Shown in pieces: positions 1 to 64,000 of a stretch of DNA of 64,000 nt (position 1 is its first letter; each line of letters starts with the position of its first letter). Made by a program: the position numbers and the translations under genes. Source of the DNA: Ophioderma brevispina (lineage: Eukaryota; Echinodermata; Ophiuroidea; Amphilepidida; Ophiodermatidae). The notes below the pieces were generated by a model that was given only the letters and a program-made list of their open reading frames with translations, ran no database searches and had not been told where the DNA came from. The stretch spans positions 89,108-153,107 of the forward strand of contig JAMKCH010058417.1 in NCBI GenBank assembly GCA_023653785.1. The letters run 5' to 3'.

Positions 1-361
1 TAATCTTACACTAAAATATACACATTGTTATAATATTTTTTGGATGATATAACCACTATATTACATAATAATATGGTAATTTTAAGGTTTTATTATCTAT
101 AAACGCTCCATTTTGGCCGTCATCCTTGGAATTTGAAGATGCTATCAAGACTGAAATGCAAGATACGAGTTTCAATGGTCAAAGACATAATATGCCATCC
201 TTTGATTTAAACCTTTTTGACAGTTTTCTTTGATTTATGACTTCATATTTTTTTTCCATAAATGATACATTAAAAATGCTCAGAAAAATTCGCACCATCG
301 ATAAGTAGCTAAATGTATATTGGATCCAATAGAAAATTAGAAAATAACCAGAAAAGCTCAT

Positions 362-466
362 GGTAACACATTGACTACAGCGGGCTCGAACTCCCACGAT
401 TACAATGGTCTTAGGATCACGATCCTGCACTTTATCACACGTGCTTTCACGAGCGCGTTGTAGCAT
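362..466 (-). repeat. tRNA-like SINE fragment
   Basis: On the minus strand a Pol III B-box-like motif, GTTCGAGCC, lies at about 383-391 inside a tRNA-like T arm. Upstream is an anticodon-arm-like stem (GGATC/GATCC around 408-424). The D arm and A box are poor, so this is not a functional tRNA. It is most simply the tRNA-derived head of a degenerate SINE. A chance match or a decayed tRNA pseudogene is also possible. Confidence 0.35.
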
Positions 467-1060
467 TTAAATTATGCATTTATAATTCTGAGTAGTTTTT
501 TCTCTCTAAAATTGATGGTTACTTGTATATTCACTAATATCGTAATATTGTTTTCATTGATGTTGCCACTCTTCGCAATCATTACTTTCCATGCCGTCTT
601 ATCTGAAAAGACATAAAAATTACGAAGATTGATCATGAGTCTTTAACAGTTATTATTATCACATGAACAGTATTCATGAGTAATCCTAGCCTTGTTCAAG
701 GCGCTTTACCAACTTCATTCATTGGTTCTGATACAAGTAATGTCACAGATCATAGGCAGAAATCATACCTATTAAACACCTAATTTGAGGTCCCCAAATT
801 CACTTGGCCTATGTTCCATGCTTCCACCAGCAAGTTCAATAAGTTCAACTTAGGCAGAGCGCCTTGTTCAGTCTGTCAGTTTTGTTTTTTTTGTTTTTTT
901 TTTTTTTGCATTTGCATTTGCAAAAAATCCATAGGAGTTTTGTACAGGGAAGTTTAAAACCACAAAGCAACTTAATCAAGCCTGGAGTAATCCTTATTAT
1001 CCTAAATTGTCAAATCATGATTATTTTACATGCGTATATTGTGAATGGTGCCAATTGTAC

Positions 1061-1721
1061 TCACTGAGTGCATCTCATTTTCATTTCGGATTTCTTGAGC
1101 ACCTCCCAACTGTTCTTCCAGTGCTTCCACACCATTCCGTCCCATGTGTTTACTGGAGATCCTACATAGAGACCATTCAGGTTGGAGTAATGACATCCAA
1201 AATACCACCAAGCACCTTGATGGTGTTGTGCGCAGTTACCACTGTATCCGTCGTGGTCATTGGCTTGATCATATGTTGTGAATCCGCTGTTTGCATGACG
1301 GGTAAATGAATCCCCGGCTGTGCCATTGTATGCACCCAATCCAAGCCTGTAGTATGTTGTCTCATTCCCAATTACAAAGTTATCGTATTGTGCATAGGCA
1401 GTGTTGCCATAAAAGTCTTCCAATTCAATTCTCAGTTGCCAGACCCCATTACTGGTCAGTCTATGTATCTTCTCTAGCCCTAGCCAGTATTCACCATCAA
1501 GCTCACCAAATCCATTCTTGTAATCTTCCCATCCACGGTAGAAATTCACAGATCCATCAAATCTTCTTTGGAATACTATCCACTTTCCACCTTCTGTTAG
1601 TAAGTCACAGGATACTAGAAAAGACACCAAGTTGTCAGGAGGTTTAATGGTGTATATGCTTAAGCCATTATTGAAACCTTGGTCAAGGATGTCCGGGCAG
1701 TCACTGGCAGTTAGTGGCAGT
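1061..1721 (-). CDS. Fibrinogen-like (FReD) domain protein, terminal exon
   Basis: This exon encodes one whole fibrinogen C-terminal domain of the ficolin/tenascin/angiopoietin type, normally secreted and used to bind carbohydrates or acetylated ligands in innate recognition or matrix assembly. The open frame runs to 1759, but a good splice acceptor (TTCAATTTCAG on the minus strand) at 1722-1724 places the exon start at 1721. Hallmarks, numbered from the ATG at 1759: Cys21 and Cys51; GGKWIVFQRR at 57-66; FYRGWEDYKNGFG at 73-85; YWLGLEKIHRLT at 91-102; the Cys176/Cys189 pair; GAWWYFGCHYSNLNGLY at 182-198; MKMR near the end; then TGA at 1061. The calcium loop reads DQANDHD at 164-170, with Ala where the family consensus D-x-D-N-D usually has Asp. 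The signal peptide and any collagen or coiled-coil stem would be on upstream exons (higher coordinates), which I could not find. Confidence 0.9.
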
Positions 1722-3069
1722 CTGAAATTGAATGCATTTAGAATGAAAGTCATATACACTTTTGTTATAAACGGACTAGAAAAAAATCATAAAGAGCAAA
1801 TGGTTATGGTAAGCCTTTTGGAAATGATTTTAATGCAATTTACCAAAGTGAAAAAAATATTTGATTTTGGCACTTCCATGACCTATGCGATATTTTTTTT
1901 AATTTGCGCCGTGGTGTTTTTAGAAATATACAGTATGTGAGACTCCAATGTACCACTCTTCTATTTTCAAGGCACTAAACAAACTTCACTTCACATAATG
2001 GAAAAAATGCAATATAAGGGTCCATTCAAACAATTCCACTTTTTCTTTTTTATTTGTATGGTTCCATGTCTTTACATGCCCTACGAATTCGGCAACTATT
2101 TTGTGAAAGCTACACCTGCATGGACTTCCTGAACTGTGAATTTCATTTGTACTCAAACCAATATCATCCCGCATTTTGCTCCCACTGTTCGGCAATAAAG
2201 ATAACATTGCTCGATGACAGGAAGGAAAAAAGTGTTGTCACAAGATCCGTCAAACAGTCTACAGATATTTGTATCTAATCGCTAATGTCATTCAAACTCC
2301 GCAAAAAGACCAATTTCAAGAGCTTGTCGTAGTGCTAGTGTAATCACAACCTTTCTACGAACGTACAAATTAAATTTAACACAAACTCGTCTGTGGAAGA
2401 TTGATTAGGGTGACGGGGTTTAGTTCAGGTATCACTGGTTCCCAAAGTTTGAGGCGCACTTCGTGTTAAGAAAAGTACTGAAAAGGCAGATAAGACACTA
2501 TTGAGGCAGTCTGAGGTGGCGACCAGTGAGGACATGCCTCGTCCGCTGTCCGACAGTTTTCACTATTTTCACCTCTGGATCTGTCTCCTGGTTCTCCTCT
2601 TGGCACATATATCCGTCGTAACTACCCGCCGATGAGAGATGAGGATGATTAGAGAATTGAAAACATCACTGAAAGATTCACTACGCTCTGGGCGTATACG
2701 AGCGAAAGAAGATGGCCCACACACGAACCTAACGATAAACCCACAATCGACAGGTTTGAATAATATGATAAACTACTAATTGATCATGAATGGGCCTGTT
2801 TCGAAGGCCTGCAATATTTTTAGACTGGATTTAGCAAACTAACGACATGGCAAAAATTACAAATTCATCCACTCAAACCCATCAAATGGTGAAAATTATT
2901 AAACTGTTAACTTCCATTTTTATTCATTGTGGGGAATTTCAACTACAAAAACCGGATCATGGTGAATACGGCCCATCTTGCTTGAGTACGTCTATCGTAT
3001 TTTATCCAAATTCCCTTTTCCTGATATGGGCAGACAACCATTGCCAATCAATGCTGATAAAAAATGGTA
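1722..3069. other. Intron/intergenic, no clear feature
   Basis: The part nearest 1722 is the intron before the FReD exon. No further exon, RNA gene or organised repeat is visible. The stretch around 2400-2760 has higher GC and might be the decayed 5' part of the LINE that follows, but I see no recognisable domain. Confidence 0.4.
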
Positions 3070-4886
3070 TTTGAGGAAAATTCAATATGGATTGAACTTT
3101 GCAAGAAATTTTATTCAACCATATTTTAACACTAAAGAATCCGTCAAAAACCAACGACCTGGAACAATTTCTAAAACAAAACTCATTGAACTTTGGACTC
3201 ACAATAAAAGACGATCTTGCTTGAGATCATCAAGCAAGATGGTATGGATCACCCCTAATCTTTTTGGGTAGATGTTTCATATAGAATTCCCATTGATGCA
3301 AATAAGGTATTGCCATTCATTCCGTCAAGCACTACTGTACAACGTCACACAGCGCATGACGGAATCAATTCTAATACCTCATTTGCATCAATGGGACTTC
3401 TATATGAAACGTCTACCTGTTTTTGTCCCGCAACAAAAGAAGATGTTAACAATAAGAGTCAACGCGTAATAGGTGATTTGAACCCTGATCAAGCGCCATG
3501 GGCGGACCTCAATCTTCTTCCGCCACTTGATTTGGACACATCTGAATTAACTCAACGGATAACAGAAAATGAAGTCGAAAAGGCGTTGTTGCGAACACCA
3601 CCGAACAGAAGTGCCCCTGGACACGACAGATTTGCGTATGTTGTAACCCAGCAATATTATTCAAATTCTCAATCCATTTTTAATTCATGTCTAACTAACT
3701 GTAAAATTCCATCTGACTGGAGACACGCTCTTATCAAGCTAATACCGAAATCAAGTACCGATGCTATTGATCTTTCTGAATGGCGCCCTATTTCCAAACT
3801 CGTTACAATTTATAAAGTGTTTATGTCAATCATTGGTAAAAGGGTTATTCCCTGGATTGTTGAAACAAACAGACTCTCAAGTAAACAGAAATGTCCACAT
3901 TGCCTCGAATGGTTTGCAGGAGTATGTATTTTGCCTTAACAATGCCGTAACGGACTTTAAACATCAATCAGGTAAAATGTTTGTTATGTTTTTAGATCAG
4001 GCTGATGCTTCGGTAAGTATCGATCACCAACTTATGATAAACTCTCTTCACTGTTATGGTATCCTGATGCTCTTGTAAACTTGACTTCAAATATTTACAC
4101 TAATTCAACCTTTCAGATTGAAACTAAATATGGTGTGCCTGAACCCATCCTCCACAGTGGTATCATCAATGATGGCCCCTACTCGGTTATTGAATTTGAA
4201 CAGGCCGCAGGGTACCACATCTGGCTGAGATATCTAAATGGGAATATTGCGGTGCCGCCAGTACCCAATCAGGTCAAGGTTATGTGGACGATATAGTTTT
4301 GGTGACCACAGGTGGTGCTTTGATGACTGAGATGGGTATCAAAAAATGATAATTTCCTCAGGATATTCAGTATGAAAGTCAACATAGGAAAGGTGCCATT
4401 CTTGCATGGTCATAGAGTTGGAAATAATTGGTATAAGGAGACAGGACTGAAAATATCCATGGTGTCATACAGGAAACCGGATATGCCCAAAATGGCCCAA
4501 AAATGAGTAAAATATCAGTATTGAGCGATCATGATTTTAGCCTTGATAGTAAGGCAAAACCAATCTCAGGTTGATGACGTTATGGACTCATTAGTACAGA
4601 ACACTTGAACAAAATCAACGACTTCTGGGTACCCATTGTTGCCAAGGTTGAAGCGATCAATATGATGGTATTGTCAAGGCTTAACTTCTTTTTGTGCAAT
4701 TTAACGCGTCGATTGCCTTCGTTGAAATTTCTTGAAGACAGCATTGTTCAATACATCCGTAACTGGTGTGCGGCAATAAGCTCAGCAATAGAGACCTTAT
4801 GTTCATTCCAAAGAAACTCGATGTCTTGGTATAGGACCCACGGACTATTTACATTGCCAAAAGATTTCCTTCTTTCTCTGTTTTGA
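3070..4886 (+). pseudogene. Decayed R2-like non-LTR retrotransposon RT
   Basis: Remnant of a LINE reverse transcriptase, which would copy element RNA at a nicked chromosomal target. Pieces lie in order but in shifting frames. First is the RT fingers segment (about 3480-3880), with SAPGHDRF, SDWRHALIKLIPK and LSEWRPISKL. Next is the palm-A region near 3990-4060 (FLDQADASVSIDHQL), where the expected catalytic Asp context is altered. The YVDD active-site box follows at 4281-4292, then the thumb at 4605-4800 (KVEAINMMVLSRLNFFLCN), typical of R2-like elements. Stops and indels separate the pieces, and no zinc finger or endonuclease is recognisable, so it is dead. The clade is inferred from the thumb motif only. 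An imperfect 58-bp inverted repeat lies at its 5' side. Confidence 0.8.
3270..3414. repeat. Imperfect inverted repeat, 58-bp arms
   Basis: Arms 3270-3327 and 3357-3414 are reverse complements with about 8 mismatches, around a 29-bp spacer. The shared core is CCCATTGATGCAAAT. The structure sits at the 5' side of the LINE remnant and could fold as a long hairpin, or could mark a foldback rearrangement inside the element. Confidence 0.85.
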
Positions 4887-7648
4887 TTCGATGACCCGAC
4901 CGCCAAGGCAGCGTCACGTTCAGTTGTGATTTAATACCTGATAATTAATTGAAACATCCATCTATCTTAGATGTGAAATAATGTATTTTAGGTCTCAACA
5001 TTTAATTAACTGAGCTACATTACTATAATTGTAAGATCATAAATTTTTACTGTGGCCATTAAAATAATCCTCTTGACCTCTCCCGGTGAAAGACAGACTA
5101 AAACTTTTAATGAGGTCTCATTTATTTGAAATTATATACATGGATGCGCCCATCAGTTCTCAGTTTTCATTTCTTGTCTGCTAATTAGCTAATTAATCTA
5201 TTGTAATGACATTACTGCTGGAATCAATTTTACATAATTATCACATATTAAAAATAAACATTAGCATTGTTATTTCTCTTACCTTCGAAACGGTCGGTAG
5301 GTGTTCTATTACAAACCGATTAAGTGAGAGAAATTTGTATCCTGAAAAAAATCTCCTTCACTGTGACGCTTTAAGTGCCCAGGAAGAAAGAGATAAGAAG
5401 GGAGCACGTCGACTTCCACCATCCGATTTAATCGTTTATCCATCACCCGCACAAAGGAAGGGATTCAACAGAAACACTTTGATCGTAATCCCTCTGCAAA
5501 AATCGATGATCGGCGAGCAATCATTACTGGAGAATTTTTTGAAAACTCTATATACGAACACGTAAAAGTGTTAAAGTATATTGCATATTACAACATGTTC
5601 CGGTGTAGAAGTAATTATGGTCCGGCGCACAGCAGCCGACAACATCCCGCTGAGCTATTGTTATGAGTGTCATTGTTCAAATAAGAGTCTCTTCAAAAGA
5701 CTTTAGTAGGCGTCTGTGGAAATTTGATATTCGGGTTTAATTATAAGGTTTTAAAAACAAAAATATGTGACCGGTTAGAAGTTTTTCTGTTGAACGGTTT
5801 CGGGTGTTATAAAAGCAATCATTTTAGACAAAATAATTTCTACACGGTCATCGATTTTTCTTGGGAAATGCGAAGTAAATGTCCGTGTTTTGAAATGGCA
5901 GCAGTGCGTGACCTGATGTTGTGTAATCCATGCACAGCTGGCTGCTGTGGGTCCGGCATACTCATAGTCCGGGAACAATGGTGAACAATAGGGCAATCGA
6001 TTCAGTTGACTCTTCACGCAACATTAGTTTCACGCTTTATTCCGTTATCGTCTATGGAGCCCCGGACTGTGGCTCCCGCTGGACTATATCTGCTTTCACA
6101 CCGGCTGTTTCCGGTGTGTATTTGTTGCTATTTTCGTTAATACGCAGTGTTTGTACATCGTTATGCGTTCAGCTTTACTGCCCAAGATGCCCAGTTGGAG
6201 AAATAAAAGGATGAACAGTTGGATCTAAAATACTAAATTTTGAACGTGTGACCCGGGGACCGTCTTAGATTTTCGTTGGGCACCCATGATTGTTCCAGGG
6301 TCTGAAAATGACCCTACGGGACAATTTTCAGTAAAATATACCCGGCCCATATGGGACAGTTTTGGTGAAAATTATAATAGTTTTCAGGTGAAAAGATACA
6401 CCTAACGGTACAGCAGTAAGTAATAGACATCCTTGACGCGATTTTAATATTTTCCACTAGTATTATTCCAGTTATATACTCTCTTTTGATATTCAATTAT
6501 ATGTATAAAAACCTTAACTTGTATGCAAAAATATTTTTGATTAATATTGGAAACAATTATATTCAATGACGCATTATTGAAATTGATATTTATCATATTG
6601 TTTTTTGCTGTAATTCTATGATGAACAAATAAAGATGATTGACGATTGACTGTGCAATAAGATCTACCCCATGGGGACCTGTTCTCAAATACATGAAAAA
6701 AAGGATAAACATTTAAATAGCCAAATTAGACAAGAAAAATTTGTGCTACTGCCAACCGACAACAAATACACACTTAGGTTTATTTTGCTTGAATGTTAGG
6801 TTAATTTTTCCTATTTGTATCATTGAACCAGTCCAATCACAACCCTGCATTGTATCCTAGCGGGACTGAAACTGGTATGGGATTTGATTACCCATTGTGT
6901 GTCCCGCATTGCATCTAGTCCCTCTTTTTGGAACGGCATGGGTTCCTGACCAAATCAAGAACACCCCGAGGGTGTTGACCGGTTTTCCCATGTCAGCCGC
7001 CATATGTTTGAGTATTTGCTTCGCAGCATCATGATTCGCTGATCCGGGATGACCCTGAATCTTTACGCAATGAAGAAAGAAACAACAACGAACTGGAATT
7101 TTCTCAGCGAGAAAATGGATTAGGGAGGGCCAATCTGAGGACATGAATAAACAATTGCAATTATAGGGCGGCAGAGGGATTGGTTCAAAGCAAAGTGGGT
7201 TGTTGTGCTTCCTCTTATCTCTTTATTCCATGTAGTGGCCAAGAGTTAGTGCCCAACTGTGTGTGGTGTGTGGGGGGGGGGGGGGTACGAGGGACCCAAA
7301 CTAAGATAACTATTTCCAATGGAATTTGATCACGAAACTAACACAAAATGGATTGGGTCACTTAAGAAACCAATACAGATAATAAAAATTGAAAATCCGA
7401 ATTTTGACCTATGCCATTGAAATTGTCATTCTCCAAAAACAATGGGTTTGCATGCATATTTTCATCCACAGTAACTCCGATATAAGATCTTGAACCCCAT
7501 CATGATTATATTCTACCCCTAGACTAACCAATTCAAATAATGTATTAGTAAAATATAGCCAAATTTATTACTATTTTGTATTTTTCTCCGAAAGTCACCT
7601 TGGTTTTTTCCCATAGACTGAAAACAGTTTAGCCCACGTATGGCAAAA
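4887..7648. other. Intergenic, no clear feature
   Basis: No gene found. A stretch with AATAAA followed by GATGATTGACGATTGA at about 6630-6652 resembles the 3' tail of a LINE or SINE. A G-run follows a GTGTGTGG stretch at 7259-7286. The open frame at 5206-5565 has no recognisable domain or splice context. Confidence 0.4.
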
Positions 7649-8230
7649 TTAAAATTATGCTATCAGTATAAAAAGTGTTATGGCACATTTTTGAAGAGCG
7701 CCCCCCATTTTCAAAATTTGCTATTTTTGGCACAGTTACGTGGTAATGTCAGGAAACTATACCTGCGAACGGAGAATGCTTAAAAATGCGTATTTATCAC
7801 AAAATAGCGATTTTGTAAATAGAATGGGATCCAGATGGACTTAACGGCAAGAGGCTGAAATGCTACGTTTATGTCCGTCCATGATGAAATAGTGCCACGT
7901 CGACGAAAATAAATCTAACGTGACTGCCCAACCTATTAAAACAACCAATGGATGAGCGTAGACACGTACATGCGCTTTCCGCTATTTCACATGGAATGGC
8001 CGTTTCAAGCAGGCGTTGAATTATTATCGGGGATCCCCGATAATAATTATTCTAGTACAAAATCCTTCGTTTGTGACAACATACAATTTTCGAGCTTAAC
8101 CATCACAGGGTATAGTTTACTAGCCAGTTACAAATGCCAACCGGGTAAAAATCTCCAATTTTTGAAACAAAAATTGGGGCGCCTTCAAAAAAATGTGCTT
8201 ATAGTGCTTTAAGTATTCGTAATTATTAAT
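7649..8230. mobile_element. Foldback (long inverted repeat) element
   Basis: Long imperfect arms, about 7649-7830 and 8045-8230, are reverse complements. For example, ATGGCACATTTTTGAAG near 7680 pairs with the sequence near 8175-8205, and GAAACTATACC pairs with GGTATAGTTT. Neither arm encodes a protein. This is the structure of a non-autonomous foldback/MITE. A 30-bp perfect palindrome lies at the inner edge of the right arm. Confidence 0.65.
8019..8048. repeat. 30-bp perfect palindrome
   Basis: The left half AATTATTATCGGGGA is followed directly by its exact reverse complement, with no spacer and a BamHI site at the centre. It lies inside the foldback element at 7649-8230. Confidence 0.95.
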
Positions 8231-8670
8231 TGCCTCCAAGGTATATATTGAAGCAAATAACTCAAGGATTAATTACTTTAATTTTTAAATTAGAAAAAAT
8301 ATATCGATTTTTTTCACTCCCGTTGGTGCCCAAGGGGGTCCTAGGAACTCGCAAAAAAATCAAATGTGGGACCATGGAAAACCCCCCCCCCCGGGCACTT
8401 AAGTGTTCAGAAAAAAAATCTCCATTAAACTAATGGTACCTATTTGAACAAATAAAATATTTTAAATCTTTGCCTTCCTTTCCGTTGGGATTGTTGATTG
8501 ATAAGGAGGTGTTCATCTGGTTATGTGTATTTTGCTCTATCATTGAAATCATTATTGTGGTGACATTTTCCAATTGACTCTTCATGTTTTGTAGTAAACT
8601 AACCATCTCTGATCAGGGTAGTGGCCATCTGAGTCGGGGTGATGGCCAATTTACTGTATGGGTGCTCGGT

Positions 8671-9012
8671 TCAGTCAAGGAATGTGCCATCTGTGTCTGG
8701 GGATAGCATACTGTTCTGGGTTGCTCTGGATTTCAGTCAAGGAGTGTTGCCATCTGTGCTGGGTGCTAGCAATACTGTTCTGGGTGCTCTGGATTTCAGT
8801 CATCAAGGAGTGTGCCATCTGTGTCTGGGTGCTAAGCAATACTGTTCTGGTGTCTGGATTTCAGTCAAGGAGGGTGCCATCTGTGTCGGGTGCTAGCAAT
8901 ACTGTTCTGGGTGCTCTGGATTCCAGTCAAGGGTGTGCATCTGTGTCTGGGTGTCTAGAATACTGTTGGGTGCTCTGGATTTGAGTCAAGAGTTTTGCAT
9001 CTGAGTCTGTGC
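8671..9012 (+). repeat. Minisatellite, about 62-bp unit
   Basis: About five and a half copies of a unit beginning CAGTCAAGGAGTGTGCCATC and containing GCAATACTGTTCTGGGTGCT. Units start near 8672, 8734, 8797, 8863, 8924 and 8984, and divergence grows toward the 3' end. Open frames through it only reflect the repeat. Confidence 0.9.
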
Positions 9013-9433
9013 AGTTGACATCTCAATTTGAGTGCTTGCCATTTGACTCAGGATGGTTGCTATTTCCTTCAAAGTAATAGTCATCCACCTATATCTCTCT
9101 GTCAGTCTCACGTATCAAATTTTACTTTTCCGTTTCAGAGTATAAAATCAGCAAGAATCTGTTAGAATCATGATTTTTGTGTTGATATCATGCTAGAAAA
9201 AGAATAAAAAGTCCATAAAATAGCTAAAATGGAGCGTAAAATCCTAGGCTAAAATTCCAATGGTAATATTTTTGACGCTTTATTTAAATCCCTCTTGTTT
9301 TTGAGCTGCGAAGCAAGCTCCTACAAATCGCCCAGAAACTCTATTAGTTAGTGTGTTCGTTCGTTCGTTACAGTAACAATAAAATGATGTATCCATTGAT
9401 GCTCAGTTTACAGCTGTCCCGGTAATTTATTTC

Positions 9434-9475
9434 CAATCGGCACGAACACGCATATTTTCGCTGATTACCAATACA
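9434..9475 (+). repeat. Dispersed repeat, shared with 23312-23351
   Basis: About 38 bp around CGCTGATTACCAAT is nearly identical to 23312-23351, so both belong to an interspersed family. Confidence 0.6.
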
Positions 9476-9669
9476 AAAAAAAGATAGCGATTTGGTGGAC
9501 GCTGTTTCGGACCTACCAAGCTTAGGTCAAAGTTCCTAATTAATATTCTATTACCTCTGCTGCCCATTATTGAGAATGCAGCATTCTGATTGGTCAGTTT
9601 ACTGCCCATTATTCTGCAATAATGGGTCGCCAATGCATTTCTTATTAAATGAAGCTGTTTTCGGTAATA

Positions 9670-9845
9670 GAATAGAAATAAAGGGTTTGCAGTGTCATGT
9701 ATGGGTTCATAATGTATCCTCGGCCAGAAAAACTTTCAAATAATGGGCTCGGCTGCGCCTCGCCCATTATTTAGTTTTTCTGACCTCGGACACATTATTC
9801 GCCCATAAATGACACTGGAAACCCTTTCTTTCTTAATTAGAAGTA
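9670..9845. mobile_element. Palindromic foldback element
   Basis: Two arms of about 85 bp meet at a short centre (GGCTCGGCTGCGCCTCGCC, about 9746-9765). Paired pieces include AAAGGGTTTGCAGTGTCAT with its complement near 9812-9832, and CAGAAAAAC with GTTTTTCTG. Together they form an almost complete hairpin. It is non-coding and MITE-like. Confidence 0.75.
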
Positions 9846-10088
9846 GAACTGTGCAATATTACTGTGATAAAAACATCACACTCGTCGTAGCATTTCATAC
9901 CGCCATATTGGAAAATTGATTCTATTTTATCATAGCAACGGTAAACCTTCTGAACAAAACACATACCTGACGATGTTCTTGGATGTCAAAGGATCATTTT
10001 ATAAGCGAGGGTCGCCAGGCGAAATCGTCGACAAAGTGCTTTTTACATGCTGTCATGTTTACGTATGCTGGACACTTCGGTGACAGGT

Positions 10089-10149
10089 CAATTCGGCAAC
10101 AATAAACCAATTCGGCGACACCAATTCGGCAACAAGCCAATTCGGCAAC
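10089..10149 (+). repeat. Short tandem repeat CAATTCGGCAACAA
   Basis: Four imperfect copies of a 14-18 bp unit based on CAATTCGGCAACAA. No function is apparent. Confidence 0.7.
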
Positions 10150-10699
10150 ATTTTATATGGGGAATCTTCTGCATGTGTGAGCTCGCGATACGGAAATATT
10201 GCTTGTTATTTTCTGTTCGTCTTTTCTTGTGTATAATTTTGGTGTATTATAGTAATTTTACACAATAGTGTTAGCCTCTTTTACCAGTCGTTTTTGTAAT
10301 AAAAAATACCAGTGAATTCTAACTTTTGATACCAAAGGGATACAGACTCATTGCTTGTGATGTTCCTCTTTCCTTGTGTACAATTTTGGTGTATTGTAGT
10401 AATTTTACGAAAGGGATTTTAATCATTCACCCTATTAAATCTTAGGGATAAATGATGTTTTGCTTGGATATTAAGAGCAAAATCTGCGAAAATGTGCCCC
10501 AATTTGGTCGACCAATATTAATTTTGAACTCCCGCAAACTCACATGCTATTGGTTCACAGCTTCCGAGACAGTCTCGGTCTTGTTTTAATTGTTATTAGT
10601 TAGGGTGCGATCAAAGAATAAAGCCCCTCGGGGTATATTTTTGTCTCTCCCTATTCAGATAAATACACATTGTTCGCTTTCTATAGTCATAGTATAATC

Positions 10700-11580
10700 A
10701 TAATAATACCGGTGGTCTGTCTGCGAGTGTGTCTGTCTGTCTGCGTCTATTTTCTCGGAGACCGAGGGTAGCACGTTCCTGAAACTTGGTGGGTGGGTGC
10801 CCCTTGCCATTCTGAAGACTGAGTTTGTATTGGTTAGTGAATCAAAGGTCATCGGGGTCATTCAAGGTCAAATAAGATCAAATGGGCAGCGTTTTTTTTC
10901 CTCGGAGACCGAGGGTCGCACGTTCCTGAAACTTGGTGGGTATGTGCCCCTTGACCTTCCGAAGAGCGAGTTTGTATTGGTTAGTGGATCAAAGGTCATC
11001 AGGGGTCATTCAAGGTCAAAGGAGATCAAATGGGGTAAACGTTGGTGTATGGATATGAAACTTGGAGGGTGGGGTCGATTGTTGATGCCAAAAATTTTAA
11101 AGGTCACGACAAGGTCATTAGGGGTCATTCAAGGTCAAAGGAGGTCAAATGAGATTTTCTCAGAGACCGAGGGTCGCACGTTCCTGAAACTTGGTGGGTG
11201 GGTGACCCTTGACCGTCCGAAGACCGAGTTTGTATTGGTTAGTGGATCAAAGGTCATCAGGGGTCATTCAAGGTCAAAGGAGGTCTAATGGGGTAAACGT
11301 TGGTGTATGGATATGAAACTTGGAGGGTGGGGTCGATTGTTGATACCGAAAATGTTAAAGGTCACGACAAGGTCATTAGGGGTCGTTCAAGGTCAAAGGA
11401 GGTCAAAAGGAGTCAACTTTGGTGTATCCAGACGAAACCTGGTGGTCAGGGTCGATTGTTGATGCCAAAAATTTTAAAGGTCACGTCCAATTTCATCAGG
11501 CGTCATTCAAGGTTAAAGGAACCGCGAAACCTGAGGGTCATTCAAGCCAGTGATCGCGAAACCCAGGTGATCGCGAAATA
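10700..11580 (+). repeat. Tandem array rich in GGTCATTCAAGGTCAAAGG
   Basis: After a CTGTCTGTCTG stretch come repeated modules with CGGAGACCGAGGGT, CACGTTCCTGAAACTTGGTG, GAGTTTGTATTGGTTAGTG and AGGTCAAAGGAGGTCAAA. Copies start near 10754, 10900 and 11160, alternating with a related GGAGGGTGGGGTCGATTGTTG module. Similar arrays are common in marine invertebrate genomes. The AGGTCAAAGG cores resemble nuclear-receptor half-sites, but the repetition explains them. The long open frame at 10797-11288 is a by-product. Confidence 0.85.
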
Positions 11581-11754
11581 ATACTATATTATTGTATTAT
11601 TTTCTCATACAATATTTAACTTTATAATCATTATATACTTGCAATATATTGTTACATCATTCTGATTTGTATCTCATTCTGAATGAATAAATAATGAACT
11701 TGAAAAAAAAGTTCACTTTTAGAAATAGGTAATTTTTAGAACTCTCTAAAGCCC

Positions 11755-12375
11755 CAGTCACACTGGAGAGGCGATTGTCTGGGATTGCCCGCGATTGAGA
11801 AATCGTGCGAGCGTCCAGGCCATCGTAAGATTTGGTGTCAATCGTGTGTAGCAGTCACACTATAAAATTCATCATCTATCATTGCATACGATAATGGCAC
11901 AGAAACAAAAACCGAAACAAAAACAAGACTAGTGGCACAACAGTGGCACAACAGTCCTTGGTGGTGACACGTTGGTGCACAACGGTCCTCACATAGCGCG
12001 CGATTGGTCTCTTCTATATACGTGAGATTAATCGCAGACACTCGCAGGATAGTCGTACCTAGTCTGCCCACAATAGTGCTATTCAATCGCACCACTCTAA
12101 ACAATGACCAATCGTACGATAGTCGGCGACTACATACGACTTGACGTGCCACAAATCGAACGACCAAATGCGATTGTAGGCGATTGTATGTGACGGTCAA
12201 ACCTTGGTTCAATCGCAGAAAGGTTTTTGAACATGACCGAAAACCTCTCTGCGACAGGAGGGACATATGCGACTACCTGCCACAGCCCGTGATCGTCGCC
12301 GATCAGTGGCACACCTTTTTTAAGATTGCCGAAGATGATTCTAGTTGTAACCTGTCGTATCTCCCAGTGTGACTG
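11755..12375. mobile_element. MITE-like element with CAGTCACACTGG ends
   Basis: The left end, CAGTCACACTGG-AGA, is matched by the inverse TCTCCCAGTGTGACTG at the right end, giving a 621-bp element. The interior is rich in GCGATTG/CAATCGC and codes for nothing. The host sequence beside the ends does not show a clear target-site duplication to me. Confidence 0.75.
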
Positions 12376-12845
12376 TTAAGTAACAATGTACCTGGAGTGG
12401 CGAACAAAGATGGGCATTGCTGAAGCCAAGTCACCCACTTTTTTTTTGGTACGAGGAACAGTGAGGATCGTCTTGTCATCTTCAGACCGAAGCCTGGCCT
12501 GCCAGCAGAAATATACAAAGAGAGGTATTCGGACAAGTATGATGGCCATTGTCCGGAAATACCCTTGTAGGTGTAGCGGGTTTCGGGGACGCCGCACCTC
12601 CGTCAATGGACCGGTTGGTCTGGGAAAGTTATAGGGGCCGAACTCTATATATAACCCACACCAAAGCATCCCAAATGGTTTGTGGTTTGCACTCCGTATT
12701 GCTGTAATTGTTCCCGGCCGAACAAAGTTCGGAAGGGGCACTCATAAAATGGGCTCCGTCCGTATGTCCATGAGAAAAATGTTAACTCTGGAATGTCCGT
12801 GACAAAATGTTAACTGGAATGTCCGCGAGAAAAATGTTAACTCTG
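12376..12845. other. Intergenic, short TGTTAACT repeats
   Basis: No gene. From 12776 to 12850 a unit of about 30 bp (GGAATGTCCGTGA / AAATGTTAACT) occurs about three times. Before that I see nothing organised. Confidence 0.4.
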
Positions 12846-13130
12846 GAACATTTGGTCATATCTTTTTTCCTAAATGATCTAGAGTAGCCAACTCGGGTAT
12901 ATTAAAGTAGGGCACAAGCCCCTACTAACCATGTAAATTAGTCCCCCCCCCCAGGGACCTCCCTGGGTCTGACAGGGGGTAGAGAAAATATAAAAATAGG
13001 TCAATATTGCACAAAAAGGGTCAACATTTGGCCATATCTTTTTTCCTGATTGAGCTAGAGTAGCCAACTTGGGTATATTGTAGAAGGTCACAATCCCCTA
13101 CTAACTATGTAATTCATTCCCCTGGGGTCC
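12846..13130 (+). repeat. Direct duplication of about 110 bp
   Basis: 12846-12966 and 13022-13130 share ATATCTTTTTTCCTAAATGA-type starts, TAGAGTAGCCAACT and CCCCTACTAACTATGTAA, separated by about 55 bp. Confidence 0.8.
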
Positions 13131-13229
13131 CTCTCTTAGGAAAATGCCCAAAAAGTAAACATTTCAACAAACAAGGTTAACATTTGGACATCTTATTTGG
13201 TGTTGACCGATTTGACCCTTGACCTATAG

Positions 13230-13510
13230 AGTTATTTTTGTCTCGCCTGAACTTTGTTCAGCAGAGACTTAGTAATCACTTGTCTGTCTGCCTTTCTGTC
13301 TGCTGTCTTCTGTCCCGTTCCGTCCTGTTACTGCTTGTGTACGATCTGGAGTTCCGTAAAAGCTACGTGATGTAAGCGAAATGATTGTGGCGATTTCCTG
13401 ATGGCAGCATAATAATAATTAGGCAACAGCGCAGTGAGCGACCCTCGGGCCGGAGTCTGGCGCTTTAATAAATGTCCATTAATTATTATTATTATTATTA
13501 TTATATTATG
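13230..13510. repeat. CTGT-rich stretch and (ATT)n microsatellite
   Basis: 13280-13310 is rich in CTGTCTG. An ATT microsatellite occupies about 13477-13506. Non-coding. Confidence 0.75.
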
Positions 13511-14057
13511 TAACTTGGTGGAAAGAAGCAGGTTTTGGGCAAATTAGGTATGCAAAGGAGCTAATTAATATGCAAACATCAGCGTAATTGTTATATTTTT
13601 GAAAAGGTATGTCGGATACACAAGATTCCTTCGCTGCATGAAAGCCCTATCACGGCGCACATATTTTTTGTCATTTGAAATGTGGTATATCCAGCTTAGG
13701 TATGCAAATGAGCTAATTAAATATGCATAATTGTGGGTAAAGCGGAAACGGACATCGGATAGGCACAATTCCTTCACTACATGTTAAGACTAGTCTGCCA
13801 TACATCTTTTGTGTGAATTCAGAATTAGGTCAAAGTGCATGTGGGCCAATTAAAGGGGCATTTTGTGATGCAGTTGATCTAATTAAATATGCTTAATTGC
13901 TGTATCGCTGAAACTGTACATTGGAATATGCAAAGTTCCTGTGCTGCATGAAAGACTACTATGCCATACATCTTTTGTGTGAATCAGAATTAGGTCAAAG
14001 TGCATGTGGGCCAATTAAAGGGGCATTTTGTGATGCAGTTGATCTAATTAAATATTG
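13511..14057 (+). repeat. Tandem array, about 160-bp unit
   Basis: Repeated units contain GAGCTAATTAAATATGC, a TTCCTTCACTGCATGAAAG-like block and CCATACATCTTTTGTGTGAA. The units ending near 13893 and 14055 are nearly identical (AGAATTAGGTCAAAGTGCAT in both); the earlier ones are more diverged. Confidence 0.85.
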
Positions 14058-14093
14058 ACGTAATTGGCGTCCAGTTATGCTGATGAAAACGGT

Positions 14094-14246
14094 TGTTGGG
14101 GAGGGGTGGGGTGTTGGGGAGGGGTGGGGTGTTGGGGAGGGGTGGGGTGTTGGGGAGGGGTGGGGTGTTGGGGGAGGGGTGGGGTGTTGGGGAGGGGTGG
14201 GGTGTTGGGGGAGGGGAGGGGTGGGGTGTTGGGGAGGGGTGGGTGT
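14094..14246 (+). repeat. G-rich minisatellite, about 21-bp unit
   Basis: Copies of GGGGAGGGGTGGGGTGTT, repeated seven to eight times with small variants. The G-runs could form G-quadruplexes on the plus strand. Translated in any frame it gives Gly/Trp or Pro/His repeats, which are not genes. Confidence 0.95.
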
Positions 14247-14544
14247 GCATGGGGGGTTATATGCAATCCTCACTGTACCTGCCTTGCACAACTTTTTGGG
14301 GACAACCCTCTTTCATATAGTTGCACTCTGGTGTGCATCTTGGTCTTACAGCTATGTGCGACAGCAGGCGAGTTTGGCAAGTTATGGATGGAGTTCATCG
14401 ACGTGTTATGCTTTTTCGAGCGATTTTTTGGTGAGTTATGGATACAGTTTAGCAAAAATGTCAAAAGAAATTACAGCAATACTAAGTGTAAACCACAAAC
14501 CAATTTGGGTGCTTTGATGTGGATCGGTCATGGGTGTTCCCATG

Positions 14545-15225
14545 ACCCACATACGACCTCGTCCTCGTTCATTATTCATACCAAAATAAATCAGAAATAA
14601 CCCTTCCAGTGAAGTTGATTCTGTCAACGCCACGGTTTTGGAATAAGAAAATATTCCATGACACGATATTTTTAAAATCCTAATTTTTCGTCAAGATTTC
14701 GCTTTTACGTGTTCAACCAATGGTGACGTCTGAAATTTTGATTTCTTGGCCGCCTCCCCTGTTCAGACTGAAGGGGAAAGGTGATTAGCGCCACCACTTG
14801 TGACGCTATAATAATCGGGGTATGACCGAGCTGCTTGATTTATTTGGCATTGGGGATTTCCAAAGGTAATTTTGTGAACTGCTACGTGCATTTACTATAG
14901 TCATCTCTGTCCTCAGTTCATACTTACAAAATCTCCTCATAATCCTTGTTCAATACATCTTAAGAATATCATGAAATTAATGAATCACTTCAAAATCCTC
15001 GTGTAGTGGATAACCCGCGTACAAATAGTGTAATTGTTCCAATAAGGTTCATTTAGATTTAAATACGATATTCGTGACCAGGCCTAGTCCTTAGTCAAGT
15101 TTGTGTGTAACCGTTCGATAATGTGTAGTGCCCCTCCTTAAAAAAAAACAGCACTCGGGTTACGCCGGAAGTTGAGGGGCCGTTTTTGGAATTCGCTATT
15201 GCTGTTAGGTGGCATGTCCTAGTAC
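14545..15225 (+). repeat. Dispersed repeat block, copy 1
   Basis: This block matches two separated segments downstream, 17812-18030 and about 19100-19570. Shared landmarks include ACGACCTCGTCCTCGTT, GGAAATAACCC (TCAGAAATAACCC here), GCATTGGGGATTTCCAA, CGTGACCAGGCCT and GTGTGTAACCGTTCGATA. No protein is recognised. Confidence 0.75.
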
Positions 15226-15292
15226 CCCTGAAAATTATCGGGCCACGCCAACCTGAATTCAAATCGGCGTCAACATCCGGCGTAACCGGTGC
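15151..15292. repeat. Inverted repeat around TTACGCCGGA
   Basis: Arms of about 40 bp (15151-15193 and 15253-15292) share GGTTACGCCGGA and its complement TCCGGCGTAACC, around a loop of about 60 bp. They lie at the 3' edge of the dispersed repeat block. Confidence 0.7.
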
Positions 15293-17811
15293 TAGTCTTT
15301 TTCAAAACCTTTGCAGTGATGCAAAGTTTTTAGAAACTTGGCGTGTTAATGCTAAATCTTCTTTTGCACCACGTTTCTAAACACCGGTGTAAGTGATCGA
15401 TTGTATGCTTAATTTTGCAGAAACTACAATTGGATTGACAAATTCCTCTTAATATTAAGTTTACCAATGGGGTTTCAACTCCCGTAGTGCCCAGGGGGGG
15501 GGGGTGTCCTGCCCCGGTATGCCCCCTAAGGAAACCACTTTCCCGTGGTGAATTTGCACGAAATTTATACCATATGTCAAGGGTTATAAGACAAAATGAA
15601 AATTTTGTTATTTGGCTTACACGTATTAGGGGCAAAACATGTTTCCAAACACGCAAAATTTGGCAAAAAGAATGGAAATTCAAATGTGCCGTTGGTGCTT
15701 ACATCAAACTTTTTGAAAACTTATTTTATTGATATTACCTAGAAGACCCAACATTATAGTATTCAAAACACAACTTGCACGTTTAGGGAATCCTGTATTT
15801 TTTTACGGGTGTTTTTTGCAAATCACGGCACTTTGTACCCTAACTGCTCAACGCTACGATGAACTGTTTGTTTCACATCAGCACATAAAGGGTTTCTTAT
15901 AATTATTTACTCTATATGTCACTGTAAATAAAGTGTTTAGAAATATGACAAGACCATTATAGGCACTTATACGGTTAGACTATTATAACTTGGTCACGGA
16001 TATCGCTGAAATTTAGGTTATGTTCAACGGATGTTTGCCTGCAGGTATTGCACCCACCCTTCATTATTTAATTTAAACCGTATCCTATTTCAACCTGACC
16101 CTAATCCTAAACTACTCTTACGTGTTATACTCTTAACCCTTAGGCTAAATTACAGGCACCCTTGGTAGAAAAAATTATGCTGGAAAAAGTTGGTCCAGCT
16201 TAAAGAGACATGAGGAGATTTCCAGAAGAAGCGCCCCCAATTTGTGTCGAACCCCGGTTTTGCATATTTGGAATTCTACCCATGTATTAGATGATCACAC
16301 CTGCATGAATAATCCGAATACGCCGCCTTTATGTAATAAGATGATTTTGTAATTGCCGTCGTGCAACGACAGAATTCAAAGCATGGTTTCCCACTCACGC
16401 ACCTTGCCCCAACAACAGCCGCGAAATGAATGTTGGGGGAGTTTTTGTTGTGGAGATGTGTTGATTTTGTTATTGTGTGTTACGATTTAACGATACAGAA
16501 AAGTTTCAAAACAAGGTTTGCGGTTTTCTTTTGTACGTGTTTTTTGTCCAATTAACCTTTGGAACGTTCTCCGTAGGTGGTCTACAACCGATCCAGTGAA
16601 ATTGAAATAATTTTAGTAATTGGACGTGTGTCATTGATATGTGATATACAGAGGGCAAACTAAAAAAGGTTTACAAAAATTCCTAAATTACTTGGATGTG
16701 TGTTTGAATTTGAACGATTGTCTGAAATTCTGATATCCAAAAGGACATATAAAAGTATGCAGATTTGAAATGTTACAATATCTACACATTTCGCTACTGC
16801 ACGCATCATTACCTTATAAAATTGTTTTGTTGTGTATTCGATCCATAGTTTAGCACAACGTACTCATTTTAGTCCAATTCTGATAGTTGCACAGCACTAT
16901 AAATTCGTCATTCGGAACACCGACAGAAGTACCCGGTCATAAGTAACTCGGTTAGAACTTGAAATCACGACTTATTCATTAATCCACTTAACAATTGCAC
17001 GGAGATTCACTGGAGTCTTAATAAAAATAGCCCCAAACGCTTTATTTATGTAAACAGACATAGAGAGAGAGGTTAGACCGTGAAATATGTCACCTTATAT
17101 GGAATAAGTTACTTATGGTTGCGCGCAGAAAGAAGCACAATACCAGGCACTTTTAACTGAGCTGGTTGCTGTCTACTGAGTGAGAGCACGGCTTTAGATA
17201 ACGCGGTATTCGATAGATTACCTGGATCATAATTTGGAACTCCCTGATTATTACCCCCGGATTGTGGGTATGCTAGTTTAGAAAAAGGTACACATTGTTG
17301 TGTGAAACCAAGAGCGATTTCAAGTTTAATCTATCTGTAAATGACCTTAGGCTGGGAGGGTCATTGAGATCTCTTATAAGCCAGTGAAAGTCCCCAAATC
17401 AAACCAGCAATGAAAGATAATTTCTACCATCAATGTCCAAATTAGGAATTCCTCTTCACTGCCAAATACTCCTTGCCTGACGACAAGAGCCAGCTCAATT
17501 CGTTTTCTGGGTGATATCAGCACTTTTGAATTTTGATGTGTATGTCTTTGTGTTTGCAGTAAAACAAAACAATTTCGTTCAATTAGGGACAGATCAGTCT
17601 TAGGGCCGTAATTCAACAGTCTTTCAAAGGGGTTGGGTTGTTTGAAAGCTATAACAATATTTCTAAATATGTAGAAATACTTTGCATAACTGTTTTATTA
17701 ATCCCTGAAATTGCCATGGGGCGCTTTTAGGTAAAGTTGGGTTTTTTAGACATGGCGGCCAAGCCCCAAATATAGCAACTCACCAAAATATCAGGGTGCT
17801 TAACCCACAAT
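15293..17811. other. Intergenic, no clear feature
   Basis: No exon with convincing splice sites and no organised repeat. A G-run occurs at about 15495-15505. The minus-strand frame at 17374-17616 has no recognisable domain. Confidence 0.4.
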
Positions 17812-18030
17812 ACGACCTCGTCCTCGTTATTCGTTATTTCATACAAAACAAATCGGAAATAACCCTTTTTTTAAACAAAATGAAAAAGACCCTTACAAAT
17901 TAAATTTAAAAAAAAATTCCTTGACAACATATTAAAAATCAAATTTTTCTCAAGGCTTTTGCTACCGTGTAAACCAGTTTTTGGTTTTTTTTTTTTTATG
18001 CATGGCGACGTCAAAACTGGGATTTTGCCT
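17812..18030 (+). repeat. Dispersed repeat block, copy 2, left part
   Basis: Matches 14545-14745 (shared ACGACCTCGTCCTCGTT and GGAAATAACCC, then a GACGTC-AAA stretch). The match to copy 1 breaks near 18030 and resumes near 19100. Confidence 0.7.
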
Positions 18031-18596
18031 CTGAGTACCCTAATTTTAATATTCTGGTTTAACACCGCACTTACAAGTTAACCATTAATTCAGCGATTGC
18101 TTAATACGATATACTGCATTAATTCAATGAAGATGAAGTTCGTTTCACTTTGTGTATCTGCATCGATGTCGGGATCGATGTCGGGATCGATGTAGTTACA
18201 ATAGTCTTTATAACTTTAAAGCAGGCCTGTAAATCACACTTTTTAAGTTTACTTAATAAATATTGTTAAAAATGTAGTGTTTTTGTAAATTTTTATGTCC
18301 AGTTTGGAAACCACTTTGATATAGACAGGTAATTGTTGCTCTTCCAATCAGTTTAACATTGACTGATTTTTGTTTTCATTGGGCATTACATTTGCCTTGC
18401 CTATTCTTTTGGTTTCCTATTAATCAATCTTGCTTGTTGTGCATGTTCTCGCTTTGTTCTCTTTGGAATATGAGAAGCCCCTTGGATCGGGTTTTTATAC
18501 AACCCTTTCTCTTATCCAGAATTACTTGCTTTTGCTTTGTCAATTGTATGTATTATATATTTATATATTTATGTTTCTGTATTTTGCAAGTAATTC

Positions 18597-18672
18597 AAAT
18601 AAATATTATTATTATTATTATTATTATATTATTATTATTATTATTATTATTATATTATATTATTATTATTAT
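18597..18672. repeat. (TTA)n microsatellite
   Basis: Nearly pure TTA/ATT repeat with a few interruptions. Frames through it give Tyr, Ile or Leu runs and are not genes. Confidence 0.95.
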
Positions 18673-18854
18673 ACCAGCGAAAGTATAATCGTCAGAGAAA
18701 ATTGATTCCTCATTTATTGTAAAACTAAAGGTTAAAGGAAAAGAACAGGGCGTTTTATGGCGTCAAAATATATAGCTATATTTCTCTTTCTGAAACCCAA
18801 AATTTATAATCATTATGATAGAGAGGTAATAAAAAATCAGACATATGACAGCAA

Positions 18855-18950
18855 AAGAGAGCTGGAGAAGGGAAAGAGAAATGGGAGAGAGAGGGGGGAG
18901 AGAGAGGGGAGAGATAGTGAGAGAGAGAGTGAGAGAGAGAGAGAGAAGTG
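18855..18950. repeat. GA-rich purine tract
   Basis: AGAGAGAGGGGAGAG-type simple sequence. The Glu/Arg-rich frame across it is low-complexity translation. Confidence 0.9.
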
Positions 18951-19099
18951 CAAAACTGCCAATCATGGTTTCAAATCATTTGTGCCCTATGTGCGTGTGT
19001 TTGAGTAGGTATATAGGGTAAGTGTAGGTAATTGGATACCGTAGAGAATAAAGAACCAATAAGCTGAAAACCAGCCTCCCTGACTGCACTGACTGCAAT

Positions 19100-19575
19100 G
19101 TTGCTATAGCGCCCTCTATAGTTTGTAACAACGCTCCTGCAGGGGGGTAGGACACGATCTGCTCGATTTGCATTGGGGGATTTCCAACTTAATCTGTGGC
19201 CTGCTCGTGCATTTACTATGGCAGTCTCGGTCCCCAATGACATTAAAAAATCATCTCTTAAAACCCTTTGTTCAAAAGATCTTAGTAATATCATGATAAA
19301 TTATAAAAATTATTTACTTCAATCCGTCGGGGTTAGTGGATTAACCCCGCTGCAAAATAGTGTAATTTCCAATATCGGTCATTTAGATTTAAATATTCGT
19401 GACCAGGCCTGTCTTTAGTCAAATCTGTGTGTAACCGTTCGATATTCGTCAGAGCGCCCTCCTACCGTTAAGTCTTCCAAACAGACTGCATCCCAGAAGT
19501 TGATGCCGTTTTGAATTTTTTGCTGTTGCGGTTAGGATTGGCATGTCCTACCCCCCCCCCCCCCCCCCCCCCCGC
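19100..19575 (+). repeat. Dispersed repeat block, copy 2, right part
   Basis: Matches 14800-15225 (GCATTGGGGGATTTCCAA, CGTGACCAGGCCTGTC, GTGTGTAACCGTTCGATA, GGCATGTCCTA). It ends in a run of more than 20 C at about 19551-19573. The frame at 19173-19418 is not preserved in copy 1, so it is not treated as a gene. Confidence 0.75.
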
Positions 19576-19764
19576 GCTCCTGCAACATTTGCAATGCATC
19601 AATTTATTGGAGAAAAATTTCCAAACAACACAATGATAAAAAAAACCACAGATTTAGCGTAGCCTCAGTGGGAGCCTCAGTTGATTTCCGTACAGTTGAT
19701 TATCATTCGCCTGAAAAGGTCAGTTTCCGGGGTTCACCACGAGGAGGTTGATAATCTTGAACCC

Positions 19765-20575
19765 GTTTCAAATTCTCATAAAGGTTTCAAATTCTCATGA
19801 AAGATTTCAAAATCTCATAATGGTTCAGGTTTAAAATTTTCATAGATTTCAAATTATCACAAAGGTTTAAAATCTTCATAAAGGTTTCAAATTCTCATAA
19901 AGGTTTAAAATTCTCATAAAGGTTTCATATCCTTATAAAGGTTTCAAATCATAAAGGTTTCAAATTCTCATAAAGGTTTCAAATCCTCATAAAGGTTTCA
20001 TAATCTTTAAAGTTTTCAAATCCTCATAAAGGTTTCTTATTCTTATTCATTGGACGGGTAACAAGTCTTGAACAGTAGGCATACAATCTTAACTGGTAGA
20101 CAATGTTTTTATTTTGAAGCATACTATACATTCAGCAATTAGCCCGAGGTTGCTCTGGCTATTCCCGCTACGAAGAGCCCTACTATCTCTCCTCTCCATG
20201 GATTTGGAGGTAGGTACGGACGACGTTCAACGCTACGGAACGAGCTAACTATGCATAGGCTAGTATAAATAATATCTGATAATGTTTTTCAAATTCTCTC
20301 TCATAAAGGTTTCAATTCTCATAAAGGTTTAAAATTCTCATAAAGGTTTTGAATTCTCATAAAGGTTTCATATCCTTATAAAGGTTTCAAATCTTTAGAA
20401 AGGTTTCATAATCTTTAAAGTTTTCAAATCCTCATAAAGGTTTCAAATCATAAAGGTTTCAAATTCTCATAAAGGTTTCAAATCCTCAAAGAGGTTTCAA
20501 ATTCTCATAAAGGCTTCAAATTCTGATAAGGTTTAAAATCTTCATAATAATTTAAATTTTCGTGAAGTTTTCATA
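19765..20575 (+). repeat. AT-rich minisatellite, TCATAAAGGTTTCAAATTC
   Basis: Dozens of 17-20 bp units based on TCATAAAGGTTTCAAATTC run from about 19765 to 20040 and from about 20285 to 20575. The gap at 20040-20285 is unrelated sequence. Unit length and sequence vary, and there are no unique spacers, so it is not a CRISPR array. Confidence 0.9.
20040..20285 (-). mobile_element. Insertion splitting the minisatellite
   Basis: About 245 bp of non-repeat sequence interrupts the array. It contains AGCCCGAGGTTGCTCTGGCT, the exact complement of a segment near 23660-23679 and again near 31350-31370, so it belongs to a dispersed family inserted in the opposite orientation. Confidence 0.55.
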
Positions 20576-20937
20576 CCTTATTTATGAAGATTTGAGATAG
20601 AACAACGAGGCGCAGCCGTCGGCTGTTTTATTTTTTTATACTTTGAAGGAATAAGCAGCGATTTGCTGATCCGAAGCATCGAAAAAAAATCATTAATCTT
20701 GTTTTGCGAGGAACATTGAACATCAAGCTCTGATCTAATATCAGATACCTTTTAAGTAAAATAGTGAGTAAACTTATTATTGGCAATGTCACATTTAGTT
20801 AAACACAGGAAATTACTGCTATACCAACTGGCTTCCTATGTCGTGTAAACAAAAACCCCAAGTTCACACTGGCTCCATGAGAGGCCATGGAGTTGGTCCT
20901 TTCTTTCACTATACTTATAGCACCACCACAATGTTTT

Positions 20938-21129
20938 TACACCCTAAAACATATTTTCAACAAAGGGGTCATTTTTGACCCCGTTTTGAGTCAACTATGC
21001 ACCGACTAAAATGGGGTCAAAATGTTGACCACTTTTGTGGTCAAAAACGTGTGAAATGACCCTTTTTGTGGTCGTAATTTTGACCCCATTTTTAGTCGGT
21101 GCATAGTTGACTTGGCGTTTTAGTGTGTA
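20938..21129. mobile_element. Small foldback MITE, 192 bp
   Basis: The ends TACACCCTAAAAC and GTTTTAGTGTGTA are inverse with one mismatch. Inner arms at 20989-21022 and 21078-21112 (AGTCAACTATGCACCGACTA and complement) pair as well. The interior repeats GGGGTCA/TGACCCC. Non-coding. Confidence 0.8.
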
Positions 21130-23692
21130 CCATTTTTCATTACCAAATACCTGAGTATTGTTGTTTTGCAATTAAAACAATGTCTGATATACCTTAATTG
21201 ACCCAAGTGTTAGCCTTTCACCAGGGCGGTGCGCTTTATTTTTAGTTCCTTTTTCCTTTTTAACAATATTTTAGTATGTCACATGGTTCTATTTGATTAT
21301 TTGTTTCAGTGGCCTCTTTAACATTAGTCACATTTCATCTAGTGAAAGAAAGGCCCAACTCCAACTCCAAAAATATTCTGTAGTGTACCATGAAAATGCA
21401 AAAATTGATATCATTTATATTATGATATTATGCCTTTACTATAAAGTTCAATATGAGTTTTGTGATTTCCTGTGCAAGTCAATAAAAAAGTATAATTATC
21501 ATTTTTTCCCTTTATTCAATTGGTGTTGGGTCCATCTTTCAATGAGGTATTGCATATACATTTGTCGACCAATTAATTAGTCTATGTTGGATAATTAAAA
21601 ATTTTACCCATTTTTGGTGTTGCTATATTTGAGCCAATCCGAACAGATCGGGGGGGGGGGCACTCATATATGAAAGTGACGTACCTGCTCCTCCTATCAA
21701 GGGCTATCAGTGACAGATTTCTTGCAAAAAAAGTGTTCCTCAGTGTAGAGGATAATACATGGGGGCATTTCGGTGTGAAAGAATAACTGGACATTTGGTG
21801 TGGAGGCTGAAGTGAATGCCAAAGTGAATTAAAACACTTTGGTGGCTATAGAATAATCCCAACTGATGTATAAAATCCCCTACTCCTTTTTACCACAAAA
21901 TACAGGATGGACCACAACCACTGATCTCTAAACAGATCAGTGACCAAACCATAAGTGTATTGAGGAAAACAATGGTTGTCATTCAGTGTCAGATCCCTAA
22001 AATCTGGGGCATTGGGGTGTGAGACTTTTTACAAAAGGGGTCATCTGGGGACAGGCTGAAAGAAGTTAAGACACGAAATAGGCCCTATCGTATAATCCTC
22101 TTGTATATGCGTTTCCAAATAAGTAGTAAGACAATTTACGTGCTTGTGAACATATTTTAGTGTTCTTTCTAATAGCATTTTTTTTAATCAGTGGCCTGAA
22201 GTCCAAACTACTCCAAACTGAACACGGAAGTGTAGGGAAATAGTTTTATTAACAATCCCCTGTTGCGCGAACCAAGATTATTACATGATCACTCTTGTAA
22301 GCCGGTCCCTAACAAAAACAACCTAATGAATTCCCGGCCGTTCCTTCTGGCTCTATGTTAATGACATTGGCTCAAGACAAACCACATCATCCCTGCACAT
22401 CCTCGTAAGTTTGTCCTTTGACCCAGGAAACTTTTGCCAGTGCCTTTGCGTGAAGGGGAAAGTGTAGTGCTTGTGTTTTCAAGCCAACAGTGCGACGTTT
22501 TCACTCTTCATGTTGGCTCAAATTTCCCCGAATGTTGCTGGATGATATAGTCTACAGTACGACAACAAAATGTCGTTAACAAGAACGTTTTAATACGACA
22601 TGCGCCGACGGATTACAGCTGCTATTTTGGCAGGGACTACCGGCTTCTTTTGACGCCGACGATTCAGGTAAAAAATGTAGCTACTGAACGCTTCGGTGAT
22701 CGCTCTGAATGGATGGTGCACTGCTTGTTCGGATAGCTCGACAAATCAAATAATGAGATGTGTACAGTCCTTGTGCTATGCATCCCGTAACCTCTAGGCG
22801 CCATTCATCCATGCGTTATTTTTTTGGCCAAGATTGAAAGGGTCATTTTGTCCAATAATATATGTTTTTAATTATTCTAGCGTCCTGTATCGATGCAGAA
22901 AATTCAAGCCCCAAGGTCAGGTCTCCTGTCCCGTGTTGCACTGACTGTAGCTCGTTGCACGTAGCGTTGCACTCGTCCGTACCTACCTCCTACAACGCAA
23001 CGTGCCTTTCTCTATTTGAAAACGGGAATTGTGCGCAGCCGATCCGTGCGTAATAAGCATCCAGAAGCAGTATAAATACAGCACTTATTGAAAATATTTA
23101 CCTTTGATGTGGTCTAATTATTTTTATATTATACACCCACTTGTTTCCTAGGGGGGGGGGGGGGGGGGGGGGACGGATTTTCCATTCATGGCTAAAATCT
23201 TATGATTTTTGAAACGGTATTTCTTAACCGTTAAAAATCCCATTTAAACAGAGGCATCGCCCCACTAGATCATTGAGTCCGCCCTGATTGTTCCCGGTTT
23301 TTTTTTCTTTAGAATCGGCACGAGCACGCTTATTTTCGCTGATTACCAATAATTACGAACAACACCCGAAGTCATGAAGTGGAGAGACTGTGTTGAGCTT
23401 CAATTTTTCTATCACTTCGTGCCCTTTTAGGCCCATTTCACGATAGCATGAGCTGTGCACCGTTGTATTTTTAAATCAGCTAGAGGGATCTTAGAACATC
23501 AAGTTTTTCATATATGCACGGATTCGTGATAGAGGACCGTAGTATACCAAAATTCTTGACTTTGTGCATTTTTTTTTTAATATTGTTTGATCACGTTTTT
23601 TTTACTATACTGCCTCTCAGGCTTTTGTATGAAGATAGTGGGGCTATCGTAGCGGAAAGCCAGAGCAACCTCGGGCTACACTGACTGACCAC

Positions 23693-23772
23693 AATTTTTT
23701 TTTTTGGTTTTTTTTTTGGGTTTTTTTTTTTTTTTTTTTTTTATTTTTGTTTTTTTTTTTTTTTTTTTTTTG
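23693..23772. repeat. Poly-T-rich tract
   Basis: Long runs of T interrupted by G and A. The minus-strand Lys-rich frame across it is not a gene. Confidence 0.9.
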
Positions 23773-25875
23773 CATGCAACACATAAGGGCCCAAAAAAAA
23801 AAATTGTTTGATTGTCCTCGTCGACGCCCCTAATTTTGGAATTGGGAAAAAGTTTTTTTTTCTTTGACTGTGCAAGACTACCGACCCTAATTTGTGTAAA
23901 ATTCCTTAAAAAGTTTTTTTTTTTTTTCAATTTTAACTTTCAAAAATGTAAAAAAAAATGATGTGTTTACAGTTTTCTATCATGTTAGTTGGGTTTCATA
24001 TATGTAACAAAGATGCATTTTTGAGTAAGACAACTGATTTTGTGTTTGATTAAATTATTAATTAATACAACAAACATGTTTCAATAACATTTGCTATTGA
24101 TATTTAAAACAAAAAAAGAAACAAAAAAAGTTTTCCGACCGACCGACCCCACTAAAAAAGTCAGGAAAAAGAATTTATATTCTGCACAGGCTACAATTCG
24201 GCAACGTTAACGAATAACCGCATTTTAAAGGTGCGAATTTTTAAGTGGTGGCAGAATACAAATTCTCCCAAAAGTCATCTATGGACAATGCAAACAATTT
24301 TTTTTTGGCCTAAGGTTTATCGCTAATCGAACCGCAATGCGTCATGGGGACGAAAAAGGGGCAAGAGCGCCCGCACACGGCCGCTGTCACTTTCCAGCCC
24401 GTTTGTTTACATAGACTAAATACGTAATCTGCTTGGCGAATGCTTAAAAATCTTTACTCTTTCACTCTTTTAGGACTTTTTTATCACCCTAAGTGGCGAT
24501 CATTTCGCTGTTTTTGATTTGTTATAATGATCGGAGATACCCTAAGGAATATATGGGGTATTCTTTTATGTTCGCAACTTTATGACGCTTCATCTTGGCG
24601 TGTTGTCGAAGTGTTTTACATCAATCTACATTGACACATTACATCATTTGCTGGCGAATTGTAATTACTTTAGTACTTTTTATCATGTTAGGTGGCGATC
24701 ATTGTGCTGTTCTTCAACTTCTTGGTTTGTAATATACTAATAATGATCGGAGAATATCCTGAAGAGATATATGGTTATTTTGTTGAGTGTAACTTTTTAA
24801 CGAAGCTTCATCTGGCGTATTTTGCGAAGCATATGCCTAAGGCTGTAAGCTTTGCTGGGGATTATTGTGGGTCTCCAGTACACTTGTATTATGCCTGTTT
24901 TATGTAAATAAAAGTAGTAAACTGAATATTGGATAACATTATGTGACTTTAAGCGATTTTTAATAACGATGTTGTTAAAATTCGTAGGCCGATTAGCAAT
25001 AAGCGCAATAACTTAGAAGTCAGTCGAAAAAATTAAAAGAAACATAGTGTTAGTTTTACTGTCCCAACTCTCGTTTTTAAGTAAAAATGGTAGGCCTATA
25101 TAGGCTCGACAATATTGTTCAATATATGTAAAACACAAACTAGCAGTATCCCCCCCCCCTTTAATTATAAGGAAAAACTAGCCGGGTATCAGGTAATTTG
25201 AAATTAAAATCCTTAAAAGAGAAAGGATAGGCAAACAGAAAGGACTCGGTTTTCCTGGGTTTAATCATAGGTTATGGGGGATTAGTGATCTTTATATTAT
25301 AGTGGAATGGTAATATTTCTTTAATTGTCGTAGCTTGTTGTGGTTGTGGTTATAACTTTTCCTTGTCTGGGTAAATTCTGAAAAAGGGCCTTTAGATAGG
25401 GCCCCACTTTCGGCCAATTATGTGCCGTTATGTACCGATAGGGAGGCGAAGCAAGCCAACTCAAAATAATGAATGCTGATCATATCATTGCTATCGCGTA
25501 GGAAATTCTATGACTAAATAAGCTATATCGAGTGAGCAATATTTCCCTAATATTGGGGCTCATTAGTGAATATCAAATTGGTATTTAAATTTATCAAAAC
25601 TTGTACAATCTATTTAGTGATCAAATTTGTAGATTTTGTTAGGTTTGGAAGGCGCCGAGGGGATTGCGACTTCATAGATACCTGCGTAGTTTCTAACGTA
25701 AACACGAGCGGGCGATTGTAGATAGACACTTCCGGGTTCGTGTTGGCCCCTTTTTCGATCCCATCATGCTTTGTGGTGGTGCGCCCTCTGTTGATATTTA
25801 CCGATAATTAGGATTATGGTCTATGCAAGTGAAATAGCCGGGGGAGCGGACATAGTTCCCAATAATGTAACTTGC

Positions 25876-26056
25876 CCACCTATACCTTTAAACATTGGAC
25901 GGTATCTTGGCGTCAAAGTTAGGCTATGAGTTGAGTTCATAAATAAGGCTCCCTGGTGCAATCATTGTGTGAAGTCAACTTACAAGACGCTTGCTTAAAA
26001 CATTACCGAAAAATCCTCTGAAGCTAAATCAAGCATGTGGTTGATGTATCGTAATC
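25876..26056 (+). repeat. Direct repeat internal to copy 1, first
   Basis: Shares CTTGCCCACCTATACCTTTA, GAGTTCATAAATAAGGCTC and AAATCAAGCATGTGGTTGAT with 27636-27826 and, in copy 2, with 35385-35563. The 1.75-kb spacing is separate from the 7.5-kb duplication. Confidence 0.8.
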
Positions 26057-27635
26057 CCTCACAGATTGTATCCTTACTCAGCAACATAATCAACATAAAA
26101 CAATACAAAATTGTCCCTCTTTGAACGTCAAGTTGCTCACCACTAATGCCAGATTTGTTGATGTTGAACTTAGCACTTCCGCTATACGAGAGGCAAAGTT
26201 CAAGGGTCACACGGTGTGCGAAAAAAAAGCAAAAACAACAAATAGAAGCCCAATAATCGATATACTTCCAGTAGCAAAGTGAGCGGGATTGTTTTGCGCA
26301 ATACCGTATTTGGACCCAAGATCAAGTGTTACGCATCCTCACACGCAGAAATCGCTTCCTACGATGGAAGTATATACCTTATACCTGGACCCCGGCTTTG
26401 ACCCCCTGCTGGACCCCAAAAACAGCTTCAATTACAGTGGTTTCAAACAACCACAGTTAGCGTGGATTAGCTTTGGACTGGCTCCGAATATTTAAAAATT
26501 TGGAGAGTACCGACGAAAGTAGTACACAAAATTGATGGAAAAAAAAGATATCACCTTCTTTGACAGATTTTCTAAGACTTCAAACAATATAGCAGTGATG
26601 TTGTAAACGGTTTTTGAACGTTGTTGAAAGATACTCTCAGCAAAAAGTGAGACCAGAGAGCCTGTAAGTAATAGCCTTGATTAGAGGTATATTGATAATG
26701 GTCATCTCTTATATCTGAAGTCAAAAACTGATACTTCCGTGGCAGGACCTGAGATACTGCTCAGTGAATGACATATTGTTGATGAAAGACATAAATCTCA
26801 GGCGTGCTAGCAGGACTTGGAGCGGACATACGGGAGTTCAACAAAATCTGCTTGGCAACGGGATGGCAACAACGTGCGTAATTCGATGCGCGCTGAGCGC
26901 ATAGTTCATCGGTGTGCAGTGAATAAGCAATTTTGCGCAAGTTGTTTTCACCGCGATTCGGGGATTCCCTCGGCTTTCCCTTTGTTGTCACGCGATGTTG
27001 TGGACAGCCCTCCGGATCTATAGTGCAATGACCACCCATTTTATTTTTTTCATCACAGTAGCTTCACTACACTCAAAGTCAAAACTTATTATCAAATTAA
27101 GGTGCTTGTTCCGACTGTCTTTGGGATTAACCGGAAGCAGTATAAATTGGATTATCAGATGAAAGGCCATTTTTTCTTCATTGTGGTCCTGAAATTTAAG
27201 ACTTTCTTCAAATCCATTTCTTCTCAAGATATAGATAAAAAAAAGCCGTTTTAGTGGTTTAAACCATCCATTTTTAGCACTGTAGTGAATAGGGGCGTGC
27301 ACTATGCATTATCTGTCTAGCATCAAAACCGCAAGTATGTTTCCCAAGGTACTTCATAGTCGTTTTGCTTGTACAAGTGCCAGGTCTCATACAAGTAGAG
27401 AAACGAAGAGACAAAAAAATCGGAACAAGCACCTTTAAGGCTTAGCTTCTAATGAGAGAATACAAGTTGGCAGACGTAGGGAAACCCAATTGATTAAAAA
27501 ACATATGTTCCATAAAAATGAAAAAATATGCCTTATCAGCATGGTCAAACTGTTATGTACTGTTTTCAACAAACATGCAAACACTTATGTTTGTGATTGC
27601 CGCAATTCTCATCTACACCTAGTTCAAATAATTGT

Positions 27636-27826
27636 AACTTGCCAACCTATACCTTTTTATATTGGACGGATTTGGCGTCAAGTTACAATCATGTATGAGT
27701 TTGAGTTCATAGATAAGGCTCACTGGTGCAACATGTGAAGTCAACTTACAAAATGCTGCTTTAAACTTACTGAAAACCTTCTGACGTTAAATCAAGCATG
27801 TGGTTGATGTTATAGTTATTCCCCCA
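27636..27826 (+). repeat. Direct repeat internal to copy 1, second
   Basis: Partner of 25876-26056, with scattered small indels. Non-coding. Confidence 0.8.
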
Positions 27827-28209
27827 ACAGTAGGCAGTTCAATCCCCCGGTATGTATATCGACAGTGACCGAAACCACTGCACACAGACTTGTGCGTGGG
27901 TCTCACCAACTCTTGGACTTATTTTGAGTTTCCCCGAAAACAAAGCATGTTAGCAAAATAATGCTGAGACAGATTCAGCCATCCTGCAAATATAACATTG
28001 CAGATATCACTTCTGTCACATTTCCGTAACGTATAGAGCAAACATGCTCATGTTTTTCGTTAAGGGCAAAGTATCCATCGATTGGTGATTTCCAGAAGTG
28101 TCCTCTTTGCTGCTTGCCGTGTGCATTGTCCTATTGAAAATACACGCTCTAAATATAGCCTTGGCACTCGGCACCACTTTCGAAGGGCTCCGTAAATATC
28201 CGAAACTAT

Positions 28210-28590
28210 ACAGGGTGAGTCAAAAAAACTTGACCCGGGGTGTGTCCGCCATTTTGAGTTTTAAATAAAATATATTCTAACATATGTGCGTTATAATCGC
28301 AAAGCCTATTTCAACCCCACACACCACCTATTTCAACTTAAAGCCCCAAAGATAATTCCAATCGAATAAGTACAGGCCGAGCTACAGTCGTTTGAATCTA
28401 GTGGTCCGCTTTTCCCCCATCCACCGATTCCCATTTGAACGCACGGCGCTGTTCATTTTAATGTGAATCCGTGGACAGAGCAGAAAACCGACTACTTGAT
28501 TCAAACGACTGTAACTCGGTCTATACCTAACCGATGTGAATGATCTTTGCAACAAATTACAGATAATGAACAAAGCTTTCAGATGATACC
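28210..28590 (+). mobile_element. DNA element with ACAGGGTGAGT end, truncated
   Basis: Starts with ACAGGGTGAGTC-AAAAAA and contains an internal inverted pair (GCTACAGTCGTTTGAAT at 28381 and its near complement at about 28498). Its right end is missing because the junction with duplicate copy 2 falls here. The complete form is at 35949-36384. Confidence 0.75.
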
Positions 28591-30479
28591 ACAATGTCCT
28601 GATATACTTAATTGACCCAAGTTGTTTTTAGCCTTTCCACACCAGTGGCTGGGTGCGGCTTTATTGTTTTTAGTTCCTTTTTCCTTTTAAACAATATTTT
28701 TTTAGTATTTCCCAGGGTTCTACTTTTGATTATTTGTTCATGCCTCTTTTAAAACATTAGTCACATTTCATCTAGTGCAAACGAAAAGGCCCCACTCCAA
28801 CTCCAAAAATATTCTGTAGGTCCAGCGGGCGGCTAAAGAAAAGCAAAAAAACAGGGGGGAAGGTCAAAGAAGGAAAAATAAATCATTTATATTTGAATAT
28901 TATGCCTTTACTATAAAGTTCAATTGAGTTTTGTGATTCCTGTGCAGTCAATAAACGATAATAATTATTCTTTTTTCCCTTTTTCCCCTTGGTTTTGGTC
29001 CATCTTTCAATGAGGTAGTGCATATACTTTGTCGACCATTAATTATTCCCTATTTGATAATTAACAATTTTCCCATTTTTTGGTGTTGCTATATTTGAGC
29101 CAATCGCGAAACAATCGGGGGGGGTGGGCACTCAGATATGAAAGTGTACACGTACCCTGCTCCCGCCTAATCACGGGCTATCAGTTGAAATTTCCTTTGC
29201 AAAAAAAGTTCTTCAGGGTAAGGAAATAAAAATGGGGGCATTCGGTGTGAAAGAGAATAAACGGACATTTGGTGTGGAGGCTGAAGTGATGCCAATGTGA
29301 ATTAAACCTTTGGTGGCTATAAATAATCCCACTGATTAGTAAAAATCCCCCTACTCCTTTTGTTACACACAATGACAGGATTGACCAAAACACTGAGCTC
29401 TACAACAGATCATTGACAAAACAAATAAGTTATTGAGCAAAAAGGGGGTCATTCATGTCAGTCCTAAAATCTGGGGCCTTGGTGTGAGGACTTTTAAAAG
29501 GGGGTCACGGTGACACATGAAAGAATTAGACACAAATAGGCCTATCGTATAATCATCTTGTAAAGTATGCGTTTCCAAATAGTTGTAAGCTCAATTTACG
29601 GTGCTTTGTGAACTATTTAGTGTCTTTCTAGAGCATTTTTTTTAATCCAGTGGCCTGAAAGTCAAACCCACTCCCAAACCTGAACATGAAGTGTATGACT
29701 ATTTTATTAGACAATCCCTGTGGCGCGAACCTAAGATTCTTTACATGATCACTCTTGTAAGCCGGTCCCACCAAAAACAACCTAATGATATGCCCGCGTT
29801 CCTTTCGGCTCTATTTTAATGACAATTTGCTCAAGACAACCACATCATCCCTGCACATCATCGTAATTTTGTCCTTTTGACCCCGGAAACTTTCCATGCC
29901 TTTGCGTGAAGGTAGTTAGTTGCGTGTTTTCACGCCAACAAGTGCGACGTTTCACTCTCATTTGGCTTCAAATTTCCCCGAATGTTGCGGATGATATAGT
30001 CTACGTAACTAACAAAAAATGTCTTTAACAAGAACGTTATACGACATGCACACGGATTACAGCTCGCTATTTGTCAGGGGACTACCGGCTTCTTTGGACG
30101 CCGACAGTCAGTTAAAAATGTAGCTACTGAACGCTTCGGTGATCGCTCGAATTGATGGGCACTGCTTGTTCGTATAGCTCGACAAATCAAATCATGAGAT
30201 GTGTACATTGCCTTGTGCTATGCATACCGTAACCTCTAGCGCCATTCATCCATCGTTATTTTGCAAATATTGAAAGGGTCTTTTGTCCCAATAAATTAAA
30301 TGTTTTACATTATTCTAGAGTCCTGTATTATTCAAAAATCAGAGCCGCGGTCTAAGGTCAGGTATCCTTCCCGTGGTGGGTGCGTGCAGCCCATAGGACC
30401 TTGTTTTTTATTGTTTGACTCGTGGCACGTAGCGTTGCACAGGTTCGTCCGACCACCTCCTACATTGGCGCTATGGTGA

Positions 30480-31215
30480 GAGCCTAGCTGTTATCTGGGT
30501 AGAGTGTGTCTGTTATGTGTGTGGTTTTGTAAACCTACGTGCCTTTTTCTCTTCTTGTGGGGCATCTTGGTTGGTTGGCTCTTAAGTAACCTCTCTCTGT
30601 CGTGGGTGCGCACCATCGCTGCGGATAACAAAAGCCAGGAAGGCCAGAGAAAGACAGGGGCACGGAGAAAAAGAGGGTCTCTGCGGGGGGGGGGGGGGGG
30701 GAGGTGAAGGGCCAAGGTGAGGGGGGAGAGGAGAGGGAGCGCACGGGGGGGGGGCCGGACGGGAGGCCAGGCAGGGCAAACAATCGGAGGGGAGTGGGTG
30801 GAACTAGGGGTGCGAACCGGGGAAAGCCCCAAGGGAAACAGAGGGCGCGGGCCCCACCGACTTGGCAGGGGGGTCTGTGAGTTGTGCGCCCAGGAGGGGG
30901 TGGGGGGTTGGGACCTCCCGGAGGGGCGTGAAAGGAGGCGGTTGACTGGCGTGTTGTTGTGGGTGAGTGTCAATGGCGGCGGAGGGCGGCGGAGGTGGTA
31001 GTGTCCATGGAGGCGAACATACACCGCGGAAGCAGGGGGAGGGGAACGGACCGGGGGGGGGGGGCGTTCTAGTGTGCGAGCACGCTGCGGGCCCGGTTGA
31101 GGAAGGCCAACAGGGAACGAGGGAACATGAGCGGGGGCACCGGGGGGGGGATGGTGAAAAGCGCGAGAGGATCGAGACAGCAAGGGGGGCAGAGAGGCAA
31201 CGGAATGTCGTGTGA
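30480..31215. other. G-rich scrambled stretch in copy 2
   Basis: It lies where copy 1 has 23000-23560. It is strongly G-rich on the plus strand with runs of G, and the homology to copy 1 resumes before (GTAGCGTTGCAC) and after (GCCTCTCAG). It gives long Pro/Arg-rich minus-strand frames that are not genes. Confidence 0.7.
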
Positions 31216-33059
31216 TAGAAGGTGAGCCGTAGTATGACCAATTTCTTGACTTGGCACATAGGGTGGACTGTGGATCCCGTTGTTTTTTACTATCCTGCCT
31301 CTCAGCTTTGTAGAAGATAGGTAGGGGGCTATCGTAGAGCGGAAAAGCCAGAGCAACCTCGGGCTACACTGACGTACCACATTGCAGCCACCCAAAAGGC
31401 CCAAAAAAACATTGTTATTGATTGTCCGCAGTCCGACCGACACCTACTTTGTGGAAATGGGAAAAGTTTTTTTTTCCTTTTACTGGGTTCAAAAGAATAC
31501 CGACCCTAATTGTGGAAATTCTTAAAAGGTTTTTTTTTTTTTTTTCAATTTTAACGTTCACAAAGGTAAAAAAAATGATGTTTAAACAGTTCTTACAGTT
31601 ATTGTTTTCAATAATGTACAAAGAATGCATTTTGAGTAAGGAAATCAACTTTGATTTGTAGGTTTGATGAAATCCTTATGAATTAATAACAAACAACATG
31701 TTTCAATACAAAGTTGCTATTGATATTTAAAAAAAAAAAAAAAAAAACAAAGTTTTCGGGCGACCGACTCAGTCCAAGTAAAAAAAGGTCAGGAAAGAAT
31801 TTAGTATTCCGCACATACGAATTCGGCAACGTTCACGGAATAACCGCAATGTTAAAGGTGCCGATTTTAAGTGGTGGCAGAATACTAAATTCATCCCAAA
31901 AGTCCTCTTGGACAATCAAAACATTTTTTTTTTGCCTAAGGTTTATCGCTAATCGGAACCGGCATGCGTCATGGGTCCGAAAAAGGGGCAGAGCGCCGCA
32001 CACGGCCGCTGTCACTTTCCAGCCCGTTTGTTTACACATAGAACGAACTAAATACGTAATCTGCTTGGCGAATGCTTAAAATCTTACTCTTTCACGACGT
32101 TAGGATCTTTTTATCACCCTAAGTGGCGATCGTTTCGCTGTTTTTGATTGTTATAAGGATTCGGAGATACCTAAAAGGAATAATGGGTATTCTTTTAGTT
32201 TAATCAACTTTAATTACGCTTCATCTTGGCGTTGTTTGTGTTCGAAGTCTTTTACAATCAATCTACATTGACCCAGGACATCATTTGCTTGGGAATGGTA
32301 AATTTCCTTTTAGTAACGTTGTAATCATTTGTGGCGATCATTGTGCTGTTCTTCACTTCTTGGTTTGTATATACTAATAATATCAGATATCCGGAAGAGT
32401 ATATAGGGTCATTTTGTTAGTGTTTACCTTTTTCACAGAGCTTCATCTGGCGTATTTTGCGAAGCATATCACTAGGCTGGTAGCTGCTGCTTGGGGGATT
32501 ATTGTGGGTCTTCATCATTGTATATGCCCTGTTTATGTAAAACAACGTAGCTAAAATGAATATTGAATAACATTATGTGACTTTAAGACGATTTTTTAAT
32601 AACGTGTAAAATTCGTAGGCTATTAGCAATAACTGCAATAACTTAAAGTCAGTCCCTGAAATTAAAGAAACAGAGTGTTTATTTTAACTGTCCCAACTAT
32701 AGTTTTTAATTAGAAATGTGTAGGCCTATATAGGCTCGACAAATAATTGTTCAATATATTTTTAACAACTAGCGAGATATCCAAATTAATTATAAGGAAA
32801 CTAGCGGGTATCACAAGGTACTTTGCAATAAAATCCCTTAAAAGAGAAAGGGGATAGTCCAAACCGCAAGGACTAACTCGGTTTTTTTCCTGGGTTATCG
32901 TCATTTATGGGGCTTATGTGATATTTATAGATAGTGGAATGGTAATATTTCTTTTATTGTCGATATTGTCTGGTTGGGTGTTTTTGTTGTTTGTGTTTTG
33001 GTTTTATTTGTCTGGTGTTTGTCGGCTGTTTTGTTTTTTGTCTGCTGTTGTGAAAATTC

Positions 33060-34130
33060 TGAAAGGTGCGTTATGAGGATGAGGGCCCCCCACTGTCGTC
33101 AAAGGTTTGTATGTTGGGTCCGTTAAGGAGCTGCTCTCGTTATAGTGGTGAGGTGCTTGTAGAGTCGCCACTCACATATGTATTGATCTATCGGATAATA
33201 ATTCGTCCATGGGGGTTTGTGCTGTTAGTACGCTAGTGCGTTATATTGCATAGGATAAAGGTAGCTAGATCGAGAGGGCAAGAGGCCCTATATGGGGGCT
33301 CATTAGAATGAAAACAATGGGGCCAGTGGGAGTTGGTTAGTGTAGAAGGGGTTGTTTGTGGTGGGGGGGGGGGGTTGTGTGACACGTGGGTAACAATGAG
33401 CTGTGTCGGTGACAATGGGGGGTGTAAAACGAACATGGTGGAGGTTTCAGGGAAGGGCCGCTCGAGGGGGAGCCGACGCCGAGCTACAGCGTAGTGCCGA
33501 GACGTAAACAACAGCGGCGATGGGAAGAGCCCACGGGCGTCTGGGGGCGGTTGGCCCCGGGCCCCCAGGTCTGTTGGCGTGTTGGCGGCCAGCATCGGTG
33601 GCGACAACTACACGGGGGGGGGAGCGAGGCCCGCGGGGGGTAGACGTACCGAGGCGAGATGGTCAGGCAAGGGAATAGCCGAGCGGACAGATGCAGAAGA
33701 GGAACTCCACCTCTGAGACCTTGAGACCAGGGACGGGGGTGGGTTTGATCTCGGAGGTCATATCTGACAATTAGGCGAGAGTCGGGACAGTGCATAAAGA
33801 ATAGCCGCACTGGGGGATTGCAAAGCAGGAATCCAATTACAGAGAGACGCTGCGGAAAAACGGCCGGAAAACACCGCGGACGCTAAAGCAGCAATGGGGA
33901 GGAGAGAAGGCCCGGTGGGGCACAGAGGGTAGCGCGGACAGGCAGCAATCAATAAGCAACGAACAGAAAAGTGGCCGTTGAGCGTCAATTGCCTCACTAA
34001 GGCCAGAGTGGGTGTGGAAGGGGAAAATGGAGCACGTCCGGCGAAGCGAGAGCAAAGGCAAGGGGGGCCCGTGGGCGAAAAAGCAGCCCACGCGAATACG
34101 TCCGAGTCGCTGACGATTTTGTTTTGCGCA
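33060..34130. other. G-rich scrambled stretch in copy 2
   Basis: Takes the place of copy 1 about 25380-26285. Small islands of homology remain, such as GGGGCTCATTAG, while the surroundings are G-rich and unlike anything else in the window. Confidence 0.7.
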
Positions 34131-35948
34131 AAACAAAATATGGAACCCAAGATCAGTGTTTTACGCATACTGTCACAGCAGAAAAATCGATCCTACACTG
34201 GAATAGATACCTTATAACCTTGACCCCCCCGGTTGACCCCTCTGCTTGACCCACAACAGCTTTCACTTTAAGTGGTTCCAAAAACCACAGGTAGAGTTGA
34301 AGCTTTGGACTTAGGCTCCAAATAAAATTTGGACCCAAAATTGATGGAAAAATATCACCTTTGACAGATTTTTCTAGACTTTCAACAATTATGCAGTGAA
34401 TGTAAACAGTTTGAAACAACTTCTCAGCAAAAGTGAGACCAGAGTCTGTAAGTAATAGCCTGATTAGAGGTATTTGAAATGTCATCTCTTTATCTGAATC
34501 AAACTGATACTTTCCGTTGCAGGACCTGAGATCTGATCCGTGAATGACATCTTGTGTTAAATGCATGAATCTCAGGTCGTGCTAGCAGACTTGGAGCGGA
34601 TGACATCCGGAGTTAAACAAAATCTGCTTGGCAACGGCAGGAGACAACGTGCGTAATTCATGCGCGCTGCGCGCATATGTCATACGTGTGCTGAAGTTTA
34701 AGCACTTTGCGCAATTTTGTTTTCACCGCGATACGGGGATTCCCTAGGCTTCCCCTTTGTTTCACCGCGATGTGACAGCACCGCCCCTGGCTATTAAGTG
34801 CAGGTGACCACCCATTTTTCATTTTTATCAAGTAGCTTCACTACACTAAGTCAACTATAATATCAAATTTAAAGTGCTTGTTTTCCGACGTCTTTGGGAT
34901 TAACCGGAAGTACTATAAATTTTGATATCAGATGAAAGGTCCATATTTTCTCAGTGTTGTCCTTCGGGAATTTCAGCTTTCAAATCCATTCTTTCCCAAT
35001 ATATAGATAAATAACTGCCGTTTTAGTGGTTAACCATCAATATGAGCACTGTAGTGAATAGGGCGTTGCACTATGCATATCGTGGTTATCATCAAACCGC
35101 AAGGTCTGTTTCCCACGTACTTCATAGTCGGTGTGTACAAGTCAGGCTCCATATCAAGTAGAGAACACTATAGACAAAAATCGAACAAGGCACCTTAAGG
35201 CTAGCTCTATGAAGAAATCCAGTGGCATAGTGAAAACCAAATTGATAAAAAACATATGCTTCCATTAAAATTAAAAATCTGCCTTATCAAGCATGTCAAC
35301 TGTTCATGTACTGTTTTCAACAAACATCAAATTATGTTGTGTGCGCATCGCGATCTACCACCAGTTCCAATTAATTGTAACTTGCCACCTATCCCTTTAA
35401 TATTGGCATTTAGCTTGGCGTCGTTCAATCCCAGGCTATGATTTGAAGTTCATACATAAGGCTCAATGGTGCAATCATGTGAAGCCCTTACACAATAGAT
35501 GCTGCTTAAAAACTTACTGAAACACTTCTGCGCTAAATCAAGCATGTGGTTGATTATAGGTTTTCCCCCCCAACAGTAGGCATTCATCCCCCTGTATTAC
35601 TCGCGTGACCGAAACCGCTGCCAACAGACTTGTGCGGGGGTTCTCACCAACTCTTGAATTATTTTGCGTTTTCCCCCTGAAAACAAAGCATGTGCAAAAT
35701 AATGCTGCGACAGAATCATCCACTGCCATCCTTCAAATATAGCTTTGCATGATATCTTCTGTCACATTTCCGTAAACGGTATAGAGAAACATGTCTTTTT
35801 CTTTAAGGGCAAGTACCATCTATGGGGTGATTGTCAAGAAGTTTGGCCTCGTTGCTGCTGCAGTGTGCATGTCCTTTGAAATACACACGCGAATAATCCT
35901 TGGCACTCGCACCACTTTCTGATGTCTCCGTAAAATATCTGAAAATAT

Positions 35949-36384
35949 ACAGGTGAGGCAAAAACTGACCCGTTTGGTCGCCATTTTGAGTTTTTTCAAT
36001 AAAATATATCTCACATATGTGGTATCAAATCGAAAAGCCTTTTCATATCTTTTAATTTACTGCAAAGATATTCCAATCGGTAAGTAACCGAGCTACATCC
36101 TTTTGAATCTGTGGTCCGCTTTCCCCCATCTCACAGATTCCCATTTGAACGCACGACTGGTTCATTTTAGTGTGCATCCGTGGACAGAGCAGAAAACCGA
36201 CTACTTGATTCAACGACTGTAACTCGGTCTATACCTAACCCGATGTGAATGATCCTTGCAACAAATTACAGATAATGAACAAAGCTTTCCAATGATACCA
36301 CATATGTTAGATAATGTTTGCTTGAAAATTCAAAATGAAAAACATTAAAAAAAAAAAAGTCAAGTTTTTGTTTACTCACCCTGT
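35949..36384 (+). mobile_element. Complete ACAGGGTGAGT-ended DNA element
   Basis: The left end ACAGGTGAG-GCAAAAACTGAC and right end GTCAAGTTTTTG-TTTACTCACCCTGT are inverse. The better left end at 28210 confirms ACAGGGTGAGTCAAAAA. Size is about 436 bp. It is non-coding with an internal palindrome, as in Tc1/mariner-related MITEs; that family link is inferred from the ends only. Confidence 0.75.
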
Positions 36385-38187
36385 GATTTTGAATGAAAAG
36401 TGGAAGGAATCCTCCGCTCGCTGGTGATTGGTGGGATCACTTCGCCGATTGGATTTTACAAAGTTCAGATGATCAGCTGTTCAGGTCCATATTTGATATT
36501 TTCCAAATTTACCGTGTGACCAAATGCTATGGATTTTTAAGTTTTTAGCAGTCCTTTTTCCGTACGAAGTATATCATTTTTTTTTGCAATAATATCAAGT
36601 TATTAGAATTCTTTACATCTGAAAGAATACATATTTTTTTTCCCGAAGTAATTTTGTGCAAATTCTCCGCGGAAAATAAAAGAAATACTGTGGAAAATCT
36701 TTTCCATGGCAATGCTGTATCACCATCCCTCCCCTTGACTTTGACACTCTTGAGTTTTGACAATGAACGCAGCAACGCTTTGGGTTAGGTTTTCAACGCA
36801 TTTTTTTCACTTTCTAGTGCGTTTTAAAGAAGTCGCTCTCTCATTTCAATAAATAAAGATCCTAAGGAGTATGTTGTTTGTGAGGATGTATACGGTAAAT
36901 AAGTCCACGTATCACATATGTTATTAATTGGGGGGGGGGTGAACAAGCTCTTCTGCTTGACTTGCATTGTGGTACGCAGATCCCCCGTTTATTCTTGCAT
37001 TTACGAAAGATTTTTTTCAACCAAAGATCGTTCCAGAAAGACTTTTTGAGTTCATTCTTCATGCACATGACTTAAAACTTTCAAAGTGGGGTGCAATAAT
37101 CCTTTGAATAATTTCGTAGGCAATATCACAGAAAAAAATGCATTCTTGTCGAGTTCATTACTAATTTGATTGTGTAGTATTAAACATCAGTAGCTGTTGC
37201 AGAAGGAGCTCTCTCCCCCCCTCATCTACACACCTCAATAGAGTGTCCGAGTGGCAATAGTCCGGATTTTGAAGACTTGGGTCATGGATATTTAAATGTA
37301 CCACACTTAATGAAGTTTGGCCGTTGCGACTTTGGGGGGAAGGGGGAAGCAGGGAAATAGCTAATAATTAATTAGAGGTTATACACACAAATTGACTGAT
37401 GCTAAGTTTTATTGTGCATCGTGTTATAGTACACCTTTTTAAAGAAAAATATCAAATTTTAAGAAAATATTGCAATTAGTTTATCAAAAATGCTTATGAT
37501 GGGGCTTATTCCTGATAATAGCTAATAGTTCATTATGGGTTATACGCACGTGACAAGTTTTAATATGTATCCAATCTTTTCCCTGTGTAATACTTATACA
37601 CCATTTTGGAAATTGTATATTTTTCGCATTTTTAGGAAAAATATGCAATTAGTATGAAAATACGCAAAGGAAGTAGAAAACTACTACTATTACATAAGAG
37701 ACATGCATCAGGTGATTTTCTACCACTTTTGGAAGTTCTACATGTACAGAGATTGAGATATTGTTAATTTTCTACCAAATGCCCTTAAAAATCAATGTGG
37801 TGGGGAATGTACCTTTTTGAATCGTCCTTGCAAATTCATAGTACCAAGATAGATGTCGCTGTAATGAGATGGAGAAACGGCGTATATCAGGAGATTCGGA
37901 AATTGGCTGCGGGATCGGGGAGAGTTGAAATATAGGGATTATGAACAGAAAGAGGCTAGTTTGATGGGCCATAAAGAAATAAGAAATAAAAGATTTGACC
38001 TTTGACAATTGGTCCCCTTTCTTCAATGTACGAGTACTAAAATCAATAGCTCATCGCCGCAACCGTATATCCGAGTGTGAAATTCAAATGTTTACGGTGC
38101 TGGCAGTTGACCCCTCATAATTGGTGGGTAGTTTAAACCTCTGCATCAATAGAATTCCACCTGACGTGCCTACCACAGTGCCCGCCA
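36385..38187. other. Intergenic; two diverged 140-bp repeats
   Basis: At about 37375-37495 and 37512-37670 two diverged copies share TAGCTAATA, GGTTATAC and ATATGCAATTAGT-like blocks. Otherwise nothing is recognised. Confidence 0.45.
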
Positions 38188-38853
38188 ACCAGGATGTATC
38201 CTTCCATCAGCAACATATCAAACATAACAATAAAATTGTCCTTATAAATCGTAAAGTTTGCCTCACCTATGCCAGATTTGTTGATGTTGAAAAATTAGCA
38301 CTTCCGCTATCTACGAGAGCATATTCAAGGGTCACATGGTGTGCGAAAAATCAAGCCCATTGATATACTTCCACTCGCAGTGAGCGATTGTCCTTGCGCA
38401 AAACCGGATATGGACCCAAAATCAAGTGTTAAGCATACTCATACACAGAAACGCTCCCTACGACTGGAAGTATATACCTTATACCTTGAGCCCCTGTTGA
38501 CCCAAACCGCATCACTTACTTTGTTCAAAAACTCACCGTAGAGTTATGCTTTGGACGTATTTAGGTTCCAATAGACGTTGGAATACCCGAAATTGATGGA
38601 AACATATACACCTTTGACAGATTTTTCTAAGACTTTGACAATTATAGCAGTGATGGAAACGTTGGAAAGATACTTCGTAGCAAAAGGGAGACCAAAGCCT
38701 ACAGGTAAGTAATAGCCTGATTAGAGGTACTTGAAATGTCATCTCTTATATCTGAAGTCAAACTGATACTTCCATTGCAGGACCTGAGATACTGATCAGT
38801 GAATGACATATTGTTGAAAGACATGAATCTCAGGTCGTGCTAGCAGGACTAAT
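38188..38853 (+). repeat. Third, partial copy of the duplicated segment
   Basis: Matches copy 1 at about 26069-26815 and, for its right part, copy 2 up to about 34590. Shared landmarks are GCCAGATTTGTTGATGTTGA, AAGTATATACCTTATACCT and CGTGCTAGCAGGACT. The match stops sharply at 38853, where copies 1 and 2 continue TTGGAGCGG. Confidence 0.85.
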
Positions 38854-38887
38854 CTACCACCCAAACTATGATCATTTGGGCTTCTAA

Positions 38888-39483
38888 CCGAAAATGCAAT
38901 GCATTTCGGTTAGATGCAATGCATTTAACCGAATGAAATGCAATGCATTTCGGTTAGATATTTCAAACAACTAAACTGGGATTTGTACACTGGTTTAGTG
39001 ATCGAACTAGTACCGTTTACGAAGCCGGTATTTCTGAACGGGAACAATGGACCAACTTATGTGCTCTTCGAAATTCCTTTATAGAAAGTATGTGCAGTTT
39101 CCTAAACGGCTCCAGTGACAGTAGTAAAGCTACAGTAGCAATTCTGTGAATAGTAACTATATGTCGAATTGTTGGTGTAACATGCCGAAAATGCAATGAT
39201 TTCGGTAGATTGCAATTGCATCTAACCGATATGAAATGCAAGCATTTGGTTAGATATTTCAAAAGCAACAAACTGGGATTTGTAAACTGGTTTTTAGTGA
39301 TCGAACTGTACGTTACGAAAGCCGGGTATTTCTGAACGGGAAACATGGACCCAACTTAGGTGCTCTTCGAAATTCCTTATAGAAAGTATGATTGACAGTT
39401 TCTAAAGGCCTCCAGTGAAAGTAGTAAAGCTCAGTAGCAATTCTGTGATAGTAACTATATGTCGAATTGTTGTGTTGTAACAT
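38888..39483 (+). repeat. Tandem pair, 297-bp unit
   Basis: Unit 1 is 38888-39184 and unit 2 is 39185-39483, with a third start at 39484. Both contain AAATGCAATG, ACTGGGATTTGTA, TATTTCTGAACGGGAA and AGTAACTATATGTCGAATTG. Unit 1 carries extra ATGCAATGCAT palindromes. Confidence 0.9.
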
Positions 39484-39499
39484 TGCCGACAAATGCAAT

Positions 39500-40329
39500 G
39501 AATGAAATACTACACACATGCACACGCTACAGTCTCACGTTGATCAATTGTCGCTACTGCTTTTGTTTACCATCCAGGATTACGCTGTCAAAATTTGCAT
39601 TTGAATGTTGCACATAGTGCAAATCGTATTGTTGTTGCTGCGCAGAGTTAAAATTAGCATGCAGGCACGTTGGTACAGTGAAGTGGTGATACCCGAGGCG
39701 CCGCCATTGGAAATACAATTTTTTTTTCAAAACAGAAATTTGAACAATTAGAGTACACATCTTTCTAAATTCTTGAAAGTCTTAACGTAACACTCGATTA
39801 CTGAAAATCTTTTATTGATAAAATTCACTGCGTCTCGTGTACAGAATGACTTGCACTTCTCATCTAGAGAATCTGCAATGCTAAACCTGTGATGTCATTG
39901 TCTTAGCACAGCGAGGTTGCTTGGTGACCGTTTCATGCTGTCCCTGCTTGTAGCGCTGCAATATTCGCAATCACGTAAGCTCCAAACAGCATGTTGAACG
40001 AACGTGAAAATTGCCAACGGGGATCGGCGGCCTGTCACAGTCGATACGTCATAGAGCAGGTCATAGAGCGTCTGTTTCCCGATACCCTCGAGAGAATGTA
40101 AACACATAGCCGTTGCGCGCTGCTGCGATAGGATCCCGGATAGAAGCCGACGAAAATTGCTGATTTTTCCATTCAAAAGTGAGTAATCGCATTGATAGTC
40201 ATGACCGCAAAGTGCCTTAGTTAACATTAATCCCTGTAATATTGCTCAATGGGGCATATGTGATTTAACGTCTGCATGCATAGTTGCCTCTTGAAATGTG
40301 CATTTCCTGTGCTAGCTGGAATAGGAATT
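39500..40329. other. Intergenic, unassigned
   Basis: Moderately GC-rich with open minus-strand frames (39554-39760 and 39895-40227) that match no family I recognise. No convincing splice sites or promoter. Confidence 0.3.
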
Positions 40330-41010
40330 TAGGATATTGCCCTTGCAACGGTAATTGCAGACCGGGAGGTACAACCCTCGTCCCAATAATGGTGATACAC
40401 ATTTGACATTTATTTTAACAGTGGTCATGATCCATACACTGAAGTGTAGGCAAAAAGTGATGTGGTAATGTGGTTAGCCAGTTTTAACCCACCTACCAAT
40501 TTTAGAGAAAAATAAAAGCCTCCAAATCCATAATTTACCTGGATTTTATCTTTGAGTGGACACTCTATGTGTTCTAGTAGCATAATAAAAGATTTGTCTC
40601 AAAATGATGGCAAAAGTATGAAATTTCTGATAAATTTGATTGTCCAAATCTGACCAGCACCAAACTCCTTCAAAAAGTAATATGTAAAGAAAGCAAAATA
40701 AAATCACATGAAAACAATTACCTCCTGCATGTTCAGTCTTAAAAACTGGATTAGAAGAGATAGTGAATGATATACTATGAGAGGATTGATATTATATAAT
40801 CATTTGGGTTGCATAATGCTGCTTGAAACTGATTGGAGTTCTGAGTGCAGTAGAATTGTTAAATGGCTAACCAATTACACATAACTTTTTGTGACTACAC
40901 ATTCAATGATATGATAATGACCAATGTTAAAATAAATGTCAAATGTGTAGTCACAATTATTGGGACTAGGTACAACCCTACCGTTGCGGTACCGAAACTA
41001 GTTTGCACCA
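40330..41010. mobile_element. Foldback element, 100-bp arms
   Basis: The left arm, about 40338-40435, is the reverse complement of about 40915-41010. Shared blocks are ACATTTGACATTTATTTTAA, ATTATTGGGAC, TACAACCCT and ACCGTTGC. The spacer is non-coding. Confidence 0.75.
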
Positions 41011-41027
41011 CAGGGAATATTGCCTTT

Positions 41028-42020
41028 TTCCATGACAGCTGTTGCACCGCATAGTTCTGCTGAGCATAACCTTTTTGACTTGCATTCATCTTTTAACATA
41101 CATGTGGACATTATCGTATATCAACTAACGTAAGGCCTAAAGGTAATACCGCTGTACCGTGATGGTGGTTTCCACAGTAAGCCAATGCCATCTTAAAACC
41201 AATCCACTACATGTTTCTTCACCGATTGTGACCTTGAAATTTCCAATAACCCCAAATGTATGATCCCTGCGTGTTCTCTAGATATCAACATACCTTGCAA
41301 TTCATTCAGTTTAAAAATGTAATAATCCAGAGGTGAAAATGAAGTAGTTTTATTTTGAATTTTCACTTTTCAATGTTCGGCATGTTTACTTATTGACGCA
41401 TGCGCAGAAAATTTTACAAATCGGTCTTGCCAAGGGTGTCCGTCACACTCATATGAGTTTTTGGCCCGAAGATATGGTCCTGGGCAAGATATTTTCAACT
41501 CGTCTCATAGCGGCGCTATTCATGATTATGTGTGCGTTTGAGTAGAAAATAGTGAATAGCTGAATATGAGATAATTTAACTGCTTATGGTCCTGGACCAT
41601 AATATCGGGCCAGAATCTCATATGTGCAATCTTTGTTGATCAACTACGAACGCATGCTCGACCTTTGACCTGTCAAACTCCAAAATTTGCAACCACTGTT
41701 CATGACAGTTTAACGGAGTGTGATTCTGTGTTGGAAAATTCATCCAATTACTACACTTATTTGTCGTTTGGTTGAAAACAACATGTGGATTCTTGTTCTG
41801 TAATATTGTAAGAATGCTACGGAGTCCTATTTGAAGTAAATTTTGTAATTCTTGATGATGTCAGATGACTTTGAATTTGCCGTTGGCTTATTGTGGAAAC
41901 TACCATCACGGTACAGGGGCATAACCTTTATGTTAGTTGATGTACGATAATGTCCACGTGTTAAAAGATGAATGTAAGACAAAAAGGTTATGCTCAGCGA
42001 AACTATTGCACTGCATGGCT
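41028..42020. repeat. Inverted repeat, 150-165 bp arms
   Basis: 41028-41193 pairs in reverse with 41873-42020. Shared blocks are GCTGAGCATAACCTTTTTG, CATTCATCTTTTAACA, GTGGACATTATCGTA and CTGTACCGTGATGGT. The 680-bp interior has no coding sequence. It abuts the foldback element at 40330-41010 and may be part of one composite element. Confidence 0.8.
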
Positions 42021-42560
42021 TGGCTCCATTTTTGTAAACAAGGCAGGTGAGTAACTGACATGGCGAATGAAAAAATCGCTGATTTCTTGGCAGTAAGGGA
42101 TCGTTCATAAATGAGGTGGCACTGTGGTTAGAAGCCGTTTTTAAGTCCCGGTAAGTTGGACATATTTTTTGTTGATCGAGAAACTCTATCCGTCAATTGC
42201 GCCAGTTGATGGATAAAGACCGACCCTATTGTAATTTCGGGTGGGCCTGCGTTGCAGAAAAGTTTGATGATGGACTTTGATATATGTAAATTAGTTTTGC
42301 TAGTCGACGACTCCACTTGCAAAGACTTCCAGATCGGATTAACTCTTTTCACTGAGGATGCTTAAGCAAGGATTAACTGGTCATGTTTTGGTTTAACTTT
42401 GCGCCCATTTCTGGTACATTTACACTTCTAACCATAAATGCAGTGACATTTACGCGATTTTACGGTTAGAATATTTTGAACAAATTTTTTGTAGAACTTC
42501 TTGATTTTTTGTTGCCTCTTGTCACCGGTTAGTTTTGTTTGTTTGTTAGTATACTACTAC

Positions 42561-42609
42561 CCACATCTCCGTGTTGTAGACCCGAGGGGCTACAACCCTG
42601 GAGATGTGG
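42561..42609. repeat. 49-bp imperfect palindrome
   Basis: CCACATCTCC, TTGTAG and CCC on the left pair with GGG, CTACAA and GGAGATGTGG on the right, around GA. It could form a hairpin. A weaker hairpin (TTCTAACC / GGTTAGAA) lies at 42426-42471. Confidence 0.85.
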
Positions 42610-43790
42610 TACCAAATCTACTTTTCCCTATCCTTTTAGTCTGACTTTTTTCATATCAGGACTATGGAATTAAACAAAACACATCCAAAATTCTTTTACA
42701 GAAATGCACCAAACTGTTACGCACTGTTTACTATGTACATATAGATGCGACCCAAAACCACTACCGGTCATAATCCGACATAATTCTCCCAAGACAACAC
42801 TACACAACGATACCTTTATTATAGTTGTTTTGTCATGCATGCAGCACACACTGATCGAGCATTGACTATGCCGAGAGTACTCGTCAGTGGCCACCACAAT
42901 TTTTACTTAGCATCACCTGACTAAAATGGTGGCATTTTACGAGCATTATCAGCCATTTAAACACCTATCTGAAGGTTAAATTGCATTTAGTTTAAAAACA
43001 TACCAGTTTATGTCAACATGAATTTCTTATATCAATCCTAGTGCATCTTGAAAATATCAGTCATCATAATTAATGTTCGCCAATTCACCTTGTGCGCAAG
43101 AGCAGAAGTCGGCCACATGGCCGCTTTTTGGACTTAAAATTCGATGACCTGGGGCAAGATGAGCTTCTTACCTTGGAGAAAATGAGGTCTCTAGGTGAGG
43201 CAGTTTGTTTACACAATTAAATCAAGAACATTACGCTTTTTGGAAACTTCGTGCAATCGTTATAATGTTATACGATTCCTACCAATACTTTCAAAATGGG
43301 CGACGGTATTAATTACCAAGGCCATGGAAGAAATGAAACAAATTAAATGAGCAAATATATGTACTTGTTGAAAAATGTTGTGTGGTAAACAGATTCAGCT
43401 GCAGTGGGGTGCACTGGATGTATTTATGTATTTTTCTGTTGGCCACTGACCCTGACTGAGGCGACATATCATGATTTCGTTAGGTTTCAGACAAGGGTTA
43501 TTCTGTAATTATTATACATGTGTAGTTGTGAACCTGTATTTAGAAGCATGTGAGTAAGCAGCAAAATAACACGCAAAATAATGTATTGTCCTAAATGACT
43601 ATGGTCGGGATTTCCCCTTTCATTGAGCTCATTTTCGCTGCATTTTCATCATGGTCACGACCTGTCAGGTCCGTCTTCCGTTTATAAGGTTATTAACCGG
43701 TCGTCAGACTTTCCGTTTAAACGTTTAGGCAATTAACCGGAAACTGACAGCCCTATTAAAAACAAAAGTTCAGGGGTAGAATTTCATAGC
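42610..43790. other. Intergenic, no clear feature
   Basis: No exon, RNA gene or organised repeat is visible. Confidence 0.4.
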
Positions 43791-43794
43791 AGAG

Positions 43795-43945
43795 TGCGAG
43801 AATCAGTCTTGATTCTCAAAAATGAATTTTGTGGGAATCATCTATGTTCGCTACTGTGTTAAATTCTAAAGTTTACGGGAATCAATGTTGATTCTCAATT
43901 TACGAGAATCTTTGCGAGAATCGATTCTCGGATTCTTGCCAAAAT
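43795..43945. repeat. Cluster of GAGAATC/GATTCTC motifs
   Basis: At least seven GAGAATC, GGAATC or GATTCTC motifs in both orientations within 150 bp, several forming short palindromes (GAGAATCGATTCTC at about 43917-43930). Confidence 0.8.
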
Positions 43946-46530
43946 TCTAGCCCTGAAGTTTAAAAATGCTTCAATTAAATAATATCACAAATCCATGTTC
44001 AACATATCCATCCGGGCACATATCTCAAATTGTGGATCCCAAAGCACTCATACTCCTTCACTTGAAAATAGCCATTTCTTATCAAACACAGAGGAACACC
44101 ATGGTGATAACTGAATTTAAATAACACTTATTAATAAAATTATATTATTAATATTATAGAATTTCCATTATAATACACAATATTATACGTAAAAAATCCT
44201 CTTGTTGTACTTGCTTTCCAGACAAGATATTTCATAACTTGTAATAACCACCATATGTACAGTGTGCTAAGAAAATTGAATTTTAGAACATTAAAGTGGA
44301 TATTTCTTAGAGAACTGAATGTTTCATCTGTGTTTGAATGGCAGAATGTTAGCACTGTGCTTGAATGCCACGGTGTACATGGTCATCAAATCGATCTGCA
44401 GAAGGGGAGATTTCAGATATATCCGATCCGACTGATATCGGTACTGATACCTATACCGATCGGATCGGTACATCCTTTTTGGACTAAACGATTTTCCATT
44501 TGACCTTGTCTGAAGTTTTCACACAGTAAATGTGTTTGACCTTAGTGACCCCCAGATGACCTCAAATTGACCTTGACCCATAACTTTTGTAAAGGCTCAA
44601 GTAAATTCATATGCATATGTCGGACAATTATGTCAAATAATCTGTAGCCTGTAGGAGTAGTGATTTGAGTATAGCTTGAAGTATTTTGACCGTTGACCCT
44701 TAAATCTTGCATCATGTGACAAAATCTGAATTGACTTTTTTGTAGTGTTGACCAAGTAACAAGTTCTACAAGATTACAGTATTATAGGGTGAGATTTTAG
44801 CCAATTTATTTTTTGCACCCTGACCATTAACACCAATCTAAACATGTAACATGTATGCATTTGGGTACTTGCATGTTGTGTCCAAGTCTGGTCTAAAATC
44901 GGATGGGAAATGTCTGAGATATGAGTGTTGACAGAAAGAAGAAAGAAACCGTACAGCTCGACTGTGCAAAAACACAATATTTTATGTTAAAACTGGAAAG
45001 GCAGTAATTTAGCACTTAAAATATGAAATATTTAATATACTTTATTTTTTTTATAGACCACAGCTGTACTGTGCTGTGTAATAATATATATTTGGTGTAG
45101 TTGATGATGGAGAGTACTAGTCTGTGTTGCAGACTTTGAAAAGTAGAAATGTTCCTCTACAATTTATGTGCTGTGGGATAGAAAATAGTTCCCCCCCCCC
45201 GACAACTTCGGCAGGGAAAAAATTTGCAAAATCATGCTAAATCAGCCGTTTTTTAGCCCTCTGACCGGGAAAAATTGGCCTTTTGACCCCCCTAAGAGGG
45301 AAAATTTCCCAAGACTGGGAAATTTGCCCCCTCAGAACAGGCAGGCCCATTACGCCACTGGTCCTCATGCTTTGTATTGGAACTGTTCTGCTTTTCTTGT
45401 GGTTTATTTATACACACCAGCATAGGATGTCAGCCTTTTATTGCTCAACTTGCTTTTGTTTGCTTTGTTTTTTTGCTTGATACTTTCCAATTTGCTTTGC
45501 TTTGCTGCCCCTGTAGGTTTTTTTTTTTTGGGTTTTGAAGCCCAATTCCAGTATATGCATATCAGCGATCTACATTGAAACCAAAGTCTTGGACAAAAAG
45601 ACTACGCTAACACATAAGTACATTGCTCTCCAGTAACTGCTGCAGTTAGTTATTGAGTGCCTAAAGGCTATGAAAATCTATTTCAGTGTTTGTGTGATGT
45701 TTCACATGTTCCTAAAAAAAAACATGGTACCATCATGCGGATATTTTTTCTTGTTAACTATTAACAACTAAGAGTTGTGTCAATGATCTTCAATCTTATA
45801 AGAATGCAGAGTTTCAAATGAAAAGATTATATGAATTCCAACTTCACAAGAATGAAATAAAAAAGGAAATGCTTCTTTTATTTTTAATTAAGATTTCAGG
45901 AAGTATCCTTTTAAAAGTTTAAAAAAAAATTGCTTCAAGGCCAAGATGTGTAGGCAAAGTAATCATTAAAACTAATAGAAACTACAAGAAAAAATACCAC
46001 CACTTCACAAATAGTCCAATGCATTAAAGTGTTAATTTTAGTTTCGGGGTGAAGAGTCCAGAGAATGGGCGTGCTGACCATTGATCCAAATGGAATTCAT
46101 GCATTTTGTGCAATATGGTGCCCCGCTAGCGGTTACCTTGACAGATCAAATTTTGACCGCAAGGGGTTTGACATTGCCCATCCAACTACCATTGCTAATC
46201 ACGCTAGTACTGTAGGGTGCTTCTTATGTTGAAAACAGAACAACAAAACAGTTTGTGTGGATCGAAAGAAAGCAAAGGTTTTACTTATAAATTGTAAATA
46301 GCCCTTTAATTGTGCATTCGGCACGGCAACGGACGTTTACTGTGTAATATTAGTAGTATGCAGGTTTTGGATGTCATCTTTTTTTTTTTTCCCATGATCA
46401 TTGGGAACCAATACCTCTCCAAAAGGGCAATCATTGGTTGTGCATCGTATTGCAAAATATGAGAATTCGGTATCAACGACTAAATTTCTTGCGTCATATC
46501 TGATGGGTAATTACTTCCTATTGTTACCCT
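43946..46530. other. Intergenic, no gene
   Basis: 44480-44760 carries TGACC-rich sequence (TTGACCTTGACCCATAAC) related in style to the other AGGTCA-rich repeats. C/G runs occur at 45191-45200. 45340-45360 holds ATTACGCCACTGG, also seen at one end of the element at 59341-59520. Confidence 0.4.
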
Positions 46531-46772
46531 AACAGTGGCGATGCCACTGGTGGTGTTTGGGGGTGGGGGTTTGGGATTGCACAATTTTTTCTTTCCCCCC
46601 CTAGTTTGCCTCCCTGGCCAAAAGAAAAATGAGGGATTTTTTGCAAATTCCAGCGATTTTGGGGCCAAAATTGTTTTTAAAATCCCAATATTTGATACTT
46701 TGCCCCCCCCCCAAATTTCACTTTTTTTTCCCCCCTTACCCCCCAGAAAAAGAGTTCTAGCGCCGCCACTGT
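46531..46772. mobile_element. Small element with ACAGTGGCG ends
   Basis: ACAGTGGCG near 46531 is the inverse of CGCCACTGT near 46763. The 240 bp between holds runs of G, C and T and no coding sequence. It looks like a degenerate MITE or internally deleted repeat. Confidence 0.5.
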
Positions 46773-47399
46773 ATCCGAAGCCCCTTCAATGATGGCAATT
46801 GGTTTACTGCGTATGTCAGCCTTTTTGGCTGACACAGAATAACCCACTTCCAGTGCATGGCGATAGTGCTGGGAAACAGTACATTTTTAACATGTACACA
46901 CCGGAGGGTCACGAACGTTTTAGAAAATTCCTACACGTTTACACATCATTAAAAATACTAACTTTTTCTCAGTATCATTTTAATTGCTGAATCAAAATTT
47001 TTCAACCAAATTTACCCGCCATCCCTTGAAAAGTAAAGTTAACAGCAGTAACAATGTAACTATCTTAATAAATGGTTTCCGACTTTTACAACGAAGAGAA
47101 AACAGGAAATCCCCAATTTACCAAGTTCTTGTACATGCGAATGTAGTCTGAAACTAACCGGGGGGTCCTATCAAGCTAAAGGGACCAACGTGGTAACAAA
47201 ATAGGAGGAGGGCGCCCCTAGTGATTTCTTTGTTTGGTCTTTGGATATGCACTGCTTTATTTTGGATTAACATAAGTAGGCAAGTACAAACAACCATTTT
47301 AATGGTTCAAGATGTTATAATGCAAAGCCGGGTAACCCTATTACGAACGATTTATGTGCAAGAAATGGCATTTCCGTGGAAGCTCCAAAATTCAATCAT

Positions 47400-48140
47400 C
47401 GCTATGACCATTAATGTTTAAAAACGAATGAAAATGCGGATCTTGTAACGGATAGGAAAGTAAACTTTAACATCCCGGCTCTAGTGGCGGTCCATGTGCA
47501 CTTGACTGCCATCCCCTTCATGGTTAGATGCACTGCTGAATTGCAGGCACTTAAAGTTGGCCTTAAAATATCGGAAATTTCCAATGAGAGACATTTCATT
47601 ATATTTACGATTCACTATCTAGTCTCCTGTATGGCTTTGAAAGGCCGAGAATGTCGTCATCCCTATATTTCTGAGCTGATGGACGCATTCTCAATTGTTC
47701 AATTGAATAACATCCGTTGTTTTAGCTTGGATTCCGAGTCACATTGGTATCAAGGCAATGAAAAGGTTGGATGTATTGGCGAACGAAGCCCTTAATATGA
47801 ATAGATCAAACGCTGAGATCCCCTTTACAGATTTTAAGGCTTCAGTTAAATAGGATATCAGAAATAGGTGGCAAATACTTTGGGATTCATTTCCTATATA
47901 AAAATGCAGGCCTTTCAACCAACTGTTTGGAGCTGTGGTGTTCAGTTTGATTGGAGAAGGGACGAGATTGTATTAGCGCTCGATGTAAAATTGGTCATAC
48001 ATGACCCATAGTTATTTCTTAGAGGTGAGCCAGTCCCTCGGTGATCCTTGTGATGGTGCTCTTTCTGTGAAACATGATTACTTGAGTGCGTTGAGTATGC
48101 GCTATTCGTAGAAAAATATTTGGTCCCAGATTTGAAAACA
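47400..48140 (+). pseudogene. LINE RNase H domain and C-terminal tail, decayed
   Basis: The 3' end of a Jockey/CR1-like non-LTR element. RNase H landmarks appear in alternating frames: CTAELQALKVGL near 47530; an SLSSL-type segment near 47610; ALKGRECRHPYISELMDAFS (about 47636-47695); a WIPSHIGI-like segment near 47730; GNEK (about 47756); and a DVLANEAL-like stretch near 47772. After it, a WRRDEIV segment (47952) and FLRGEPVP (48018) match the usual C-terminal tail ahead of a zinc-knuckle region. Several single-base indels and stops show that it is dead. No RT precedes it, so it is 5'-truncated, as is usual for LINEs. Confidence 0.8.
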
Positions 48141-48330
48141 TATTTCAAGATATTAGGCCTCTTCAGGTGAAAATTTCCTGAAGGAGGCCGATTCGCTTTA
48201 GATATTTTTAACTTTTTAAAAAAATGGTCGTTGATTTGAATTTATTGTGCGTGTATGTTTATTAAAGGTTTGATGTTGTCAATTTGTATGACACGATATA
48301 ACAATTGTGTGAGTTGTCGTTAACTTTAAT

Positions 48331-48350
48331 ACTCACTCACTCACTCACTC
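48331..48350. repeat. (CACT)n microsatellite
   Basis: Five perfect ACTC repeats just after the LINE remnant, possibly part of its 3' tail. Confidence 0.8.
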
Positions 48351-48631
48351 ATGGTTAGATGCCTATGCAAATGCACAGCTGATAGGCCACTGTGATGTGA
48401 AGAACCAATTGCGAGCTTGTGCCAGGAATTACAGAAATGCTGGTATGGTTACAGTTATATCCCTGCTCAAATTCAAGTCTGCTCTGACCTGTTCAATTCA
48501 CATTTCCAATAATTCCTGAACTGAAGTAACATTTCATTGACCACCACCCTACTGTGTATGTGATGTCTGAACTTGAAGAGCTTATTAACCACAATGAATG
48601 GATGGTTAGGGGGTCGGCGGAGTTATGGGGA

Positions 48632-49575
48632 CAGCGAGATATGGGCGAGTTACTGTTGCACCAATGGGCGAGTGAATGTTAGGACCATCTGGCGAGTTAC
48701 TGTTGGACCATTGGGCGAGTTACGGTTGGGACCAATTGGCGAGTTATGATTAGAACAATGGTTTTGTTTAATGATTTATTGTTTTAATGATTACTTTATC
48801 TATTTTCTTCATTTTAATACAAAAGGGTAGTGGAAAAAAACAAATTGGAAAAATTATTTTTAATACGTTAAAACAGTAATAACAGTAACAGTAACTCGCC
48901 AATGGTAAACAGAACTCGCCCAATGATCTAACAGTAACTCGCCCATGGTCGAACAGTAACTCGTTCCCTTCAGTGGCCTAACAGTAACTCGACCACTGAC
49001 TAACAGGAAAACTCGCCCCACCCATTGGCCTACCAGTAACTCGCCCACTGCTCCAACAGTAAATTAAAAAAAAATTTTTTATTTTGTGGGGGCTAACAGT
49101 ATTAGCCCACACGCCCTGCTGTTGGATCTTATGTTGCCTTCATCCTACCCTATAGTGCTACTCCTGAGACCATTTCAGCAAGTGACGTTTCAGCCTATAA
49201 TACAATTTGGTACAGTCTAACATTAACTCGCCCAATGGTCTAACATTAACTCGCCCATTGTTCTAAAAGTAACTCGCCCAATGATAGTAACTCGCCCAAT
49301 GGTATAACAGTATCTCGCCCATTGGTCCAACTGTAACTCGCCCATTGGTCTAACCGTAACTCGCCCATTGTCTAACAGTAACTCACCATTGTCGAAACAG
49401 TAACTCGCCCATTGGGTTTAACAGTACTCGCCATTGGTCTAACAGTAACTCGCCAACTGGTCTAACAGTAACTCGCCCATGGTCTAACATTAACTCGCAC
49501 CACATAACTTGACGATTTATCCATCCCACAATGATCATCTTTTGTACCAATCAACTAGTAACTCGTGGGGCCATG
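48632..49575. repeat. Head-to-head inverted minisatellite, 20-24 bp unit
   Basis: Units of GGGCGAGTTACTGTTGGACC run forward at about 48632-48765. Units of the complement (AACAGTAACTCGCCCATTGG) run at about 48884-49070 and about 49210-49500. The two orientations face each other across about 120 bp of AT-rich sequence (48766-48883). Units vary by substitutions and 1-3 bp indels, and there are no spacers of constant length, so it is not CRISPR. Confidence 0.9.
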
Positions 49576-49775
49576 TTGGGTCGATTGACTATGTCCTCAT
49601 CTTGTCTCAACTTGTTCTGTCATATTGTCCTGTCCTGTCCTGTCCAATTCATTTAATATTACATGTATATTGTTAGGTTGGGGCAGGAGTCATGCTCAAA
49701 GTTCAGTAGGACTTATTTTGGCCTCTCCTGCATTTGTTTTCATGTCACTTCAATTTATGACTGTAAAATTATTCT

Positions 49776-50114
49776 TTAAAGGGGGATGGCCCGATTTAAA
49801 GGATATGAAGTTTTAATCATGATAGATTGGCCTCACTCCAAAACCCCACCTGTTAAGTATTCGCGGCCGATATTTCAATAGTTTTGATACGAGGAGCTAA
49901 AACGTGATATTTTAAGCCCCATATGTAGTATGTGTAGAATAATATTTGGCACATTTTCGATCATAACTTCAAAAACCAACATCCTTTGGCTCTAAGTTCA
50001 CAGGGTAAATGAGAAAAAATGCAAGCTTTCTTCTGATACCAAAATGTTGACCACTTCCGGAAAATCTGGGCTTCTGGGGAAGAGGCTATTTAGCGATCGG
50101 GCCAGGACCTTTAA
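49776..50114. mobile_element. Element A, copy 1
   Basis: Bounded by TTTAAAGG and CCTTTAAA and related throughout to 53723-54075. Shared blocks are GGCCCGATTTAA, CACTCCAAAACC, TTGGGCTCTAAG-type, GATACCAAAATGTTGAC and GCGATCGG. About 340 bp, non-coding MITE-like family. The exon at 50254 begins 140 bp downstream, so it sits in an intron. Confidence 0.75.
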
Positions 50115-50253
50115 AGAATTTGTTATTTGTAATCGTAAATTATAATGTATTGGCTGATGGAAAATGATGATTACAACTATTTGAAATATATAATAAACAT
50201 ACAATGTTGTACTCAATCTAAATGCTTGTCTTTTCTCTCCTTAACTTTTGTAG

Positions 50254-50380
50254 GCGGATATTTCAGTGACCGGGGCTACAAGTGCACAGTATCCTTCAAT
50301 AAAATCAACAATGAATACTACAAACTCTATGTGGCGCTACAATTTGAAACCGAGAAGATGGCAAGAGAAGTGTATAACAA
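50254..50380 (+). CDS. Internal exon, unidentified conserved-looking gene
   Basis: A 127-bp open exon lies between a strong polypyrimidine tract with acceptor (TTTTCTCTCCTTAACTTTTGTAG, ending at 50253) and an ideal donor (GTAAGT at 50381). The frame is 2 bases, 41 codons, 2 bases. The peptide begins GYFSDRGYKCTVSFNKINN and ends with ALQFETEKMAREVYN. It looks like folded globular protein: mixed aromatic, charged and hydrophobic residues, with codon use unlike the surrounding AT-rich DNA. I do not recognise the family. Flanking introns carry element A (left) and element B (right). Other exons of the gene are not found in the window. Confidence 0.75.
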
Positions 50381-50456
50381 GTAAGTCAGATACAAGAGTT
50401 AACTACAATTGAATTTTGTTTGTTTTTAGTGTCACATCATTTTGTTTCTGTAGGAA

Positions 50457-51130
50457 TTTTTCTATTGAGCAGATCAATCCAGTAAAAGGATTAAAACTGT
50501 TACATGTAAATAGAAAATGACCACCTCCGCTATTGTATTTTTACCAGGGAAATTCTCTTTGGTAAAAATCCTTCTTTTGGAAGTATTTTGACAGAGAACA
50601 TACTGAATCACGCCAATAGAAAAAGCCCTGTTTCTGTCTCAGTGCGCATGCAGTAGAGAAACCGGAAATTTGCTGGGTCACGATATATGCGGCTTGCGAC
50701 AACATGCGCAGGATGATGCATATAACAGAGAAACGACAGGAACTACCATTTTACACCGTGCTGTGTTCTTCTTTTGCTTAACGCTGAAGCAACTAAGCAT
50801 CTCCAGCTTCTAACTTGCCAAACTTGACGTGAGCTGCTGGGCAAAATATCCCATGAATGAATCCAAAACCAAAAAGAAAGTCCTCGGAAAAATCATCAAC
50901 ATGGCGATACTTCAGGATCGTGCTAATTTGAAGGAGGTCAATATACAATGCTTATTGCTTAGTGGATTGACCCGTGAGTGATTTCTACCCAACAAATTTT
51001 GCTTGGATCAATGAAGTCGGTCATTTTCCCAAACGCTTGCACCAGTAGAAATACCCTTTTTCTCCACTATTGTACACTATTTACCGGGGAAATATCTTGC
51101 CGGTAAAATGCTGGATGCTCAACAGAAAAA
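50457..51130. mobile_element. Element B, copy 1
   Basis: The ends TTTTTCTATTGAGCAGATC and GATGCTCAACAGAAAAA are inverse with few mismatches, giving 674 bp. Internal blocks AACATACTGAATCACG, CCAATAGAAAAAG, CAATGAAGTCGG and CCAGTAGAAAT recur in copy 2 (53067-54240). Non-coding and TIR-bearing. It starts 77 bp after the exon, within the following intron. Confidence 0.8.
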
Positions 51131-51447
51131 TGCTATAATGTATGGTAGGGTTCTAACAGCATTCCAAACAAATTCTCAGCCTTCAAATATGTTTTGGGGC
51201 AAAATTTTGCATGTTCTTTTCAGTAAAACTGACTATTTTACAATTGACGTTTTAATTTATTATGGACCCAGCCTGTATAGTAAACAAACCATTCTGGTTA
51301 TCAGAGTTCATAAAGCAGACTGCAGAATGTAACTATGGCAACAGCAAACAATTTAAATGTACATGCATCAGAGGGCTTTGTTTTATGTGTAATGCTGGGA
51401 TATAGAAATGGATTGTAAAAGATGTGATGTTGTCACTTCATGCAAAA

Positions 51448-51648
51448 TACTGTAAAAGTAGAAATTTACGCGCTACATTAATTTTCGCGCGCTTCTGAGC
51501 TAGCGCGAAATTAAAAACCCGCGAAAATGTTTATTTTGTGTGTAGGTCTATGTAGGATAGCTGAAAAGAGCGAATTTAAAAACAAGCAAAAATGTTAAAA
51601 ATTGCTGAAACACAAAAAATTACACACGCAATTATCACTTTTACAGTA
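51448..51648. mobile_element. MITE with TACTGTAAAAGT ends, 201 bp
   Basis: TACTGTAAAAGT at the left and ACTTTTACAGTA at the right are exact complements. The interior has TTTCGCG/CGCGAAA inverted blocks. Elements with these ends are known to be widespread in marine invertebrates. Confidence 0.85.
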
Positions 51649-53066
51649 CCTCAATATTGATTAAACAGGCATTTATTGATCCATAATCTAGTTCATTCAC
51701 TTGCCTCTCAAAAGTTTGATATTTGTGTATCATCTGAACTATTTGTCTTTATGTATGCCAATAAAGCAAAAGATTTAAAGGTGGGTGACCTGATCAACAA
51801 TATTATCTCCCCCCCCCCCACTTTAATCCATCAAAATTGAGATTTTGCTATCAGAAGAAAGTTTATATTTTTCTCATTGCCCCAGTGAAAATTTTAAGCC
51901 CAGGAAATATTTCCTTTCGATGTTATGAACAAAACATATAATTCACACAGCAAATTTTAAAAAAAATGAAAATGCCACATCACAGTTGGCTGGGCCAATA
52001 GAACATTTTTTTAATTGCCTAAAGTATAAGTAAACTACGTGTATGTGGTTTTTTTTTTCACTCCTCCACAAGTTTTAGAGTGTAAATATAAATCTAAGAT
52101 CCTCTCTTTATGATTCATGCATTCCTTATTGCCTTGAAGTAATTGCACCTAATGTTTTTGTACCCTGTAAATTTCCACAATAAACCATTACAGAATTTTG
52201 CAAAAATTCAACATCTTTCAATGATTAACTAACTACTAACTCATTTTGTAATTTTATTGGTTAATTAACAACACTGCATCTGTACACACTTCTTTTAGTC
52301 CAGGAATGGACAAATAACTAGCAAAATGTTCTGACAGACAGAAACAGCCTTCAAAAATGCTTTGAAGTTTGGGCAAATTCTTTAAAAATAATAATAACCG
52401 AAGAAAAAAATCAAGATTAAGGAAAATATGATCTGAAGAGTCACCTTTGGAACTGCCCTGCCTTTCTTCTCCATTATGTTTTCTCTTTCAATTTAGCTTT
52501 GAGGACAGAAAATTGTAATTTACATTTACAAGAGAAAGAACTTTAGATTGTTGTGCTGTGTTTCAAATAATTTTGACAAAGTGGATAGAGCCCATACACG
52601 AAGACCATTATTGTAAAGCAAAAATTTAAGTGGTCTCGAGGGTGTGTATAGAATATACATGCAATCCACATTTCCATATCTGTGACCCTTCAAATGGAGA
52701 GAGAGAGAAAGAGGGACATTATATATTTTTGATATACCTATTTTTTTATTTATTGAAGCTTCTACAACATCAACCTTTAGACAAAAATATTAAAATCCAC
52801 ACAAAAAACTTGTGATTTTTTTTCAGTTTAAATTGTTGCAAAATGTTTATCAATGTTGCCTAAAAATACCTTAATTTTAATGTAAAAAAATGGTTATTAT
52901 TGAGAGGAATAAGCGACCATGTGCTTGAGGGGATTATACCCAGGGACTTATTGCGATGAAGATATATATGTACGACACATAAGCATGACAAAAATGCTTT
53001 GAGGTACAGAAAAAAACAATACTCGCGGGAGTGCGGATACATAAACCAGAGCTGTAACATAAGGCG
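51649..53066. other. Intronic/intergenic, no clear feature
   Basis: AT-rich sequence with a C-run at 51810-51819 and a short GA tract at 52699-52712. No exon with convincing borders. Confidence 0.4.
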
Positions 53067-54240
53067 TTTTCTATTGAGCAGTATTTTCCGTATCGAAATG
53101 GGGAAAATCGAAAGGATTAAATGGTTAATAGAAAATGACCTTTTCTGGGTATTTCTACTTTTACCGTGGTAAATTGCTCTCTTGCAACCATCATGTTTTG
53201 GAAGGATTTACAGAGAACATACTGTACCAGATCACGTCAATAGAAAAAGACCCCACCCACAGTGGTTCATGCAGTTGAGAAACAGAAAATTGGTCTTGGT
53301 CACTGATGAAGCAAGTTACATGATGGAGATCAACAATGCCACAGGTTGATGCATGGAGCGCCAAACGATGCAAGTGTCACAAAAAATGCTGTGCTCGTTG
53401 TGTTTTCTGAAGTATACGACGCTTTATAGTAGAAGTATAAGATCTTGCTTAACGGAAGGCAGATTTGGGCAAAAATATATACTCAACAACGTAAAGGAAC
53501 AAACTCACAATAGGCTTTGTCATTCTGGGGTCAATCCACAATGCAGTGCGATATGACCTGTGCGTAATCTCTACCAGGGCAATGAAGTCGGCTATTTTCC
53601 CGAATGCTTGGTCCAGTAGAAATTACCCTCTCCGCTATCGAACATTATCGTGTTTTGAGGAGTCCAAGTGGTGAAAATATAGGACCAAAACATGTAATGA
53701 TAAATTGGTGATTTAGCCCAAATTAAAGGTGGAGGCCCGATTTAAGGGATGTGAAGTTTTCATCTGAATAGAATGGCCTGCACTCCAAAACCGCATCTGT
53801 AAAGTTCCGCGCAAGTATTTCAATCCGTTTTAATGTGAGGAGAAAAACGCGATTTTGTAAGCCCATAGAGTACTGTGTAAATGAAGATGGTCGACCAAAA
53901 AATGGGGTACATTCGCTTATAACTTCCAAACCAACCTCCTTGGGCTCTAAGATTTCACAGGGTTAATATGAGAAAATACTAGATTTCTTCTTGATACCAA
54001 AATGTTGACACTGCCGGTTAAAATCTGGGGCTTCTGGGGACAAGGCTAGTAGCGATCGGCCCATGGGACCTTTAATTGGTCTCGTATGAGTTTTAAAATA
54101 TTGGGCTCGACTGGTCTTGCCCAATATTTTTGCAACTTCATAGTTGACCAATATATTTGGGCTAATCAATCCATTTTATATCAGTATTTACTGGGAGATA
54201 TCTCAAAGGTAAAAATTTACTGGATGATCAATAGAAAAAA
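53067..54240. mobile_element. Element B, copy 2, interrupted
   Basis: The left part, 53067-53645, matches 50460-51065 of copy 1. The right end, about 54180-54240 (ending CTGGATGATCAATAGAAAAA), matches 51075-51130. The intervening 530 bp (53646-54180) is absent from copy 1 and contains element A copy 2. Confidence 0.8.
53723..54075. mobile_element. Element A, copy 2, nested in element B
   Basis: Bounded by TTAAAGG and CCTTTAA and matching 49776-50114. An outer inverted pair (GATTTAGCCCAAATT near 53711 and ATATTTGGGCTAATC near 54153) suggests that A lies inside a slightly longer inserted unit of about 470 bp. Confidence 0.75.
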
Positions 54241-54263
54241 CCAATAGTCTTTGCAATAGGTAA

Positions 54264-54553
54264 GGCAAAAAAAAAAAACAAGTTTGTCTCAGCAGAAATG
54301 TGAAAAATCGAATGCGAAAGTTTTTTTTTTTTTTAGAAAAATGCTAATTAAAAATTTTTTAGTTGTTTTGTTTTAATGCATTTTTGGACCACTTTCAAAT
54401 TTCAGCAATTCGCGGCCAATTTTTTTCTGAAATTTTTTACAAAAAAATTTTTACAAGTGAGTAAAACTAAAAAAAAAAATTATGCGGTCAAAAAGGCAAT
54501 TTTAAACATAATGCGCGCGATCTCCTGAGACAAACTTGTTTTTTTTTTTTGGC
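54264..54553. mobile_element. MITE with 28-29 bp inverted ends, 290 bp
   Basis: The left end, GGC followed by an A-run then ACAAGTTTGTCTCAG, is almost perfectly inverse to CTGAGACAAACTTGT plus a T-run then GGCC. TAA flanks both sides, a possible target-site duplication. The interior is AT-rich and non-coding. It sits 24 bp after element B copy 2. Confidence 0.85.
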
Positions 54554-57440
54554 CTAATAGCCCACACATCTGTTGCACAATGTCAAGGTAACATTGATTT
54601 TCATGGAAGCGGTGCATTTCCAGAATTTGTGTAGTTGGTTAATAAAACTTTTAAACAATGCTTTATTGGAACAAAACGGTACGGTAATATTTTGATAGGA
54701 GGGATGATGAGCTGCATTCGGGCTTATAGTTTGCCATGCTTTCCGTTTCTTTCTATGAGATATTTCCTTCAAACATCGAAAAATAGGTAAAATTAGGTCC
54801 GAAAAACACAACATCAAAAAAATTATTTAAAAAAATTGAAAAAATACTTCGCAGCTGAATTCTTCCGAATATTCAATATTTCTGTTGCCAAACGTGAGAA
54901 AAGTATGAATGATTTTTCCTTGTATTATCAATTTATTTTTATATTTTGGAAATACAAAAAATGTCCATGAAAAACCTTGTTTATTATGTAATCCTTCACA
55001 AACCGTGCTAAGTTTGTAAAACTTCTACTAAGTTATTGATTGTGCATCTTATTCAAGGTAAACATAAGCGGCATGTTGAAATGGTGTTTTCTGCAGCTCA
55101 CAATGGGACTATCAAAAAGTCTTAAAGAAATGTTGAACTTCTTAAAAAATGCGACCTTTTTAAGGAAGTGTATATTACGTTATCCACATTTCTCAAAGAA
55201 CCAAAAAAGCTATTTAAATACTGATCAAGAGTGGCATAAAGACCACGTCATTTCCGACACAAAAAAATATATAAACTTTTCACAGGATCATATTAGTCCC
55301 AATGGGAAAAGTGGAAATGGTAAAAATGTTTTAACTAAATACGTATTGTGTAAATTACGTTATCGTGTATTACGTTGAATGCGTTTTAGTTACATAATCA
55401 ACTATAATTTGGCCATGCAATGTTTTGGTTGAATTATGAAATATATATTTAGAATAAATTTAGTAAAAGGTATCTCAATATTTGGTTATTATGAGGTCTA
55501 ATTTTTCAGGCAGAAATTCAATACTCAAGGATAAAGTAAATCAACTAAACAAATTGGAGCATATTTTTTTTTTTTTGTTTTCATTCTTGAGGTTCTTTGT
55601 TGGGAGTTCAATTAGCTAGCTCAAACTTTACCTTCGTACAAATAAAACTGTTCCCAGGAACCTATATAATAATGTCGTCAGTTGGCATATTTTTGTTGCT
55701 ATAAAATTTTGATAACGCTAATAAACCCTATTCTTTGCTGTAAAAAATGTTTGTGTGCATACTGTGCAGAAACGTATAAGGAGTGTTGTTGGCAATATTT
55801 TTCCTGTAAATAGGTATTGAGTACTTAAAGCACTATTAGCACGTTTTTAAATGTTTAAAACATAAAACATACAATTTTGAGACAATTTTTTTTTGGTGTG
55901 TCTTCCTCCAAAATGCACGTTTTCATTAAAAATTAATCAGTTATCATAATACAGGTAACTGATGCATGTCTCTACACAAACACACCCATATACCCAAAAA
56001 ATAAAATACCCATTATCATACACATGCATGTACCCATACAAGTACCTATATGCACATGCATACACACAAATACATAACACCATACAAAAACACACTCTCT
56101 CCCACATCACTAGCATACACCACACCACACTTGTAGTTTAGAGACTTGGTTAGGAACCAGAATGGTATTGTTTACAACTAATAGCTTAAAACATTTTAAT
56201 ATAAAATTAAGTGCCAATTAGGACAGGTTGTTTTATTTACAAAAAATTGATATGTCATTAAGCACACGGTGTTTTGAAAAATTCATTATGTGACCCGTAT
56301 TTGTCATTACCGTGAAAGTCATCTAATGGTTATCGATGAGATTGTCTTATTTTCTTCTCGTTTAATATAATTGAAATGTCCTGTTGCCACGGCAACCTTA
56401 ATTGATCTGCGTCCCAAGCAAGCAGTGGCTTGGGCTTGGTTTGTGACACAACTTTGATGATAAAGTGGTTCTTCTGGCTTGTAGGGTGTGTGAAGCTTGT
56501 TTTCAAGCTTGGGTAAAACTTGTTAATTGTGTTTATTACAGGGCATTGGAACTAAAAGCTTTGCAGTAGGTGGTTTATATGCAGCCAATAAGGCCCATGA
56601 AAGTCAATTCCGAGTTAGTGTGATTTAAATTGTCCTGGTGATGAGTGACTTTGTCATTTCATTATTTAACGAAACTTTCATTATTGATCTAAAAATAGTG
56701 CAAAATGGAAATAAATGCACTGAAGAAATTTTCTTGAAAGGCTGCAAGAAAAAAACCTGGTTACAACAAAAATGTTTCCAACGCTAAACCTGTGAAAGCA
56801 ACGGATTTTTTAAAATAGTGAATTATTTTGGCAATCTTGAATTTGACGCGGGTATTTCTTAGTCCCCCAAAAAAGCGATTGGCGGGGCGGCGTAACGATA
56901 AACTCAGAATCGACCTTTCGTTGCGCTACAAAATCTGAAATGTGTGTGTGTGTGGGTCGATGTGGTGTATGGTATTTAAAAAAATATTTCTGAATGCAAT
57001 TATTGATTGAATATTGAACTTCACACTCCACGTTAAAGTGTTTGTAAAAAAAAAAAAAAGTATGGGGGGGGGGGCGGGGGGGGTGCCATACAGTTAAAAG
57101 GGCATTGTCTTTGTGCATGATTTTATTTTGGAAACAAAAAGAGGCAGATTTGATGAATTTTACCAACCTACACAATTACAAACAACCAAAATGTGACGCA
57201 ACCAGAAATTTCGGGTTGTGGGGTGTCCTACAATTATATTGCTGTGATAACTAAAATAGAGGATTGCATAAAAAGAAAATCGAGCCCATCCCAAAATCAT
57301 ACCTTCCCTTACGGAAATAAGTGGTATTGGTATTTCCTCATTTAGAGTCCCATTTTCTACTTATGGACAGTAGATGTAGCGTGTGGACCGTACAACAATA
57401 GCGTTACAAGCAGGCACAAAGATAAGGTGTAATTTCCCCA
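54554..57440. other. Intergenic; simple CA/CATACA sequence
   Basis: 55970-56115 is rich in CATACACA-type simple sequence. A GT repeat lies at 56940-56954. A-run and G-run simple sequence lies around 57045-57081. No gene is recognised; the frame at 55040-55378 has no family resemblance. Confidence 0.4.
56383..56396. promoter_or_regulatory. X-box-like RFX site
   Basis: GTTGCCACGGCAAC fits the RFX consensus (GTNRCC, 0-3 bases, RGYAAC) with a 2-base spacer and is fully palindromic apart from the spacer. RFX sites often lie near promoters of ciliary genes. No promoter or gene is visible nearby, so function is speculative. Confidence 0.3.
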
Positions 57441-57442
57441 AA

Positions 57443-58065
57443 CTAGAGGGACTCGGTAAACCGATATACCGGTACTTTTCGGTGAAGCTAAGACCGGTAT
57501 TGTCGGTATGTTAATTTCGCGAATACCGATTTATAGATATCGGCATGGCACAAGGCGCAGCTGATCATGCGGTAGATTTTCCGGAAGAGAGCAGAGTTCT
57601 TTGAAACCCCGTTTCCGAAACACGCACGTAGTCTATACCTTCAAACATGCACTAAAAAATGGATCTATATGACCCCCATGCCTTATACCTACCTAATTCT
57701 ATGAGTGAGACCGTGCGAGTAACCATTTAGACCGGGGATTAAGCAGGCCAAGCTAAAATGCTAATGTTTACTTGATTGAAACCTAATGGAAAGACATGGC
57801 CTATAGAATAGTGTCGATTTCTGGTTAGCAAACTGCTGTAATTAACAAGGTAACGGGAAGACGGCCACATTGGAAATGAAAAGGCGGGGGGGACTTCCAG
57901 GTGTTATGCGCAATACTTCCGGGTTGCATTTATGACGGGGATAGACGCTCTGAGGCCGATAATTGGATTGGTTTCAAATTAAACTGGGGAAAAATTAGAT
58001 ACGGTAAAATACGGATATTAAATTGTCGGTATACGGTTGCGGTATTTGCGTTACGATCTGCCTAA
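57443..58065. mobile_element. Possible element with ACCGATATACCGGTA ends
   Basis: The left part (57455-57545) is rich in ACCGATATACCGGTA, GACCGGTATTGTCGGTAT and GAATACCGAT. The right part (57995-58065) carries TACGGTAAAATACGG and GTCGGTATACGG, roughly its inverse. Such ends occur in some hAT-like non-autonomous elements. Borders are uncertain. Confidence 0.4.
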
Positions 58066-58576
58066 CCCAAACTAGTGCATGTGGGATGGCCTCAATATAC
58101 CGTAGGATAAATAAAGTGAGGTGAGGGGATGTAGGGTCAGGGCATTAAAGGAAAATGTTTATTTTGTGAGGAACCGCTGTCACGATTTTTCAAAATTTTC
58201 TGTTTTGTGTACAAAAAGGCACAATTTCAAATACCAAATTTCCTGGGAAGATGCTTCCTGAATAATGTTTTCACACCACACACTCTTTGACAAAACACAC
58301 AGCTCTATCCCCCATTCCACAGAGTTGAGCCAGACAAGTTTAAATAGTTACCTGTAGGCATTGCATATGTACTGTATCCATATTTTACACTTCATATAAT
58401 CTCCTCATGTCATTCTTAATAGCTAACATACTGTACATATATATATTAGCAAGTCCGCAAGCCATGGTTCTAAAAATCTGCCAATTGTTAAGAATTGTTT
58501 CACAATTTCAAAAGTTCATTGTGCACAGTCACTGATCTTTGATGATGAATCAATAAAGGGTTTGATGGACTCGTAG

Positions 58577-60022
58577 GTTGCAAAGGGGTGGAAGTTTCCC
58601 CGGAATTTTGGAAATCTTTCCCTGAAACTTTCCCCGGGAATTTTGACAGTACCCTGGAATATTGGGAATTTTTGTCGGGAATTTTCAATTTTGAAAAAAC
58701 AAAATATTTCAGTTTTTTTAAAAAAAACATTTTGTCCCCAGGAAAAAATAAAAAACATGTTTGTTAGGGCCTTTTCTTTCAATTGTGGTACTGTGCTAAT
58801 ATGACATATTGCCCTATAGGCCCAGTTATAAAGGCTTTTTTTATCAGCAGAACAAAGTATCCTAGTTAGGGCACTTGAATCCAACACATAGCCAAACTCG
58901 TCGAAGGTCCCAATTGCATTCCAGTCACTACCACAAAAATATTTGTACAGTGTCTTGTTTCTGCTGACTATAATAGACCTTCAACTTTTTTCCATTTGGA
59001 AAAGTAGTGGTTTCTAAAATTGCGCAACTTGTTTTGATCATTTATTACCAAATTTTTACCAAACTTGAAGACTTGGTCCTATTTTGTTAAGTCATAATTT
59101 AACATTTTAAAAGTTTATGATACTGTAGTCATCACAAGATATTAACCATTCTAAAACTAACAAGGAATATTCAACAAATTATTAAAAGTGTAAAATAGCC
59201 TTCTTGTAAAATATCTTAATGCCCCTTTTTTCTTTGAATCTTGAGCAAGACTGTTTCATGTCATTGTTTATAAATACATTGTCATCCCTTAATCAACCTA
59301 AAATGGGCTACAAATAAAAAACTTGGAAATTTGGTTTACAACTGTGGCGTAACCAGGCCTTTGCAAAGGGGGGAAGAAGGATGCCGAAGCATTTTCTGAG
59401 GGGGCAAATTTGGGCCCTTCTCCATAACAACTTTACAAAAAAGGTCAGTTCATTTGTGGGGCTGGCGTGGGAGGGGAGCCCTCCTCTGCTCAGACCCACC
59501 CCCCCCCATTACGCCACTGTTTCCAAAAAAAAGCAGTTTTCAATTGGCTAAATTCCCACTGAATTTCAACTTTGTTACAGGAACATTCTTCCAATCACAC
59601 CCTTAAGTTGATTTTACGATAAGTTTCTCACTAAATCTAAGGTAAACTCACCATGGGGTGTTAAATGGTTTACCCGGATACAAACTACTACTACTAGAAC
59701 CAGATCTAGTGAGTGAATGGGAAATAACCTGGAACCAAACAATGTATTTTTTGTAAAGAGTTGGTGGTTTATTCATTTTCTTCAGTTGTTTTTAAAACCA
59801 TGGTTGTTTTATGCTAATATTTATGTTCTACTGTAGCATTCATTTCATTGTACCAGAGTTCCTATTATCCTAATCTGAACATAAAGGACCTTACAGTATG
59901 TATTTCATTTCAAAGATTGTTAATTCCCAAAAATTTCCTAAAATTCCCAAAATTCCCCGTTAATTCCCAAAAATTTCCATTGAAAATTTCCCGCTCTGAA
60001 ATTCCCGGGAATTTTGCAACCC
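58577..60022. mobile_element. DNA element with GGTTGCAAA ends
   Basis: The left end starts GGTTGCAAAGGGG with repeated CCCCGGGAATTTTG-type motifs. The right end has AATTCCCGGGAATTTTGCAACC in inverse orientation, with TTCCCAAAAATTTCC blocks. The 1.45-kb interior has no transposase, so it is non-autonomous. The smaller element at 59341-59520 lies inside it. Confidence 0.65.
59341..59520. mobile_element. Small element with GTGGCGTAA ends
   Basis: ACTGTGGCGTAAC at 59341 is inverse (one mismatch) to TTACGCCACTGT at 59509-59520. The 180-bp interior includes GGGGG and CCCCC runs. It is similar in style to 45340-45360 and to 46531-46772, and is nested in the larger GGTTGCAAA-ended element. Confidence 0.6.
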
Positions 60023-60039
60023 TATGATGGAGTGAAGAA

Positions 60040-60345
60040 AAATGGAAGAGATAATGGACAAAAGTGGACAAAAAAAGAGTTGAGGGAAAAGATGGGGTAA
60101 GGAAAAGAGGCAAATTAGAGGGAATAAGCAGATGGAACCGGAACGAAAGAGGTAGGTTAGAAGAGAAGGGGATAAGGAAAGGAGGAAAAGGGGGTAAGAG
60201 GAAAAGGGAGGAGGAAGAGGCAGAGAAGGGAAGAGGAAAAGGCGGAAGGGAATGGCGGCAGAGGTGGCGGGAGATAACGGAAGAAGGGGAGTAGCAAAGG
60301 GAGGCGAAGGATGAGGAAGAAAATAAATTTAGAGTGAAATTTTGT
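60040..60345. repeat. GA-rich purine tract
   Basis: About 300 bp of almost pure purine on the plus strand (GGAAAAGGGGGTAAGAGGA type). The Lys/Arg/Glu-rich frame at 60064-60294 is low-complexity translation. Confidence 0.9.
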
Positions 60346-61242
60346 GGGGAGGTTTAAGACCGTTTGTTACCAAAGAATTAGGTATAATATTAGGTGTGCA
60401 TTGACAGGCCAAGTTTTGGCAGTGTCAATTAGATAAAATAAGTTGTCACTAAACAATGCTACAGGTTTGTGCATTAAAATTTGCACCACGTAATGCATAA
60501 AACAATTGATGAAAATTGGACTTTATGTGTAAACATAGATTAATAGAATTGTTGATCCCCATATTAATTAAAAAAATGGTTATTTCAAGAAAAATTGATA
60601 ACCTTCAGCTAAAATTTTGAGGGAGGTTCTGTGTGTATACCTTTAGAGTTATTTTATAATAGTATCTTGCAGCAGCAACCATTGCCAATAAAAGAAATCA
60701 CTTAAGGTATTTCCCAATTGTGAATTTCCATTGCAATGGTAATACATGATATAATCATGTGCACAGGCCTGGTTTACAACAGAGGGTGTTTTAATCAATC
60801 CCACAATACATTGCAATGTGCTATTACTGTACTGTACTGTACTAAACACATGTCAGTACTTAAGGATAAAAGAGTTCATAAAGTTCAGGACCACACTACA
60901 TTTCTATGATCATGCAAAAAAATGCCATAAGTACCAGCACATTATGGGCTAAATGATTGTAAAAGGTTTTTATGTGTCAGAATAGGATTTTTGTGGGTCA
61001 CATGACCGGTTGAGATGAACATTTCCTAAAAACTGGTGCATTGGGGATTGACTCAATACGCCCTCTGGGTTTACACAGAGTATAGACTATTTTGATTGGT
61101 TACTCAGTTATATCCAGTGTTCCGGGGCATCGTGATAACAAACAAAGCTTGCCGTTCCAAATTTAGACCATAATGACAGCAGGATAGAACTTCACAAGTC
61201 ACTTCTAATTTAAAAACCTTATTATGGCTGTATTTTGAAAAA
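60346..61242. other. Intergenic, no clear feature
   Basis: No exon or organised repeat, apart from a short TACTG repeat at 60825-60841. Confidence 0.4.
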
Positions 61243-62078
61243 GGGTGCGTCTAACTTTAGACCTGGTTAAACCAGGGTTCACATCATAGAAAATTATTGG
61301 AGAAGATATTTAAAACTTCAGAAATGGGCGGTGCAAACTACTTGTAATCAGTCACTACAGAAGCCACTTTGCTCCCTGTTCAAGTTTGAATATTCTTAAC
61401 GTTTTATGACACGTATTAAATTGAAGGGGTGTATTCATGTTTAAACATTCTATAAATCCACTGCCAAAAAGTGTTTTTAAAAAAAAAAGTTAAAAACTTC
61501 TTTTTTTTCAAAACAAGCTGAATATCATAATTACTGTACTAGAAATGTCAACGATTATACTCTTACAAGAAATAAAAAAATATCTCGGATTCAAACGGTA
61601 AGAACTTCGGGTCCAAGCCTATGAAAATCTTTTGACCAAAATCTAAAAAGTCAAAATCTGATAACACATCGAAGCCAATTTGTTTGGGTTTGTAAAATGT
61701 TATTTTGCTAGTATCGTGTGTGTTACAATCTGTTTGGGTTGATCACCTCTGGCCTTTGGCCTTTCGATCACATTCCCAATATCATTTACTCTGTACATTT
61801 AATGTTTTTAAAAAATATGTTCTTGTCTTGCTGGATGTTTAATGTGGAAATAAAGATGAATATGAAAAAAATATGAATATGAGGTGGACTTTTTTTCCTT
61901 TCAAAATATGTGAAAGTTAAATTAACGGGTGAAAAAATTCTCCTGGATGCGCTGGATGGGCCATTGAGGGATTTTCTACCCTTACAACCACATGTTTAGA
62001 GTATGTTGGAAGGAAAGAAGGTCCACTCATGTGGATAACCCTGGTTTAAACCAACGTCTGAAGTTAGACTCACAGCCC
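61243..62078. mobile_element. DNA element with 45-50 bp inverted ends, 836 bp
   Basis: The left end (GGGTGCGTCTAACTTTAGAC, then TTAAACCAGGGTT) is inverse to the right end (AACCCTGGTTTAAACC, then GTCTGAAGTTAGACTCACAG). The interior is AT-rich and non-coding, with a degenerate GAATATGA repeat near 61855-61881. The transposase needed to move it is not in the window. Confidence 0.8.
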
Positions 62079-63599
62079 TAACATTAAATACAACTGTGCA
62101 TTGATTCACAAATGAACCAATAAATAGCTGGAGAAAATTGTATATTGATTATGCTACCCGATAGATATTCATGACTTTCAATTGAATGAAATGGACCTGT
62201 TCGAATGAGACTGATATTCATGTAGGGACAATGGGATGTCTCGCCTACGTTATGCTATATCCCAGGTATGTAGCAACAGATGTTGGACCGGCAGGACATG
62301 GGATGACAAGTAGGCCTGTGCTCGTTTCCACTTAAGTTGTCATTGGTGTACATGTTAGGCTACCAATCCGGCTCTAATAATATACATGTAACACGGTGTA
62401 ATGTATACATAGATAGAAATCATGTGGATGCTTAGCAGAATGTTGTAATGGTGCACACAGATTGTAAATTGACGTAAGTGGAGAAGATATTGATAACCCC
62501 TCCCTGTTTCACCACAATAAAGGCTTTTAGCAGCATTAGATGTTGTGAAAGTTCTCTATGACAAGAGCATGTCAGTTGAATATGATAAGTACTATACCAT
62601 ATGTCATTAAAAGTAGAGAATTACTGCAAATTATTGATTACTGAATTATAATATTGAGCATGTGGTAATACATTTATAATTAAGTACTTATTGATTGGCC
62701 TATTAACACAATAGAATTTGTTATGCATCTGGTATCGAGCACATTCTATTTTTGTATGTAATTTTGGGAATTGCGTCTGCCTGTACAGCTGGTGGGTTTA
62801 TTGATAATTATTTGCAACTGGTGATTTTATTGTTGTTACTGGTTTTTATTTTATAGAGCTTGGCATATGTGCATCTAAAAAAATATGTACGTGAATTAAT
62901 AGTGTTGTCTATCAAAGATATTTATATCACAGTCAATATATTGTTATTGAATACGAGATGGATTTGAATGACGAGAGAGGCTGAGCAGGATAATGTTAGA
63001 GTCGCAACAAGATGCCCTCGCTAATGGGGTGAATCATCTCGCTCTGTCTTTGTTGTTGCAGTCAGTGCGTAGCGGGCATGGCATTATCTAGCAGTCCATT
63101 GCTACGGCAACCATACCTTGTTCAAACCTGAGCTCAAACTTGCTTTCAATTGTTGCAATTTGTGTGTGTACAGTTGTGCACATTGATGCGGAAAAATTGG
63201 CATATGGTTAATTTACGCATATTTCTGATGGTAGTGGTGTTTGGAGGACTTGATTTACCAGTGTTTATTTGGATATTTTAGAACCATAAAAAAACCTTAG
63301 TAAAATCTCAATTTTATATTATCGTATCTCAATAATGTTTCGGTTGAGCAAGATAATCAATGGAGCTTATGAAAATTAAAGTGAAGGCTGTGAAAGGAGG
63401 ACTAGATCGTAATATGATGCGAAATAATTCTATAAAATTAACTCAAACCCCAACCATAACTAGGGCTAAATGTGCTTCTGAAGAAGCACTAATGTCAGCA
63501 TGCAATGTTTCTATGACCTTTGACCACACCTAGTGAACCTGTTAATTTGAACAGAGGGTTATTTTTTGAGTAAGTAAGGCAGAAGATGTAATTTATAGT
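62079..63599. other. Intergenic, no clear feature
   Basis: AT-rich sequence with no exon or organised repeat that I can support. CGGCAAC at about 63105-63111 is only half of an X-box. Confidence 0.4.
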
Positions 63600-64000
63600 T
63601 TTTCAAAGAATGCCCCTTTAATCAGTGATGTTGAATTTGATAATCTGTGTACACCCCATATAGCACTTGTGTCAGTGGTTAGTGGTTTAGTGACCAACAA
63701 TGGTGATCATAGCACTAGATTTGAGACTGAAGGAATTTCTGAATTTTCAAAGAATACCCATTAATCAGCCAACATTGTCTTTCACCCCCATCTGTGTACA
63801 CTCTATGGTCCTTGAGTCAGAGGTTCTTCTAATTTAAGTGATCATAGCATTTAATTTGAGACCAAAGCAGCCATTTATAGATTTGATAAAGAATGCCCCT
63901 TTTAATTGGCCTGCATGACCTTTGACCCCAATGTGTTTACACCCTTATGGGTCTTGGGTCAGTGGTTCTTCAGACCAACTTTGGTGATCATAGCAATTAA
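63600..64000 (+). repeat. Tandem array, about 140-bp unit, runs off window
   Basis: Units start at AAAGAATGCCCCTTTAATCAG (63605), AAAGAATACCCATTAATCAG (63749) and AAAGAATGCCCCTTTTAATTGG (63888). Each contains TGTGTACACYC-type and TGGTGATCATAGCA blocks, with TGACCTTTGACC between units. The array continues past the window end. Confidence 0.85.

Follow-up and report, generated by a model that had tools for sequence, protein, structure and literature searches.

Among described systems, the false duplications reported by the Vertebrate Genomes Project are closest to the locus analysed here. In the parts of PMC8081667 and PMC9516828 available to us, a homotype false duplication is a same-template duplicate that differs by sequencing error, is about one read long and lies in one scaffold, a gap between the copies being a listed characteristic (PMC9516828). 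A heterotype false duplication sets two parental haplotypes in a row, likewise as a duplicate in one scaffold. The errors of raw long reads have also been profiled. An excerpt of PMC7671305 describes PacBio reads as dominated by one-base indels, with raised A<->C and G<->T substitutions, polyG among the over-represented six-mers and an error of 13%; RS II reads show a strong insertion excess and ONT reads raised transitions, on which the accessible part of a nanopore study (PMC8486125) concurs. A search of the literature by name for the Sequel substitution spectrum gave nothing useful among the papers listed.

The window, i.e. the whole stretch of DNA that was analysed, covers the final 64 kb of a contig of 153,107 bases (contig positions 89108-153107) and most likely derives from the published Ophioderma brevispinum draft, a PacBio/Illumina hybrid with a mitogenome of 15,831. 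The draft was built with MaSuRCA, Arrow, and quickmerge with ABySS, and was polished with Arrow at ~51x. Its reads comprise about 23 million PacBio reads and 159 Gb, which by division gives ~6.9 kb each, and the paper also states ~10 kb.

An earlier note had described two colinear copies in the window that differ mostly by one-base indels, and self-BLAST bore this out by pairing 21177-21383 with 28591-28819, 21400-22935 with 28874-30375, 23589-23693 with 31273-31381, 23770-25350 with 31382-32979 and 26289-28597 with 34119-36307. The coordinates it had given for the copies were correct within a few bases (see table). The copies were aligned pairwise with gap-tolerant scoring, and the alignment columns at copy-1 positions 22851-23800 and 25300-26300, which hold the G-rich blocks, were removed before counting. 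This left 4762 matches and 264 mismatches (5026 aligned bases); indel events numbered 553, of which 421 involved a single base. Column identity was 81.8% without the G-rich blocks and 73.7% with them. Copy 2 exceeds copy 1 by 297 bases, an excess that the G-rich blocks more than cover (861 vs 621 and 1131 vs 931 bases).

Table. Features of the tandem pair and its surroundings (window positions). For the G-rich blocks, G content and z refer to the block cores, with copy-1 counterparts as the comparison for G and local-composition shuffles as the reference for homology to copy 1.
Feature	Position	Strand	Basis and remarks
Palindromic dispersed repeat, clean-looking, just left of copy 1	20938..21131	.	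39 outside copies
Copy 1, noisy	21178..28590	+	7413 bp; self-BLAST and gap openings against outside repeat copies
New junction, unit end to unit start	28585..28596	+	About 3 shared bases (ACA); sequence context
Copy 2, noisy	28591..36300	+	7710 bp; self-BLAST and gap openings against outside repeat copies
G-rich block 1	30375..31270	+	Putative error burst over template at about 22935-23589; G 46% vs 21%, z 7.8
G-rich block 2	32980..34118	+	Putative error burst over template at about 25350-26289; G 38% vs 20%, z 15.1
Palindromic dispersed repeat, complete over the right edge of copy 2	35945..36384	.	Self-BLAST and outside matches
Right flank, noise goes on past copy 2	36385..38846	+	Gap openings against outside copies

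Repeats in the window were compared with their relatives elsewhere in the assembly, and pairs of these outside copies served as the natural standard. Outside loci were dropped if less than 85-90% of the tested stretch was covered (in the 1.8-kb family 14 of 19 were kept). The outside copies of a 470-bp repeat differ from each other by 15 gap openings/kb (18 copies, 153 pairs), while the same repeat compared with them showed 74 gap openings/kb in copy 1 and 75 in copy 2. The other stretches gave a similar picture, with 83, 87 and 74 gap openings/kb at 21655, 25850 and 27617 in copy 1 (natural 37, 31 and 39) and 121 and 100 at 29125 and 35363 in copy 2 (natural 36 and 38). The load was raised in all four stretches tested in copy 1 (74-87 vs natural 15-39) and in all three tested in copy 2 (75-121 vs natural 15-38), and the overall gap load was 1.9 to 5x natural. 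This was also seen with the smallest gap rate per kb, by which the window lay above every outside copy in 4/4 families compared (window vs highest outside copy: 67 vs 22 for the 470-bp repeat, 37 vs 12 for 420 bp, 20 vs 15 for 205 bp and 91 vs 79 for 1.8 kb). At 24322-25340, copy 1 is 88% identical to a repeat of a different contig and 82% identical to copy 2, as is expected if each window copy carries its own errors. The division into an ordinary copy 1 and a raw copy 2, drawn in the earlier note, did not hold, since copy 1 is noisy too.

The noise is not limited to the pair. On the right, 9/9 blocks of 200 bp between 36385 and 38184 had 89-129 gap openings/kb (natural 41-67), and a third window copy of the 470-bp repeat (38388-38846) had 42 (natural 15). 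On the left, 41 gap openings/kb were found at 19142-19557 and 106 at 14842-15138, with a natural value of 8 for both. Masking copy 2, which had been advised earlier, is insufficient on its own, because copy 1 is noisy and noise occurs on both sides of the interval. To the left of copy 1, the repeat at 20938-21131 has 92-96% identity to 39 outside copies (40 scored, the best of 1301 candidates; gaps not countable there) and looks clean, noise is found from 21655 on, and 19142-19557 is noisy too. The clean-looking repeat followed by the noisy stretch at 21655-22060 would put a switch from clean to noisy sequence close to where the duplication begins.

The window was further scanned against best relatives, with 262,550 bases of outside sequence as reference and a different gap scoring. 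Several stretches looked clean by this measure: 3261-3424 (0 gaps/164), 38996-39199 (1/204), 40858-40971 (0/114) and 45194-45360 (1/168). Other stretches outside the pair, such as 7653-8163 (34/540) and 49774-50122 (23/381), looked gappy even against their best relative, these being values without a natural standard. As a separate observation, the 1.8-kb repeat of the right flank has 14 outside copies, of which 5 also show a raised smallest gap load (40-79/kb), and uncorrected segments may therefore occur elsewhere in the assembly. A unit of ~310 bp is present twice, at 38888-39199 and 39185-39501, the two being 4 substitutions and 30 gap openings apart. The first unit is the cleaner one (26 vs 103 gap openings/kb, natural 11-12), and a 204-bp part of the unit is found once at full length in 11/11 outside loci, one of which has an additional 40-base match. 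This pair may be a second small false duplication.

The substitutions between the copies have a distinct spectrum, as A<->C or G<->T changes account for 173/264 and transitions for 45/264 (17%). When outside copies are compared with each other, A<->C/G<->T changes make up 11-34% of substitutions and transitions 34-74%, and for the 470-bp repeat such comparisons give 0.43 indels for each substitution and a transition share of 63%. The spectrum between the copies is thus not that of natural decay, with a transition share below the whole outside range, and the low number of transitions also differs from the raw ONT profile. The raised A<->C/G<->T changes together with the few transitions indicate PacBio, as judged from the excerpt of PMC7671305. 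In line with that profile, one-base indels dominate and A<->C and G<->T prevail between the copies, and polyG belongs to the shared features. Unlike it, the error would be ~9% per copy if the 18% difference is shared equally, which is under the 13% reported in the same excerpt. The RS II insertion excess was not found in either copy; insertions were about as frequent as deletions. With natural ones included, the inserted/deleted gap openings per kb were 55/19, 34/40, 54/33 and 41/42 in copy 1 and 37/38, 50/51 and 42/79 in copy 2. The missing excess may be due to thin consensus or to a later chemistry. Substitutions private to the window (against >=90% of outside copies) were counted in three shared stretches per copy, and 14/34 were A<->C/G<->T and 15/34 transitions. 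In these small numbers, natural changes included, the A<->C/G<->T bias is weakly visible.

Two stretches of copy 2 had been called G-rich nonsense where copy 1 reads normally. The G-rich blocks do exist, with the G contents given in the table, but "nonsense" is too strong a word, as their cores retain residual homology to copy 1. The full blocks scored z 11.2 and 21.6 against shuffles, the reverse-complement controls scoring -1.5 and -0.5. Divided into pieces, block 1 gave z 1.9 and 8.3 and block 2 gave 5.9, -1.2 and 9.2, and within the block 2 core the left half scored -0.9 and the right half 12.0. Because of these uneven scores, parts of the blocks are regarded as lacking detectable homology to copy 1. 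The 9-mers common to the blocks and copy 1 are mostly in the same order, save poly-G matches and a few that are off-order, and the alignments of outside repeat copies reach into block 2, starting at 33740. Given this partial colinear homology, the blocks are read as bursts of insertion-rich, G-biased error that would, at least partly, lie over the same template. The possibility of a biological G-rich element or satellite was rejected, since a genome search with block 1 found solely itself and one 81-base match and both blocks are homologous to copy 1. Poly-G tracts of 22 bases (23151-23172) and 17 bases (30685-30701) are roughly colinear between the copies. If the template does contain a G tract there, it may have contributed to the burst of errors in copy 2.

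The sole new junction of the pair is 28590/28591, which truncates a 440-bp palindromic repeat by about its last 80 bp. Among the best outside matches listed for this repeat, 39/39 pass the place equivalent to 36300 and 32/39 reach 36384 or beyond, which means that copy 2 enters the right flank naturally and that copy 1 is the abruptly ended one. Two palindromic dispersed repeat families, of ~440 and ~194 bp, are present in the window, each with at least 39 outside copies.

Taken together, both copies are noisy and represent the same template within error, the differences between them have a PacBio-like spectrum and the bursts are partly homologous to the template. We therefore consider it likely that the tandem duplication is false, a product of hybrid long-read assembly and not of biology. 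The true locus would hold one unit of ~7.4 kb. The assembly would leave clean-looking sequence near 21.13-21.18 kb and enter an uncorrected PacBio read that continues up to 28590, where a second uncorrected read would restart at the same template position and run through 36300 into the right flank. These would be two separate reads that overlap across the whole unit and were probably joined end to end by the assembler, the overlap being left unmerged because of read errors (18% of columns differ, in addition to the two G-rich bursts in the second read). If the species assignment is right, the unit lengths of the two copies are near the mean read size of the draft (~6.9 kb; nominally ~10 kb), as in a duplicate of about read length. 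A missed adapter in a read yields inverted copies, and a read artefact of that type was rejected because the copies are direct.

Several observations count against this reading. Among them are the balance of inserted and deleted bases, unlike RS II reads, and the weak A<->C/G<->T bias of the substitutions private to the window. Arrow polishing at the depth used for the draft should have removed such noise, and MaSuRCA mega-reads consist of super-read sequence only, with no raw PacBio sequence, according to the accessible part of PMC5437942. The assembly analysed has 2.51 Gb in 65,844 contigs vs 2.68 Gb in 88,538 scaffolds as published. There is no N at the junction or anywhere in the window, and the noise at 19142-19557 and 14842-15138 shows that its onset is not solely at copy 1.

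There are three alternatives. An old natural duplication, decayed to ~82% identity and with G-rich insertions gained by copy 2, would take the low identity and the block differences at face value. It is already contradicted by the spectrum, as 553 indel events vs 264 substitutions and 17% transitions contrast with the indel ratio and transition share of the outside 470-bp copies, and the supposed insertions are homologous to copy 1; we regard it as extremely improbable. In a second alternative, two parental haplotypes stand in a row, each seen via poor reads. If all 45 transitions were natural, the divergence could be up to about 1.2-2.6% (0.9% divided by a share of 0.34-0.74), and this is ordinary heterozygosity for a marine invertebrate. 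Natural divergence is however not needed when the transition share lies below that of outside-copy comparisons, and this explanation appears unlikely. Compared with heterotype false duplications, as far as the available parts of PMC8081667 and PMC9516828 describe them, the pair is alike in being a duplicate in one scaffold and unlike in that its differences need no natural divergence, though up to about 2.6% is possible. Alternatively, the duplication could be real and very recent, so that near-identical natural copies look 18% different through uncorrected reads. The copies do agree within error (45 transitions/5026 aligned bases), and break repair could also give a single junction of this kind, placed within a palindromic repeat and sharing ~3 bases. 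A unit of about one read and a left edge near the switch from clean to noisy sequence would then be needless coincidences, and we find it improbable that breakage in the arm of the 440-bp palindromic repeat gave a real, near-identical 7.4-kb duplication under long-read error.

A false tandem duplication from uncorrected reads thus accounts best for the locus, and it resembles the homotype class. Like homotype false duplications, in the available text of PMC8081667 and PMC9516828, it is a same-template error duplicate of about read length in one scaffold, and unlike them it has no N gap between the copies and both copies are of low quality. Its differences are those of sequencing error on one template, as judged from spectrum and indel load, with a small natural divergence being possible. 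We describe it as homotype-like and do not file it as a formal member, since the gap between the copies is absent. Of the interpretation in the earlier note, the origin in uncorrected long-read sequence was supported by the dominance of indels among the differences, the surplus of A<->C/G<->T changes, the bursts of G, the read-length unit and the PacBio hybrid draft from which the window most likely comes, and a single true copy is supported as probable by the same evidence. The clean copy 1 and the restriction of the noise to the claimed interval were not; likewise, on the observational side, the colinear pair and the G-rich blocks were confirmed and the ordinary copy 1 and the "nonsense" blocks were not. 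For users of the draft this is a warning that contigs can contain uncorrected read segments and false tandem copies that no N marks. A check that requires no reads is to set dispersed repeats against their other copies in the assembly and to examine both indel load and A<->C/G<->T share. The duplication should carry no biological claim.

Other parts of the genome were searched for the unit and its edges. Within 28591-30300, the portions specific to the unit (the first 523 bases and the last 775) gave no second locus (40 of 138 candidates scored), in favour of the false-duplication reading; 20560-21660 outside its repeat parts matched this contig alone (40 candidates scored), and of 24000-25340 the first ~300 bases matched this contig alone, the remainder being a repeat family (40 candidates scored). 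Genes were rejected as the point of the duplication, as just 1/75 scanned ORFs has a Pfam match and it lies outside the region. The scan covered 75 of 120 stop-to-stop ORFs with >=75 codons, after 45 had been set aside (those of the G-rich blocks, low-complexity ones, overlapping ones and part of the shortest). In the window, no tRNA was found by ARAGORN with bacterial settings and no Rfam family reached the gathering score.

On the minus strand at 1064-1786, an open frame of 241 codons encodes a near-complete fibrinogen C-terminal domain (PF00147, E 2e-67) and represents a fibrinogen-related exon. Arrays of a ~23-base unit lie in opposite orientations at 48641-48761 and 48886-49502. Elsewhere in the assembly, the mitochondrial contig (16,816 bases) has the appearance of an untrimmed circle, its first 150 bases recurring at +15,831 (126/126 25-mers), a period equal to the published O. 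brevispinum mitogenome length. Its COX1 reads sensibly with the echinoderm mitochondrial code, where AAA as Asn restores conserved positions.
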